A stretch of 64,000 nucleotides of DNA from Skeletonema tropicum (lineage: Eukaryota; Bacillariophyta; Thalassiosirophyceae; Thalassiosirales; Thalassiosiraceae). Location: positions 1,426,001-1,490,000 of the forward strand of contig CM074142.1 of the NCBI GenBank assembly GCA_037178625.1, in the 5' to 3' direction. Every line of letters begins with the position of its first letter. Position 1 is the first letter of the stretch. Position numbers and translations under genes: made by a program. Of this stretch, positions 1 to 64,000 are shown piece by piece. The notes under the pieces are model-generated. The model was not told the DNA's origin. It ran no database searches and worked only from the letters and a program-made list of their open reading frames with translations.

Positions 1-585
1 TTCATTGGTGTTACATTACAATCTGGCGACGGAGTGGCAAACAGTAACGACAACCTTGCGTGCATACTGATGCAGCTAATGGCCGTATCAATAGTGAGGA
101 GGAGGATGCCGGAGGTGATGTAAAGAAGCATCGAAAGGGACCAAACTACTCCGGCGGCAATACCACTTCTCAAAAGACAATGACATCATTAGAAATGATT
201 CTTAATAGAAGAGGTTCAATTTCACGTGTCATTTCTCAACTGGATGGAAGTTGCCAGGCGTCGTGAGCAAATCATTAATAACATCAAGCGGAAGACTTCG
301 GAAGCAGTAGTGGGTATTGAGTATGTAGTAGCTGTAGCAGCTGCCGAAATGTGCCAAGATTGAGCGTGGAGACGGTTATATCAATCGTGCACTCGAACAA
401 CAGGCTACCGAGGGCAATAATGCGGTTGAGGGAGCTGATGCGGCGGCATTAACATAGTAGAGAACAATTGCATCATCGTGCGATCTCTCTTGGGAAAAGA
501 AGAGCCGACCCCATCATTTTAAATTTGAACATAGGAATTGGTACATCGATTTTGGCGGGAAATTACTTGGCGGTCGTGGCCAGCG
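1..585. other. Left edge, no gene supported
   Basis: Only short open frames are present here, the longest 68 codons at 60-266 on the plus strand, with no recognisable domain. I see no splice-supported gene, RNA gene or repeat in this stretch. It directly borders the target-site duplication of the transposon that starts at 595. Confidence 0.3.
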
Positions 586-594
586 AACTAAATC

Positions 595-3208
595 AGGGGG
601 TGTTTTCATAAAAAGGGTTATTCCAACGTATATTTTATTACCGGAGACGTTTCGAAGCGGTTCTTAAAATTTTTTGTGGAGGTGTACAGACAGACCGAAA
701 CTCCATTTTATTCGACAAACTTGTCGATGACATGCTCATCGGGAACAAGGCAGCCGGCCTATCTTTGCTAAAGTATTGAATTATACTAGCTTTTGAAAAG
801 AAAGACGGACCGTAGTCCACCTGCGAATACACTGTGTGGGTGGACCACGGTGGCCGATTTTTGAAAATTCCCCGAACGGACGAGTATCTATATACTTAAA
901 CTGACGCGCGTGTGCGTGCGTGCGTGTGTGTATATCATGTCCGTTAGTCCGTTAGTTAGTGAGGTAGCCAAAATTTGCTGGCCAAAATTCAAACGAGGTT
1001 GTTTCTTCTCAATCTACACAAAGTGTTACGTAGGAATTAGTACCAAAAGTCAAAATTGGCGAGGCATGTGACAGCCAGTCCCAGTGTCACATTTTGAGGT
1101 GTATGTAACACGAAGCGGATTGATTGAGTTTGGAGTGTCACAATCAGGGGGTTGAGTTTGGGAGTGTCACAAATAATTATTATCACAGTGCACAATCGTA
1201 CTTAGAGAAGTAGTGGATGCAGGTGCCCAGTAGAAGCGCTTTTCTTGCAGCGGCAACGAGTTCAGGGTAGGAGCAAGAATAGATTGGACGGTGGGTACAA
1301 GCAACATAAGCATTCATGAGAAGTGGCTTCTTGAGGTGCAGCTTCTTCTTTGGCAGGAGCGAGTGGTAAGCATGTTGCAAGGGAATACAAGAAGTGACTT
1401 GAGAGTGTAACATTTTTTGTGCGTACTGACGCGGGACGCGCTAGCCGCGCTTGCGCGGCTAGTTTTTAGAAAACTACACTCCACCATGACGATGAAAATT
1501 GTGCCGCCCGAATGATCGTCCTCTACACCAATACAATCGTCACCCCTCCCATATTAACCTGATCGGATCCCCTCTATTGGTTGTTTACAACGTTGTTGTC
1601 CGTTTCTGGATTCAGAATCGCCCCAGAACTCAATAACTAACACTCCGGGCAAGTGTCGAGATCGGTCGGTCGGCACAACATTTCGGGGGGAGAATTCAAT
1701 TATTGGAACATAAGTTTTGCACAAAGCAGTCAACTTCACATCATCCGCCTCCTTTAGGATATATACGTCGGTTGTTATGCAGTTTGTGGATGATATTGCA
1801 TAGAGCGGACATGATATTGGAGTATCTCTCACGGATTTATTCAACAAAGAATTGCCCAACACGTGCATTATTCGACAATCTAGTGAAGAGGGGCGTACAA
1901 TACCCAAATGAGCCGCATCTACTGTATGTTAGTATAGGCTATGGTGGGTGCCTGGTTCAGTTGGTAAGGGACAAAATTGATGATTACCATGGCATCAGCT
2001 CTTTATACATTACGGGCGCAATCATAAAAATCCATCAATTTTCGTGCGGCATTTTTCGTTTCGCAGGCACGAACTACATCCATCGGATCTCAATGCCCAA
2101 AACAGCTTTGTATATACCATGGCTAGAGGAGGATGTCTTTACATTGTTGTTCTATCAGAATAGGAGGAGATATACGCAATCCTACCCTCTCCACTAGCGC
2201 AGATGACAACTCAACGCATGCTGACAGATCCGTGTACTTTGGGATTGCTACGGATAATTCAACCTCATTCCACCACATGTCATCCTTCTATAGGTTATAT
2301 GAAGTGATGTGAAGCAGCTTATTACGGTATGTAGTCTATGATGTAAGAGACATAGCCCCATAACACAAAAATTCGATTATTTTGGAGAGCTAAATTTGAC
2401 ACCCAAATTTGAAAATATTACAAGAGACAATCAATACGTGACACATAGATCCGCGCAAACAATGCCTCTATATATACGCCGAGAGTAGTTGCTGTTCTTT
2501 TCGTTGTTAATAATCATCTCGTCATGCTATTGCAGAATATACGAGCGAAAATTCATGAGAGTCGATTCGGATGTCATGCTTCGCTCACGGGATATATCAC
2601 TGCTATGAAGACCAGAACGGGTACTTCAGTCTTTGTGGATCCACCTCATGTATCAAAAGAAAGAGATTGTGTGCTGACTTGGGTGTATTACGTCTCAAGG
2701 GGGATGATATGCTCCATCTTCATGGTGATGACATGATATTGTGGCCACTTGCAGCTCATTCTACATGATTACAGTGCAGGAACACGAATGAATAGCCCAA
2801 AATTTTATCAAATATCATTGCATATACACTGGTACATGAGTTCCGCATATAGTTTACATCATGAGATGAGTATTATCTGTGGTAAGCGACGATATAGGGG
2901 CAAAGATACCATGGTTAGAGCCATTTTTGGTCTTGTGAGATCTGATGATGGATTGCGCCATTATTTTCATAACCGGTTGGTATCCTCCTACAATAGCCAT
3001 ATCTAATTCCAACAAAGGGTGTGTAAATGTCCAATACCAGATGAGTGATTTTCTTGTAATTGTATCTATTGATATCTTCGACCATGGTGGTGCTATAAAC
3101 ATAATTCTTCCTATAAATCACTTCCAATACCCTTAGGTATGCATATAATCACTTGGTCGATGTTTTTTGGCAGCATAAAAAATTCAGAAAGTTATGAAAA
3201 CACCCCCT
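595..3208. mobile_element. 2.6 kb TIR element with 9-bp target duplication (Mutator-like, non-autonomous)
   Basis: The two ends are inverted copies of agggggtgttttcata (left end 595-610, right end 3193-3208). They are flanked by the identical 9-mer aactaaatc at 586-594 and 3209-3217. Nine-base duplications are typical of Mutator-like elements, so that is the inferred superfamily. The interior has several short open frames on both strands (the largest 164 codons at 1703-2197), none of which resembles a MULE transposase. The element therefore looks non-autonomous or decayed. Very short TIRs are unusual for plant MULEs but occur in non-TIR or short-TIR types. Boundary confidence is high because TIR and TSD agree; superfamily confidence is moderate. 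Confidence 0.75.
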
Positions 3209-3269
3209 AACTAAATCCCATAAGTACCATACACCGCAACTCCAATTTTATTTTATGTAGTTACTACGA

Positions 3270-3325
3270 TACTCCCTCTCTCTCTATCTCTCTCTCTCTC
3301 TAGAGAGAGAGAGAGAGATAGAGGA
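3270..3325. repeat. CT/GA microsatellite with dyad symmetry
   Basis: A pyrimidine run of ct repeats switches near 3300 to a purine run of ga repeats, making a short self-complementary microsatellite. It creates artefactual Ser/Leu and Arg/Glu open frames on both strands, which I do not annotate. Confidence 0.8.
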
Positions 3326-3699
3326 GGAGTAGGCAGAAAGGAGAACTTACACAAACCTGGAGGGACTCGGGCTGGTCCCGGTCCCGAAGACGCCTGTGGC
3401 TGTGGGGCCTGCTGGGTACTAATTGGTCGACGGATGTGGAAAGCGAATGCTTTGGTGCAGGCAAGACCGAATTGTGTGAGAAAGTGGATTTTGGGGGTGG
3501 GTGCTGTGTAGGAATGGCCGTAAAATTTCTGGTGGGCTGGTTTGGATGAGGACCACGAGTAGTTTGCAAGGGGGAGGATGCCATGTGGGGCCGAACTGTG
3601 GAGGGAGTCGAGGCACATCTAGTACATCTTTGCAGCTTGAGGCCAGTTGGCTGTGAAGGAGAGTGGTCGAATCGGGTCGTCACCGAAAAGGAATCTGCG

Positions 3700-4360
3700 G
3701 AGCATTGGGCGGCATGCTGGAAAGGCGATGATTATCACCAGGGCCTTAACGGGTTACGCAGTTCGGGAGCTGCTTGGAGAGCAATGTTTTCCAACTTCAT
3801 CATCAACCAGCTAGGATTTACGTCAACGCACGTCGATCAAGATGTCTACAGACGCAAGTCATTCTACAGCGACAAGAATGGGAACCAAGTTGCTTACTAT
3901 GAGCTCTTGCTGGTTTATGTTGATGATGTCTTGCTTGTCTCTAAGGATCCGCAGCAAGTTACGGAGAAGATAGGAGAGAGGTAACGTCTCAAAGATGGAT
4001 GGGCAAAGCCCACGCAGTACCTCGGTGCTGAGATATTCGAGCACACCATCGAATAGGGTGACAGGGCATGAGGCGTCAGCAGCAAGAAGTACATCACAAG
4101 CGTCGTGAACCAAGTTCAGAAGATGCTTGAGGATGATGGCCGCTCGCTAAAGGGTTCCCACAATAAAAAGAAGAACCACGGACCGTTACCAGAGAAGTAT
4201 CGCCCAGAGTTGGACGGCAAGAAGGAGCTTAAAGGTAAAATGTTTTCGAGGTACCAACAGATTATGGATGCTTCGCTGGGGAGAAAAGCTGGGTAGGGCC
4301 GACATACTCATCCACGTGGCTCTCGTACTTCTGCGAGGGCAGTGGAAGTGATGATGGCCG
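3700..4360 (+). pseudogene. Ty1/Copia reverse transcriptase remnant
   Basis: The plus-strand frame that is open at 3583-3984 carries Copia reverse-transcriptase hallmarks. These are a GLRSSGAAWR block (Copia: YGLKSSGxxWH), then a D-x-DVY block, and the catalytic LLVYVDDVLLVS box with its two aspartates at about 3917-3952. The same frame continues past stops at about 3982, 4054 and 4075 through a KPTQYLGAEIFEH block and a lysine-rich GKKELKGKMFSRYQ block, as in diatom CoDi elements, before ending at a stop near 4294. A weak RADIL/H match continues to about 4350. There is no gag, protease, integrase or LTR nearby. It is a dead fragment of pol. The match to the Copia RT family is strong; subfamily assignment is inference. 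Confidence 0.85.
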
Positions 4361-4679
4361 TAAACTAGATGTTGTGGGTGGTACCGCATTTGCAGACTAG
4401 AGCTGAAGCAGGGTGGTAGGTAAAGACATTATTTTGTCCTCTGCACAATTCACTTCGCCTCGGGCTCTTGGACGAACAAGACAAGGCTAAGTCGTGCTCC
4501 CAACTGGAGTCAAAAACTTCCCATGCCCTGTCGACTTCTTGTTGAGAGATGTCGATACCCAATTGGTCTCTGTCAGAGACATCATCGCGATCCTCTTTCA
4601 AATATCATACTGAGGAAGAGTTAAGCTATCATAGATACCACAGTACACAGAGGAATTGTCTTCAGATGACGACGAAGAA

Positions 4680-5110
4680 TGTGCTTGGAGTAGACTGGAT
4701 CTCAATGGAGCTTGACTCAAGATTTGATACAAGATACCTTGGACATTAATCTGAACTTGAAAGATATTCCTGGCATCATTTCTATGGAGGTCCTTCCTTA
4801 CTCCTTACTCGCTGAGATTCCTGCCCTTTAGTTATGAAAAAGGATTATTGAATGAAGTAGCTAGTTTCGACCCTCTCGAGAGACCGTGGTTGGCGACGTA
4901 GAATCTATTTCGAGTGCTTGGAGTAGAATTCGATCTCGAATTGGTAGAGAGCTTGACTCAAGATTTGATACAAGATACCTTGGACATTAATCTGAACTTG
5001 AAAGATTATTCCTAGCACCGTTTCTCTGGAGGTCCTTCCTTACTCCTTACTCGCTGAGATTCCTGCCCTTTAGTTATGAAAAAAGATTTTTTTATTGAAT
5101 AAAGTAGCTA
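4680..5110. repeat. Direct duplication, about 155 bp, period 241 bp
   Basis: The block starting gcttgactcaagatttgat occurs at 4710 and again at 4951. It stays nearly identical through the shared phrase ctttagttatgaaaa near 4840 and 5081. Both copies contain the same short reading frame ending at the same stop, which suggests the 3' end of a former coding region copied in tandem. Its relation to the upstream Copia remnant is unclear. Confidence 0.75.
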
Positions 5111-5383
5111 AATAGATATTCATTTTCAAGAACAGTTCCGCTACATCATGTATCTGTACAATATGTATGTCTAAGCCGTCGTGCACCAACCTACATGAAA
5201 ATATGTAGATCAATTTCTCAGGATTCTTGGTGAATAATCATGATAAAATCGACAATCCGATAATACGTAAATCGGACGAAGACAAACCCCAACCTTCAAA
5301 CTCAAACGATCAAAACGGTGAATCTCTTCCTCTTCCGAGAAAAACTGACAGTCACCGTCCACTCCAGTTTCAAGATGCGCAGC

Positions 5384-6004
5384 TTAAAAGTACAAGCTGT
5401 TTCTTATCGAGTTCAAAGAGGCACAGCTCCATACTCGATGGTAAGGATGCGCATTGCGCTCATCCTCTGTAACATCAGCCCCATTGCGATGAGACATCGA
5501 ACAAGGAGGAGGGGTTGTCTGGAGACTCATTTCTTGGAAGTCTTGCATGACATCTTGTTCTAAAAACAGAGCAGCTGCACGTGCCCGCTCTCTTGTCCAT
5601 TGAGAATGCTGTGCCGATACCATGGCTAGTATTGCTGAATGCGGAATCTGCGAGGCATGATGATGATGCCACCGCTGCTCTGCTAAGACGGCCCTTTGCA
5701 GGGCAAGCCTTCTATCCCTGTATTCTGCTGTTAGCTCGGGGTTGAGATACTTCTCGAGACCGAGAATCGCAGCAGCATTGATGGTAATGCCTTCTTGGTG
5801 TTGGTTGATGAAGGCGCGATGATATTCGAGTTGCGAGCGGACCTCACGAACTCGGTGGGAGAACCACGTCTTGAATAGATCAGTTTCTCCTTCGGAATAC
5901 CAAAGTGTGGTTGTCTGCTCTTCGCTAAGTGAGAGATTATCAACAATGGCCATGAGGCTTCTATCGGAGAAGCGAACTTGCTTTTTGCTTCTTGTTGTAT
6001 TCAT
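5384..6004 (-). CDS. Diatom-family conserved hypothetical protein (GLEKYL motif)
   Basis: A single-exon frame of 206 codons from the ATG at 6004 (product starts MNTTRSKKQVRFSD). An upstream in-frame extension to 6049 begins with TTG and is not used. After a basic N-terminus comes a region with WYSEGE, then a helical centre with GLEKYLNPEL, R-rich spacing, AVLAEQ, and a C-terminal helix rich in Ala/Arg. This order (GLE, then R, then AVLxxQ, then S...A) recalls a family of short, functionally unknown diatom proteins often found in large numbers per genome. That assignment is from memory of the pattern and unverified. No membrane segment or signal peptide is visible. The frame at 43031-43297 may be a distant relative. 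The gene lies between a decayed retroelement and a MITE cluster, and nothing around it hints at function. Confidence 0.55.
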   Translation of the reverse strand: MNTTRSKKQVRFSDRSLMAIVDNLSLSEEQTTTLWYSEGETDLFKTWFSHRVREVRSQLEYHRAFINQHQEGITINAAAILGLEKYLNPELTAEYRDRRLALQRAVLAEQRWHHHHASQIPHSAILAMVSAQHSQWTRERARAAALFLEQDVMQDFQEMSLQTTPPPCSMSHRNGADVTEDERNAHPYHRVWSCASLNSIRNSLYF

Positions 6005-6073
6005 CTTGACCAGAATGTTGTTGATGTTTTTTTTGATTGTGTCTTCCAAGTGTTAGTGTTTGTGTACCTATTT

Positions 6074-6889
6074 ACTACTGGCAGGAAAAAAGTGGCACCA
6101 GTGCCAATCTCAAATCTCACACAAAAAACTACTCCCTCTGTCCCAAAAAAAAGTGTCCATCTAGAAGATTGTGTCAGAATAAGCTCAATTTTAGTCGATA
6201 AAATTGCTAGCGCACATCGTTGGAAAGCTAATTTCACGGCGGATCCGCTTATTTGTGGATTGGAGGTTGTTAAGCGATTTTTTGTGCTAATATTGTTGAA
6301 AAAGAGGTAAATTTAACCTTAAACCTAACCCTAATGCAAAAACGAACGTGTAGAAAGATCACTTTGTACTTGTAGGAATAGTACGATTACGCGAAAATTA
6401 TTTTCTGTACTTCAAATGGACACTTTTTTTTGGGACAGAGGGAGTAACAAAATGAACAAAGTCATAAATGTGGCCATGATACTCGACAAAAATACATAGA
6501 ACAGCCTCAAGATACCATACCAATCTTTATATATACATTATCTGCTTCAGAAGAAACTATAGTTCATCCATATAGAGCAACTATCTACAATTTTGGCGCC
6601 GATAACTGCTATTTTGATCTAGGATGACGCATGCCTACGACATCTTTGCATGCGTGTGCTGCTGCTGCTATGCGAATATACTACATATAACGTTGACCAG
6701 TGGTTCTATCGAAAGCTATTAGTCTCTTCTATCAAATTATGGACGGAGATGGGGTCGGGAGGGCGATATTGACGCGCAGAACCACCATAGTAGGGGTTTA
6801 AAATCGATGGTTGTGTTTTGTTAGTGTTTTGTGTGAGATTCTAGTTGGTGCCACTTTTTTCCCGGTGAAACTTTTTTCCCGCCAGTAGT
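6074..6889. mobile_element. Imperfect-TIR element, interrupted by a MITE
   Basis: Left end actactggcaggaaaaaag (6074) is mirrored by gccagtagt at 6881-6889. Inside this the pair continues: gtggcacca near 6092 is mirrored by tggtgccac near 6846, and the caaatctcacacaaa side is mirrored by ttgtgtgagatt. Without the nested MITE the element is about 0.5 kb. A target duplication is not clear. The right arm contains a local duplication of its ttttttcccg segment. No coding capacity. Confidence 0.55.
6132..6444. mobile_element. Stowaway/mariner-type MITE, 313 bp
   Basis: Inverted ends begin ctccctctgtcccaaaaaaa and run for about 29 bp, at 6132-6160 and 6416-6444, flanked by TA on both sides (6130-6131 and 6445-6446). 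The CTCCCTC-GTCCCA end is the classic Tc1/mariner Stowaway-type terminus. No open frame of transposase size. It sits inside the left arm of the larger element at 6074-6889, so it inserted later. Confidence 0.85.
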
Positions 6890-9800
6890 TTATGAATTTC
6901 TCCTTCTCCACTTCGCCGCGATCGAGACAAAGGAGGGTTGTTCGTGGTTTGCTGTAAATATGAATGTCGCAGCGCTATGAAGAACCAATCGAGAACCAGT
7001 AAGGTAAGAACCTTTCTTAGTCGATGAGGTTATCCCTCCGGCTCTCGAAGTATCCCCTAAATACCTCTCCATACGAATACGAATACGAATCCGCTCCTAC
7101 TTACGTAGGTAGGAACTAGTATTTAGTGCTTGCTGGATTCGGATCCGGGGAGGCACAAAAAGTGCTCCAAACCTCTAGGCGTACTTATCGGGATAGCGGG
7201 CGCATGGGCGTGCCCGCAAGAGGGACTGGTTTGACAGGAGGCTTGACGGGAGATTTTGGGTGATTTTGTGTCGATATTCGGGGATTTTGCCCGCATTTTA
7301 GCTCATTTCCACCTGATTTTTTGCAGTTGTTGGCCCCACGTGGGCACCGCCCACAAGAGGGTATGAAAAGCGCCCACCTACCGTCCGAAAACGAAAAGCA
7401 CAAAGCACCATCATGAATCAGACCATGCATGAGAGTTCAACGCACCAACAGTTGCCATTGGCAAGGTTTGAAAATGGAAGCACCACCTACCCAGGCCGCA
7501 GGCACCGGCACAGCTGGTAATGCCGCAGCTGCCGCTGGTGCTGGTAACCTCCTGACTGCTTCGGGCACCGGTGATGTTACCAATAATAATCTTCGATCAT
7601 CTGGTATTTCTACGGAGGCGATTTCTGATGGCACCAATGCTGCTGCGGCTATTGTTTGAGAGCAAATTAAGTAATCCTTAAAGATAAATACATTAAATGT
7701 GATTAGATTATGCAGAATTTAATACATTTCATGTCAATTATTCTGACTGCTGTACTGCTATTATACTTCTACAATCATAAATGCATTTCCTATTTCCTAT
7801 CAACAAACCTAAGTACTTCTAGTAACAACAACAGCCCATACTATCCACTGCATGAACAACTTAATACTATTATTAATTATCCACTGCGTTCATGCTCAAT
7901 TATCTGGCGAGGTGGAGGATTTGTCCCATTCCCAGAAGGCCACTCCAAAAGACCGCGCTTCCACATGATGTCGAAGTGATTAATAAGTTTCGACTTGAAT
8001 GTTGGTAGATTTTATCTTACAAACTTGCATCGGTCCTGGAACCTCATTCTCTACCTCTTGCTCTGGAACTGCTGGCAGCGGTGTGCCTTGTACACCTCCA
8101 ACATCTGTACCGGCTCCCATCCCTGAAGCTGATGTGCTCTTTATCTCATCGCTCAACAGCCCCTTCACTGGCTCCGGCCCTTCGACATCGAGTACCAGTA
8201 CCAGTACAGCACCAGCCCAACCACAACCTTGCTACAATCATACAGAAAAATAGTGTTATCATACCAAGGTCTCCCTCCCTTTCAGTTTCAGTTCGCCATT
8301 TCCAAATAAATACAATGCTAATCAGATTAGATATCTATGATACTAAAAGGGACCTGCTTCGGTACAACTGTACGGTCTTTTCTATTGCCGAATGGCTTTC
8401 CATTCAGTTCGCCATTTCCATTTCGGCGCTGACTTTACAATCGACCACTGTCCTGACCCTCCTTCTCCTACTGCCTCTGCCTATGAAGACGTTTCCTCGT
8501 TACAGCCAATGCCAGTGATAAGACTAAGATTTCTACAAGCCGCAGAGAGGAGAAAATTCACGACAATGGGTTGCAGTTCTGTCACCACCAACACAATGAC
8601 GAGAGATGACGTTCTTCGACTTCGAATCCTCTTCGTCTTTGCGGACGACAAACTCCTCCAAAGCTGCGGGCAATATGCTGCATGGGCCTCTCAGCCTCCT
8701 CTTTTAGTTTCATTTTCAGTAAGTACTTCTAGTGTGGAAATGTAGTAAGGCAGGGAATTCGGCTTCGTTTTTTCCAACTGGGCCAGCGCTCGCGCGCAGC
8801 GCCATGCTTCAACCACCGTTGCAAATGACTTTCATGAAATTTTGGTCTTGGTCGGACAAGGCAAGTACCGAGTTAGAATCAAAGTTGAGAACAGGATCCA
8901 GTTTAATACGTATTGTATGTACGTTCTCGCTTTCTCCCTCCTCGAACGTCGATCTTCTTCAATCGAACCAATTTCAATTTCTCTCCTTCTCATGCTACTC
9001 TTGAACCCCAAACAAGAGCCAGGGAGGAGCGCTCCGTGTAAACTTAACAACCGTTTATCCTCCTCCATGAAGAGGGTTGTTCTTGTTGCGTTGCTGTTTC
9101 GTAACTCGACAACACTTCCTCTAGGCATAGATTGCTGAACCATTGGCAGCTCTTGCTCTTGAAACTCTCATTTGGGGCATGAGAGCCCAATGCCTCCAAA
9201 AGTGTCATATTAAGTGACAGAGTTGGAAGCAATATCGTAACATATCACTTAGGAAATTAGGTAATTGTTGAATTATCGCTATCTAGACATCAGTGAACCA
9301 ACAATTGGAGTTGGAGTCTTCATACGCCGAGGGCGGAACCTAACAGCGTCGCAGTCGGAACCACGGGAGAGGGTCGTCTCTCCTACCACAGCTCGTTACA
9401 GAGTTGGAAGCAATATCGGCACCAAAATGTAGGAGGAGGAGGCCTTCACATGCCACAGGATGTCTTCGTCCTCGAAGATCATCTCATCCCTAATCAATCT
9501 CTTTCTCATGATCTCACACACACCTCGAGCGCACCCAGTCCTCACTATTCCCCATCCCCGCTGTTTCCTTCAATCTGAACTTTGTACATCATCTCTTTGA
9601 AATTGAAATGGGTCTGCAGATAATGATAACAACAACATGTCCGTGGTAAGCAAAGCCAAAGCCAAAGCAAAGCGTGTGTTTCTGTGGATCTGTCTGAGGC
9701 TGAGGATGACAACATTAGAATGTCAAACTTGACGCAGTAATAATTTGGAACCCCTAACCGGCAAACATCAGCCACTGGAACCATCAGCAGACGAGGTTTC

Positions 9801-9976
9801 TATCTCTCTCTCCGTAGTTTCTCTCGGTGCGTCTGGGGGTGAGAGCTTCTCTTTCTCTGTCTGGCGCTGCACGAAGCACAGACTCTATCTATCTATCTGT
9901 GAAGTTTTCACACAAACATCAACCTCATGCTGTAGCTCACACTTACTACTCATAACTAGAACAAAAAAGCAGCAAC
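6890..9976. other. 3 kb region without a convincing gene
   Basis: Short Ala/Gly/Thr-rich (ATG at 7474, to 7659) and Ser/Thr/Pro-rich (7999-8253) plus-strand frames could be exon pieces of a low-complexity protein, but no splice structure links them and no domain is visible. Overlapping frames at 8832-9143 on both strands are equally unconvincing. A 19-bp direct repeat, agagttggaagcaatatcg, occurs near 9221 and 9400. Nothing else is recognised. Confidence 0.3.
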
Positions 9977-10640
9977 ATGGTAGAAGACATCGCACGTGAA
10001 AATATTGATCAGTCACGGGGTGGCAGCAAGAAGCTAGCCTTGTTGTTTCAGTCCGGAAAGGTGCTTCTCCACAAATCCAAAGGTGCAGATGAAACGATTC
10101 TTTATAACGTGCACCTGCGTCGTGACACTAGCGATCAACGGTATGAAATCAAGTATGCGGATTGGGAGAGTGCTATGTATGGCCCTCGTTCGGACTTTCG
10201 TTCCGCACACGGGGTTTGAGGTGCATGTTGTTGTGTACGATAGCACTGGCAACGAATATGACGAGGTAGGTTATTTGGGCTCAACCTCTAACTTAATGGA
10301 CTTTCTCCAGAACAAAATGAAGCTCCTTGACGTGGTCAATATTGAAACGATTGAAATGGAGTAACGGAAGGATCTGAAACAATGGGGAAAGAAAACAGTT
10401 GTGGAGGACAGCTGCGGTGTTATCGAACCGATCTATCTCAATTGTGCACTGTTTGCAAGTTGTGAAACGACCCGTGCTGAGTTGAAGGCCATCGATCGGA
10501 TACATAAGATGGCAGTAATTAAGAATTGTTTATCTCTGCTATTCCTTCTTCTTCTTCTTGCTAGAGAGATTATACTTTCACTAATTCACCTTCATACCCC
10601 AATACGACACATCAACAACAACATTAAGCACTCGCCTCCT
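9977..10640 (+). pseudogene. Degenerate gene of unknown function
   Basis: The frame from the ATG at 9977 (MVEDIARENIDQ) is open for 80 codons to 10219. A second frame covering 10083-10364 takes over with hydrophilic, protein-like sequence (HVVVYDSTGNEYDEVGYLG). It then meets one stop at 10362-10364 and stays open in the same frame to 10643 (DLKQWGKKTVVEDSCG onwards). A single frameshift near 10200 plus one stop would explain a former gene of about 200 residues. An intron is possible but I see no good GT-AG pair at the shift. I do not recognise the family. Its 3' end overlaps the stop end of the convergent kinase gene. Confidence 0.35.
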
Positions 10641-11898
10641 TAACCATCATTTCAAGCTGCCCATCCAAAGCCTTCTCAATCTCCTCCACACTCGCACTCT
10701 CCCCCTTCACCTCCGCCAAAACACCCGCCGCCAACCTCTGCGCCGCCCTCCTCTTACCAATCAAACTCATATCCGACAATGTCAACGTAAACCTCAATGG
10801 GGTCCTAACATAATTCACAGTCTGCTCTCGTCCCTCCAACAAGACAAAGATACCATCCTCACCCATTTGACGTATAGCCTCGGCGGCGAATAGGATGACT
10901 TCCCCCTGCGTTACTTCGGCCACTGTGGGGATGTTCTTGGAAACTTTGGGTGCCTTGAGTTCAGTATTTTGTACCTCCGATACCAAGTAATCCAATCCCA
11001 ATCCACAAATTCGTGTGTCATACTTGCCATCCTTAAACTTGCCAAAGGATAACATGTTGATAAATGAGGCCAAATTCTCTTTCGTCAAGGCTTTGGTGAT
11101 ATCACCATTCGATTCGTTGGGGTGCAATTCACACCATGTTGCCGCTAGTAACGTTACACTTCGAAAGATATTCCCGTTGGACCAACAGACGACTTGTTTG
11201 TTGTCGTCACTTTCGAGTTTGTGTTTGAGTGTTGCTACCGTGGTACCCTTCCCTGTCCCTGATAGACCACATAGTACTACCACTCCCCCCTTGGTAGCAC
11301 CACCATCACCACCAGATGATGATCGAACAGTAGTCAAAATATCCTCCGCAACCTCCTCCGGATTCTTCCCCAACACATCCACACTAATATACTCTTCGGG
11401 AACAAACTTTGGATCAATCACCCCCTTATCTTTTGCAATATCAATTCCCTTTTGCAACTTTTCGGCATCCTCCGCATCACGTTGTAAGATGGCCGACCCC
11501 TCGTAATTGGCGAGGGTGGTGAATTTGTCGGAGGTGGCGTAGTGGTTGATTATGGCGTTGGTGGTGGTGGCATTTTGGGCGAGGAGGAGGGGATAGCTTA
11601 GTTCTGGCATGGGGGAAAAGTCGGTTAGGGAGGAAAAGTACGATTTTGGGGAGGATGATAACTGTAGTTGGGTAGTAGTGCTAGTGCTAGTAGTACTGCT
11701 GCTACTTCTTGGAGTGTTACTAACGAATGTTTGTGAATAGTTTGGACGGCGGTGGCTGATGGCTACTGCAGATGATGATGTGTGCAATAATTGAACTGGT
11801 TTTGTAATAGGTGACAAAACAAAACTGTGAGTGGTGGGAGGTAGGCGTAGTAATGAGGCGGTAGATTGTAGTACTGCTGCTGCTTGCAGGAATCTCAT
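10624..11898 (-). CDS. P-loop nucleotide kinase, cytidylate-kinase-like, organelle-targeted candidate
   Basis: A 424-residue single-exon protein. Residues 211-220 read GLSGTGKGTT, a Walker A loop in the form typical of nucleoside-monophosphate kinases. Near residues 345-370 an LLEGREQTVNYVRTPLRF block and an SLIGKRRAAQRLAAG segment match the C-terminal part of eukaryotic and protist cytidylate-kinase-like proteins. The usual reaction would be phosphate transfer from ATP to (d)CMP or a related monophosphate. The first about 100 residues are rich in Ser, Thr and Arg with few acidic residues, fitting a mitochondrial or plastid presequence. The diatom plastid ASAFAP motif is not seen, so mitochondria are favoured. 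Long spacers make it larger than bacterial Cmk (about 225 residues). Substrate specificity cannot be read from the sequence. Confidence 0.7.
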   Translation of the reverse strand: MRFLQAAAVLQSTASLLRLPPTTHSFVLSPITKPVQLLHTSSSAVAISHRRPNYSQTFVSNTPRSSSSTTSTSTTTQLQLSSSPKSYFSSLTDFSPMPELSYPLLLAQNATTTNAIINHYATSDKFTTLANYEGSAILQRDAEDAEKLQKGIDIAKDKGVIDPKFVPEEYISVDVLGKNPEEVAEDILTTVRSSSGGDGGATKGGVVVLCGLSGTGKGTTVATLKHKLESDDNKQVVCWSNGNIFRSVTLLAATWCELHPNESNGDITKALTKENLASFINMLSFGKFKDGKYDTRICGLGLDYLVSEVQNTELKAPKVSKNIPTVAEVTQGEVILFAAEAIRQMGEDGIFVLLEGREQTVNYVRTPLRFTLTLSDMSLIGKRRAAQRLAAGVLAEVKGESASVEEIEKALDGQLEMMVKEASA

Positions 11899-12454
11899 TC
11901 AGAGATAATGGTGACTTTTAATGTAGTAGCTGTGGCTGGTCTGTAGCCTTGGAGCAAGTGCGTTGCGTTGATTGCGTTGGATCGGTGTCATCGCGGTAGA
12001 TCGCGGTCATTTTTTTGGATTTTTTGAGGAGATTCATTCGCATTTCCAGTGAGTTCGAAAGAGTCTGATGCGACACAACCACACACTCACAGCCATAATA
12101 TTATTTCGTGACGCGCGCGACGGCAACGTCTGATACTACATGAATATGCATCTTCTTCAGCCTTTTTCGCAAGTATGGCAGCTTCCTCAGGATACTCATT
12201 AATATTTAATTGGCGATGGTATCGGAGTTCAAGGCTGGCTTGCAAAAGGCAGGAGTGAAGGACGATAAGAACACTGTGGAGATAGATGTATTTCAACCAC
12301 GAGGCTGAGGTAGACGCAGATGCAGTGAGCAGAATTGCTACTGCAGTTGCATTAGAGACTGCTGTTGTTTCGCAATAAGAACAGTACAAAAGTAATACCG
12401 CTTAAAAAATAATTTTCAATGCATATATAGTTCGTACAGATTCTTGTACCCCAA
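11899..12454. other. Intergenic region
   Basis: The short minus-strand frame at 12087-12389 has a hydrophobic stretch but no recognisable domain and is not called. The region separates the start of the kinase gene from the stop of the BTB gene, so it should hold the kinase promoter. No clear motif is seen. Confidence 0.3.
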
Positions 12455-13774
12455 TCATCCTCTCTGTCTCAATTTTCTTGCTTCATCTACAGAGTCTTTC
12501 AAAACTTTTGCGACGACATCGTTGGGAGAAACTCTCACGATTCTTTCCATCATCTCTATTGACGGGGTGTTGGAGTGAAGATAGTACTTGATGATTTTTG
12601 CAAGTTCCCATTTGAAAGAGGAAATGTAACACTCATGGTGCGACCACAAATTATCTTCATTTTCAATATGCCATCCCCTTTTTGTCAATAAACGAAACCA
12701 GGTAAGTGCCAGTTCAATTGCACTATCGTCACTTTCTTCTCCGAGATATTTAAAGAGCCAATATTCGAGGGGTAGCTCACAAAACCGGGAAAAAACGAAC
12801 CACTCTTCAACATTGCGCTCAACATAAGCAGCAAGGAGCGAAAAAGTATGAAGAGTCTTTTGCTTGTCATCAACTTGAATCCTCCTGATTATTGCCCGTA
12901 ACATTTCCGGTGGGATGGACATGAGCAAGGGTGAGTCGACTTCAATCAATGTGAACATCTTTGCGCATATATGAACTGCTTTTGGAAGGATTCGCCTCGA
13001 CATATCATCACTGATATCACGATGTAAGTCGGAAATGTATTTCTCCATATGATCAAGGTTGAAATATTCCATATCTTTCTCAATGAACTCTGCAACTGCT
13101 TCTGTCAGTCGAGGTACAAGGAAGTAATTTGCGAGGTACCTCATCGACTCCCAATTCTCAAAGTTGACGACGACTGAGCTTTCCAGCGGCTGTGCATATA
13201 AATAATCAAGGAAATCAGGAAATTGCTCAGCTGTCTTTTCAGGAAGTTTCACTGTGCTCACGCAATCGGAGTTCTCACTATAGCAGTCAGATTGAAGCAA
13301 CGCCTCAAAGTAGCCGCTCTTTTTAGGCCCCATCGCCAACGCCAATCGATGGACATTGTACACAGTCACCATTTCCTCGCTACAATCATCATCCTCTGTT
13401 TTTTCAACTTCAACCTTGATTTTCCAATCACTAAAAGACGATGTTTCATCCTTATCGTCTCTCCAAAACAAGAGAGCCTTGCTATCCTCGCTCAATTCGA
13501 TTGATGCTGGGATATCTGGTACATATCCATGCGGGAGCATCTCTACAACTTCATCATCTAAGATCTCTTTCATGGCTGAATCGCTATCGCTAATATATTC
13601 CAACTCATCATCTGTTGGGATCTCTTCATCTTCCTCCATGTAGACGCTGCTGCTATCATCTTCGGCATTCTCGGCTTCGTGCAAAATCTTCTCCCAATCA
13701 AAAAAGTCTGTTGTGTTGTCCATATTATTCGCTCCATCGTTCTGGGGAGCAGCTATGCCATTGTCATCATTCAT
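12455..13774 (-). CDS. BTB/POZ-domain protein
   Basis: A 439-residue protein from the ATG at 13774. The N-terminal about 110 residues are acidic and disordered (EEDEEIPTDDELEY). Residues about 114-210 look like a BTB/POZ fold: SDWKIKVEVE strand, VYNVHRLALAMGPKKSGYFE (matching the BTB H-K-x-L-A-x-R-S-x-F-F core), then VKLPEKTAEQFPDFLDYLYA. The rest is helical, like a BACK-type region. This architecture is common in diatoms and brown algae. In the wider family such proteins bridge substrates to Cullin-3 ubiquitin ligases; whether this one does is not visible. No Kelch repeats, no membrane segment. Transcribed in the same direction as the kinase gene downstream. Confidence 0.7.
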   Translation of the reverse strand: MNDDNGIAAPQNDGANNMDNTTDFFDWEKILHEAENAEDDSSSVYMEEDEEIPTDDELEYISDSDSAMKEILDDEVVEMLPHGYVPDIPASIELSEDSKALLFWRDDKDETSSFSDWKIKVEVEKTEDDDCSEEMVTVYNVHRLALAMGPKKSGYFEALLQSDCYSENSDCVSTVKLPEKTAEQFPDFLDYLYAQPLESSVVVNFENWESMRYLANYFLVPRLTEAVAEFIEKDMEYFNLDHMEKYISDLHRDISDDMSRRILPKAVHICAKMFTLIEVDSPLLMSIPPEMLRAIIRRIQVDDKQKTLHTFSLLAAYVERNVEEWFVFSRFCELPLEYWLFKYLGEESDDSAIELALTWFRLLTKRGWHIENEDNLWSHHECYISSFKWELAKIIKYYLHSNTPSIEMMERIVRVSPNDVVAKVLKDSVDEARKLRQRG

Positions 13775-13867
13775 TTCTTCCTCCTCAACTTTGAACTCTC
13801 CTGCTTCTTCTTCTACAGTGTTCAGCGCTACTATCTATTTTGTACAATACCTCGATAGAGATGCCAT

Positions 13868-14933
13868 CGATCTGTTACATCGAATCCTTGGATTTCCGAA
13901 TCCTAGGATTCCTGCTCCGAATCCTAGGATTCGATAAAACATGACGTCCGAATCCTAGGATTCTGGCAAGGCTTGCTTGAAGAAGAACTCCACGATGATG
14001 AAGTAACGCCTACTAGAGAGGGCTACTGCTGCAGCAACAACATAGCAGATACTTACTTCACACTATTTTAGATTATGCCGACGATGTTCTCTCGACCGTT
14101 ATTATTCTCGGCGCTACCATCGCCAATACACACGTCGACCGACATAATTTAATTTTCACATCCAGAGTACGCAATACGCAATAATCAGCACTCGAGATAG
14201 CCGATAACAACAAAGTCAATAACAACAAATGAGTTGTATTCATGTACCATTCAATCATACTCTTCTAATGAATGTGTATGTCTTGGTGGTACGTAATACA
14301 GAGTTTAAAGTATCAGATAGACTATGTTATTATTAATTGTTGGTATGTGATGTAAATTATTAGAAGTAATACTTGATAAATGTCATATTCCCCTCAATCT
14401 ATCATTAATATGGCTCCCACGGATGCATGTTATCGTAATAATGAATTTTTAATGCTTGTTTGATCGATATCTTCGCCGTTTGCATTGAATTGTAGTTGAT
14501 TGTTGTGTTCGACGGAAACGAATAATTATGCAAACTTTTTGTACCGTGTAGGCGACGTCGTGGCGTTTCCTTCCGCTCCAGATGACTAAGCCGTCGTATT
14601 TAATCATATTAGAGGCGAGGGAGCGGGTTGGTTGCCTTTGTAATTACTTGATGCCCCTCCTTATCTACTGCTGCATAGCAGCGATATCGTATCATGGTCG
14701 GTCGAGGTGTCTTCATCTTCGCCCATCAATCCAAGGATTCGATGGATCAGAGCCGGCGAATCCTAGGATTCGGAGCAGGAATCCTAGGATTCGGAGGCAG
14801 GAATCCTAGGATTCGGACAATCCAAGGATTCGATGTGCAGCCCCCTCACGAATCCTAGGATTCCGAAGTCCAAGGATTCGCCGGCATCGAATCCTAGGAT
14901 TTTCAGAATCCTAGGATTCGATGTAACAGATCG
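13868..14933. mobile_element. Element built from a 14-bp palindromic repeat
   Basis: The ends are inverted: cgatctgttacatcg at 13868-13882 and cgatgtaacagatcg at 14919-14933. Both ends are packed with the palindrome gaatcctaggattc: exact copies at 13898, 13919 and 13950 on the left and 14758, 14779, 14801, 14850 and 14906 on the right. Variants such as gaatccttggatt are interspersed. The interior (about 0.8 kb) has no convincing gene. Repeated palindromes near both ends look like binding sites for a transposase or other DNA-binding protein. No target duplication could be identified. The right end overlaps by 5 bp the start of the next repeat structure. Confidence 0.65.
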
Positions 14934-15252
14934 TCACATCAGTAAAGAGGGTCCGCCAGTAGTATATAAGGATTGAACGGACGAGCAGACAACATCTGAG
15001 AAGCGAGCGGCTTTCAAAGAAGAACGACGTCAGATGCAGAAAGATTTGTATTCAAATAATGACGGAGTGAGAAAGGCGTACCAAACCAAAGTGAAAGGAA
15101 GCTGGTTGCGAGGTCACTCTTTGCTTTATCAACACGCAGGTGCGATGACAACAATGAACATTTGAATGGGAGAGAGACGCTTGGAATTTGGTTAGTAAGG
15201 AGGACCCGATCAAGACTCCACAACGCATTTTCCAAGCAGCTTATTAAATTTT
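14929..15252. repeat. Repeat block A1
   Basis: Near-identical to 18718-19037; the main difference is a 4-bp tata insertion near 14965. It contains a shared minus-strand frame of 73 codons that has no recognisable domain. Confidence 0.85.
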
Positions 15253-17652
15253 AAAGTTTGGTGAACTTATTTTAGAGTCAACGTTCACGGGTTTTGTATG
15301 TCTTTTTCCCCTTCCCACCCTCACAACTCTCTACGATGATGCGGATGGTGGGTTGGAGTGTATATTAGGTTGTCGCACAAGGTGCGTGATGGTCCGGGGG
15401 GGTTCCTGACGCGTAGGACCCCTCCAGCAGCTCTTCTCTGCTCAATTTCGATCGGCATGGGCAGGGGACGTCTACTCTACGGATATTATTATTTTCCGGG
15501 GGGGTAGGTTGGTGAAGGACGTGAACGCCTTCTAGCAATTTGCTATGCTGGGGGTGTACCACCATCAACTTTTGCTGATGGGGGACGGATGATGGATGTT
15601 GTATCGATCGATGTGTGGTAGAAGACGGACGTGTTCATCAATCAGTCAAATACATATTTCATAATTTTTGGGGAGACCAGATGCCGCTAGGGGGCATCGT
15701 CTGTGGAAGTTCCCCATCGAGCTGGAGTGTTAGTCATTGTCGGATAGTCCTCAAGCCAATCTGTATATTAGTAGCGGCTGGCCACGGTCTATCCTTTGTG
15801 GAAGATATGCTGACATATTTTTCGCTGATTGGGGGACGGTTGATGGATTTTGTGTATCGATGGGAAACCGAGGCCCTGTCCTTCCTACTGGGACCATCGG
15901 TGCCACATGTGTTGCTACGCATGCCACCCTTCCAACACGTCTTATGCATATGTCAACGAGTTCTTCAGCAGTTGCCCTACCAATCTCTCCTCCACGGAAG
16001 CAACAAGTGTACTTGTCTAGATTATAGAGAGTAATTTTCTAACAAAGCGGTCACATAGTGAGAGGGTTGCCTACGCCTGCTTACCTATCTTCGGGGGAAG
16101 ATGCTGCCGACGACCATATGCTTACTCCCAGTTACTTGCTGCTTCCGTATACAAGTCTACCATGTGCTTCCGTATACAAGATGATGAGAGGCCCATTTTC
16201 TCCGGGGTCCCTCTGCCCCCTACAGCTAGTAGCGGGTCTTCTTCTTGTGTATGGATCTGATTATTGCGATGAATCTCAGATGACATCATGCGGTTTGGAA
16301 CTGCATGGTTTATCTAGCACGGAGATAGCACTCTAGATCAACAGGAGTAATGTGTGAGGGTATGATAGTCGAGGTTAGGTGTTAGTTGGGATACCGGGGG
16401 GGGAGTCACCTGCGGTGTTTGGGTGACGCAATAAGATCCTCTTCAGTATTTGAATAAACATTTTATTCTGGGATGTTCATAAGCTACTGTCATTCGGAAG
16501 ATATGAACACCAGAGCTGGTTTGAGTTGCCATCGTAGGCAACAATGGAGGCTGACGATTACACTTATGGAGACGTCAGACCTGGACGGAAGCGCTTGCAC
16601 AATGGAGAAGCTGTGGACGACCGATCGAATGCCGAAGCTACTATGGTCTCTTGGTGTCAGGGGTGTAGGGCAGGTACTCAGTCAAGCACTCCACTACATC
16701 TCTACTGATCCCATGCGGCTTGGAATAGCGATATGTTGGGCATGCTGCGACGCGATGAGGAAGCGAAGGCTGACGCAAAGCTTGGGGTTGTGTGTCATGA
16801 CTGCTGCGCGGGCATGGTGTGTGTGTAACTTGGCCTTCGGGTATTACACGTCTTTCCCAAGCCCGCATAGATGGGAAGATAGGAGATAGGCATGCCCCAG
16901 CAGTCGGTAGTGTTCACCCGCTACCTAGAGGAGCCAAACAGACAAAAGCAGATAAAAACGTGGTTGCCACTTGGCACAGCTAGTATCAAGGAAGTGAGTG
17001 GAACGCCACATGTAGCTTTCATGACCTTGCACCATGCGTCTGCCAAACGACGTAGCCACTCTGATACAATGGTTTTCCGGGGGGGTTATGTGATGATTAC
17101 GAAGGGAGAAAGCCTCGCTTCCAGTTTTTAATGAGGAATGATCCAGTCTACGCTACCCACATTTTCCTCCTCACGGTCACCGAAGGGGATGCACGGTTCG
17201 TCGTGTCGTGACAGTCAGAAACATTGCTGCCCAGATGAACGTCCTTGGGCGGGGCGGCGGGGTTCAGCGCTACTTCGGGAGGAAGGAAGATGAAGCCATG
17301 AACAAATCAGGATTGGATCTTGTGTTCTGCCGTGAAACGATGACGACTTGATGAGACGCCTGGTAGAGTTGAGTCAGAGTTGGATGTGCCTTCAAGGGTA
17401 CCACTGGTTACGCAACAGTGACCAGGAGGAAGGGCATGATGATGGCAGAATGTATAATCAGGGCTGGATCGTGTATTTGCAGCCAATAGGCTACAGTTAC
17501 AGATAAAAACGAGGGTGCATTGGGGCCTGGTTGGGTGTAACTCGCGTGCTCAAGGATTGAACGTGTCGTTGAGTGTTAGATGAAGATTGGAATCAGTATC
17601 TTTGAAAGAGGGAATTCAAGTCCAATGGGGGTCAAAATTATCGTTGCAGCAG

Positions 17653-17820
17653 ATTGGATGACGGTCTACAACGGAGTATTCAGGGAGTTTTTGGAGTCGG
17701 CGAGGCAAAGGACCGTCCTTTCCTAGCAAGATGGATATTGGATGACGGTCTACAACGGAGTATTCAGGGAGTTTTTGGAGTCGGCGAGGCAAAGGACCGT
17801 CCTTTCCTAGCAAGATGGAT
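17653..17820. repeat. Tandem duplication, 84 bp x 2
   Basis: The unit starting attggatgacggtctacaa at 17653 is repeated head to tail from 17737 with no visible change. Mirror frames on both strands arise from it and are not genes. Confidence 0.9.
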
Positions 17821-18349
17821 ATGGAGGATTACAGCTTAAGGGTGTCTATGAGGGGAGGAACTACGGTGCAGGCACACAAAAACACCCACAGCGACCGTCT
17901 AGCTTTTCGACAGAAGGAGGAAAAAGGAAGGAGCTGAAACCGGGTTAAATATGGCTCCACGAATCGGAAGGATAAGACGCACCCTTGGGTATCTGACGTA
18001 CAAGTGGAGTGATCAACTTCAGTGCAAGCGAACACTAACCATGCATCGTATCATTTCTCTCTATTTTCTTGCAGATGAGGATCGGGCTACGGAAATACTA
18101 CAGCCTTGCTCTTCTTATGGGTGTGCATCCTGTGTACGATTGTATCGCGCTGCATTATGGAATTGCAACCTCCCCCCTCACGAAAGGTTAAGGGTAAGGT
18201 TGGCCGCAGGCACAGGTTGTTCTACCTCAGGCAGATTTTGAGGCTGTTTCCTTCATCATACAAGCAGGAAAAGCTCATGGGAGCAAATTACTCAAGCATG
18301 GTCTGCCACTGGAACCACGCTGGAGTGTTTGAGGAGTCTTAGTTGCCGA

Positions 18350-18717
18350 GGGGGGTTATGATGCGAAGCTTTCTTCTTCACAAATATTGATTCGAGATCT
18401 CTACTGGTGCTAGTAGCGGTAGGCTGAAGCATGGCAGGTTCACGGTGAGATCGCGATTACGTGTCTTTCCCGTGCCCCGAGGACACCTACCTCGGGCTCA
18501 CCCCTAGATGAGGGCTGGCCTGCAACTCATGAATGACGCCGCACGCAAATGCCCAGGTCATTTGACACAGAGAGCTGGAGACAATTGGAGGAGAAAAGTG
18601 GGTCAACTTCCCCAACGGTAACTAGAGATTAAAGAACAAGTAAGATTGAATTTTATCTCAGCTTGACATGCAACAAGATTTGCAGCAAGGAGGTGAATGA
18701 GGCACGGACTTCGGACC
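18350..18717. repeat. Repeat block B1
   Basis: Starts ggggggttatgatgcgaag and ends gcacggacttcggacc, matching 19088-19455 over its whole length with almost no differences. No open frame of note. Confidence 0.85.
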
Positions 18718-19037
18718 GATCGTCACATCAGTAAAGAGGGTCCGCCAGTAGTAAGGATTGAACGGACGAGCAGACAACATCTGAGAAGCGAGCGGCTTTC
18801 AAAGAAAAACGACGTCAGATGCAGAAAGATTTGTATTCAAATAATGACGGAGTGAGAAAGGCGTACCAAACCAAAGTGAAAGGAAGCTGGTTGCGAGGTC
18901 ACTCTTTGCTTTATCAACACGCAGGTGCGATGACAACAATGAACATTTGAATGGGAGAGAGACGCTTGGAATTTGGTTAGTAAGGAGGACCCGATCAAGA
19001 CTCCACAACGCATTTTCCAAGCAGCTTATTAAATTTT
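18718..19037. repeat. Repeat block A2
   Basis: Second copy of block A, starting gatcgtcacatcag directly after the last base of B1. The zero-base junction with B1 is the key evidence for a split-direct-repeat or tandem-copy structure. Confidence 0.85.
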
Positions 19038-19087
19038 CCCACCCACCCGACCCTGGGTTATTTCGGTTGTTGCCCCCCCTTGTTTTT

Positions 19088-19455
19088 GGGGGGTTATGAT
19101 GCGAAGCTTTCTTCTTCACAAATATTGATTCGAGATCTCTACTGGTGCTAGTAGCGGTAGGCTGAAGCATGGCAGGTTCACGGTGAGATCGCGATTACGT
19201 GTCTTTCCCGTGCCCGGAGGACACCTACCTCGGGCTCACCCCTAGATGAGGGCTGGCCTGCAACTCATGAATGACGCCGCACGCAAATGCCCAGGTCATT
19301 TGACACAGAGAGCTGGAGACAATTGGAGGAGAAAAGTGGGTCAACTTCCCCAACGGTAACTAGAGATTAAAGAACAAGTAAGATTGAATTTTATCTCAGC
19401 TTGACATGCAACAAGATTTGCAGCAAGGAGGTGAATGAGGCACGGACTTCGGACC
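19088..19455. repeat. Repeat block B2
   Basis: Second copy of block B; its last base (cggacc) marks the right end of the whole element, followed by AT-rich unrelated sequence. Confidence 0.85.
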
Positions 19456-19606
19456 ATTTATTTTTTATTTGGGTGGGTTTCTGCAAAAAATATTTGTGAA
19501 TTTCAAACGTGAGAAACTCGCGAAAGTAGAGTTTTTGTTGTGTCCTTTGAGTTGTGTCAAGTGTCATGCTACTTATGTCATGTCAAGACAAAAGGAACAT
19601 AATGGG

Positions 19607-19757
19607 GAACTCACCCCCCCCCAAGTTTCATTCTAGCGAAAATGTTTATCCCCCCTTTTCATTTACTAAATAATTACTAGCATATCAAGGGGGATAAGTC
19701 CTCAAATCTCAGGCTAGCAAAATTTTATCCCCAGGGGGGTAATTCGTGGAATCGGAG
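19607..19757. repeat. Short interspersed element, also at 56074-56208
   Basis: The reverse complement of this 150-bp stretch matches the region upstream of the cysteine-repeat gene at 56 kb. Both share ttccacgaa, a run of c, a cctgagatttgaggactta core and a second homopolymer end. Homopolymer C/G runs bound it. Likely a MITE; ends are not exact enough to name a target duplication. Confidence 0.5.
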
Positions 19758-20285
19758 GTATGCTTGCTAAAAACTCCTCCAGCCAGCCTCCAGTCGCCTT
19801 CCATTTCAATCAATTATTCTTTTAGCCTTCATGACCAATATGGGCGCACAAGCGCAGCAGTTGCAGAAAATGAAAGTCATAAAATGAAAGTCTTATAGAG
19901 GACTTTAACTTCAAGCCTGGGCTCTGAGAGGAGGTGCAACAGTGGGAGTAATGAGAAAAGATAGACGTGACATTGACATTTGCACCATTCACCTCTCATA
20001 TACCTCAGAGAAATATGAAGTCGGATAGAATTAGTTGTTGTTGCAACAAATGTATTTCTATCAGACGCACAGCAGAAGTGTAGGGTGTATGATTTCAGTC
20101 ATCTGTTCAGTTAACTTAAAGCCTATCTAAAAATCAAATTAGCCTAAGATGCTACCACTACCACTACCAACTCCAACTCTAACTCTAACTCTAACTCTAA
20201 GCCCTAAGAATCAAATTCAAGCGAAAGTCTACTCCCACTCTCATCAATATACCATTGCAACACATCTGCTGCATCGACGGAAACC
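19758..20285. other. 3' flank of cysteine-repeat gene copy 1
   Basis: From 20285 leftwards to about 20115 the sequence is the reverse complement of the 3' flank of the copy ending at 57386: a ggtatattgatgaga segment, a tagactttcgcttgaatttg segment and a variable agagtt repeat. The agagtt tract (20165-20205) is expanded here relative to the other copy. The remainder to 19758 shows nothing recognisable. Confidence 0.6.
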
Positions 20286-21544
20286 TTACTTCTCTCTAAG
20301 CTTGTGGGCGAATACAGCAGCTTCGAAGTCCCCAGAGCTAGAATCAGAGTCATACTCATACTCCTGTTCGTCTTCATCAAAGGACAACTGATCACCACCA
20401 GCATCTTCCTCGTCCCCTTCTCTTTGGCAACGTCCTGTGATGAGTAATTTCATAAGGAAACGGGTTTTTAAAGGTACGTTAGAGTTAGAGTTACATGCTA
20501 TTTAAGAAGGGCATATATGCGAAGCTCCCATGGAGAGAACAGATTCAATAGAAAGGCCTTACCTCCAGCACAATGGCAGTGGCTTTTGCATCCAGACATA
20601 TTGCAACTTCCTGTGGCATGAGATTTTATAAGGAAGAGTTTAAAGGTACGTTAGAGTCGCATGCTATTTAAGAAGAGCATATGCGAAGCTCCCGTGGAGA
20701 GAACAGATTCAATAGAAAGGCCTTACCTCCAGCACAATGGCAGTGTTCTTTGCATCCAGACATATTGCAACTTCCTGTGACGTGAGATTAGAAGGAAGAG
20801 TTTAAAGGTAAGGTTAGAGTCACATGTTATTTTAGGTGGGCATGCATAAATAAATAAATGGCGATCTGTAGTGTTACCCTATCCAATATATTGCCAATTA
20901 TTGCTTCTCAGCCGCCACGGGGGTAAACTACCATGTAAAGGTGCTTAAAATGCTGCTCTCGGTGAGCTGAGTTCGAATCTGTGTTGTATCTAATTTTTTA
21001 TAAAAATAATTTGTTAGCCCCACTTCTAGCTTGCCTTAAGGGTTAACCCCCCAAAGGTCCCCTTATCCAGTTTCCTTGGGTCTTTGGTTCCATAGCACAA
21101 ATTCATCGCACCATGATTCGAAACTACCTCGGATACACCCCGGATTTGAACTCAGCTCACTGAGAGGATTTCAGAACTGTGCTCACCTTCATCATAGCAC
21201 CAATATTCGCTGAGAAGCAACCTGCTGGATAGGCTAACACTACAGATCGCCAAATAAATAAATAAATACAAAGTTAACCACCTTAAAAGCTTTCGTTTCC
21301 GTGGAGAGAACAGATTCAATAGAAAGGCCTTACCTCCAGCACAATGGCAGTGTTCTTTGCATCCAGACATATTGCCTCCTGTGACGTGAAATTATAAGGA
21401 AGAGTTTAAAGGTACGTTAGAGTCACATGCTATTCAAGAAGGTCATGCGAAGCTTCCGTTCAGAGAACAGATTCAATTTCAATGGAGAAGCCTTACCTCC
21501 AGTACTATGGCAGTTGGTTGTGCATTTAGGCAGTTGGCATTTAT
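20286..21544 (-). pseudogene. Cysteine-repeat gene copy 1, 3' part (five exons)
   Basis: Minus-strand exons at 21497-21544, 21334-21378, 20727-20774, 20563-20610 and 20286-20434. The first and the next three each encode one repeat (DKCQLPKCTTNCHSTG, GGNMSGCKEHCHCAG, SCNMSGCKEHCHCAG, SCNMSGCKSHCHCAG). The last encodes the acidic tail RCQREGDEEDAGGDQL onwards. All introns are GT-AG and phase 1. Oddities: the exon at 21497 has lost the last cysteine of CxC (now CHS), and the exon at 21334 has a 3-bp deletion removing its first cysteine. One extra base near the end shifts the conserved FAQA terminus into a short KLREK extension. The gene's first two exons lie 6.8 kb upstream at 28361-28893, cut off by nested transposons. 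These relaxed cysteines and the insertion argue for a decaying copy. Confidence 0.75.
20859..21252. mobile_element. Fold-back element inside an intron
   Basis: Inverted arms start tggcgatctgtagtgtta on both sides and flank a short centre. The element is bounded by the AT-rich direct repeat aataaataaa on each side. It lies in the intron between exons 21334-21378 and 20727-20774 of the minus-strand cysteine-repeat gene. One arm contains gagttcgaatctg, resembling a tRNA-type B box. Related half copies are at 57652-57806, and a diverged relative has its two halves at 21680-21848 and 28138-28360. Confidence 0.7.
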
Positions 21545-21848
21545 CTGGTGGAATCAGAGAGGAAAGGGAAAGGGACTTTAAAGGTAAGTAGAGTCGCGCA
21601 TGCAAATGCTATTTAATAAGGATAAGGGCATGTGAAGCTTCCGTGGAGAGAACAAATTCAATATAAAGGCCTTACCACAGGCTAAGTCTATGGTCAGCCT
21701 AGCCAGAAAACGGCGATTTGTCCGTTCTCAGCCGTTACGGGACTAACGGGCCATGTAAGGGTGTTAAAATGCTCCTCTCGGTGAGCTGCATTTGAATCCG
21801 TGAAGATCTAAGAAAAATAAAAAAATATTTTGTTAGCCCTACCCCTAG

Positions 21849-22941
21849 CGTAATGGAATTTCACCATTTTTGGAGGGGGTTGAAAATTGCAGGTTGAAAT
21901 TTCAGAAATTTCAGAAATTTCAAGGGATTAAATTTCACTCTAGCTTATCCTGAGATAGTCGTAATACTTTGCACTCTGCAGTCAACACATCACTCTAAGA
22001 GAGACTGTCAGCAAGCTTCTTTCCAAGCATCTTCTTCGCATCCATGATATGACGGAGGTTTTCCTTCCCTGAATAGAGCGTTGAGTCTCGTTGCTTTTTG
22101 GCATCCGGAGCTGCTGCAAAAGGCACAGCAGCAGGTGGTGCTGCGGGTGGATCGACTGCAGCGACGGCAGGTGGATCGACAGCAGCGACGGCAGCATCGG
22201 CAGTTGGGGCCGCAGCGGTGAGCTTGTGTTGGACACAGTGAAGACACATGAGAGCGGTATGGGAGTTGGCAAGTGTTTTTGCATGATCATTAAGATCCCC
22301 TGCAGGGTTTTTGTAGGATGGGTTGCCCACAATTTCCTCACAGTAGAGTTTACCGCAAAGGGCACCATGAATTGGTCCTTCACACATCATGCACTGATGA
22401 TCAGCCGGGTTGTTGAGGGGGGAGTTCTTCATGCCACAAAGGGCGTTGGCGGCGCATGTCAAAAGCATTATTGTTGAAGATTATTGAATTGTTGTTGTTA
22501 TTGCCAGGCAAACTATGACAGCGTGGTAGACGGCAGAGTGAACAAAAAGTTGATTTGTGCACATACCCGCACCCAAAATAAGAGCCATCCGCGCCCAAAA
22601 TCATCTGGTACATGCCAATGCAGGAACACGCATGTAAGCTGAATTACTACGAAGGAATAAGTAATACTGCATTGTTAGTCGCCAGCATTTTGGTGAAGAG
22701 TTACTCTCCGCTGAGTTGACAAACTCATCATCTGGATGGTGCGTGGTGTTCTTTGGGGTTTGGTGGTTGGTGGAATGAAGGGTCTTAGGTTATTTTTGTG
22801 CTACGTGTTGGTTCAGTACCATCCGTTCGCGCCAGAATTTTTGTGAAATTTCATTGTTGGCCAAAATTGGTGCAACTTTCACCCTGTAAATTTCACGAAA
22901 GTTGCAGTAGTGAAATTTCACCCTTTTGAAATTCCATTACG
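21849..22941. mobile_element. 1.1 kb element with 15-bp perfect TIRs
   Basis: Ends cgtaatggaatttca (21849-21863) and its exact inverse (22927-22941). It sits inside the fold-back element, whose sequence cctacccctag is present both at 21838-21848 and at 28127-28137. That repeat is a candidate 9-11-bp target duplication once the later transposon (22949-28122) is removed. The interior carries more aaatttca-type inverted motifs near each end and one minus-strand frame (21995-22468). Superfamily uncertain; a Mutator-like duplication length is suggestive only. Confidence 0.6.
21995..22468 (-). CDS. Small cysteine-rich (zinc-ribbon-like) protein inside a transposon
   Basis: A 157-residue frame from the ATG at 22468. 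The N-terminal half has paired cysteines (CMMCEGPIHGALCGKLYC, later CLHC) that could form a treble-clef or zinc-ribbon site. The middle has an Ala/Pro/Val-rich repeat (AAVDPPAVAAVDPPA), and the C-terminal part is basic and helical (DAKKMLGKKLADSL). I do not recognise the family. It nearly fills the 1.1 kb TIR element, so it may be an element protein (DNA binding) rather than a host gene. No catalytic transposase residues are visible in this length. Similar CxxC modules in diatoms often occur with unknown transposase-associated proteins, which is inference. Confidence 0.45.
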   Translation of the reverse strand: MLLTCAANALCGMKNSPLNNPADHQCMMCEGPIHGALCGKLYCEEIVGNPSYKNPAGDLNDHAKTLANSHTALMCLHCVQHKLTAAAPTADAAVAAVDPPAVAAVDPPAAPPAAVPFAAAPDAKKQRDSTLYSGKENLRHIMDAKKMLGKKLADSLS

Positions 22942-23209
22942 CTACCTAAGGAGGGGTGGCCTCGTACGTAGAACCATACTAATTCCGCTAAGTAACCAAG
23001 TTGTCAGCCACGAGACATCGGACAGTTACTCCTGTAACCATTTTTGCTAATAGTGTGGCAGCCACGAGACATCTGAGAGTTACACATGTAACGATTTGGC
23101 TGACAAGTTTCCCGAGCCACCACCACCGACCATCAAATAAAAATAATAGTGTCCATGAGAGAGAGATTCACCATGGAACATTAAATAGACAACATAGATC
23201 ATCAACAAT

Positions 23210-26200
23210 ATGTCGTCAAACAAAATGAAGTATGATGAATGGGCTGACAAGCAGCGTAAAGAGAGAGGGGACACAGTAGAAGTAGGCTCGAAACGATTGA
23301 GGAAGGTAAATCCAAAATATGTCGACAACCAAAAAAGTCACAGCAACACCTCCATTGCCCAAAACAACATCAATAATGAAATTGAGTCGAATGCTGTTTC
23401 GTCCAAAGAGGTACAGGCGGAGCGACATGGGGAGAATGGGTCGTCCCCTGCAACGCAGCGTCTTGTCAAAACATCTACTATGAATAATATTAATGACACA
23501 ACTTCCGTCAATAATGCACCCTCCGAATCTCTGCCGTCTACCTCCAGATCTACCTCCCCCCTTCTCGTCAATGATCCACCTGCCCCCCCAGCAACAGTGA
23601 TTGCCGCCGCTGAAAGTCAACCAACAGAATCTGCCGTATCTTCCCTCCATCCTCCTGGTGTTCCCGAAAAAAAATCCGACATGGCGGCAGCGGACGGCAA
23701 CAAGTCTGATGTACCTCTTACTAAGTCTAACAAAAAGGAGGATGGCATTGGCATTGGCAACATCACTAAATCCAAAGAACGGACAATCACGCTGAAAAAT
23801 GTTGATGCCACTGACACAACACCCCCTCCGTCATGGCCCGATAAAATTGCATGCAGAGAAGATATCCGCAGAATCGATGAAAATGGCGAATGGATTGAAT
23901 GTGCTCTTTGTCTTGGCACTGGACGGACAAACGGCATCATTTCTATGAAACCAAAATTCAATGTTTATAATTGGAGTGGGCCGGGTGGTCACTTGACCAC
24001 CCAAGGACACTTGAATCATGTGGCAGCTCGTGAAGGTGAAAAGAGAGAGAACAAGAAAAGGGGCAAGAAGAACAAGACACAGACTGGTAGTTCGATGACG
24101 AAGTTTTATCCAATACAGAAGAAGAAGAAACCAGAGGTCAAACCTCGCAATTCAACCACAGACATAATTGATGTGGAGGCTGCTGGTGTCTTGGATTCTG
24201 CGTAAGTTGCTCATGCTATTTTGTGTGTACTATTTCAACGCATCTGTAGTTAATGATTTGTTGTTTGTTGTCTCTTTTCAGGAAATCAGCATGTGCTGGA
24301 ATATTCAACTCAGTAAATGGGGATAAGACAAGTCATGTCAAACTGTACGCGACTTACGTCAGGCCACTGCCAACGCAGGGATGGATTGTTGGTGTCTACG
24401 CTGGCGCTCCATCAATTGTATCAAGGTCGTGCACTAAGAGGGGAGTCTTTCCGGGTAAAGATGGTGGAATGGTTTGCAATGATTGCAAAACATTAAGGCT
24501 GAAGAAAGGTGGTAGCAATCCAGGCACCTGTTTGAATAAATGGCGTACTACTCTCTCGAGGGCTCTTGAACTGAGACGAAGGTCTAATCTTTCCGTCATC
24601 GACATGGAAGATGCCATCAAGTTCACTAAAATTAGTGATACACAGTTCAACTCCTGGGGACTCCAGCTCCTGCAAGAGACAAAGAATCTTGTTGACTACT
24701 ACAACTACATGTGCTCGTTACGAAGCAAGACTGCCCCCCGCAGTGATCAATTGACGTTTGAGTACGTTCCTCCAGACTCTGTCCCCGGTGTTGATGACTT
24801 ATTCAAAAATGCTGCAGAGCTGTACAAAAAGAAGCCAGCCTTTCGAAACTCTATCATTGTTGCTCTGATGAAAGCTGCCGTTGCAAAGGAAAAGTATGGG
24901 TCCAATGCAGCCACAGAAGAAATTGTTGTCAACTTCTTTCGCTTCATTAACACATATGATCCAACCGCCGCGCAAGTGGTCTCTGCAAACCTTGGGGGGC
25001 CATGTACCCGCTGGATGAAGAAGTTGAATGCCAAAGAAAGGGAGCCGTGTATTTGTGATTCTGGTGAGAAAGATGCACTAGTTGTTAAGAGGATTGTTGA
25101 TGCAATCAAGAGACGTCTTTCACCGGATGAGAAAATTGGAAGCAATAGGGGTGAGTCCTTTTCTCTTGCGATTGATGCGACAAAGGTTGCAACGGTCGTG
25201 GAAGTGAGCTATGGGTATGGTGCTATTTTGGGAGGGGAATATCCACAGCACATCATTCCTATCGTAGGGATGTCAAAAGATGATGTGAAAGCAATGTTGG
25301 ATAGTGATAAAATTCCGAAAGCCACCGAAGTGAAGGTTTGTGTTCTGACGTTCCAGAATGCTCCCAAAGGAGTGGCGAAATCAGAAATTGTTGCTGCACG
25401 GCCGCAATCAAATAATGAATCGAATGAGTTTGTCAAGGCAATGGAGGTTGCGACAGCATCTGGTCTGAATTCCTTGGGCATTCCCTCTCGTCATTTTCTG
25501 AACTTTACTGTTGATGGCGTATCTTGTGAGAGCAGGCACGTGTGGCTTGCTATTTGTGAGTTCCTCTCCTGCAAACAAAACCACACTGGCGCCACAGATG
25601 CCAAGCATAACTGCAAGTCTTGGCGTCATCAAGTTACTGCTGGTGGCGATGTAGTTTGCGCTACAATGGGCAAGTTTACCATTGATGCTGGTCTTCTTAA
25701 ACTGGGCAACGTCTCCATGGAGTTACTTCGACCGCCCGACTTTGCATCCGATCATCTTGTCCTGAAGCTTTACTCTGATGATAGCATTCGCAAGATCTTT
25801 ATGGCTGAACCGCGGTTTGGATCAACATGTGATGGAGATAAAGTTGTATTGGCTATGACACTCTTCTTCCTTCGCCTGCATCTCCATGCACTTGACGGTG
25901 AAATTCCTGCGCTACATCGAGCTCAGTACTTGTGGTGTTCTATGATATGGCTTACAACAATTAATGGTGTATCTATGATCACGAAACGAAATGTTGTAGT
26001 AGAGGTTATCTCATTAATGTTTCTTGTGTTGAGAGATGATGTCCCCAAGCCGAGGTTCACCACAAGTGAAGCCGCTGAGCATATGTTCGGGCAACTTCGT
26101 CAAATGATTCGAGAGTTCACTGTGTTGGAATTTGCGCAGCTTGCTGAAAAATTAAACCGCCGCATGAAGCAAATGTACAAGCACCTCTTCCGACCATCCC

Positions 26201-27300
26201 GAGACCCACAGAAGGGATACCAAGCCACGTGGAAAAACTTCTTTGAGGCAACTCTAGCGCCCAGTGATGATACGATGATGAGGGGGACTGTTATTATTTC
26301 GGATGATGGTGATTATGTTGCGCAGCAGATGTGGGAAACTGTGTCGAAAATTATTACATTCTCATCCAAATACATGAGGAAGTTGTTTGATGTACTTGGT
26401 GTATTAAACAATGAAATATCACCCTTCTGTAGATCATTCTCTTCCCGTATTGATCTGAGAGATGAACTAATCCGCTACCTTCCCCGCACATTTACTTACG
26501 AAGATGTTCAGGGGAATGCTGACAATTCGGCTGGAGCGATGCAAGATGACGACAATGATGAAGGTAAGGATGATTTTGCTGAGCTGATAGAAGATCGCAT
26601 TAAGCGCTTCGGTGAAGAAATGACGAAGGCTAATGACAGTGGGAAGAAGGGAAAGGATGATAATGATATTATTGTACTGGGGGGTGATGATGAATTGACA
26701 GCTGAGGATCAAACGCCCTTCACTTCTACAATCGCAGGTTCAAAGAGCCACGCAGAAAAGTTGATGTCGAGCTTCCGCAGTATGATTGTTTCCACTTCAA
26801 TAGAAGAGTTGCAGGATTGTGTACTGACTGCAAGTGCAAGCCTTGCTTGCACAGAACATGTTATGGGTTCTACAAGCAAAGAAAGGAAAGTGAAATCATT
26901 GGTGCAGCGTTGGATAGCTTCTCCGCCCGAACGTATTAAATCAAATGAAGATGGTGAAGTAGTTGCTGAGGATATTCTCATCGAGAGGGATGTTGTTATT
27001 ATTGCAAACGTGAAGATTGGAAATGGAGCAAACGCTACTACGGTGCAACGACCATTTCGTGTCATGGTGATTCATGATAAACATTACAACAAGTGGATGA
27101 TAAGTCAATCGTCTAGTAAGAAGTGGGGGAAAGAAGCAAAGCCATACAAGGTAGACATTCGAATGCTCCGGAAGAATGAAGTTGGTGAGTATGAAGATGT
27201 CGAATTATATGATGCAGATTACAACGAGGAAGAGGTTGCAAAGCGTATTGGAGAGAATTTGATTCTCGATGTAGTTGGAAAGTTGCATGTAATTGGTTGA
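23210..27300 (+). CDS. Transposase, hAT/P-type RNase-H fold candidate, two exons
   Basis: Exon 1 is 23210-24201 and exon 2 24282-27300, joined by a GTAAGT...TTTCAG intron of 80 bp that keeps frame, for 1336 residues. Exon 1 encodes a Ser/Thr/Pro-rich region and near its end a zinc-finger-like module (ECALCLG followed about 30 residues later by GGHLTTQGHLNHV), similar to BED fingers. Exon 2 contains candidate acidic catalytic positions: an Asp in SLAIDATKV (codon at 25174), an Asp in DAKHNCKSWRHQ (25597) and a Glu in SEAAEHMFGQLRQM (26068). The spacing and the EHMFGQLR block recall the P/THAP9 ENxFGxIR motif and hAT-like folds. The tail has an acidic linker and an IAGSKSHAEKL region. The frame is uninterrupted, so recent activity is plausible. 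No similar named family can be confirmed here. Confidence 0.7.
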
Positions 27301-27320
27301 GTTCATTAATAATGGGGTTA

Positions 27321-27955
27321 CAGTCGTCGTACGGTTATTTTGACACACGCTTATTTTGACATTACAGTTATTTTGACACAGCAGCAGAGAACACTACCTT
27401 CTCTTATCGCTGGCTTCCCCGCTTCTCCCGAGGAGGGAGAAGAGGCAGCTCAGCCACACAAACCACCATGACCATGACCATGACATATCAAAGATTCGTC
27501 CGAGACACCATTGCTGCTTGCAGAGGCAGCATTAGACGCAATCAAGAAACTCCGTGAGAATGAGAATGCGGGTTCAGAGGAGGACGACGAGAATGACGAC
27601 GAGGATGATGATGCAGATGCACGGTACAATATCTTCTTCAATTCATTTGGTCATCTACGCTCTCGTAACGTCGAATTGATTATGGTCTTAAACAGCAAAT
27701 CTGATGAATTGGTGAAAGATTTATCGTTGACTCTGGAACAACTGAAATTGACGTGGGAGCATGAAGACTTCTAAATATGTAAGCAACCTTGCTTTGTCTC
27801 CTCCTTTGTCTGAAACCTATGTACATACCTATGTACTGGTATTTAAGCTTATGTACCGATGCCTATTTACTTGCTACACGGATGTTTTGACAAGTACGGT
27901 TATTTTGACACGCTGAGCCAGAACACAGTGTGTCAAAATAACTGTACGACGACTG
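27321..27955. mobile_element. pogo/mariner-like element nested in the transposon
   Basis: Inverted ends cagtcgtcgtac followed by gttattttgacacac (27321-27349, inverse at 27928-27955; one mismatch), flanked by TA at 27319-27320 and 27956-27957. Several tattttgacac copies lie just inside the ends. The CAGT start and TA duplication suggest the Tc1/mariner-pogo group. It contains one acidic plus-strand frame (27511-27774, no ATG at its start), possibly the tail of a lost transposase. It sits 20 bp after the stop of the transposase gene. Confidence 0.75.
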
Positions 27956-28360
27956 TATTTCATGTTAGACTTTTCGTAGAGGTTCAGCCTCCCTACCCAT
28001 GTAACCCGATGTTACAGATCCTAGTACAAGTTTACGTAGGAATTAAATTCCTACGTCATCAGCGAGGAAGCCAGCAGTTACACATGTAACGATTTCGCGG
28101 ACAGGTTGAGGCCACCCCTCCTGCTACCTACCCCTAGAAAAAACTAAGGGTTAACCCCCAAAATAGTCCCTCTTTCCAATTTCCCTGGGTCTTCAGGCTG
28201 GAATCATTTTTTGTTTTCACCACGATTCAAAACCTTGCTTAGATCTCTACGGATTTGAACTCCTCTCACTCTCAGCTTTCCGACACTATGTTGACCATTT
28301 TCTGAGGTTGAGTACTCGCTGAGAAGAGACATCCTGGCTAGGGTGACCATAGACTTAGCC

Positions 28361-28893
28361 CACATGAGCAACTGGATGTGCACTTAGGCATTGCGCAATT
28401 TCCTGTTGGACACTGGCAATTGGATGTGCACTCAGGCATTTTGCAATTTTCTGTCATGCGAAATAAGCAAGGACAAGGAGTTCGAAGAGAAGGAGCATTA
28501 TTTAGAGATGAGGAACGTAGGAGTAAGAAATACAGAAAAGTAAAATGAAACTGAGTGCATTTGTCAGTGAAATTCCTTACCTCCCCTAGGGCATTCACAG
28601 TTGGATGTGCAAGTGGACAAATCTCTCGAGCTCGAGCCCGAGCCCGAGCCGATATTCCCGTCCCAGGGCCAGCCGCTGCCGCCGCCCGAGCCGCTATTCC
28701 CGCCCCAGGGCCAGCCGCTGCCGCTGTTCCCGCCCCACCAACCCGAGTCTTCTCCTTCGTCTTCGTTCAGGAACGATCCGCGAAGAGTTTGGGGGGTGGT
28801 GGATGATGACTCATCGCCGTCGCTGCTAGCGTAGACGCCCGGCGTAGTTGCCAACATGGCAAAGGCAGTAAGTTTGAGGAAGATGCACTTCAT
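28361..28893 (-). pseudogene. Cysteine-repeat gene copy 1, 5' part (signal peptide and two exons)
   Basis: Exon 1 (28581-28893) starts at the ATG at 28893 and encodes a signal peptide (MKCIFLKLTAFAMLATTPG), an acidic stretch with LRGSFLNEDEGEDSG, then an expanded Gly/Ser/Trp segment (GWPWGGNSGSG type) and the first cysteine unit. Exon 2 (28361-28450) encodes two fused repeats (ENCKMPECTSNCQCPT, GNCAMPKCTSSCSC), apparently after loss of the intron between them. At 28360 the fold-back insertion begins, so the native splice donor is now 6.7 kb away. The five remaining exons lie at 20286-21544. The upstream region to about 29060 matches the promoters of the copies at 48 and 56 kb. Expression of a truncated protein is possible but unproven. 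Confidence 0.8.
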
Positions 28894-29171
28894 GTTGATG
28901 GAGAAGGGAGAAGGTAATGGTAGTCGAAATGATTGCTGTTGCTGTTTATGAGATGTACTCCTATTCTGGATTGGCTTGGAGATCTTTGCGAGAACACAGA
29001 TAGATAGTTTTGGTCACCGTGTGTGTTTTGAAAAGAACGAATGAATGAGGACGCGTGTTCTGTGTCTTCTTGGGTGCTGTTGTTTACTTTTATGTTTTTT
29101 GACAATGACCCAAAATCCAACCCAATTACCAAACCACAACTTTTCACGACTAACTTCCATCACGTTCAAAC

Positions 29172-29402
29172 ACCGAACCAATATCGGCGCCCAAGCAGCA
29201 GACGCAGTAAATGAAAAGCTCGTGGAGCGCCAAAAGCTCGAGCAAGAGATGTTAGCACACCATCAGGATTTGCAAAAATTGATTGCGCAAAGAAACGAAA
29301 ATGAAATGGTCAAAAGGTGGTGAGAAAGAGTTGATTTGCTTGCATCGTAACAACTTGGATGCACATTTATTCAATTGTTTCATCTCTCATTTATTAATTT
29401 CT
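29172..29402 (+). pseudogene. Prefoldin subunit 6 first-exon fragment
   Basis: Copy of exon 1 and the beginning of intron 1 of the prefoldin-6 gene at 46896-47467. It encodes the same NIGAQAADAVNEKLVERQ and KLEQEMLAHHQDLQ segments. The region that contains the ATG in the parent (about 12 bp) is deleted, and the exon end is altered (aaaaggtggtgag instead of aaggaggtgag). Similarity stops inside the intron at about 29402. No second exon follows. It lies divergently upstream of the cysteine-repeat gene at 28893, the same arrangement as at 47-48 kb, so it is a passenger of a segmental duplication. Confidence 0.85.
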
Positions 29403-29624
29403 CTAAAACTTTGAGCTTGAACTATATCGAATTGAAGTGAAATTTAAGCAGTTTGTCGATTTTTGATACAGTATAGATCACTCACACTGTCAAATAAGTT
29501 GCACTCTGGTCTACGCCAACAGTATCAATAGCCGAGCGAATCGATTCTATTTGAGTCACCTGCGACAAAGAAAACATACAATTTACTACTCATGCCATAT
29601 AACTTTACTTCCGGACCTCCAACA

Positions 29625-30476
29625 TTACTTATCACATGGGACGAATAATTGACATCCTTCAGTGCTTTTCGGGCTAATACAAGCAGGCACAAGAGATGCT
29701 AGGCCATCTTCTATACCTTCAATTCCATTCAAAAACAATCCTTCAATTCTATCTACGAAGTCTTGATTATCACCTTCTAATCGCGATACATCTACTGTTT
29801 CATTCACCGTAACCGTATCATCCAGTTCCACCGTATGAATCCACTGAGCAGTATCGTCCATTCCCTTATCCCGCAAGAGAATTTTGTCCCTTGTTATTGA
29901 TCGTTTTGCCTTGGCCTTGTGGCCTCTAACTTTGGCGAAACGTTTGACATGATTGAGTTGGAACGTTATTGGGGAAACAATTTCCTGTTCCTGATAGGGC
30001 TTCGAATTCTTCTCATTCTTCTCATTCTCATCATTCACCACTTCCACGTCTTCTCCAAGGCTACTACTTCTTGTGCTGTCAGATAAATTATTTTGTACCT
30101 CAATGCTCTCATTTGTCTCGTCTGCTGCAGTTGTGTTATCATCAATGGCTGCAGCTGTACTATCGTCACCGTTGCCGTTATTCGCCCTCCCACTGCCATG
30201 GCCAGTATTTTTAATAACAGGCGTGTGTTGTCGTTGTAATTCAATGCTCGTCTCCTCGTCTGACGGAGCTGTATCATCCAATCTCTTATTATCTGAAGCG
30301 AAGTCACTAACAAAGTCATCTACCCCGGTTGGTGACAATGAAGGTACTTCTATCGACGTCTCCATCAAGTTGTAGCCGTTTTTGGTAGCATTATTTTTTG
30401 CAAACTTATTCTTCTTGCGGCGCAAGGCTAACCGCTCAATAGCCCTTTGATTCAGGCTACTGGAAACAGCGGACAT
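29625..30476 (-). CDS. Ser/Thr/Asp-rich hypothetical protein, cluster member 1
   Basis: A 283-residue frame from the ATG at 30476. The N-terminus is basic (ERLALRRKKNKFAKNNATKN), followed by SLSPTGVDDFVSDFASD, a long disordered Thr/Asp/Asn-rich middle, a SPITFQLNHVKRFAKVRGH segment and a C-terminus with IEGLFLNGIEGIEDGLASL. It is about 80 percent identical by eye to the frame at 31502-32296, and shares short motifs (SPTGVD, TPVxKNT) with the larger proteins at 32819 and 34727. No known domain is recognised. It is divergently arranged with a broken relative of the 32819 gene at 31131. Expression in pairs from a common promoter is likely for this layout but not shown. Confidence 0.6.
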   Translation of the reverse strand: MSAVSSSLNQRAIERLALRRKKNKFAKNNATKNGYNLMETSIEVPSLSPTGVDDFVSDFASDNKRLDDTAPSDEETSIELQRQHTPVIKNTGHGSGRANNGNGDDSTAAAIDDNTTAADETNESIEVQNNLSDSTRSSSLGEDVEVVNDENEKNEKNSKPYQEQEIVSPITFQLNHVKRFAKVRGHKAKAKRSITRDKILLRDKGMDDTAQWIHTVELDDTVTVNETVDVSRLEGDNQDFVDRIEGLFLNGIEGIEDGLASLVPACISPKSTEGCQLFVPCDK

Positions 30477-30634
30477 GTTGGCACTCTACGTGTATTTGTG
30501 TTGGATGATAGGTAGCTATGGTAGCCCTGAAGGAAGCTTGGACGACGTCATGCTTTCATGCATTCACCGTCGTTGATTTATTCAGAGTGTTTTTCAAAAA
30601 AGTCGATTCCTTCTTTTACCGTTGCTCTTCCGTC

Positions 30635-30833
30635 CACAGTGGTTCACGGCGACGGTTAGCGTCTTTAGAAAAATTCCCATTTTTCCCAAAATGACATGTC
30701 ACAATAACTATGTTCCCTACAAATGTGATTTCTTGTCTTCATAAGTATGTGTCATTTACTTAAGTATTGATAAAAAAGAAGAAAAGTGACGACAGACGTT
30801 AACCGTCAAATTACCGAGGCGTGAACCACTGTG
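30635..30833. mobile_element. 199-bp MITE in a divergent promoter
   Basis: Inverted ends cacagtggttcacg (30635-30648, inverse 30820-30833), with weaker pairing continuing inward through gacggtt and aaccgtc. It lies in the intergenic region between the divergent genes at 30476 and 31131. The matching promoter of the second gene pair (32297-32818) shows no such element. TSD not clear. Confidence 0.6.
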
Positions 30834-31130
30834 CTTCGGCGATCTGGTTCGGAGTCTCACAGATTCAGATGCTTTTCATGTTTGTAATACAGGTACTACG
30901 TATTTTACCGTAGCACAGAAATAACATAAAGACCTACACACAAGAAAAATAACCAAGAAGATGGGTTGTGTGACTTTTTAGCTTTCACACATATAAACAG
31001 TACTCCTATAAGACTCCTGCCTATGTTAAACTCTCGCTCACTCAGAGTCAGATCCATTGTGTCGTCGAGGGTGATTAGTCCGCCCTACCGGTAACAATTC
31101 GACTGTAATCATCTTTTCAACATCAACAAC

Positions 31131-31484
31131 ATGAGGCAGCAATCATTCAACATGACTTCCTCCTCCGAGAAGACGTCCCTCGATCGCATCGTCATGGCAG
31201 CAGCCAGCGGCAATACTGCATCTGCCTGGCTGAACGTATTGCTGCCCTTCAAGGAGACAAGGGCAGGAGTAGTACCTGCAAACCGTCTACTGCCGTCAAA
31301 CTACAGCCGCCTATTGCGAAGTCAAAGAGAACTAATGCTGTGGCCAATCGGATCGTCTCGTTTCAGAATACCAAGACTATCGATGATGACATGTTCCATA
31401 CGGATGCAATATCAAGCCACAAAGAGAAGCAAATCCAAGAGAAGATACAACCTGTTTAACATTTACTACTCTTGCCTAACTTAA
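31131..31484 (+). pseudogene. Truncated and frameshifted copy of the 32819 gene
   Basis: The first 29 codons match the gene at 32819 (MRQQSFNM, SSSEKTSLDR, GNTASA). A deletion of about 10 bp then shifts the frame just before the AERIAALQ motif; downstream DNA remains similar up to about 31440. There the copy ends, replaced by the 3' end of the next gene (31502). This marks the junction of a tandem duplication of a divergent gene pair: unit 1 is about 29.58-31.46 kb and unit 2 begins at about 31.46 kb. Not expected to make the full protein. Confidence 0.75.
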
Positions 31485-31501
31485 CTTCCGGACCTCCAAA
31501 A

Positions 31502-32296
31502 TTACTTATCACTTGGGACGAATAATTGACATCCTTCAGTGCTTCTCGGGCTAATACAAGCAGGCACAAGAGATGCTAGGCCATCTTCTATACCTTCAAT
31601 TCCATTCAGAAACAGTCCTTCAATTCTATCTACGAAGCCTTCATCTTCTAATCGCGATAAATCTACTGTTTCATTCACCGACACCGTATCATCCAGTTCC
31701 ACCGAATGAATCCACTGAGCAGTATCGTCCGTTGTCTTATTTAGCAGGAGAGTATTGTCTGTTGCTATCGATCGTGTTGCCTTGGCCTTGTGGCCTCTAA
31801 CTTCGGCGAAACGTTTGACATGATTGCGTTGGAACGTTATTGGGGAAATAATCTCCTGCTCCTGATATGGCTTCGAGTTCTTCTCATCATTCACCACTTC
31901 TTCTCCAAGGCTACTACTTCCTGTGCTGTCAGATAAATTATTTTGTACCTCAATGCTCTCATATGACTCGTCTGCTGCAGTTGTGTTATCATCAATGGCT
32001 GCAGCTGTATTATCGTCACCGTTTTTTGTCCTGCCACTACTATGGCCAGTATTTTTTATAACAGGCGTGTGTTGTCGTTGTAATTCAATGCTCGTCTGCT
32101 TGTCTGATGAAGCTGTAGTATCATCACATGTCTTATCTGAAGCGAAGTCGCTAACAAATTCATCTACACCGGTTGGTGACGATGAAGGTATCGCCGTCTT
32201 TTTGGTAGCATTATTTTTTGCAAACTTATTCTTCTTGCGCCGCAAGGCTAAATACTCAATAGCCCTTCGATTCAGGCTACTGGAAACAGCGGGCAT
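31502..32296 (-). CDS. Ser/Thr/Asp-rich hypothetical protein, cluster member 2
   Basis: A 264-residue paralogue of the gene at 29625, from the ATG at 32296. The basic start (EYLALRRKKNKFAKNNATKK), SSPTGVDEFVSDFASD, the SPITFQRNHVKRFAEVRGH segment and the C-terminal IEGLFLNGIEGIEDGLASL are all kept. It differs mainly by several small in-frame deletions in the disordered middle. In-frame indels and preserved ends suggest that both copies remain under some selection. No enzymatic domain. Divergent to the intact 519-residue gene at 32819, with a 0.5 kb shared intergenic region. Confidence 0.6.
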   Translation of the reverse strand: MPAVSSSLNRRAIEYLALRRKKNKFAKNNATKKTAIPSSSPTGVDEFVSDFASDKTCDDTTASSDKQTSIELQRQHTPVIKNTGHSSGRTKNGDDNTAAAIDDNTTAADESYESIEVQNNLSDSTGSSSLGEEVVNDEKNSKPYQEQEIISPITFQRNHVKRFAEVRGHKAKATRSIATDNTLLLNKTTDDTAQWIHSVELDDTVSVNETVDLSRLEDEGFVDRIEGLFLNGIEGIEDGLASLVPACISPRSTEGCQLFVPSDK

Positions 32297-32818
32297 ATTG
32301 GCACTCTACAATATCGTGCATACAATGTATTTGTGTTGGATGATAGGTGTAGCTACTTAGTAACACTGAAGGACATCCACATGTTGCGGTAAGTACTTGT
32401 CGTGTCGGTCGCTTGTCGTAACCTGCGGGTTCGCTTGGCGATCTGGGTAGGTGAGATGTGACGTTCTCGCGGTTTTGAGAATTGAGAATCTTGAGTATTG
32501 CCCTTCGTCTTGGACTTTCTCTTTGCTGTTCCTCACTTTTTGTCCTTTTTTGACGTTAGGAGCACCTTTTGGCTGTCGCCAAAGAACAAAAAGATGCCTC
32601 CACACTTTTGTGTACAAAACATGATGCTAGACTTACCTACTTATGCCTTCACAATAAGATGCAACATCTGACATACGTCTGCATTCTTCGTTGGTGGGTA
32701 ATTCACGTAAGAAATAGTACTTCACACTCTCGCTCACTCAGAGTCAGATCCAACAATAGGGCCCCCGTTGTGTCGTCGAGGGTGATTCGACTGTAATCAT
32801 CTTTTCAACATCAACAAC

Positions 32819-34378
32819 ATGAGGCAGCAATCATTCAACATGATCTCCTCCTCCGAGAAGACGTCCCTCGATCGCAACGTCATGGCAACACACAGCGGCA
32901 ATACTGCATCTGCCCCGGTATCAGTGGCGGAACGTATTGCTGCCCTTCAAGGAGACAAGGGCAGGAGTAGTACCAGCAAACCGTCTACTGCCCTCAAATT
33001 AAAGCCGCCTATTGCGAAGTCAAAGAGAACTAATGCTTTGGCCAATCGGATCGCCTCGTTTCAGAATACCAAGACTACCGATGATGACTTGTTCCGTACA
33101 GATGCAATATCAAGCCACAAAATTCAAATTAATGAGCTGGGATTTCCTTCCTCCGTCGCTGCATCTCCGGACGTGACAAAGTCAGGATCTTCTGTGTTCT
33201 CGCCTACAAGGATTGCAAGAGTGACAAGATCTCCTGTCATGTCGCCTACATGGAAGGCAAGCACTCCCATGAGCAAGGCTCCTGTAGCTGGCAAAGAATT
33301 GAAATTCTGCGCCGCTCTCCTGACACAATCGCCTCAAGTGGTAACAGAGAGGGATTGCGATGGAGGTGAGCTTGAGGCTGTTGAGGTAGCAGTAATCAAG
33401 CTAGATTATGATGTTGATGAAGACGTAAATGATGACGAGAAAGTCGATGATAACAATGTCACACAAACGGAGAAGAGTTGCAACGAGTCCGGAACTGAGT
33501 TGCCCATTTTCACGTATACTATCAACTACCCTACATCTGAGCAAAACAAGCTGCCAGACACTAACGCTGCGTCAGTCAGTATCTCGTTTGATAGTCTTCC
33601 GCAAGAGTTTTTGAATTCCACTTGGAATTTGTCTCCGGAGCAATGTCAAGAGCTCATTGAGTCGTCTGACGACTTGTTCATTGTCAAGGAGTCGTTTTCG
33701 TCTGACGATTTGTTCATTGTCAAGGCTAGCAACTCAGAGGTAGATGCGAAATGTGTCACTCCGAAAAAGCTCACGGAGATACCAATAACTAATGAAATCA
33801 AAGCGGTACCGGTTGAAAGCTCGGACAAAACCCACGGCTTGGAGGTATCGAACGTGAAAGGGGAACTTCTTCCTGAGGATCATCCACCGAAGATCCAACG
33901 AACCGAGAAAACTAGTTTGGTCTCAGAAGCAAGTGCTGTTTTACTATCAAAGAGAGCAGCTAAGCAGGGAAAGATAAATCAAGTCTCTCCCACAGGTGTT
34001 GACAACTTCTTCAGAACGGAAGAAGTTGCCCAGAATAAGTTTCACTTTGAGGGCGTGAATAATGAAACAGTCATCTCATCTATATCCGTGATGACTCCTG
34101 CCGAGACAATCCAATCTAGTTATACAAGAATTTTTGGAGACGACCCAGTTGATGAGCAAAAAAATAATCTTCCAATTGATAATTCATTCATTGTGCAAAA
34201 TGGGGAAGATGGCTTTTTCAATGCAAAACAACTCATGACCAAATCCATCGCTTCGAAGGAGATACTGATTGGAGTTATAGAATCATCCTTGGGAGTTCTA
34301 GCAGATACGGTTGCAGAAGGCTGCGATTTGGTTGCATCTAAATATCAAGACAGGTTAGGAATGGCTACTACTGCCTGA
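32819..34378 (+). CDS. Disordered hypothetical protein with AERIAALQ motif, cluster member 3
   Basis: A 519-residue frame. Near the N-terminus are two related short motifs, SVAERIAALQ and LANRIASFQNT, about 40 residues apart. They resemble a linear binding motif also found twice in the protein at 34727. The central region is disordered with Ser/Thr/Pro and an acidic stretch (DYDVDEDVNDDEKVDD). A tandem duplication reads SSDDLFIVKE then SSDDLFIVKA. The C-terminal half carries KINQVSPTGVDNFF, shared with the smaller neighbours, and ends in a helix (VIESSLGVLADTVAEGCDLV). No catalytic domain seen. The repeated RIAxLQ motif looks like a docking site, but the partner is unknown. Confidence 0.6.
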   Translation: MRQQSFNMISSSEKTSLDRNVMATHSGNTASAPVSVAERIAALQGDKGRSSTSKPSTALKLKPPIAKSKRTNALANRIASFQNTKTTDDDLFRTDAISSHKIQINELGFPSSVAASPDVTKSGSSVFSPTRIARVTRSPVMSPTWKASTPMSKAPVAGKELKFCAALLTQSPQVVTERDCDGGELEAVEVAVIKLDYDVDEDVNDDEKVDDNNVTQTEKSCNESGTELPIFTYTINYPTSEQNKLPDTNAASVSISFDSLPQEFLNSTWNLSPEQCQELIESSDDLFIVKESFSSDDLFIVKASNSEVDAKCVTPKKLTEIPITNEIKAVPVESSDKTHGLEVSNVKGELLPEDHPPKIQRTEKTSLVSEASAVLLSKRAAKQGKINQVSPTGVDNFFRTEEVAQNKFHFEGVNNETVISSISVMTPAETIQSSYTRIFGDDPVDEQKNNLPIDNSFIVQNGEDGFFNAKQLMTKSIASKEILIGVIESSLGVLADTVAEGCDLVASKYQDRLGMATTA

Positions 34379-34726
34379 GTTCTCCACGTGATTCAATAAG
34401 CGTCTCTTTAATTTTGTTGTTGGTACTTATGTAGGTATCTAATTTAACTTCGCTTTATTTACTGTGTGCCTAAAAAGATGAATCAAAGTTAATTGTATGT
34501 TGGTGCGTGAAAAGTCATAGAGACGGCTTGGCTGGACTCCATCATCTGTTATGGTATTGTCTTGATTAAAGTGTGATTGTACATAGATAGAGGCATTACC
34601 ATTTTTTTGCAGAAGAAGTCAGATGTGTTGTTTTGGGATCTATGTTATTACACTAAACGAAGATGGGAATAAGTAAGGAGACTTTGCGTCCAATGCCAAG
34701 CCTCCTTCCCTGCTAAACCCAAATTA

Positions 34727-36073
34727 TCATACTGCTGATGAAAGCGAAGTAAAAATACTCCAGATTTCTTCCATCAAAAGGCAACCATCCATATCGGAGC
34801 CATCAGTATCGAATTCATTTAGACTCTCATCAGTATTGCCAACCTTTTTTCTCATGCCATCACGATGTGGCGGATTAATCGCATTATACATGTTGCTCAT
34901 GCTGGCCACCGTATCATCCTCGCTGTTTTTGTACTTATTCTTTCGCCTCGTGTTTTTGGTCACAGGCGTACTGATTTGTGATTCTAGCAACATGTCAGGA
35001 GTAGGGAGGTCAAAATTTTGGTAAAAGCCCTGCCAACCATTTATAGTCTTCTGATAATTCCAACTATCAGCAGTGCCAAACGAGGAGTCATCAAGCTTTG
35101 CATTCTTGTTGGAAGCAGGCAGAGTTATCATGTCGCTATCAATATCACTCACCCCAGTGGAAGACTTAACATCTTCATATATTATTTGTGATTCTACTTG
35201 TGTATTCTCTTTCTCTTTCCTTACACCATGCTCTATTTTCTGCCTATGATTTGCTTCTTGATTTAGCTTGTTGTTCCTCTGAGATTGTAGATTAGCACTC
35301 TTCTTGGCGTCGATTTTGTTCCTCATTCTGTTGGATATATCCTTCAAAGTTGGAGCTTGTCTCGTTGGTTTTAGAGGTTTGACTTGTACTTCTGAGTCTT
35401 TCAATATCTTTTGATTTAAGGAAGAACAACAGTTTGTTACATCATCTGCAGCTGCTTTACCTCCCAGCGCCAGTTCCTGCATCGGGCTAAGATGATCTGG
35501 ATCAGCAATGGACTGCACCGCTTTGGTATTCTGCAACACTGGTGGTCGAGGAGGTAGTGTGGCCGTAGAATCTGTGGACGATTGGATGGAAGTTGTCACA
35601 TTTCGACTTGGATGAGTTGAACAAGAGCCACTCCTTGCGCCAATAGTTTGCTGCAACACTGATATTTGACTGGCAGATGATATTATGTTTGGTTTTGCTG
35701 GCGGTTGATCATTTGATGTTTGATTTGTTTTGGTGAAAGTAGAGCTACTCTTCGTCGTGATGTCAGCTGTCATACCATAACTTCGATCACGATCTGTAGT
35801 GGTGTGAATGGAATTCGATGGCTTTGTTCGGACTGGAATAGAATTGAGATCTGATCTGGAATCTCCTGCCTTATCAGCTGTATTCTGGAACAGCGCTATT
35901 CGATCGGTCAAAGCATTACTTTCCTTTGATATCGTCAGCGGCCTAGCGGTGGGTAGTTTGTGTGCAGTGGAGGATTTGCAGGCGTTCCTGTCGTCCTGAC
36001 CTTTTTGCAGGGCAGCAATACGTTCCGCCACTGATACCGGGGAAGACACAGTGCTGCCTTTATCTACCACCAT
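34727..36073 (-). CDS. Disordered hypothetical protein with RIAxLQ motifs, cluster member 4
   Basis: A 448-residue frame from the ATG at 36073, convergent with the gene at 32819. It opens with SVAERIAALQKG and LTDRIALFQNT, the same motif pair as its neighbour, plus weaker copies (ISVLQQT, PPVLQNT). The middle is rich in Thr/Ser/Asn with a basic helix (RMRNKIDAKKSANLQSQR). The C-terminal part has SWNYQKTINGWQGFYQNF and STPVTKNTRRKNKYKN, the latter echoing TPVIKNT of the small paralogues. No known domain. Shared motifs and position suggest all members of this 6.5 kb cluster arose by duplication from one ancestor. Confidence 0.6.
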   Translation of the reverse strand: MVVDKGSTVSSPVSVAERIAALQKGQDDRNACKSSTAHKLPTARPLTISKESNALTDRIALFQNTADKAGDSRSDLNSIPVRTKPSNSIHTTTDRDRSYGMTADITTKSSSTFTKTNQTSNDQPPAKPNIISSASQISVLQQTIGARSGSCSTHPSRNVTTSIQSSTDSTATLPPRPPVLQNTKAVQSIADPDHLSPMQELALGGKAAADDVTNCCSSLNQKILKDSEVQVKPLKPTRQAPTLKDISNRMRNKIDAKKSANLQSQRNNKLNQEANHRQKIEHGVRKEKENTQVESQIIYEDVKSSTGVSDIDSDMITLPASNKNAKLDDSSFGTADSWNYQKTINGWQGFYQNFDLPTPDMLLESQISTPVTKNTRRKNKYKNSEDDTVASMSNMYNAINPPHRDGMRKKVGNTDESLNEFDTDGSDMDGCLLMEEIWSIFTSLSSAV

Positions 36074-36462
36074 GATGATGATGCGATCGATTGGGGACGA
36101 CTCAACTCAGATGGAAAATGGCACGCTTTGGCGATGTATATTATTCACTCCGCCTTCACTCCCAATTGGCTATGATGTCCTGTCGACTTCGTTTCCTCGG
36201 ATAACAGACCGAAGTAATCCTGAATGAAGGGTAACGACTGAGTGCACATCCTGCCTCCTGCTACTGCTGGGTAGCAAGGAAAGGCTGATCAGGTTCATCA
36301 AATCGGCGAGAGTCAAGATATGACCTGTAAAAGGAAAAGGTACTCTTAAATGCGAACTTCGAGTACTCTTAGTGGGAGCTTCGAAGAAGCGAAACAAGAA
36401 ATGAAGTGTGTCTGCTTTCTGCTATGTGAGGCGTAAGTGCCGATAGCTACTTACATAATAGG

Positions 36463-37083
36463 GCTGTGAACTTTTACCCACCTGAAATACCCCTGGGTAG
36501 GTAGGTACTTAGGTGTGGGTAGTCCAAAGTGTTCACCCCAATGGGTAGATGGATGTGGGTATCTACCCATACCCACCCCATTTTGCTGGGTTTTGGGTAG
36601 GTGTGGGTACCTGCATAGGTCTTCCATGTAGTACTGCTAATTTCAGCTCTACTTGCATCAAACGCCTCCTTGAGTGTGTATTTAGTACATGCACCTGGTT
36701 CGATGATCATCATCTGCAAAAATCGAGCCCTCAGCGTTTCGAAATGGCTTTTCTCTCGGCTGTAAAATCTGGTCTGAGGAGGAGAACGTAACATCACACT
36801 CCTTTTGTATGCAATTCGAGTGAAACTGCATCAAATTTACTTGCAATACACATATTCACTACTCTTGCACCTCCTCCAGCACCTTTTGCCTCCTTTTGCT
36901 CCCTTTTCAACGTACCCATCCACAGCACCCACTCGGGTAGGTGGGTATGGGTATCTACCCATTCCGAAATCCCGCCGGGTAGATAGATGTAGATAGATAG
37001 ATTATTTTATGTAGGTACTGAATGGGTATCCACACCCGGTACCTACCCATTTTTCGGGTACTTCGGGCTACCCACCGCCCTGA
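36463..37083. repeat. TACCCA/GGGTAG-rich fold-back repeat
   Basis: Two arms rich in tacccacc and ggtgggta (about 36470-36615 and 36915-37080) face each other. The outer ends read tagggctgtgaac on the left and accgccctga on the right. The agggcg-type ends recall hAT-family MITEs, but no 8-bp duplication is visible. The central 300 bp are unrelated unique sequence. Not telomeric: the repeat is irregular and internal. Confidence 0.4.
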
Positions 37084-38490
37084 CTAAGAGATCTCGCAAG
37101 AAGGTGGGGTACTTATCTGCTTTCTGTATATGTGACGAAATTTAAAGACTGTGCTTTGTTGCTGCTTATGGCTGGTTTCTAAAGTACTGACTTATGTCTA
37201 TGTCACTGAGTAGACGTCGACGTCGACATAGATGCAAGTTAAGTGTTGCATCTCTTCACAGTCTTTACTTGAGCTAGAGACTGGGACTGAATCCAAATAT
37301 TGAAAGCAACCACCTTACCAGTTGACGACGATTGATCTTGTTTGTTCTTTCAAAAGAGGTACTTTGCAGACGCATCGTCACGGATAGTGTTATTAACTTT
37401 TCACTACATGGGGGTCTGAGTAGGTACGTCAATGTCAATTGCTGACACAAGCTTATCGGCCGAATCACTAAGTAATATGAATAGAATGGAGAAGGCCAGA
37501 TATATCAGTTATCTGCTGTTTACAATCAGTCGAGGGAGTCAGCGATTTATTAGAGCTTTGCGATGTTGTACATGTACTTGTACCTGCCGGAGCTGTGGCA
37601 ATGTCTTCGGGTGGAGACGGAGGCAATATTGTTATTTGGTTAATGATTTCATCTACTAACTTTGGTGAACTTGTCTTGTCGCCTTTTCTAGGCTTGGGCT
37701 CTGCTTGCGTACCACGAACTGCCGAGGCTGTGACTGTGACTGGGAACGTCTTCTTCGTGGAGTTTGAGGGTGATACAACTTCAAGCTACCTCTCTCACGA
37801 AATCGCTCTTGAGATCGAGATTTATGTAGTCGGTTGGATTGCCTGGTATTATGTGTTGGAGGAGTTGCTTTTGTAGTGTGCTGATCACTATTATTAGGGA
37901 GAGCATCACCGGCAAGTTGGGGCAATACTTTCCGCGCAACCTGAACTTTTGGACGTCTTGTGCACTCAGTGCAAACTTTCTGTAGTATCTGATGCTTAGT
38001 GAATGTGCCTACATTGTTTGTAACCTTGCACAAATGGTAGAATCGTGTACTGTGCAGAATCCATCAGCGTCAAATCTCGAGAGATTCCTGGGTAGGCTGG
38101 TAGATTACCACTACTTCGCCTTCGCTCACGCAGCCCGAAACCGCAATACCCTGTCCTTTCATTACAAACGATAATGAATAATGCAGCTATAAATAATTTT
38201 GTTAGAATTACCTTATTGTGTGACTAAACTTCTCGAGTACATAGAGAGACTCTCTAGAGACCAGAGTGTGTATTATATATGTACGCCATGATAAGTACCG
38301 TACTTACACTTATTGGTATATTTTTAGCTAGAGGAGTATTGTAAAAAAGAACTTTTCCGCTTCCTCCCTGCTTCCTCCTCCCTCCTCCATCCTCGCTCCT
38401 CGCTGAAATCATGCCGATGATATGAAAGTCATCGAATGAAGTCATTATTTACTCGACAACACTGCAGTAAGCACCACCCAATAATACGCA
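37084..38490. other. 1.4 kb region without a supported gene
   Basis: A short palindrome around gacgtcgacgtc lies at about 37212. The minus-strand frame at 37656-38033 is basic and low-complexity (RRRRSQSQSQ), without domain. Other frames are shorter. The region just before 38491 should contain the promoter of the SPIRAL1/HN1-like gene; no motif is distinctive. Confidence 0.3.
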
Positions 38491-38952
38491 ATGAACGACA
38501 ACCAGAACGGCTTTATCACACGCCCAACGTCCCGTGTCCTCGCGGAACCAGGTGGGAAATCTTCGATGGGGTATCTTTTTGGTGGTGGCGCAGCCAAGGC
38601 ACCTGCTCCTAAGAAGGCCGCTGAGACCGAAACGAAAGTACTCGCCAAAGAAGTTGCTCCGCAGAAGGAATCGGGTGCAACTGGACTGAACGCTACCACT
38701 AACACTGCTACTAACGATGTCGCTTCTGTCCCAGTCAGTAATGGCGTGAGTGAAGCAGCACGCATCAAGCAAAAGAATGAGGCACAACATTTCTCTTTCT
38801 TTGGTGGTACCAAAAATACCCAAGCGTCGAAGGAATCAAGTAATGCCTTTGCTAGTGCCGCTACAACCAACAGGTTCAATGTGCTCACTGATAGGCCTAC
38901 CTCACGTGTGTTGAGGCCACCGGGAGGACATAGTTCGGTCAAACTCGGTTAG
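38491..38952 (+). CDS. SPIRAL1/HN1 (Jupiter)-like microtubule-associated protein
   Basis: A 153-residue protein with two copies of the same module. The first is near the N-terminus, RPTSRVLAEPGG then KSSMGYLFGG; the second is at the C-terminus, NVLTDRPTSRVLRPPGG then HSSVKLG. Plant SPIRAL1 proteins carry GGxSSLxYLFGG and a DRPSxKVxxPPGG repeat, and animal HN1/Jupiter proteins carry SRVLRPPGG, so this protein matches both. Those families bind and stabilise microtubules (cortical arrays, spindle). Between the modules is a disordered Ala/Thr/Lys-rich linker, with NEAQHFSFFGG as a third short motif. Length is typical (about 100-170). Single exon, no targeting signal. Cytosolic microtubule function is inferred from family. 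Confidence 0.75.
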   Translation: MNDNQNGFITRPTSRVLAEPGGKSSMGYLFGGGAAKAPAPKKAAETETKVLAKEVAPQKESGATGLNATTNTATNDVASVPVSNGVSEAARIKQKNEAQHFSFFGGTKNTQASKESSNAFASAATTNRFNVLTDRPTSRVLRPPGGHSSVKLG

Positions 38953-40183
38953 AGGAGACGGGTTCTTTCTCCTCCTGATGGGTCATTTTCTGCGCAGGAC
39001 AAATAGGAAAACATATGATTGGGGTGATTGATTTGACAAGAACAGAAAATGAAGCTATTATATCTTTCATATCTACTCATAAACAACAAGGCACTGGGGT
39101 GAGAATGCAAGCAGCAATATGTGGGATATTGCGTGATGAAATAGATTCTTAAATATAGGTGCCTTTTCTTTTTTTCGTATCGATGAGATTGAAATACGAA
39201 ACAGAAGATAAGGCACGCCCTGCCTCACTTGACTGCATCTTCTGCAGTATTCTTTGGCAAACAGTTCAATATTCTTCATATCAAGAACAGTGACGCAAAA
39301 GGTAACGTGGTGCATAATTGTTAGATCCATGAAGCCATTGCAACTTTCGCTCTGTGTAGCATCATCAACAACTTTTGTAGTATTTCAAATTTTTTCATGT
39401 GTGCTGCTGCTGATGATGATGATGTAGCTTGCAATCTTGACAAATCACAGGCGCGAACTTCTTCCGCACTTCTCACACCACATCGATGCTTTGAGTTGCA
39501 GAGCAACAAGAAGCACAGCAATCAGTAAAAGTTTCAGGTTTAGCCCGAACAATTCTCATTTTTCCCTCTGTTATAATATAAGCAAGCCATAAAAGAGGTA
39601 GTACTGTTCACTCTTGTTGCAGAGAAATGCACCTGTTCTTCAGTTCTTCTACTACATGAAGAAGTGATTTAAGCAGTTCTACACAACTTAAGATTACTTT
39701 GGCTCTTACAACTGCTCCACTGATGAAAGACACGAGTTTGGCGAATAACACCACGGATCCCAAACCTACACTATTACTATAGGTGCTTTCCTTTACCTCC
39801 CGATACTACTTGGCGGTCTTCTCCAAATATCTGGGCTTGCAGCTGCAGGTCGATCGGATCTCTCGTAGTAATAGAAGCTACACATTACCATTTTTACAGC
39901 GTTGGATAGAATTAGTTGAATTGGTGCTATGGTGCTAGCCAGCGGGCCCATGAGACTTTACCCTTGCATTAGATTAGACCTCATCAGGTCATCTCTTGTA
40001 TTGTATGTACCATATCTACCAGAAGATTTTTCGTCTGTCTGCCAAAAAATGCGGGAAGAGCTTTCCGCCACTCAAAGAACAAATCCAAGTTCAGCATGTC
40101 CAAGCTGCCGACGACCACTACTTACACTCTTCATGTGATGTGATAGCACCCTCGTACACCATCACAAACAACACCAAAACAAT
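38953..40183. other. Intergenic region upstream of NOC2
   Basis: Minus-strand frames at 39073-39330 and 39321-39521 overlap in different frames and could be pieces of a small spliced gene, but no motif supports it. No RNA gene or repeat is evident. The last 150 bp should hold the NOC2 promoter. Confidence 0.3.
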
Positions 40184-42967
40184 ATGGTCAAGGCAACCAA
40201 ACGCTCCCGCAAATTCAACGCCAAAGGCGGCCCCAAAGGCATGCTCTCCAAAGGAGGCACCATCACCAAAAAGGGCAAGGTCAAGCGAGGAGGAGGCTCT
40301 AACTCCAACTCCAACAACAGCAAATCACCCGCCGAGGCAGCCGAGGCTCGAGAACGTATGAAAAGTGTCTACAGGGAAGAAAAAGAACGTGAGGAGAAAC
40401 GACGAATGGATAATGACTTTACCAATGTAGATGGGTTGGGGGAGTTGGATATGGATGCGTTTTTTGAAAAGGCTGCGGCTGGTCTTGGTGATGATGGGGC
40501 CGAGGATGATGATAGTGTCGACAGCGACAAGATTGAAGGTGATGATGGAAACGATGATAGTGACGATGATGATGATGACTCCTACGCCTCATTAGGATCT
40601 GAAGAAGAAGATATTGAAGCAAGTGAGGCACGTATGAAGAAGGAACTGGAAAAATTGAGTAAAACTGATCCAGAATTTCACAAGTATCTCAAGGATAATG
40701 AAAGCTCACTCCTTGAATATGGTGATGATGATGACGATATGGAGGATGGTGACGAAGAAGATGATTACGTCCAAGATGAAGATGCCATGGGTGATATTAT
40801 CCTTTCCGATGATGATGAAGATAATAATGAAGGGGCAGAGGAGGTGACAGATGAAGCCATCAAGAAACAATTTGAAAAGCAGCAACGTCTACAAGAGAAC
40901 AAATTTCTACTCACACCACAACGACTTGAACAAGTGGAGCAGAGTGCATTTGAATTTCATTCCATCAAGGGGTTGAAACGGATTATTTCTGCGTTTAGGA
41001 CTGCGTGTCATTTGAGTGATGCCAATCAGAAAGAGGAGGAGGTGGATAGTGATGATGAGGAGGCTATGAGGAGTAGAAAGAAGGAATTTCAGATTACAAG
41101 CCCGGTAGTCTTTGATCGGCTCATGTCGGTGTGTTTGGTAAATTGTCAGGAGGAGTTTTATTATCATTTGTTGGAGAAGAAGGATGGAGGAGAAAGTGAT
41201 GACGAGTCTGCAGCAAGTGGTAGTGACGATGATGATGATGAAGAGAAAAAGAAGGAAACGTTTGATGAGAGCAAACCCATCAACCCTTCCAAACTGTCCA
41301 AATCACCCAATTGGTCCAAAGTTGGTCCGTCAATGGAATCTTTCTTCAAGTCGACACTACACCTTCTTTCTGAGGCCGGAAAAGACGCCAACCTACTCAA
41401 ATTCGTCCTCGCGGCATTATCCAAATATGTGCCCTACCTCACTGCCTTCCCAAAGATTACCAAGAAATTGCTCAAAACATGTGTCAAACTATGGAGTGCT
41501 CCACTTGATACCTCCGAGGATTACAATGCTGTTCGTTTGCAAGCATTTCTACGCATCCGTCAGTTGGCAATTACGCAACCATATCCTCTCATTGAAGACT
41601 GTCTGAAGATGACATATCTTTCCTACGCGCAACGATCCAAGTTTGGTACCGCATCTAACGTTACCTCTGTCCTTCCAACACTCACCTTCATGGGAAATTG
41701 TATCGTGGAGCTGTACACACTTGATTATGCCAGTGCCTACCAACACGCCTTCATCTACATTCGTCAGTTGGCGTTGCATTTGCGTACGGCATTGATGAAG
41801 CATACCCCAGAGAGTTTGGCGGCTGTTTATTGCTGGCAGTACATTCACTGTCTCAAGCTCTGGGTGGCTGTATTGAGTGCTTCTCAGAAGAAAACTGATT
41901 CCTTGGACGAATCTACTAGTAAGTTGGGTGGTGGGGCAGGAAAAGATGAAGAGGCAAACTTACTTCGATCATTGGTATATCCTTTGACGGAGATTATTTT
42001 AGGAGTTTGCCGTTTGGTACCCACCACACGGTATGTACCACTTCGTCTCCACTGTGTACGATTGTTGCAACAGTTGGCTGCTTCTACAGAAAGTTTCATC
42101 CCTACGACTTCTCTCTTGCTGGGAATTTTGGATTTGAAGGAGATTAGTATGAAGCCACTCCATCAAGGAGGTGGCAAGAAGAAAAAGAAGAAGAAGGACG
42201 ATGTCAGAGGGTTGCGATTGCCATTGATTCTAAAGTTGCCCAAGGAGAGTACTTTGAGAACTATGGAACAGTTAGATGCAGTGTTGAAGGAAACGTTTGT
42301 TCTCTTGAACAGAGAAGTTGACTTGTATAGGTATTCACCGGGCTTCCCTGAGTTTACCTTTACTATTTTGCAGAGATTGAGAAAGGTAAGTCGGAATCGT
42401 GCCAACTATAATGATTGAAATATTTTGTTTACCCGTTGACTCAACGCACTCTCATCTTTTCTACACTCTTTATAGTTTAACAAAGACGTCAGCAACGGGA
42501 GATGGCGTGCGTACGCAAAAGGCACGATTGAACTTTGCGATAAGTACTCAGCTTTGGTCATTCAAGGTCGCTCTACTCTTGTTGACGCTCCAAAAGATAT
42601 TCGAAGATTGGAGGCACTGAAACCCACCACTACGCCTTCCATGGGGAAAAGATATGAAGCATCTGTCGCAAAGGAAAAGAGGCTTGAAGCTGCCACTCAG
42701 CCGGTAATGAAGGCCAAAGCCAAGACTGCTCCCAGTGCAGATAGTAGTCAGAGTAGTAAGCAGAAGTCGGGAAATAAGCGCAAGAGTGATGAAGTCAATG
42801 ATGAGTCAGACTCTGAGGAAGAATCAAAGAAGAGTAAGAAGACCAAGCCAAAGGCAAAGAAGAAGAAGGCTGTTGTAAATGAGGCCGATCTCAAGAATGT
42901 CGAGGCACTCAAGGAGGAAGATGAAGTAGAAGAGGGTATCGTATGGTCAGATAGTGATTCAGATTAA
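40184..42967 (+). CDS. NOC2: Nucleolar complex protein 2 (Noc2) homologue
   Basis: Two exons, 40184-42385 and 42476-42967, joined by a 90-bp GTAAGT...TATAG intron in phase 0, give 897 residues. The N-terminus is basic with a KRSRKFNAKGG start, then long acidic Asp/Glu runs. The core (residues about 400-760) is the Noc2 family domain: LRIRQLAITQPYPLIEDCLK, LPTLTFMGNCIVELY, AFIYIRQLALHLRTAL and YPLTEIILGVCRLVP are close to yeast and human Noc2. The C-terminus is Lys/Ser/Glu-rich and ends in VWSDSDSD. Noc2 works with Noc1 and Noc3 in assembly and export of pre-60S ribosomal particles in the nucleolus. The length is somewhat above yeast (710). Clear single-copy housekeeping gene. Confidence 0.92.
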
Positions 42968-43030
42968 CTTAACAAACTTATTTTGATATATACAAGAGAG
43001 AAATGGTTGTTTGGATTGTACATGTTGTGT

Positions 43031-43297
43031 TCAAAATTGACTCAATGCCCTCTCGTAAGCACGTTGCCGTGAAGGTAAAGAACTTCTCTTTGAGATTCGT
43101 GATAGTAGAGCCGGATCAAACCGAGTTTGTGCAAAGATGATGCTCTTAGTATGTCTCTGTCTTTCAATCTTGGACATACGCATCAGACTTGGACTCATGA
43201 AATTGTCCATTCCAACAGTCTCGCATAAGTCTTCGGGTGTAAGAGCCTGTCCCGTTGTTAGTATTCTTGAGACCTCGACTGCCATTCGTAGGACCAT
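43031..43297 (-). CDS. Small conserved-type hypothetical, possibly last exon
   Basis: An 88-residue frame from 43297, convergent with NOC2 (63 bp between stops). The sequence is protein-like: MDNFMSPSLMRMSKIERQR, then IIFAQTRFDPALLSRISKRS and SRQRAYERALSQF. The order GMDNF-SPxL, R-rich, IxxAQ, S...RA resembles the C-terminal half of the diatom-family protein at 5384-6004, so this may be a truncated relative or the last exon of a longer gene. No upstream exon could be fixed. Function unknown. Confidence 0.4.
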   Translation of the reverse strand: MVLRMAVEVSRILTTGQALTPEDLCETVGMDNFMSPSLMRMSKIERQRHTKSIIFAQTRFDPALLSRISKRSSLPSRQRAYERALSQF

Positions 43298-44556
43298 CCT
43301 TTTTTGGTTATTCTGATCTTCCTTTGAGTACCATGCTGAAGCGAGATCTTTCTCCAGCCATTTTTCTTGTACTTATTGGATGGGGGTTTGAAACAGTAAT
43401 GGAAGTTGTATGCTATGAAGAACAAAGAATGATGCAGCAGACTACCCACTACCCACCAGCCACATGCTCGCTAGCTTGTTTTCTCTTGTTAGGTGGCCAT
43501 CGCTGTCATGCTTGGAAAGCCCCACAAGCGCCGCGCGTGGAGGAGAAGGAGGCTCCGCGCGCGTGGAAAAAACACCCTACATAGGATCTTCAGACACCTG
43601 TCTGAGTCACTTGGAGGACTCAGCACAAGTGCTGAGACTTATACAACATCGCATCATCGAAGTAGTAACCATTGTATCCTATTGTACTTAGTGAGTAGTG
43701 ATGGAGTTCCTGATTGAGTCCATCGCATTGTGCATTGCCACGCTGAGATAAATTTGGGGTCTTTTATGAGTACTTCTAGACTTGTTCATTCAAGTACTCC
43801 TTCATAGAATCAATGTTCACGGGAGATTAGATCTTCTTCTCTCTTACTTAGAGAGTCTACGATACTATAAGTAGAGAGAGAGAATTCCTGTTCATTTCTG
43901 TACTGTTGGAAAGTTTGGCTTGGTTGCCTTTTCTTAGCTTGCGTGGTGTGGTGAACTAACTCTAGATTGAAAATATCTTGTTACACTCTCTCTAGAGATT
44001 CATGGAAGGTAGACATGCCGCTGAGTCAGCATGATGTATGACCCGCCCCGATCGCGAAGCCAGAAATCAGCAGAAATCGCACTCTCTCTTTGCAATTACA
44101 TTATTGCCAGCTGTTTACAAGAAGATAGATAGATAGAATGCCGTAACTTGTTACTCCTATGACCCCAATATCGCGAAGCCAGAAATGACCCACCGACACC
44201 AATGAGGTCTTAGACCGGTACCCAATATTATCCATGGCCTTTATGACCTCAATATGTAGAACTGACTGACGAGACCGAATTATGTAGTCCCACCAGTACC
44301 TTGGGAAGGAATGGTCATTAGTCGTGTACGGTATTGGATAACGAATACGAGGTCATTTCGACAGATTTTTTGCTCTTAATTGCGGACCTCTTGCTGACAT
44401 TACTATGACCGACTTCACTACCTCACCATATGACCACTTTACACTGCTTTAGAACACGGCAACCTTCCTGCCCTTGCTGCCTTAGAAGTAGGCAACCCTG
44501 TCTCATAATAAATTTATTACTTGAGGAGGTATATCATCATACATTATCATCAAATC
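43298..44556. other. 1.25 kb intergenic region
   Basis: Only short frames. The phrase cgcgaagccagaaat occurs twice (about 44054 and 44173) about 120 bp apart, suggesting a small decayed duplication. A gatagata run lies near 44127. It should contain the promoter of the HSF gene at 44557. Confidence 0.3.
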
Positions 44557-45702
44557 ATGTTGCCACAAGCTACCATTATCACTGTTGTGGACACCAAAGA
44601 TGGCAGCAGCCCTCCTCCTTCGAGTGGGTTGGACTTGCTTTTTGCCGCCGCCTCACAACGCCAACAACCCAAGACGCCAGGCCGTGCCGTGACCGACTGC
44701 GGGAGCACGATTAGTTCTCTCTCCTCTGAAGTCGACGTACCCCAAACTCCACCTCCTACGAAGACATTCTTTCCCGAGGTACTCATGGAAATGTTGAATA
44801 ACAATCAATGCTTTGGCCACATTTTCTCTTGGAAGCCCGATGGCAAATCGTTTGTCATCAAGAGCAGGCATGAGTTCAAAGAGAAGGTCCTGCCATTGTA
44901 TTTCAAGTCCAATTTCGACAGCTTCCTCCGAAAGCTGAAGAGGTGGGGCTTCGAGAAAGACAAGGTCAATCGTCGAGGCGATCCATCAATCGAATTCTCC
45001 CACAGGTACTTCCGTCGAGATGAGAGCGGCTTGTGTCTACGCATGCGCTGCAAGTCTGGACCAGGTAGGATGGCCGACGACAGTTGTAATATTCAAGAAG
45101 ATCCTCAAGAAGTCATGAGATCTTCACAAGTCATGAGAACATCACCTGCACATGAAGATGCCATGCGTCACAAGGTTGCGTTGGTTGATCAATTGATGAA
45201 TCAACAGGCCATCCAGAACCGTCTCCTCGAAGAAATCAACCAAGCTGCAATCGCAGAAAAAATGGCTGCATTAAATGCTGGTAGACGTGACCGCACTTAT
45301 GATCAATCTTTGATCACTGATCGGCTACGGGATATTAATCAAGCGCAACTTCTGATGAAGAAGCAGATGATTGTTGCCGCAAAGAAGGCACAATTGTCTG
45401 ATAGATTGTCCGAGTACATGGCAGCCCCGCATCTTGAGCAGGAAAGAACTATGAATGAGACCCATCAAGGCTACCAACACCTCTCTCAATTACAATTACA
45501 AAGACTTGGTCAGATCTTGGATGTCAATGCTCTCAATGACGATGCCATTGCAAGATATTATCGCCCCATGTCAGGAAGTCTCCGAACACAGCACAGCCGA
45601 GAAGCCCTGCGTGCGTCTATTCTCGCTAAGAGACAAGAGCTTGGCCTTTCTCAACCTCAGCAGACAAATTTGCGCATGCCATTTGCCCCTTCTCAATTTT
45701 GA
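44557..45702 (+). CDS. Heat-shock-factor-type transcription factor
   Basis: A 381-residue protein from the ATG at 44557 (the frame extends upstream only from a TTG). An HSF DNA-binding domain spans about residues 67-170: KTFFPEVLMEMLNNNQ, then IFSWKPDGKSFVIKS, then VLPLYFKSNFDSFLRKLKRWGF with the recognition helix, then HRYFRRD. This is the HSF winged helix that recognises nGAAn repeats. The C-terminal half is Gln/Met/Leu-rich with helices (LVDQLMNQQAIQNRLLEEI), perhaps for oligomerisation. Diatoms carry a strongly expanded HSF family, so the target genes of this member cannot be guessed. Single exon; same strand as the B9D1 gene 256 bp downstream. Confidence 0.9.
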   Translation: MLPQATIITVVDTKDGSSPPPSSGLDLLFAAASQRQQPKTPGRAVTDCGSTISSLSSEVDVPQTPPPTKTFFPEVLMEMLNNNQCFGHIFSWKPDGKSFVIKSRHEFKEKVLPLYFKSNFDSFLRKLKRWGFEKDKVNRRGDPSIEFSHRYFRRDESGLCLRMRCKSGPGRMADDSCNIQEDPQEVMRSSQVMRTSPAHEDAMRHKVALVDQLMNQQAIQNRLLEEINQAAIAEKMAALNAGRRDRTYDQSLITDRLRDINQAQLLMKKQMIVAAKKAQLSDRLSEYMAAPHLEQERTMNETHQGYQHLSQLQLQRLGQILDVNALNDDAIARYYRPMSGSLRTQHSREALRASILAKRQELGLSQPQQTNLRMPFAPSQF

Positions 45703-45958
45703 AGGAAGACAATCTTGCTTCCAGTATCTCCCGCAGACGCAGAGGGATATCAGAGGGGAAACAGTTTTGAAATTGTAGGTTAATATATACTTAGTTTTCA
45801 TTGCACATTGACGAAATAATCATCATAATGTACCATAATTGTTTCTTGTTTCAACTCTCTCTTCAGTTTTTCGTTCCCCATTGTTCTCGATGCGTGACCT
45901 AAGTATCATCCTCGATTTAAAATTTTACGCTTTGGCTTGCTCATTTTATTTGTTCAAA

Positions 45959-46678
45959 ATGACGGACCGTGCCATTGAAGAATCTCCTCTGCATTCCAGC
46001 AACAACCTTCGTCTAAAGAGTCGACCAAGTCGTCTCAGCCTAAAGCAAAGGCAAAGAGATTGTAGCATTGCTGGAACGACCGAGAAGACATCATCGTCAT
46101 TTTTCCTAATGATCACGGGCCAAATTGAATGCGCTCACACATCGTCATCTCCCGTGGTGAACACTCAACTATACTGTCGATATGCGTTTTCCCACGGCCC
46201 AGATTGGATTGTATCACACGGTATGACCCAGGGAATAACGCAGATTGCCGGCTCTCGAAGTGCATTGAAAAGTAGTGACGAGGAAGGGAAAGGCAGCGTA
46301 ATTGTATGGAATTTTCCGATTGAAATCTCTTTCCAATCCACAAACACGTATGGTTGGCCTCGACTCTGCTTATCAGTGTATGGCATTGACTTCTTAGGGC
46401 GAGATGTATTACGCGGATATGCAAGTATGCTGCTACCCATCAACCCAGGGAGGCACACTAAATCCGTCAAGACGTATCGTCCGGTGAGTGGAAGTGCATT
46501 GCAGCAATTCATTTCTTGGTTGACAGCGACACAGCCAGAATACCATGATACAAAGATCACCGCAAGTGGTGAAGGAAGGGCATTAACAAGAGTGGTTGGT
46601 GAGAGTAATCTTACGTTGAAGATAAATTTGGTCACCACCCGAAAGGACTTTCAATCTTTCGGGTATACTTCAAAATAG
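45959..46678 (+). CDS. B9D1: B9 domain-containing protein 1 (ciliary transition zone)
   Basis: A 239-residue protein from the ATG at 45959 (MTDRAIEESP). The B9 domain covers about residues 44-235: GQIECAHTSSSPV, LYCRYAFSHGPDWIVSHG, GSVIVWNFPIEISFQSTN, YGWPRLCLSVYGIDFLGRDV, LRGYASMLLPINPGRHTKSV and PEYHDTKITASGEGRALTRV. All of these match animal B9D1 block for block. B9D1 belongs with B9D2 and MKS1 to the transition-zone complex that gates protein entry into cilia. In a diatom this points to flagellated male gametes, hence a centric species. The N-terminal about 40 residues are Ser/Arg-rich and not conserved. Single exon. The start is the best ATG; an in-frame ATG at about 45890 is possible. 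Confidence 0.9.
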   Translation: MTDRAIEESPLHSSNNLRLKSRPSRLSLKQRQRDCSIAGTTEKTSSSFFLMITGQIECAHTSSSPVVNTQLYCRYAFSHGPDWIVSHGMTQGITQIAGSRSALKSSDEEGKGSVIVWNFPIEISFQSTNTYGWPRLCLSVYGIDFLGRDVLRGYASMLLPINPGRHTKSVKTYRPVSGSALQQFISWLTATQPEYHDTKITASGEGRALTRVVGESNLTLKINLVTTRKDFQSFGYTSK

Positions 46679-46895
46679 ATTCTGTTCACTTGCAATTGTC
46701 GGTGTGTCGCATTATACATAAGCGTTTAACTTATCTGGATTGTAATTCTCTCCCGTACAGCGTTTCCAATCATTTTTCTTGCGCATTCTTGCTGAAAATT
46801 ATGTATGAATTGTTGCATGGAGAAAATCAACCAAATTTTGTCGTCGCCGCCCAATCTAGTCAGCCTTCAATATGAACAGTATTTGATGTCCCTGT

Positions 46896-47467
46896 CTACG
46901 CCGCAGCCTGCTGAGCAGCAGCCTTGGCCGCCTCCACAGCCGCCTTTTGCATAGCATTCTGCATTTCTTGAATAGCTTTTCCCAATTCCTCATATCGCCC
47001 CTCCTTCTTGGATATTAACCCCTCAATCTTTTTAATCTCGCCCGAAATGAATTCCAATCGTTTCTCGACCGTGTCTGTGGCATCCGAGAGGTCATTTTTC
47101 AGTAGGACTGGTCCTACTTGTTTGTAGATTGTGGCGTCGGATGATTCCTTTTCGCATATTTCCAATTCCTATCGTTGTTTTCAGTGAAGGCGGAGAAACA
47201 TTGCAGCGAGAGCGGTCGACAATGACAAAAGTCAACGAGAAATTAATAAATGAGACACGAAACAATTAAATGCATAGGCGTCCAAGTTGTTACGATGCAA
47301 GCAAATCAACCTTTTCTCACCTCCTTGACCATTTCATTTTCGTTTCTTTGCGCAATCAATGTTTGCAAATCTTGATGGTGCGCTAACATCTCTTGCTCGA
47401 GCTTTTGGCGCTCCACGAGCTTTTCATTTACTGCGTCTGCTGCTTGGGCGCCGATATTGGTTGTCAT
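46896..47467 (-). CDS. PFDN6: Prefoldin subunit 6 (beta class)
   Basis: Two exons, 47321-47467 and 46896-47168, with a 152-bp GTGAG...TAG intron in phase 0, give 139 residues. Exon 1 encodes the first coiled-coil (EKLVERQKLEQEMLAHHQDL then QTLIAQRNENEMVKE). Exon 2 encodes the beta-prefoldin hairpin signature (YKQVGPVLLKNDLSDA) and the second coiled-coil (VEKRLEFISGEIKKIEG). The C-terminus is Ala-rich (AAVEAAKAAAQQAAA). Length fits the family (about 125-140). Prefoldin is a hexameric jellyfish-shaped co-chaperone that delivers unfolded actin and tubulin to CCT. The gene is divergent from the cysteine-repeat gene at 48598 and is the parent of the fragment at 29172-29402. An upstream ATG at 47548 is in frame but unlikely. 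Confidence 0.9.
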
Positions 47468-48597
47468 TTTGGTTCGGCGGTGTGTTTGTTTGAAGGTGAT
47501 GGAAATGGTGGTGTGCGTGTTGTTGTTTGTGGTCCCGTGGTGTGACATGTGGTGTGTGGTGTGTGCGTGGTGTGTGGTGTGTGGTGTAGGTCGGGCTTTA
47601 GGTTATTTTTGTGCTACGGTAAACTACGTATCACTGGTATTGTAAACAAGAAAAGTATCTGTAGATGGCTGAGAAGACTCTTGAGTCGACTGAGAGCTAC
47701 TTCTTTGTGAAGTAGATCTGCCACCTGTACTGTGTAATAAATATGAAATTTGGATAAAGTAGTGAGTACATTTGTCAGCCTATCGACCTCCCTACGGCCA
47801 ATTGAAAAATGGTTTTGTTCGCCCACGTGTATGTTTTGGCGGGTCAGGCTTATTGTTATTGTCATTGTCATTGCAATCGCTATTGTCAAACAACAGCACC
47901 CAAGAAGACACTATAGGCCTGCACTAGTGTGAGTTGCGCGGCGTCGTTTTCGAACACCGTCCGTGCGGGACACAAACAAGTGATTTTATGTCTTCACGAG
48001 CGCTTGCCGCAAGTGAAGACATAAGGTCACGAGTTTTGTGTCGTGGCGGGCGACGGTGTGAGAAACGATCAGCGCAATGAACACGAGTGCCCGACCTGAC
48101 TGTGTCGTGACTCGGGCCGAGTGCAAAAAAGATCGGCAAACACTGCTCAAAAGGCGGCCACAAACGATGAACCAAGACTTAACTCAGCGCACTTGCGCCT
48201 GACGAACTAAGTAATTTACTTTACCCCAACACTCTCGTGTATCACTGCGCTCTCCACTCGTGCTGTGATAATCATTCCTGCGTGAGGACAATAGTGTTGT
48301 CAATATGCGCAATTTTTACTTGCTGCCAGTGTCTCCTGCCGTGAGTGTCGTGAAGAGTGAGGACGCTTTTTGAGCAGTGTGTGTCCGATTTTTCTTTTTG
48401 TGTCCGGCCCCGTTGCGACCATAAGAACACGCGTCCTCACTCTATCTATCTAAAACACAGAGGTGAGTCCTCACTCCAAAACACAGAGGTGACCAAGATC
48501 TATGCTTCTCGCGAAGATCTCCAATCCAGAATATATCTCACATATCTCATAAACAGCAACAGCAATCATTTCAACTACCATTACCTCCTCCATCAAC
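47468..48597. promoter_or_regulatory. Divergent intergenic region between prefoldin-6 and the cysteine-repeat gene
   Basis: Both genes are transcribed outward from here. The last about 170 bp before 48598 (acgcgtcctc, the ggtgaccaag box, cgcaaagatct-like segment, aacagcaacagcaatcattt) are conserved upstream of the copies at 28893 and 56366. That conservation marks a probable core promoter and 5' UTR. A gtgtgtggtg repeat lies near 47550. A fold-back insertion, listed separately, enlarges the region. Confidence 0.6.
47912..48423. mobile_element. Hairpin-forming insertion in the promoter
   Basis: Comparison with the copy at 28.9-29.1 kb, where gaagacac runs straight into agaacacgcgtcc, shows that about 510 bp were inserted here. 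The insert contains an imperfect hairpin at about 47937-48085 with a perfect core stem (ttatgtcttcac and gtgaagacataa). A second inverted pair lies at about 48113-48170 and 48350-48415 (cactgctcaaaa and ttttgagcagtg). No frame of note. Ends and TSD are not resolved. Confidence 0.6.
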
Positions 48598-49849
48598 ATG
48601 AAGTGCATCTTCCTCAAACTTACTGCCTTTGCCATGTTGGCAACTGCGTCGGGCGTCTACGCTAGCAGCCACGGCGATGAGTCATCATCTACCACCCGCC
48701 AGACTCTTCGCGGATCGCTCCTGAACGAAGACGAAGGAGAGGACTCGGGTTGGTGGCCCTGGAACCGGAACCGGAACCCCGGCGCGAGTGACTTGTCCAT
48801 TTGCACGTCCCACTGTCATTGTTCTCAAGGTAAGGAATTTCACTGGAATAGCACACAGTTTCATTTTAGTCTTCTGTTCCTCTTACTCTTATGTCCTACG
48901 TTCATCCTCTCTAAATAATAATAATGCTCCTTCTCTTCTAACTCCTTGCCCTTGCTTATTTCGCATCACAGGAGATTGCGACATGCCTAAGTGCATATCC
49001 GATTGCCAATGTCCTGGAGGTAAGGCTTCTTTTCATGAAACTTTTCTTTCACATTCACTGCTCATGATAATAGTAATAGTAGTATGTTATTAAACTTTCT
49101 CCTTCCTTGGAACTCCTTATTCTTGTCATAATTGCATAACAGGAGATTGCGACATGCCTAGATGCAGAAGCAACTGCCAATGTTCCAAGGGTACGGCTCT
49201 TCTTTTGAAGCTTTGTGTGCGTGTGCCACATTTTATGTCGTGAGACTCTAACCTTCTCTTTCCTTGGAACTCCTTATCCTCATCATTTTCGCACAACAGG
49301 AGATTGCGACATGCCTAAGTGCAAGTCCAATTGCCAATGCCCTGGAGGTAAGGCTCTTCTTTTGAAGCTCTTCTCTACAAATTATACTTTGTGTGCGTTT
49401 GCCCGTCATCATTTGTCGTGAGACTCTAACCTTCTCCTTCCTTGGAACTCCTTACCCTTGTCATTTTCGCATAACAGGAGATTGCGACATGCCTAGCTGC
49501 TCAAGCAACTGCCAATGTTCCTCGGGTAAGGCTTTCTATTAGATTTGCTCTCTCCATAGAAACAGAAAATGATGTTGTGTGCCTATCTTATGTATGGAAT
49601 GTGTAGCCTCTAACATCTCTTGGAACTCCTTGTGCTTGCTAATTTTACATCACAGGAGATTGCAATATGTCTGGATGCACAAGCATCTGCCAATGTGCTG
49701 CAGGTAATTGCCAAAGAAGAGGTGACGAGGAAGGTGACTCCTTCGATCAGTTGCCCTTTGATGGAGATGAAGAGGAGTATGATTATGGGGACTTTGATCG
49801 CGATGAAGATAAAGAGTTGGACGAAGCTGTTGCATTCGCCCAAGCTTAG
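48598..49849 (+). CDS. Secreted cysteine-repeat protein with 48-nt cassette exons, copy 2
   Basis: Six exons: 48598-48829, 48972-49019, 49143-49190, 49300-49347, 49478-49525 and 49656-49849, all GT-AG, phase 1, total 205 residues. Exon 1 gives a signal peptide (MKCIFLKLTAFAMLATASG), an acidic linker (LRGSLLNEDEGEDSGWW) and a first CxxxCxC unit. Exons 2-5 are exactly 48 nt and each encode one 16-residue repeat (GDCDMPKCISDCQCPG, GDCDMPRCRSNCQCSK, GDCDMPKCKSNCQCPG, GDCDMPSCSSNCQCSS). The last exon fuses a repeat (GDCNMSGCTSICQCAA) to an acidic tail (DQLPFDGDEEEYDYGD) ending FAQA. The fusion arose by deletion of the intron seen in copy 3. No known domain is recognised. A secreted disulfide-rich or metal-binding protein is inferred. 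The exon 3 donor is GTACGG, others mostly GTAAGG. Confidence 0.8.
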
Positions 49850-50029
49850 AGAGAAGTGAGGTTTCTGTCGATGCAGCACAGGTGTTGTAATGCACCACCA
49901 CCCACGATTCAAAGTGGGATGACGGACAGACGGGTCACGCATCATCATCATCCTTCTCATTCTTTTTTTAGAGGGGCAAAATCGACCTGCACCATGGGAT
50001 TATTGCCGTAGTAATGATACTACACACCT

Positions 50030-50123
50030 TTAATTCACCCCTCATGTGGACCCCTCTTTATATGTTCCTCTTCACACTCTATTGAATCACATATCAAGAG
50101 GGGTCCACATGAGGGGTAAATTA
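50030..50123. repeat. Short palindromic MITE-like unit
   Basis: Arms ttacccctcatgtgg-type: the left arm has cacccctcatgtggacccct, mirrored by aggggtccacatgaggggt on the right, with a 35-bp loop. The same palindrome is present in the sister element near 59235-59335. It is therefore part of the element, not a later insertion. Confidence 0.7.
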
Positions 50124-51329
50124 GATAGTGATTTATGGAACCATTAAGATGAGAGCTGCCACTTGCATAGGACCCTCATGCCCACCTTATCCTTATAAAT
50201 AACAATCTGTTGTGAGTGAACACATGTCAAATAGCCCATATTCTGCTTCTATCTTACTTTATAAAACGTTTGACTACCCAATAAGTCTGTGGTTCTTAGT
50301 ATTTATGCCAAAGGGGGGTATAAGCGGGGCAAAAGTCTACGTAAAAATTGCCAATTCGCAATGATACAGGAGTCTCCTGACATTGTACCAGATTCCACCC
50401 CCGTCAACTTCTGTCTAGCTCATCCTGCATCCAGCTATTATCACGGTTCATCCACATTATCGGCGAAAAGTCAGTGTATCCCCACTGTATAGCGATCAGC
50501 ATCCCAAAGTATTAGCTCCACTTAGAACTTGTATTGTTGCGTGATCCGGTCTCTATCCAACAATATCTGTGATACCGATCAATCCTCTGTGCTATCAGTT
50601 GCATATTAGCATTATAGAAGCGAAGGGGATGAAATAAATGATATTTGGATCATGTCATCGCATTGTAACACCGTCGTATTAAACGATATCAATATTCGAT
50701 GACCCGTCGGTGGTGCATGTCGAACCTAGTGGAGTGTATTCAGAGTTGTCGATCCGGAAGATCAGTCAAGACGACTCCGTTATACTCTTGATGAGGTTGC
50801 CGTCGATGAATGGTGTTTGTATGACTTCACTATCACTATATCCCCGATCATCGGGACCGGCGACACGATGATACGCCGATAAAAAGGCCGCTGCCAGGGA
50901 CTGTATATTATGCACCTATCTCATAATCCAATGTAACCATGTTGTCAATTTATATTTCAAAGACATAATAGAAGAGATATTCCTCGAAGTAAAGAGGCGA
51001 TGTCGTCGAAGTGGCGATGATTTTGATAGGGCGAAGTGACGGCTATCATCGTGGTGAACTACTAGCTTTTGTATGTGGGGCTTCATTTAGGTTATTTTTG
51101 GGTGGAGGTGGAATAATCAGGTCACTCCGTGAAGCGCCCCCGGAGGGACGGTTGGCACGCCAAAGTAGTTTGTTGGTACGTGTAAAACAGAGAAGTGAGA
51201 GCAAATAGGAAAGAAGGTCAAATGTAAGAGTGGATTAATTTGTCCAAGCATACAAGCATAGTAGTTCATGTACATGTATATGTATATTGATTATACATTA
51301 GTGTTACTAGTTTTCATTATTTGATGTGA

Positions 51330-51997
51330 GGCCATTGTACCAGTCAAGAAGAAATTCACAGCCACCTTGGTAAGTCCTATCTTCTGCGTTTGGGTTGGGA
51401 TCTACTGCAGCAATCCTCTCCTCTATTAGTTTTTTTGATGTTGCTGCTCTGACTCTAATATCTTCAAGGTATGCCTTCGGGTTGCATATGCATCTGTGGT
51501 CCCAATTTTCATGAGCACCTGCCTTGACAGCTCACTAGCAGGTTTGTTACCAATTGCAAGACAGCTCAAATCTTACACCCTGGATGTGGCTACAAGCTCT
51601 AACCCAGGTGTAGACCTTTTTCCTTTATTGCCTGTTGGTGTACAGTTAGACACTGAAATTCCTTGCCAGGCCCTACAGTCATTCCCTGACTCTTGTGGAT
51701 GGACAGGGCCTTGCAGCACCTGAGTGGGAGCGCTCGAACACTGCAACACTTCCTTTCACATCTCACCTCCACCATTGGTATAGGGATGCAGGTACGCGGA
51801 AGATCAGGAAAGAACTTGTCCGCTTCTGGTATATCTGAGTCAGGGAAGTCAACTATTGCATACTGAATTTTGTTATCTTCACCATCACCATGAGCGCATG
51901 GGCCATCTCTTGTCTTGTATCCATGATTAGGCACTGTAGCATCGCTTCTACGTACGTCAGACGTCTGAGCAGCGCTAATGTGGTTGCATACTATCAC
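51330..51997 (-). pseudogene. PIF1-type helicase C-terminal remnant
   Basis: The minus-strand frame at 51599-51997 ends with the PIF1/RecD-like motif V block, ALPLRCCKALSIHKSQGMTV (typical PIF1: LPLxLAWAxTIHKSQGxT). It then breaks by a one-base shift near 51610. In the next frame GLELVATSRV and SCLAIGN follow, corresponding to motif VI (GxxYVALSRVxSxxxLxxxx), with one stop inside. Helitron transposases and cellular PIF1 both contain this region, and only the C-terminal end is present here. No rolling-circle Rep domain is visible. Dead fragment carried within the 4 kb element. Confidence 0.7.
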
Positions 51998-52779
51998 CGC
52001 CGACTATAATGGGCCACTAGAAGCGGCTCATAAGCGAACTGACGACGATAGGTACGATTTGGTTCAATGAGGTGCTGCTGGCCAGCCCACACTGGACCTC
52101 TCATATCAGCTACGAGACTGTAGCATCGCTTCTACGTACAACAAATGTCTATGCAGCGCTAATGTGGTTGCATACTATCACCGCCGACTATAATGGGCCA
52201 CTAGAAGCGGCTCATAAGCGAACTGGCGACGATAGGTACGATTTGGTTTAATGAGGTGCTGCTGGCCAGACCACACTGGACCTCTCATATCAGCTACGAG
52301 ACTGTAGCATCGCTTCTACGTACGTCAGACGTCTGAGCAGCGCTAATGTGGTTGCATACTATCACCGCCGACTATAATGGGCCACTAGAAGCGGCTCATA
52401 AGCGAACTGACGACGATAGGTACGATTTGGTTCAATGAGGTGCTGCTGGCCAGCCCACACTGGACCTCTCACATCAGCTACATGACTGTAGCATCGCTTC
52501 TACGTACGTCAGACGTCTGAGCAGCACTAATGTGGTTGCATACTATCACCGCCGACTATAATGGGCCACTAGGAGCGGCTCATAAGCGAACTGACGACGA
52601 TAGGTTCGATTTGGTTCAATGAGGTGCTGCTGGTGCTGGCCAGCCCACACTGGACCTCTCATATCAGCTACGAGACTGTAGCATCGCTTCTACGTACGTC
52701 AGACGTCTGAGCAGCACTAATGTGGTTGCATACTATCACTGCCGACTATAATGGGCCACTAGAAGCGGCTCATAAGCGA
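51933..52779. repeat. Tandem array, 184-bp unit, about 4.6 copies
   Basis: Units start actgtagcatcgcttctacg at 51933, 52117, 52301, 52485 and 52675. Spacing is 184, 184, 184 and 190 bp, the last unit having a 6-bp extra tggtgc. Copies differ at a few positions only. The array ends at 52779 where the second array begins. No palindromic spacing or spacer diversity, so it is not a CRISPR array. Confidence 0.9.
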
Positions 52780-53370
52780 CGTGTAATCAATGATAATCAC
52801 AGTTCCTGCGAAGCCCTCACAAAATACACTTGTCGTAATGCTGCGCCGTCAATGATTGGTTGGCACGATGTAAGATCCCAAAAAGCGATCGCTGAGGAGG
52901 GTGTAATCCTGACAGTTGGCACGACGTATAATCAATGATAATCACAGTTCCTGCGAAGCCCTCACAAAATACACTTGCCGTAATGCTGCGCCGTCAATGA
53001 TTGGTTGGCACGATGTAAGATCCCAAAAAGCGACCGCTGAGGAGGGTGTAATTCAGACAGTTGGCATGACGTGTAATCAATGATAATCACAGTTCGGGCG
53101 AAGCCCTCACAAAATACACTTCTCGTAATGCTGCGCCGTCTATGATTGGTTGGCACGATGTAAGATCCCAAAAAGCGACCGCTGAGGAGGGTGTAATCCA
53201 GACAGTTGGCACGACGTGTAATCAATGATAATCACAGTTCGGGCGAAGCCCTCACAAAATACACTTGGCGTAATGCTGCGCCGTCAATGATTGGTTGGCA
53301 CGATGTAAGATCCCAAAAATCGACCGCTGAGGAGGGTGTAATCCAGACAGTTGGCACGACGTGTAATCAT
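52780..53370. repeat. Tandem array, 145-bp unit, 4 copies
   Basis: The phrase taatcaatgataatcacag recurs at 52784, 52929, 53074 and 53219, with a partial fifth at 53364, an exact period of 145 bp. Open frames on both strands in this area are artefacts of the repeat. The array follows the 184-bp array without a gap. Confidence 0.9.
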
Positions 53371-53966
53371 TTCTCGTTGAAGTTTGCCTCCGACAAAGAG
53401 ACACACCTCTCAAAAGCAACACAAAACTTGCTGCCAACCCGCGCAGCTTGCGCGCAACCTCCCTACCATGGTAGGTAAGAGCAAAAGTACATAAGTACAA
53501 GCTAACCATGCCCTCTTTAGGGCATCAGATGGACTTTATCGACTATCCAACTATCGGGTGAGGTGGTCGGTAGTATGGAAAGCTTCAAGTTTATATTATC
53601 TCTACAGTCTCTCGGGGATTCTAATTTATCTTGATTTTGTTCTTCCAGATGGGAGTCTTTCTGTCAATTTTGATCCAGGCTTGGGTAATAGCATTAACCC
53701 CCATTAACCCTACATGCCCACACCCACGTGAAAAAGGGCCCCCTCCGGGGGCAAAAATCTTTCCTCATTTTCTGTCTGACCGCGTTTTAATGTTAAGTAG
53801 GAATTCGCTATCTTTAGTTCCTACGTACCCCATGTAAGGACCTTGTCAAATTTCCACATTTTGGGGGATGGTGAATGGTATATTGATGAGAATGAGAGTA
53901 GACTTTCGCTTGAATTTGATTCTTAGGGTTTCGAGTTAGAGTTGGTAGTGGTAGCATCATAGGCTA

Positions 53967-54446
53967 CTGTACGGCTGGGTTCAAATGAGCACTTTGAACT
54001 CTAGATTAGGAGTCAGACAATGAATGAGGTATCAATGAGATCCTATGGACCTACAGGATGAGATTTCTGTTTGGTATGGGCCCGTAAGTCCAGTAGTTGT
54101 GGTGTTATTGGCGGCCGTAGGAGAGGCTATTTCGCCATGGTTTAGCTCTTTTGAGTGATGATTGTCTCGTAAAACTCACCGATACGTGGGAATTAATATG
54201 ATTTTGGTCCGGCACTCGATATGTCCATTAAATTTCTAAAAAAGAGATTTCTACCAAATGTATCAATATTATTGGGGGACCACTCAGCTCATTCAAAATC
54301 ACATAAAATTGCACTTTTTAATTTTCTATGACATGCTACTAGTTATGGCCCGTGTCATGCAAAAAAAAGCAGGAAAATATTCCAACGAGAACATAAAAAA
54401 TAGTGGTCCCCCAGTTCAAAGTGCTCATTTGAACCCAGCCGTACAG
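53967..54446. mobile_element. 480-bp MITE with 34-bp perfect TIRs, TA duplication
   Basis: Ends ctgtacggctgggttcaaat... at 53967-54000 and exact inverse at 54413-54446, flanked by TA (53965-53966, 54447-54448). Perfect identity of the ends suggests recent insertion. It interrupts the displaced 3' flank of cysteine-repeat gene copy 2. An inner ggggaccac/gtggtcccc pair adds symmetry. Tc1/mariner-type by TSD. Confidence 0.85.
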
Positions 54447-54473
54447 TAATCTAAATAATGAGAGGAGCTAAGT

Positions 54474-54562
54474 CGTTCGTTCTGTCGTTCTGTCGTTCTG
54501 TCGGTCGGTCGGTCGGTCGGTCGTTCTGTCGTTCTGTCGTTCTGTCGTTCTGTCGTTCTGTC
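54474..54562. repeat. tcgttctg/tcgg microsatellite
   Basis: Alternating tcgttctg and tcgg units. They generate Arg/Thr/Asp frames on the minus strand that are not genes. Confidence 0.85.
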
Positions 54563-54596
54563 CGGGCCCTTTGGCGTGTCCTTTGGCCTTCACGGG

Positions 54597-54890
54597 CATT
54601 TTCGATCGACTCTTTCTTTGATTGGCTTGATTTGACCCCTTGCCCCCCCCCGTTTTTAGAGTTTTCGATTGACTCTTTCTTTGATTGCCTTAGATTTGAA
54701 TGTTCAGGGGGGGACACCCCCCCTTTCCCCCCCGTGTTTAGAATTTTCGATTGACTCTTTCTTTGATTGGCTTAGATTTGGTTGTTCAGGGGGGACACCC
54801 CCCCTTGCCCCCCGTGTTTAGAATTTTCGATTGACTCTTTCTTTGATTGGCTTAGATTTGATTGTTCAGGGGGGGACACACGGAAGAGGC
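54597..54890. repeat. Tandem repeat, about 80-90 bp unit, 3-4 copies
   Basis: Units carry ttttcgattgactctttctt, then gattggcttagattt, gttcaggggggg, acacccccc and a c-run. Length varies because of the homopolymer g and c tracts. The G and C runs could pair with each other. Confidence 0.8.
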
Positions 54891-55053
54891 AAATGGACCT
54901 ACTCTTCAAGATTTGATCAATCCCCGACCATGGTGGGCACATGTTATGTAATTAATGCAATCTAAACAGCAAAGAAAATCTCTTTATTCGCCTCTTATCT
55001 GCTAGCTTCGTAACACGATCCCCCCCCCTACGAACAACAACATTACTGACATC

Positions 55054-55665
55054 TCAACCCCCCGCTTTCTCCTCCCCTGCATTGCAACTAAGGTATGGGT
55101 TGTGTGACAAACACTCTTTCAACACAGGCACTGTCGCATAAGTGCGAACAGGAAACTTGGTATTGTCATGCACAACAGCAATACGAAGAAGCCTCTCCTC
55201 AGCTCCTTGAGAATTGTATTTTTTCAATCTCAGCAGCTCCGCATCATTTTCAAAATCTGGAAAAAATACTGAAATTTCTGCGCCCAAAATCTTAGACATG
55301 CAATCAAAGTCTAACTCCTCTGCAATCCTTTCGTTATTCTCCAGCTTCTCCACATATTCAATAAAACTCATTGTGCCACCATGTTTCCCAACCCTAAATA
55401 ATGAAGAACGTTCCAAATCCACAGCATTCTCCTTCTCATAATTAATTAATAATCCCTTCAAATCTTCTATTGACATGTACGAACCGTACAACGCCAAATG
55501 ATTCGATACAGCATTCAAAAATCCGTCTTGCCCGTAATTGATCCATAAAACCTCATGCCCATGCTCGAACAGGGTCCGCAAGAACGGAACAGGAAGAGAA
55601 ATTTTCTCCGAATTATCAACGAATTGCCTCCTCTCTTTCGTCACAACACCAGTTACAGAACTCAT
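55054..55665 (-). CDS. OTU-like protein lacking the catalytic cysteine (tentative)
   Basis: A 203-residue frame from the ATG at 55665. Near residue 45 it reads INYGQDGFLNAVSNHL, resembling the OTU deubiquitinase box DGNCLFRAVSxxL but without the N-C pair that supplies the nucleophile. Downstream, FIEYVEKLENNERIAEELDF then ILGAEISVFFPDF resemble the OTU W-G...EL-A...LxxxIxVF segment, and AVVHDNTKFPVRTYATVP could be the C-terminal strand region. If correct it is a pseudoenzyme or a diverged member. No other domain visible. Single exon, isolated between repeats, so it could also be a captured or decaying gene. Assignment rests on motif resemblance only. Confidence 0.4.
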   Translation of the reverse strand: MSSVTGVVTKERRQFVDNSEKISLPVPFLRTLFEHGHEVLWINYGQDGFLNAVSNHLALYGSYMSIEDLKGLLINYEKENAVDLERSSLFRVGKHGGTMSFIEYVEKLENNERIAEELDFDCMSKILGAEISVFFPDFENDAELLRLKKYNSQGAEERLLRIAVVHDNTKFPVRTYATVPVLKECLSHNPYLSCNAGEEKAGG

Positions 55666-56073
55666 CCTTTTCAAGCTTACTAATATTTCGTCACATCACT
55701 ATCTACTAGGATAGTATTGCAAGTTTCATATATACCTTAGGGAAGCTGCCTCACTCTTTCAATGACGAATCTGATATCACAACAAACACCCATCAAGATT
55801 CGGGGAAGAAGGAAGGAGACCCAAAAAACGAAATAAAATCAATTTTCAATTCGTACTATTTGAATACTGCTATGTATATAAGTAGACACAATCAATATCG
55901 TAGTAGATAGCCGGTGCCTCCTCTCTTATTTAGAAAACCCGCGCAGCGGCTAGACGAGCGTCAGCGAGGCTAGTATAAACAAATAACTGATTTCATACAC
56001 GCGTTTAGCAAGAGAATTGATAGCACAGGATAGCACACGACACACGACCGTCAAATTCCACGAACTAACCCCC

Positions 56074-56208
56074 CGGGGGTTAAGAATTTTGCTTGCCTGA
56101 GATTTGAGGACTTATCCCCCCTCTTACGATAGTAATTATATTTGCTAAATGAATGAGGGAGTATGAATATTTTAGGCTACCTAGGATGATATGTTGGGGT
56201 GGGGGGAA
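56074..56208. repeat. Short interspersed element upstream of copy 3
   Basis: Matches the reverse complement of 19607-19757 (shared ttccacgaa, cctgagatttgaggactta, tagtaattat). It ends directly where promoter similarity among the cysteine-repeat copies begins (gacacagaacacgcg), so it marks the breakpoint of the duplicated segment or inserted there. Confidence 0.5.
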
Positions 56209-56365
56209 AGCGACACAGAACACGCGTCCTCATTCATTCTTTTCAAAACACACACGGTGACCAAAACTATCTGTTCTCGCAAAGATCTCTCCAATCCAGA
56301 ATACATCTCATATCTCATAGACAGCAACAGCAATCATTTCAACTACCATTACCTCCTCCATCAAC

Positions 56366-57386
56366 ATGAAGTGCATCTTCCTCAAACTTACTGCCTTTGC
56401 CATGTTGGCAACTGCGTCGGGCGTCTACGCTAGCAGCGACGGCGATGAGTCATCATCTACCACCCGCCAGACTCTTCGCGGATCGTTCCTGAACGAAGAC
56501 GAAGGAGAGGACTCGGGTTGGTGGGGCTGGCGCCGGAACCGTAACGCCGGCTCGACTGACTTGTCCATTTGCTCATCCGCCTGTAACTGTTGGTGGGGTA
56601 AGGCATTTCTCTTTTCGCTGGTATTGTTCTCAGTCTCAGTTTTCAGTTACATTTCTCCTCTCTAACGCACTTCTCCCTCTTCATTGTCTTGAAACAACTT
56701 GGCTTTGCAAACTTCGTATTGCAGGAGGTTGTTCAATGCCTCAGTGCACATCCAATTGCCAATGTTCTGGAGGTGAGGATTTTCTATTTAAGCTCTTCTC
56801 TCCTTATTATTCCTAACTCTGTTAAATGCCCATAGTAGTGTGTAATCTCTAATCTAAATATTCTCTTCAAATAATTACTTGTCCATTCTGATTTCTTCAC
56901 CAGGACGTTGCAATATGCCTAAATGCAGAAGCAACTGCCAATGTGCTGGAGGTAAGGCTTTTCTATTGAATCTGTTCTCTCCACGGAAACTTCGAATGCC
57001 CTTTTTAAAGTGACTCTTAACTTAATTAAACTCCCTTTCCTTGCTAATTTCGCATCGCAGGAGGTTGCAATATGTCTGGATGCAGAAGCAACTGCCAATG
57101 CGCTCTCGGTAAGGCTTTTCTACTGAATCTGTTCTCTCCACGGAAGCTTCACATGCCCTTGCATGTGGTTCTAACCATATCTTTAAACTCCTTTCCTTAT
57201 AAATTTCACCTCGCAGGAGGTTGCCAAAGGAGAGGTGATGAGGAAGATGCTGGCATCGATCAGTTGCCCTTTGATGGAGATGAAGAGGAGTATGACTCTG
57301 ACTCTGGGGACTTCGAATACAATGAGGATGTGGAGGATGAGGAAGAGTTGGACGAAGACGAAGCTGCTGTATTCGCCCAAGCTTAG
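56366..57386 (+). CDS. Secreted cysteine-repeat protein with 48-nt cassette exons, copy 3
   Basis: Five exons: 56366-56597, 56725-56772, 56904-56951, 57061-57108 and 57217-57386, GT-AG, phase 1, giving 181 residues. Exon 1 is the same length (232 nt) as in copy 2 and encodes the signal peptide MKCIFLKLTAFAMLATASG, the acidic linker and a Trp/Arg segment (GWWGWRRNRNAGSTD). It ends in CSSACNCWW. Exons 2-4 encode the repeats GGCSMPQCTSNCQCSG, GRCNMPKCRSNCQCAG and GGCNMSGCRSNCQCAL. The last exon starts GGCQRRGDEEDAG and ends in an acidic tail (DEEELDEDEAAVFAQA-type). This copy keeps the last intron that copy 2 lost, so it looks the most ancestral. Function unknown; extracellular or cell-wall location inferred from the signal peptide. 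Confidence 0.8.
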
Positions 57387-57591
57387 AGAGAAGTGAGGTT
57401 TCTGTCGATGCAGCACAGGTGTTGGAATGGTATATTGATGAGAATGACGGTAGACTTTCGCTTGAATTTGATTCTTAGGGTTTAGTTAGAGTTGGTAGCG
57501 GTAGCATAGGCTAATTTGATTTTAAGATAGGCTTTAACTTAATTGAACAGACTCAGATTGAAGTAGATTTGTCGCAACAAAAGTTGAAGAT

Positions 57592-57640
57592 TGATAAAGT
57601 CGCATCCCAGTAATCGATTACTGGGGCAGTGACTTTATCA
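57592..57640. repeat. Perfect short hairpin
   Basis: gataaagtc...cccagtaatcg pairs with cgattactggg...gactttatc, a 49-bp hairpin with a near-perfect stem, 200 bp downstream of the copy 3 stop codon. Could be a transcript 3'-end structure or a tiny inverted-repeat insertion; the 20.1 kb copy's flank does not show it. Confidence 0.6.
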
Positions 57641-57651
57641 TTCCTATCTAA

Positions 57652-57806
57652 TGGCGATCTGTAGTGTTAGCCTATCCAGCAGAATAGCTCTTCGAATATT
57701 GGTGCTATGATGAAGGTGAGCACAGTTCTGAAATCCTCTCAGTGAGCTGAGTTTAAATCCGGGGTGCATCTGACTTAGTTTCGAATCATAGTGAAATGAA
57801 TTTGCA
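57652..57806. repeat. Single arm of the fold-back element
   Basis: Starts tggcgatctgtagtgttag and matches the reverse complement of 21098-21252. Only one arm is present, so it is a solo half of the fold-back family found in and around copy 1. Confidence 0.7.
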
Positions 57807-58126
57807 TTGCATCAATAACGAAGTCTTACTGACCTCATGTGTCGCTGAGTTTGACGTAATTGGTGTAAATTTTCACGTCTGTCTTCTATCTCTCGTTGCC
57901 ATTATGGTACATTGTACTGTACTTCCGCTTCCGCACAACATGCTCCCAGAGCAGGCGTAATGTTCATAGATGACGAAGCTCATGAGTTTTCATTAACTGG
58001 GCGCCTGCACCTTGACGCTGATGTTGGTAATCATGACCTGACGGAGGGTTGCTGGACGATTAAGTATGCATCATGGTACTGACACTTGCTACAAGTCCTG
58101 TCACAGCACACCGCCCGGTCCGGACA

Positions 58127-59475
58127 CACCATCCGCTCCTCCAAAATGTGGAAATTTGACAAGGTCCTTACATGGGGTACGTAGGAATTAAATATACTGA
58201 ATTCCTACTTGACAATAAAACGCGGTCAGACAGAAAATGAGGAAAGATTTTTCCACCTCCACCCAAAGCTACAATAGTATATAGTTCACCACGATTAGCC
58301 ATTAGCCGTCACTTCGCCCTATCAAAATCATCGCCACTTCGACGACATCGCTTCTATACTTCGAGGAACATCTCTTCTATTATGTCTTTGAAATATTAAT
58401 TGATATTAATTGACAGCATGGTTACATTGGAGTATGAGATAGATGCACAATATACAGTCCCTGGCAGCGGTCTTTTTATCGGCGTATCATCGTGACGCCG
58501 GTCCCGATGATCGGGGATATAGTGATGTAGTGAAGTCATTGGAACACCATTCATCGACGGCAACTTCATCCAAGAGTATAACGGAGTCGTCTTGCTGATC
58601 TTCCGGGTCGACAACTCTGAATACACTCCACTGGGTTCGACATGCACCACCGACGGGTCATCGAATATTGATATCGTTTAATACGACGGTGTTACAATGC
58701 GATGACATGAGACATGATCCAAATATCATTTATTTCATCCCCGTCGCTTCTATAATGGTAATATGTAGCTGATAGTGCAGAGGGTTGATCCGTATCAGAG
58801 ATATTGTTGGGTAGAGACCGGATCACGCAACAACACAAGTTTTAAGTGGAGCTAATACTTTGGGATGCTGATCGCTATGAAGTGGGGATACACTTACTTT
58901 TCGCCGATAAATGCGGATGAACCGCGATAATAACTGGATGCAGGATGAGCTAGACCGAAGTTGACGGGGGTGGAATCTGGTGCAATGTCAGGAGACTCCT
59001 GTATCATTACGAATTGGCAATTTTTATGTAGACTTTTGCCCCGCTTATACCCCCCTTTGGCATGAATACTAAGAACCACAGACTTATTGGGTAGTCAAAC
59101 GTTTTATAAAGTAAGATAGAAGCAGAATATGGGCTATTTGACATGTGTTCACTCACAACAGATTGTTATTCATAAGGATAAGGTGAGGATGAGGGTCCTG
59201 TGCAAGTGGCAGCTCTCATCTTAGTGGTGCCATAAATCACTATCTATTTTACCCCTCATGTGGGCACCTCTTGATATGTGATTCAAAAGAGTGTGAAGAG
59301 GAACATATCAAGAGGTGCCCACATGAGGGGTAAATTAGAGGTGTGTAGTATCATTACTACGGCAATAATCCCATGGTTTAGGTTGATTTTGCCCCTCTAA
59401 AAAAAGAATGAGAAGGTGGATGATGATGCGTGACCCGTCTGTCCGCCGTCCCACTTTGAATCGTAAAAGGTGGTG
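58127..59475. mobile_element. 1.35 kb sister of the 49.9 kb element, opposite orientation
   Basis: Ends caccatcc (58127) and inverse of caccacc (to 59475), flanked by gaca at 58123-58126 and 59476-59479. Over its whole length it is the reverse complement of the outer parts of the element at 49893-53873, about 95 percent identical by eye. It lacks the 2.6 kb insert with the helicase remnant and satellites. No coding capacity beyond short frames. The two elements flank copy 3 as a large inverted repeat. Confidence 0.8.
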
Positions 59476-59557
59476 GACACCAGACACCTCAATCACACTC
59501 ACCACTCACCTTTATTTCCTCCACTCTCCACTCTCCCTCTCAATCTCGCAAAATTAA

Positions 59558-61035
59558 CTCTTTGTTACGCACGCGCGCCTCTTTTTGCCTCTCGGCCATG
59601 AGCCAACCATAACTACGCCAATACTAGCCCGATTTTAATTATTCCAAGAGCAGTATTATTCTCAGTAGGGTGGTAGTGAATAGTGTGCCCAACATTATGC
59701 TGTGATTCCATTGCCAACAGTCGATAGAAAGGGTATTGCTGTCTCACGGGTGTCGGCATCTACGTGAAAATCACTAACAAAAAAACACCGGCTACCTATG
59801 GTTTGTACGTAGGAAAGTTCTAATAGCACGTTTTAGTACATATGCGTGAAGATACTCGGATTCTACATGAAATTTGTAGTTCGATTTCCTTTTGACCTCG
59901 AATTATAGGCTATTGCATCATTGAACACTATCACACCAAAGTTTTGTACTTTGTGTTCTCAAAATTTCCCTAGCAAATATGCAGGTTTGGCCGATTTTGG
60001 TGAGGTAGGAAACTTATTAGGCTGAGGCCAATATTGTGAGTATAAACTATAGATTTATTATTTTCCGATGGAAGAAGACATGCTCGAATCGGTTTCACCT
60101 TGTCCGGTCGTTCAAATTGATCAGATAACATGCTAAACGCAATGCCAATATAGTGAGTTTTTTGGACCAAGGGTAAATAAATAGAGGGTATGTCACAAGG
60201 AGTGTGACGCTTACCGTCTCGTGGTCAAACTCAACTTTGTCACAAGGGCCATTTTTACGTATTCCTACGTTGTACCTAGTACTGTTCACAAATGTTCAGG
60301 TACACTCCTAAGTACAGTGGCGTTACGACTTTGTGTTACCTATGGTTGAGTCTCGCTTGCCTCGTCGTTTCCCGTCATTGAAAGCTCGAATTGATCATTC
60401 ACCGCTGAAGGCAACGGCTACCATGGCATGGTCGACACTGCCGCTGCTGAAATAGACCTAGTTATTAGCCGTAATATGGGACGATTGATGGCTGATCGTT
60501 ACTATGGATTATTATGTTTATGTTATCGTGCTTGGATCCAGCAGAAACGCTCGATGGGACGTTCAGTAAGCACTGTTCAGTGACCGGCGCTCGCCGGACG
60601 TCACCGTCTCATATTGCCTCCATGCTGCCTTCCCTTGAGGTATTTGGCAGCGGCGAGGGCGTCAACACCAACATAATAATCCATAGTAACGATCAGCCAC
60701 CGATCGGCCCATAGGTCGGCTGTTAACTTGGTCTATTTCAACAGCGGCAACGTAGACCATGGTTGCCTGCCTCGATGAGCGGCGTGTTGGCTGTGTGTGT
60801 GGCTTGCGTGTTGGTGCTGGTCATCTTGTTGACCGGCACTGACTTTCGCATCTGAGTTTGACCACGAGACGGTAAATCCGAATTTATTTTTTCACGCGTA
60901 AACCTCGCGGTGGAGATTTCCCGCCAAAATTTGAGTCATACCCTATTTATTTACCCTTGTTTTGGACGCCATGTTTGTTAGCACTTTTGTCAGCGAACGC
61001 AAAAAAAACCTCTTGTCGCTTCGCGTAACAAAGAG
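59558..61035. mobile_element. TTAA-flanked element with internal fold-back arms
   Basis: Ends ctctttgttacgc (59558-59570, inverse at 61023-61035), flanked by TTAA at 59554-59557 and 61036-61039, as in piggyBac or Kolobok elements. Inside, 60165-60530 is mirrored by 60665-60970. Matching pieces include accgtctcgtggtcaaactc with its inverse at about 60853, aagggtaaataaatag with its inverse, and gctgatcgttactatggatt with its inverse. No transposase frame is left, so it is non-autonomous. Confidence 0.7.
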
Positions 61036-61098
61036 TTAAGAAAGTAGTTGGGAGCTATGCTCGACCGAATTCCAATCAGAGGATCTAAGCTGGGTTAA

Positions 61099-61548
61099 GG
61101 CGCCGCGGTCGCTCGCTTAACGGTACTGCTTTTTTGACGAAAAATACTCCTCCACCATGGCGCTCATCTAGCTAACTATCCGACACTCGTAGCTATGAAT
61201 GTAATGCCTCCGGGAGTCTCACCGTTATTAATTATATTAGCCCCCCGCCCCTGCTAATTGCTGCCGCCGTCTATCGCCAGCAAGCTATCGTGCATTTATA
61301 TATTTTGCATAATTTATATATAAATATATATAAATTATGCAAAATATATAATGCACGATAGCTTGCTGGCGATAGACGGCGGCAGCAATTAGCAGGGGCG
61401 GGGGGCTAATATAATTAATAACGGTGAGACTCCCAGGAGGCATTACATTCATAGCTACGAGTGTCGGATAGTTAGCTAGATGAGCGCCATGGTGGAGGTG
61501 TCATTTTTCGTGGTCAAAAAATTTTAGCGATCAAGCGACCGCGGCGCC
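61099..61548. mobile_element. 450-bp near-perfect palindrome flanked by TTAA
   Basis: Arms of about 215 bp, starting ggcgccgcggtcgct on the left and ending in its inverse on the right, meet at an AT-rich centre (61310-61335). TTAA is present at 61095-61098 and 61549-61552. Arms differ mainly near the outer ends. The DNA or its transcript would fold into a very long hairpin. Interpreted as a TTAA-type MITE of recent origin. Confidence 0.85.
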
Positions 61549-61559
61549 TTAAAGACTAA

Positions 61560-62640
61560 GCTAAGAAGAATCCGTCTGGCCGTGTCACCTCGCCTCATCT
61601 TCTGCCAAAAAAGGAGGAGAAAAGGTGAAAACAACCAGACGGCCGCTGTTTCCCCTACATTTCCGCTAGTATTTCGACATCAATAATATAACCTCCACAT
61701 CGATACCATGACGCAAAACTCCCACAAAAAGAAATCCGACGCTTTATGGGCTAAAAGAATGAAGGAATTCGCACTCTTGGGACCAATTTAGGGCGAGGAT
61801 AGGAGCTCCTCGCAAAGGAGACAAAAAATGGTACCCGATCTACAAAAAGATTCTTGATTGCCCTATCAGAGTAAAGAGACAGCGCGGCGCTGTTGGATCT
61901 ACACTCAGATTTGCCAAGCCACCGTCATGTACTTGTGGCTATAACCATACTCAGCACGAAGCACCTGCAACGACAGCGGAACTGCTCTAATCCTACCGCA
62001 CCACCTCCGCCTCCTCCCATCAACTTTAACACCTCACAGAAGCCTAAACTGTTCAGTTGACATAAAATTGAGATCGTCAAACAACCCGGGTGTTTTGATT
62101 TGCAATTCATGGGAGATGTAAGAGGGCTATGTCTACATTGCAAAAGTCCTCCATCAAGTCGACAAGAAACTAAAACTAGTCTACACAAGAACTTTAGAAG
62201 GAAAGCCACGATTCATACAGGGCATTCATACAGCAATACAGCGTGAACCGAGGGGGGTGGTTGGCAATCATACAAATATTCCTACGTCGAGACATTGCCG
62301 ATGTCCAAGCAGCAGCGGTTAAATACAATTATTTTTTGAGCATCATACGGCATGAACATGTTGTTTGTGATTCTCATGCGCAACGGATCAACTGCAGCGT
62401 CACTGCAGAAGACGAGTCGAGCAAACATGAGTCGTTGGTGGAGTGCCCTAAAAGCGGATTATCCAGGATGCATCTACTGCCGGAACGACTGCGCTTCCAC
62501 TTCACCGTGTGGGTTATGAGAGTGCAAAAGCATGGGTTAATGGCATGAAAGCTGTAGGGAACGCGCCTTTGAGATACGGAGCCATCGATAAAGCGAGCCA
62601 ACAATTGGATACCCAAGTGTAATCTCTGTTAGAAAACACT
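61560..62640. other. Degenerate coding-like sequence, probably transposon remains
   Basis: Several interrupted plus-strand segments look protein-like in different frames: KKWYPIYKKILDCPIRVKRQ and SCTCGYNHTQHE (about 61830-61960), and YPGCIYCRNDCASTSPCG with WVNGMKAVGN (about 62460-62570) after a one-base shift. Paired cysteines suggest a zinc-binding transposase domain. No intact frame. I cannot name the family. Confidence 0.3.
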
Positions 62641-62679
62641 ACGTAAGAAGAAAACATCTTGCCATTTCAACGCGGTGGA

Positions 62680-63160
62680 ATGGGCGCCTCTATCGATGCT
62701 ACCTCTCTCTCTCTCTCTGCATGTTCCCGCTGCTACGATGGGTACACAACAGATTCCAGCCTCAACTTTGGCACAAGTAAGAGACGAATTGGCACAAAGC
62801 CGTCACCCAAGAAGAAAAGAAGAAATAATGCACCAAAAGTTATTGAAAAAGTTATTGATCCAGTGTTGGAAAGTAGAAGAGAAGCTGCTAAACTGATGAT
62901 GCGTCGGGAGGGAATTACACAAACACAAGAACAAGTCACTGAAAAAAGGAAACGATGTCAAGTCTGTTTCAAGCTGTCGGATTTTCAGTATCAAAACGTT
63001 CCACACACGCAGTTTGGGAAGTTGTGAAAGGCCATTCAATTTTTGTCCTCTTGCTGATGACCACGAATTATACCACAATTACGTTCAAAAACGAGATGAA
63101 GATAAAAGACATTATAAGAAGCGAAGGTACGAAGAGTCAAAAGCTAGCAAACAGTGCATA
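62680..63160 (+). pseudogene. Possible transposase C-terminal zinc-finger remnant
   Basis: The plus-strand frame to 63027 contains a nuclear-signal-like KPSPKKKRRNN, then EKRKRCQVCFKLSDFQYQNV. After a single frameshift near 63010 it goes on as CERPFNFCPL and DDHELYHNYVQKR. The basic CxxC...C...C...H arrangement at the very end of a protein is reminiscent of piggyBac-like transposase C-termini, which would fit the TTAA-flanked elements next door. The first ATG in frame is at 62680; the start of the original gene is not visible. Confidence 0.35.
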
Positions 63161-63379
63161 ATAAGCGTAGTAGGAGCAATTGCATCGTCATCTTCTTCGC
63201 TTAGAGTATATATTGTAGACTTGTTTTCAAGGCTCGCTTCGCTCGCCTTTCTTCCCCTCTTTTCCCCCCGCTTTTTTCCTCTCTTTTCCCCCGACCCAAT
63301 AGCGCATTGTTGGATGAACAACGAACACATTGCATCATCAACATCACAGAGAAGCACAGAGATTCATTCAAACCTCATC

Positions 63380-64000
63380 ATGGAGGCAATAGCACCATCA
63401 AATGAAGGCGATCTTCTGGTAAGCCTCCCGCACGATTGCAGACGCAACATTCTTTCATACGTTACTTCAACAGAACTCTATGCAAGTTATGCAGCAACGT
63501 CTCATTTGTGTCGAGCAGATAGTCGCGATCCTCAACTCCCTCAGACAAAATATGGCGAATTTCATGCCACTGGGAGAGGGGAGACTGAGATCAACATGGA
63601 GTCACTGTTGGAGAGAATTTCTCATACCTCATTTCTAAATGCTTGGCAGAGTCCAAGATCGCATATGAAAATTGTTAGCCATGAAAGAAACGGGGCAGTT
63701 GTGAAAACGAAAGCAGACGATTTGACATTTGAGGAGATGCAAGCACGGGCGGCATCCTTGTCCTTTGAGTCAATCAATTCGTTAGATCTATCTGTATCTC
63801 ATTGCAAGCATGGGGGGAACCTGAATCGTGTGCTGCCTCGTGGTATCACTTGGCTTTTATCAACAATGATGCCCAATTTGATAGAGTTGGATCTCAGCAA
63901 TCTGCACGGTGGACCGATGAATGAGGGAGATTCGGTTTCAGAACTTGCTCTGTTTAATTCAACAAAATGCCCTAATTTAACAAAGGTTGTATGGAATAAT
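63380..64000 (+). CDS. F-box/leucine-rich-repeat-like protein, truncated by window end
   Basis: Open frame from the ATG at 63380 (MEAIAPSNEGDLLVSLPHDC) for 207 codons to the last base. The LVSLPHDCRRNILSYVTSTEL segment resembles an F-box start (LPxDxxxxILSYL). After about 100 residues, SINSLDLSVSHCK and NLIELDLSNLHG look like leucine-rich-repeat strands. F-box/LRR proteins recruit substrates to SCF ubiquitin ligases; diatom members are poorly studied. No stop or intron is seen before the edge. The 3' end lies outside the window. Confidence 0.6.
   Translation, partial: MEAIAPSNEGDLLVSLPHDCRRNILSYVTSTELYASYAATSHLCRADSRDPQLPQTKYGEFHATGRGETEINMESLLERISHTSFLNAWQSPRSHMKIVSHERNGAVVKTKADDLTFEEMQARAASLSFESINSLDLSVSHCKHGGNLNRVLPRGITWLLSTMMPNLIELDLSNLHGGPMNEGDSVSELALFNSTKCPNLTKVVWNN

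Follow-up and report, generated by a model that had tools for sequence, protein, structure and literature searches.

The closest known system to the genes described here is provided by the LRR genes of Tetrahymena, which, according to the report on them (PMC6564038), are built from exons of exactly 90 bp with phase-2 introns and lie in tandem arrays, their scrambled exons being ascribed to unequal crossing over. The family found in the diatom Skeletonema tropicum has much in common with that system: both are repeat proteins of unicellular organisms, encoded by arrays of exons of one length and one phase, with an exon number that varies between close paralogues, with ectopic exchange and with mobile elements nearby. 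The diatom genes differ in that their exons are 48 nt long and in phase 1 (not 90 and phase 2), in that the module is a cysteine-rich unit of 16 residues that matches neither LRR nor any other Pfam family over the cut-off, in that tens of exons on one contig stand against tens of thousands, and in that the repeat is apparently laced across the exon junction. Cysteine-rich repeats are also present in extracellular diatom proteins, namely in the frustulins with their ACR domains and in the pleuralins with their PSCD domains, as stated in PMC4557024. These domains comprise approximately 50 and 90 residues, respectively, whereas the module considered here comprises 16, which by description sets it apart from both; an affinity for calcium is a further mark of the frustulins. 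Modules of animal extracellular proteins, for their part, show a preference for class 1-1, and the diatom exons resemble them in having the same phase on both sides but encode only 16 residues, likely one rung rather than a whole domain, with no Pfam domain and in a diatom. A module of this symmetrical kind can be skipped or copied without harm to the reading frame, as set out in PMC6335736.

Searches against the known families gave no name for the diatom repeat protein. No Pfam family passed the cut-off (metallothionein was considered and rejected, with Metallothio_5 at E 9.6 and 6.9 bits, where the cut-off is 25), no PDB sequence matched, and the papers found in the literature, in which subscription journals are thinly covered, do not name the family in their titles or in the opening of their abstracts. 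The initial annotation, too, had known of no named family with the motif. The family is unnamed, the exon array itself being of a known kind. In the reading preferred here, to which we assign a probability of approximately 0.68, this is a repeat-exon family in which recombination between copies would duplicate, lose, fuse and partly overwrite exon-intron units, and exon skipping may be another way in which variants of different length arise. The proteins, which are likely secreted, are composed of 16-residue repeats with four cysteines, most of them placed singly on predicted 48-nt phase-1 exons.

Gene copies in the window

Within the window, i.e. the whole stretch of 64,000 nt that was analyzed, copy 1 (48598-49849, plus strand) gives a spliced frame of 205 aa with no internal stops. 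Its first exon (48598..48829, with a 77-aa translation) encodes a signal-peptide-like start, a conserved TLRGS-acidic stretch, a Trp linker and a half unit with three cysteines. It is followed in the spliced model by the 48-nt repeat exons R1 (48972..49019, phase 1-1, GDCDMPKCISDCQCPG), R2 (49143..49190), R3 (49300..49347) and R4 (49478..49525), and by a last exon of 194 nt (49656..49849), in which the fifth repeat, R5, has no intron on its 3′ side and is fused directly to an acidic tail ending in FAQA. About six repeats had been attributed to this copy; the count is five, and the supposed sixth unit is made up of the three cysteines that close exon 1 and the one that opens the tail. Copy 3 (56366-57386, plus strand) yields a spliced frame of 181 aa, likewise free of internal stops, and consists of exon 1 (56366..56597), three 48-nt repeat exons (R1, 56725..56772; R2, 56904..56951; R3, 57061..57108), in agreement with the three full repeats originally annotated, and a tail exon of 170 nt (57217..57386), with an intron between it and the last repeat. 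In both copies the 48-nt repeat exons are flanked on either side by phase-1 introns with GT-AG borders, just as had been proposed.

Copy 2 is indeed a family gene of the window, but it does not lie between 48598 and 57386, where it had been placed; its place is on the minus strand, where it extends from 28893 to approximately 20286. Six repeats are counted in it, two of them on one exon, in place of the five first reported. Exon 1 (28581..28893) has a long Trp/Gly linker, and the two-repeat exon (28361..28450), which has no intron between its repeats, is cut by an element of 6,681 bp (21680..28360, minus strand) with ORFs of 1015, 331 and 157 aa. The element is bounded by 27-nt terminal inverted repeats that match at 26 of 27 positions, the target duplication is TGTG, and its terminal 17-mer occurs 34 times genome-wide; by these features the insert that breaks copy 2 appears transposon-like. 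The remainder of the gene (20286..21679, repeat exons and tail exon) has coordinates derived from exon lengths, with repeat exons at 21544-21497, 20774-20727 and 20610-20563 and a further one of 45 nt at 21378-21334 that has lost one cysteine; altogether, two copy 2 repeats lack one cysteine each. A common start, an acidic/Trp linker and an acidic FAQA tail had been described for all three copies, which holds for copies 1 and 3, but the tail exon of copy 2 (from 20434) has the altered end FAHKLREK.

Exon statistics, rearrangement and relatives

Across the genome, 13 family loci are located on contig C16, and one distant relative is found on contig C4; a genome search also gave nine silicon-transporter matches above the cut-off, on three contigs, as befits a diatom. 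In the ten gene models used for exon and intron statistics, which exclude copy 2, all 59 internal exons have lengths that are multiples of 3, 53 of them being exactly 48 nt, and 68 of the 69 introns are GT-AG. The same models contain 63 repeats, of which 53 each have a 48-nt exon to themselves, 8 run on into the tail and 2 lie together on one exon, and with the six repeats of copy 2 counted in, all four cysteines are kept in 65 of 69. The “four invariant cysteines” of the 19-repeat alignment are so by choice, its distinct repeats having been picked from 35 with the Tyr variants and the degraded repeats of copy 2 left aside. The one-repeat-per-exon design of this diatom family is real, and the pattern of 48-nt exons is not a product of chance.

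Exons of 48 nt that are symmetrical and in phase 1 would enable recombination, and possibly skipping, to add or drop repeats with the frame intact, and the gain and loss in frame that the initial annotation had claimed is borne out by germline copies holding 3, 5 and 4+4 repeats. Five “long” genes, those with 4+4 repeats, contain one exon that opens like a tail and closes like exon 1, with phases preserved, and to judge from this layout they are fused genes. In the long gene, intron 1 belongs to class I1 (with a difference of 8.5-10.1%) and intron 2 is nearest to intron 3 of copy 1 (4.9%, as against 6.8% and more gaps for intron 4), so that at least one exon-intron unit is missing or extra. 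At the border between the last repeat and the tail, an intron is present in copy 3, in copy 2 and in the 2079-kb copy and absent in the other eight models, and the two-repeat exon is shared by copy 2 and the 2079-kb copy. On a finer scale, nt 16-35 of g1622 R2 show 7 differences from the same exon of g2085 and 1 from three other repeats, and such block-wise differences between repeats resemble the outcome of short gene conversions. Intact frames, exon lengths, phases, repeat counts, fused genes, the presence or absence of introns and a transcriptome-source relative with the same layout are all read directly from sequences, and a germline history in which exon-intron units were gained, lost and fused is likely on that basis.

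The C4 relative, which was found through pattern and layout, has approximately one module per exon and intron phases of 2, 1, 2 and 0, so that skipping there would shift the frame. A search with the copy 1 protein missed it at E 10, and when used as a protein query itself it gave no match at E 0.001 among 937 candidates. Its phases speak against symmetry as a general requirement, and the 1-1 phase seen throughout the C16 genes would most simply be a by-product of the copying of one exon-intron unit. A pattern hit on C2 and protein hits on C11 and C8 (E 0.5 and 0.85) were taken as chance, and a start-like hit on C3 with two mismatches was set aside, its reading frame not staying open.

Relatives in the databases comprise the hypothetical proteins QTG54_008167 and QTG54_006203 of S. 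marinoi and ACHAXM_005622 of S. potamos, together with one mmetsp transcript protein; repeat numbers of 5, 2, 1 and 3 occur among the relatives, and in QTG54_006203 a single module is joined to an unrelated C-terminal part. P0002, whose source, mmetsp, we take to be a transcriptome project, matches the family query with 59% identity over 100% of the query (E 1.4e-58) and has five repeats in 205 aa. The genes of S. tropicum belong with P0002 and P0004 by their homologous start, TLRGS/SLRGS-acidic segment, 16-residue four-cysteine module and acidic FAQA tail; the FAQA end is common to P0002-P0004, and the start, linker and module are common to all of these relatives.

Proposed cysteine pairing, fold and secretion

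Secretion can reasonably be inferred from the hydrophobic start and a V-Y-A cleavage-like site identified by eye. Disulfides would cross the exon junction by connecting the last cysteine of one repeat with the first of the next, and bonds of this kind likely lace the repeat. Such an arrangement would account for the three cysteines that end exon 1 and the one that opens the tail, so that a short gene model of n repeats has 4(n+1) cysteines. The mature cysteine counts in nine models are 16, 24 and 40, and P0002 lacks two cysteines jointly, the last in R2 and the first in R3; the 4(n+1) count does not hold for P0003, P0002 and the protein of S. potamos, which have 11, 22 and 15 cysteines, respectively. 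Each 16-residue repeat may form one rung of a β-solenoid per exon, of which the P0002 model, built with four relatives, gives a weak hint: predicted strands recur every 16 residues, with a mean pLDDT of 55 (62-81 in the repeats) and a pTM of 0.41. Fold searches with this model returned no significant match and no relative of solved structure, which is not taken as an indication of a new fold, and the model of a two-repeat 30-residue peptide of copy 2 (pLDDT 60, pTM 0.18) was too poor to use. We infer the pairing, the rungs and a cell-surface or extracellular role, and our best guess is that the proteins would act outside the cell as a scaffold whose length can be adjusted, either on the wall or released.

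Alternative readings and significance

Since splicing in S. tropicum is predicted from the genome sequence, the introns might in principle be mis-called and the repeats be ordinary coding tandem repeats, which we regard as very improbable and largely refuted, given that retention of the intron would bring a frameshift or stop in 36 of 37 distinct introns, that the boundaries are identical with and without an intron across copies, that the joined product is present in the transcriptome-source relative P0002, and that six of eight non-spliced hits (P0005, P0006, P0007, P0009, P0012 and P0014) read into GK- past the exon end, as expected of a GGTAAG-type donor. Far less remote, if still doubtful, is the proposal that a main purpose of the design is for one locus to make graded proteins through the skipping of its symmetrical 48-nt exons. 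The repeat numbers of P0002, P0003 and P0004 (the latter two from S. marinoi), which are five, two and one with ends identical or nearly so, would fit exon skipping: the first 72 and the last 70 residues of P0002 and P0004 are the same, and in between the two proteins differ by 64 residues exactly, at module boundaries, P0003 is without repeats 1, 2 and 4, the steps again falling exactly on module boundaries, and exon skipping has already been reported in Phaeodactylum, for 2,444 of 12,177 gene models according to PMC5859163. However, alleles, paralogues or models missing 48-nt exons would give an identical pattern, and gene predictors can miss exons of this length, the miss being invisible because the exons are symmetrical. 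P0004 is an NCBI hypothetical protein from a genomic contig, a transcriptome source applying only to the five-repeat P0002, which may itself come from another strain or species. Exon 1 of P0003 differs by a single substitution and the absence of one residue, pointing to another allele, copy or strain, and this protein would be left with an odd cysteine; the asymmetric exons of the C4 relative also stand against the proposal. Its fullest form, in which one locus would produce graded secreted rods from a disulfide-laced 16-residue rung per 48-nt exon, with length and surface tuned by skipping, rungs shuffled between loci and P0002-P0004 as steps of the ladder, is unlikely.

Equally improbable, in our estimate, is a diversifying recognition or defence protein in which, as in toxins, defensins and gamete proteins, the cysteine scaffold would be kept and the loops driven to change. 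In a contrast restricted to comparisons of 48-nt repeat with 48-nt repeat, in which l1617 stands for the five long genes, divergence was 11.8% in the repeat exons vs 4.4% in their introns and higher in the exons in 43 of 51 comparisons, which are not independent of one another. Of the three pairwise exon tests on raw differences a single one was clear, though (p 0.001, 0.13 and 0.07), and with differences at most 4 nt apart merged into events the exon excess was gone (p 0.35, 0.82 and 0.54), the exon rates then no longer differing from those of introns, so that ongoing positive selection is not claimed and was rejected as the cause of exon divergence. In copy 1, g1622 and g2085, 2 of 60 sites are variable within cysteine codons (one of them silently) against 27 of 180 other repeat sites (p 0.020), variable sites at codon positions 1, 2 and 3 number 9, 13 and 7, and g1622 and g2085 differ at 2 of 232 sites in exon 1 and at 17 of 240 in the repeats, all of which would suit a kept scaffold with changing loops. 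Against it, exon 1 of copy 1 differs from g1622 or g2085 at 13 of 226 sites, no less than the introns do, dN is lower than dS in all three pairs, the five long copies are invariant in their repeats (no variable column among 384 positions), and no defence or toxin family passed the Pfam cut-off. Somewhat better placed, but tentative at most, is a frustule (silica wall) protein, which would be in keeping with a diatom, a signal-peptide-like start, a Trp/Gly linker, a very acidic tail and, in the C4 relative, six Lys within 14 residues, i.e. a pentalysine-like cluster of the type that targets silaffins according to PMC9650480 and PMC5501833. The combination of RXL and pentalysine that marks silaffins and cingulins is nevertheless absent from the C16 models, where the RXL motif occurs in none of nine and at most three Lys fall within 14 residues (one RXL each is present in P0008 and P0010), and in the libraries searched none of the known wall families was matched. 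Sexually induced SIG proteins were considered and not adopted.

The preferred reading, that of a repeat-exon family with recombining exon-intron units, would provide a second protist case, beside the ciliates, of a rearranging repeat protein whose unit is defined by the borders of its exons, in this family as small as 48 nt. Skeletonema marinoi has members of the family, and its genomes and RNA-seq data are public; skipping of the symmetrical exons predicts splice-junction reads stepped by 48 nt. If such skipping were real, splicing would allow a diatom to vary how long a surface or secreted protein is, a mechanism more familiar from animals.

Gene copies in the window and on contig C16

The genome used comprises 78.4 Mb in 125 contigs, with the window being part of the 2.2-Mb contig C16. 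The initial annotation had described three gene copies of a family of likely secreted proteins built from 16-residue, four-cysteine repeats, each on its own exon; this repeat-per-exon design proved to be real, but the intact copies number two. Copy 1 (48598-49849) yields a spliced frame of 618 nt (205 residues) and copy 3 (56366-57386) one of 546 nt (181 residues), both without internal stops, with predicted introns of 108-142 nt bordered by GT-AG and with the 48-nt, phase-1 repeat exons originally proposed, the split codon of which is mostly Gly. Three repeats are present in copy 3, as had been counted, whereas copy 1 has five rather than about six. Copy 2 does belong to the family, but lies on the minus strand (28893 to about 20286) and is interrupted by a 6,681-bp element; it also has an exon holding two repeats, an exon of 45 nt and an altered C-terminus, and two of its repeats have lost a Cys.

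Besides 27-nt inverted ends (26/27 alike) and a TGTG duplication, the element interrupting copy 2 (21680-28360) has ORFs of 1015, 331 and 157 aa; the 1015- and 157-aa proteins match no Pfam family over its cut-off. Genome-wide, the 17-mer at the terminus of the element is found 34 times, and in ten cases it forms an inverted pair 0.4-6.7 kb apart. A short element with inverted ends GGCGATCTGTAGTGTTAGCC (20860-21251) sits inside an intron of copy 2, and part of its sequence was seen by eye just after copy 3, at about 57653-57685. Between copies 1 and 3 there are two tandem arrays (51933-52780 and 52778-53370) with respective periods of about 184 and 145 bp; their full copies are mostly 95-97% alike. 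Neighboring genes carry heat-shock-factor DNA-binding (44521-45702), Noc2 (40184-42418) and BTB (12455-13774) signatures. In the genome, nine silicon-transporter family matches pass the cut-off, distributed over three contigs; these, and the fact that the named relatives of the protein come from Skeletonema, mark the genome as that of a diatom.

With copy 1 as the DNA query, the genome gave 30 matches, on C16 only, which were grouped by hand into 13 loci: four short genes (copy 1, copy 3, g1622 and g2085), five long genes (l1614, l1617, l1620, l1771 and l1774), two interrupted copies (copy 2 and 2084123/2079583, the 2079-kb copy) and two tail-exon-only remnants (C16 1608133-1608400 and 1766220-1766500), in which, by eye, promoter-region-like sequence is fused straight to the end of the last intron and the tail exon, the remaining exons being absent. 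The 30-nt start sequence has ten mismatch-free occurrences, all on C16, and its one occurrence on contig C3, with two mismatches, is followed by no frame. Across ten gene models (copy 2 excluded, the 2079-kb copy read from downstream of its insert), 53 of 59 internal exons measure 48 nt, with four of 156, one of 123 and one of 90 nt, all multiples of three, and 53 of 63 repeats sit alone on a 48-nt exon. Introns are 99-142 nt long and GT-AG in 68 of 69 cases, and retention would cause a stop or frameshift for 36 of 37 distinct introns; the final acceptor site of g2085 no longer has its AG. The exon design is confirmed, and the family is real and unnamed, with support from a transcript-source relative.

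Probable shuffling and block changes among the copies

Each of the five long genes contains a fusion exon, 156 or 123 nt in length, that begins tail-like (GGCQRRG, or EGCQRRG in l1614) and ends exon-1-like (DLSTCTSNCHCSQ), the phase being unchanged at either border. Intron 1 of l1617 falls into the class of the first introns of the short genes (differing by 10.1% from those of g1622 and g2085 and by 8.5% from that of the 2079-kb copy), whereas its intron 2 most resembles the third introns of copy 1 and g2085 (4.9%; copy 1 intron 4 differs by 6.8%, with more gaps), so that one exon-intron unit or more is missing between them. Germline shuffling of exon-intron units is well supported. Copy 3, copy 2 and the 2079-kb copy have an intron at the border of the last repeat and the tail, which the eight other models do not, and the border of repeats 1 and 2 is without an intron in copy 2 and the 2079-kb copy. 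One reading is precise loss via a spliced copy at module borders, which, if correct, would support the predicted junctions; another is intron gain at these borders.

Repeat exons differ by 11.8% vs 4.4% for their introns, the exon exceeding the intron in 43 of 51 non-independent comparisons, in which the introns differed by at most 7%. For copy 1, g1622 and g2085, raw exon-vs-intron tests gave p values of 0.001, 0.13 and 0.07, and variable columns amounted to 29/240 vs 38/618 (p 0.0065). Merging differences within 4 nt abolished the contrast (p 0.35, 0.82 and 0.54), which means that the exon changes come in blocks; across nt 16-35, for instance, the second repeat (R2) of g1622 has 7 differences from R2 of g2085 but 1 from each of R3 of copy 1, R3 of g2085 and R1 of l1617. 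The pattern is consistent with short gene conversions. In the five long copies, which are too recent to be informative here, 0 of 384 repeat columns are variable (introns, 3/1081; tails, 5/146).

Cysteine pattern and relatives

All four Cys are kept in 65 of 69 repeats from eleven loci, the exceptions being R1 of g1622 and g2085 (Cys to Tyr), the linkers of which carry an extra Cys, and two repeats of the broken copy 2. In the three-way comparison of copy 1, g1622 and g2085, 2 of 60 Cys codon sites vary (one silently) vs 27 of 180 others (p 0.020). Exon 1 ends C-x-S-x-C-x-C and the tail starts G-x-C, giving 16, 24 or 40 mature Cys in nine models. We infer a bond between the last Cys of a repeat and the first Cys of its successor, across the exon junction; the database relative P0002 lacks both of these residues where repeats 2 and 3 meet. 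Odd Cys counts in P0003 (11) and an S. potamos protein (15) count against a strict rule. Repeats with CNMSGC or CNLSGC contain an N-x-S glycosylation sequon, the sole sequon type in nine models.

A search of 5.8 billion proteins produced 113 candidates, 13 of which matched at E up to 1. P0002, from the transcriptome project mmetsp, is 59% identical over the whole query, with five modules and the same FAQA end; P0003 (eukprot, labelled S. marinoi) has two modules, P0004 (NCBI, S. marinoi QTG54_008167) one and P0010 (S. potamos) three. The first 72 and the last 70 residues are identical in P0002 and P0004, the lengths of which differ by exactly 64 residues; P0003 is without modules 1, 2 and 4 and its exon 1 departs from that of P0002 by one change and one missing residue. 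These forms with 5, 2 and 1 modules may be splice forms, alleles, paralogues or missed exons. In P0008 (S. marinoi QTG54_006203), the family exon 1 and a single module are followed by about 200 C-terminal residues unrelated to the family, a case of module sharing between different proteins. In six of the eight other hits, a module or the end of exon 1 continues into GK-, which is how a GGTAAG-type donor would be translated. The modules thus appear joined at the RNA level in a relative, and the exon layout is likely to predate S. tropicum.

On contig C4, a gene was picked up by two repeat patterns, as one of twelve matches to the first and one of 31 to the second; the copy 1 protein query did not reach it at E 10. 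Its signal-like start is followed by an LRGS-acidic stretch, a three-Cys half unit, three modules and one closing Cys. As it shares this module, this layout and a Cys count of 4(n+1), here 16, with the C16 family, it is taken as probably related to that family. Its tail is Lys-rich (six in 14), in contrast to the acidic C16 tails. Three of its four introns fall at module borders and one within the half unit; their phases (2, 1, 2 and 0) and the internal exons of 17, 46 and 43 nt argue for symmetrical exons being confined to the C16 branch. A 692-bp insert (positions 5369-6060 of L024, a stretch of C4), with GCCGCT on both sides, separates the start from the rest, and part of it was also seen by eye after the tail of the 2079-kb copy (C16 just below 2078455), in opposite orientation.

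Comparison with known modular genes

In Tetrahymena, thousands of LRR genes are described with tandem exons of exactly 90 bp and phase-2 introns, explained by exon shuffling via unequal crossing over (PMC6564038). The C16 family works the same way, but in a diatom, with 48 nt, phase 1 and a Cys module in place of LRR. That symmetrical modules can be skipped with the frame safe is a known principle (PMC6335736), and exon skipping is reported for 2,444 of 12,177 Phaeodactylum gene models (PMC5859163). A ladder of isoforms made by skipping 48-nt exons is plausible, with database hints, if unproven, and the function of the family is likely extracellular.
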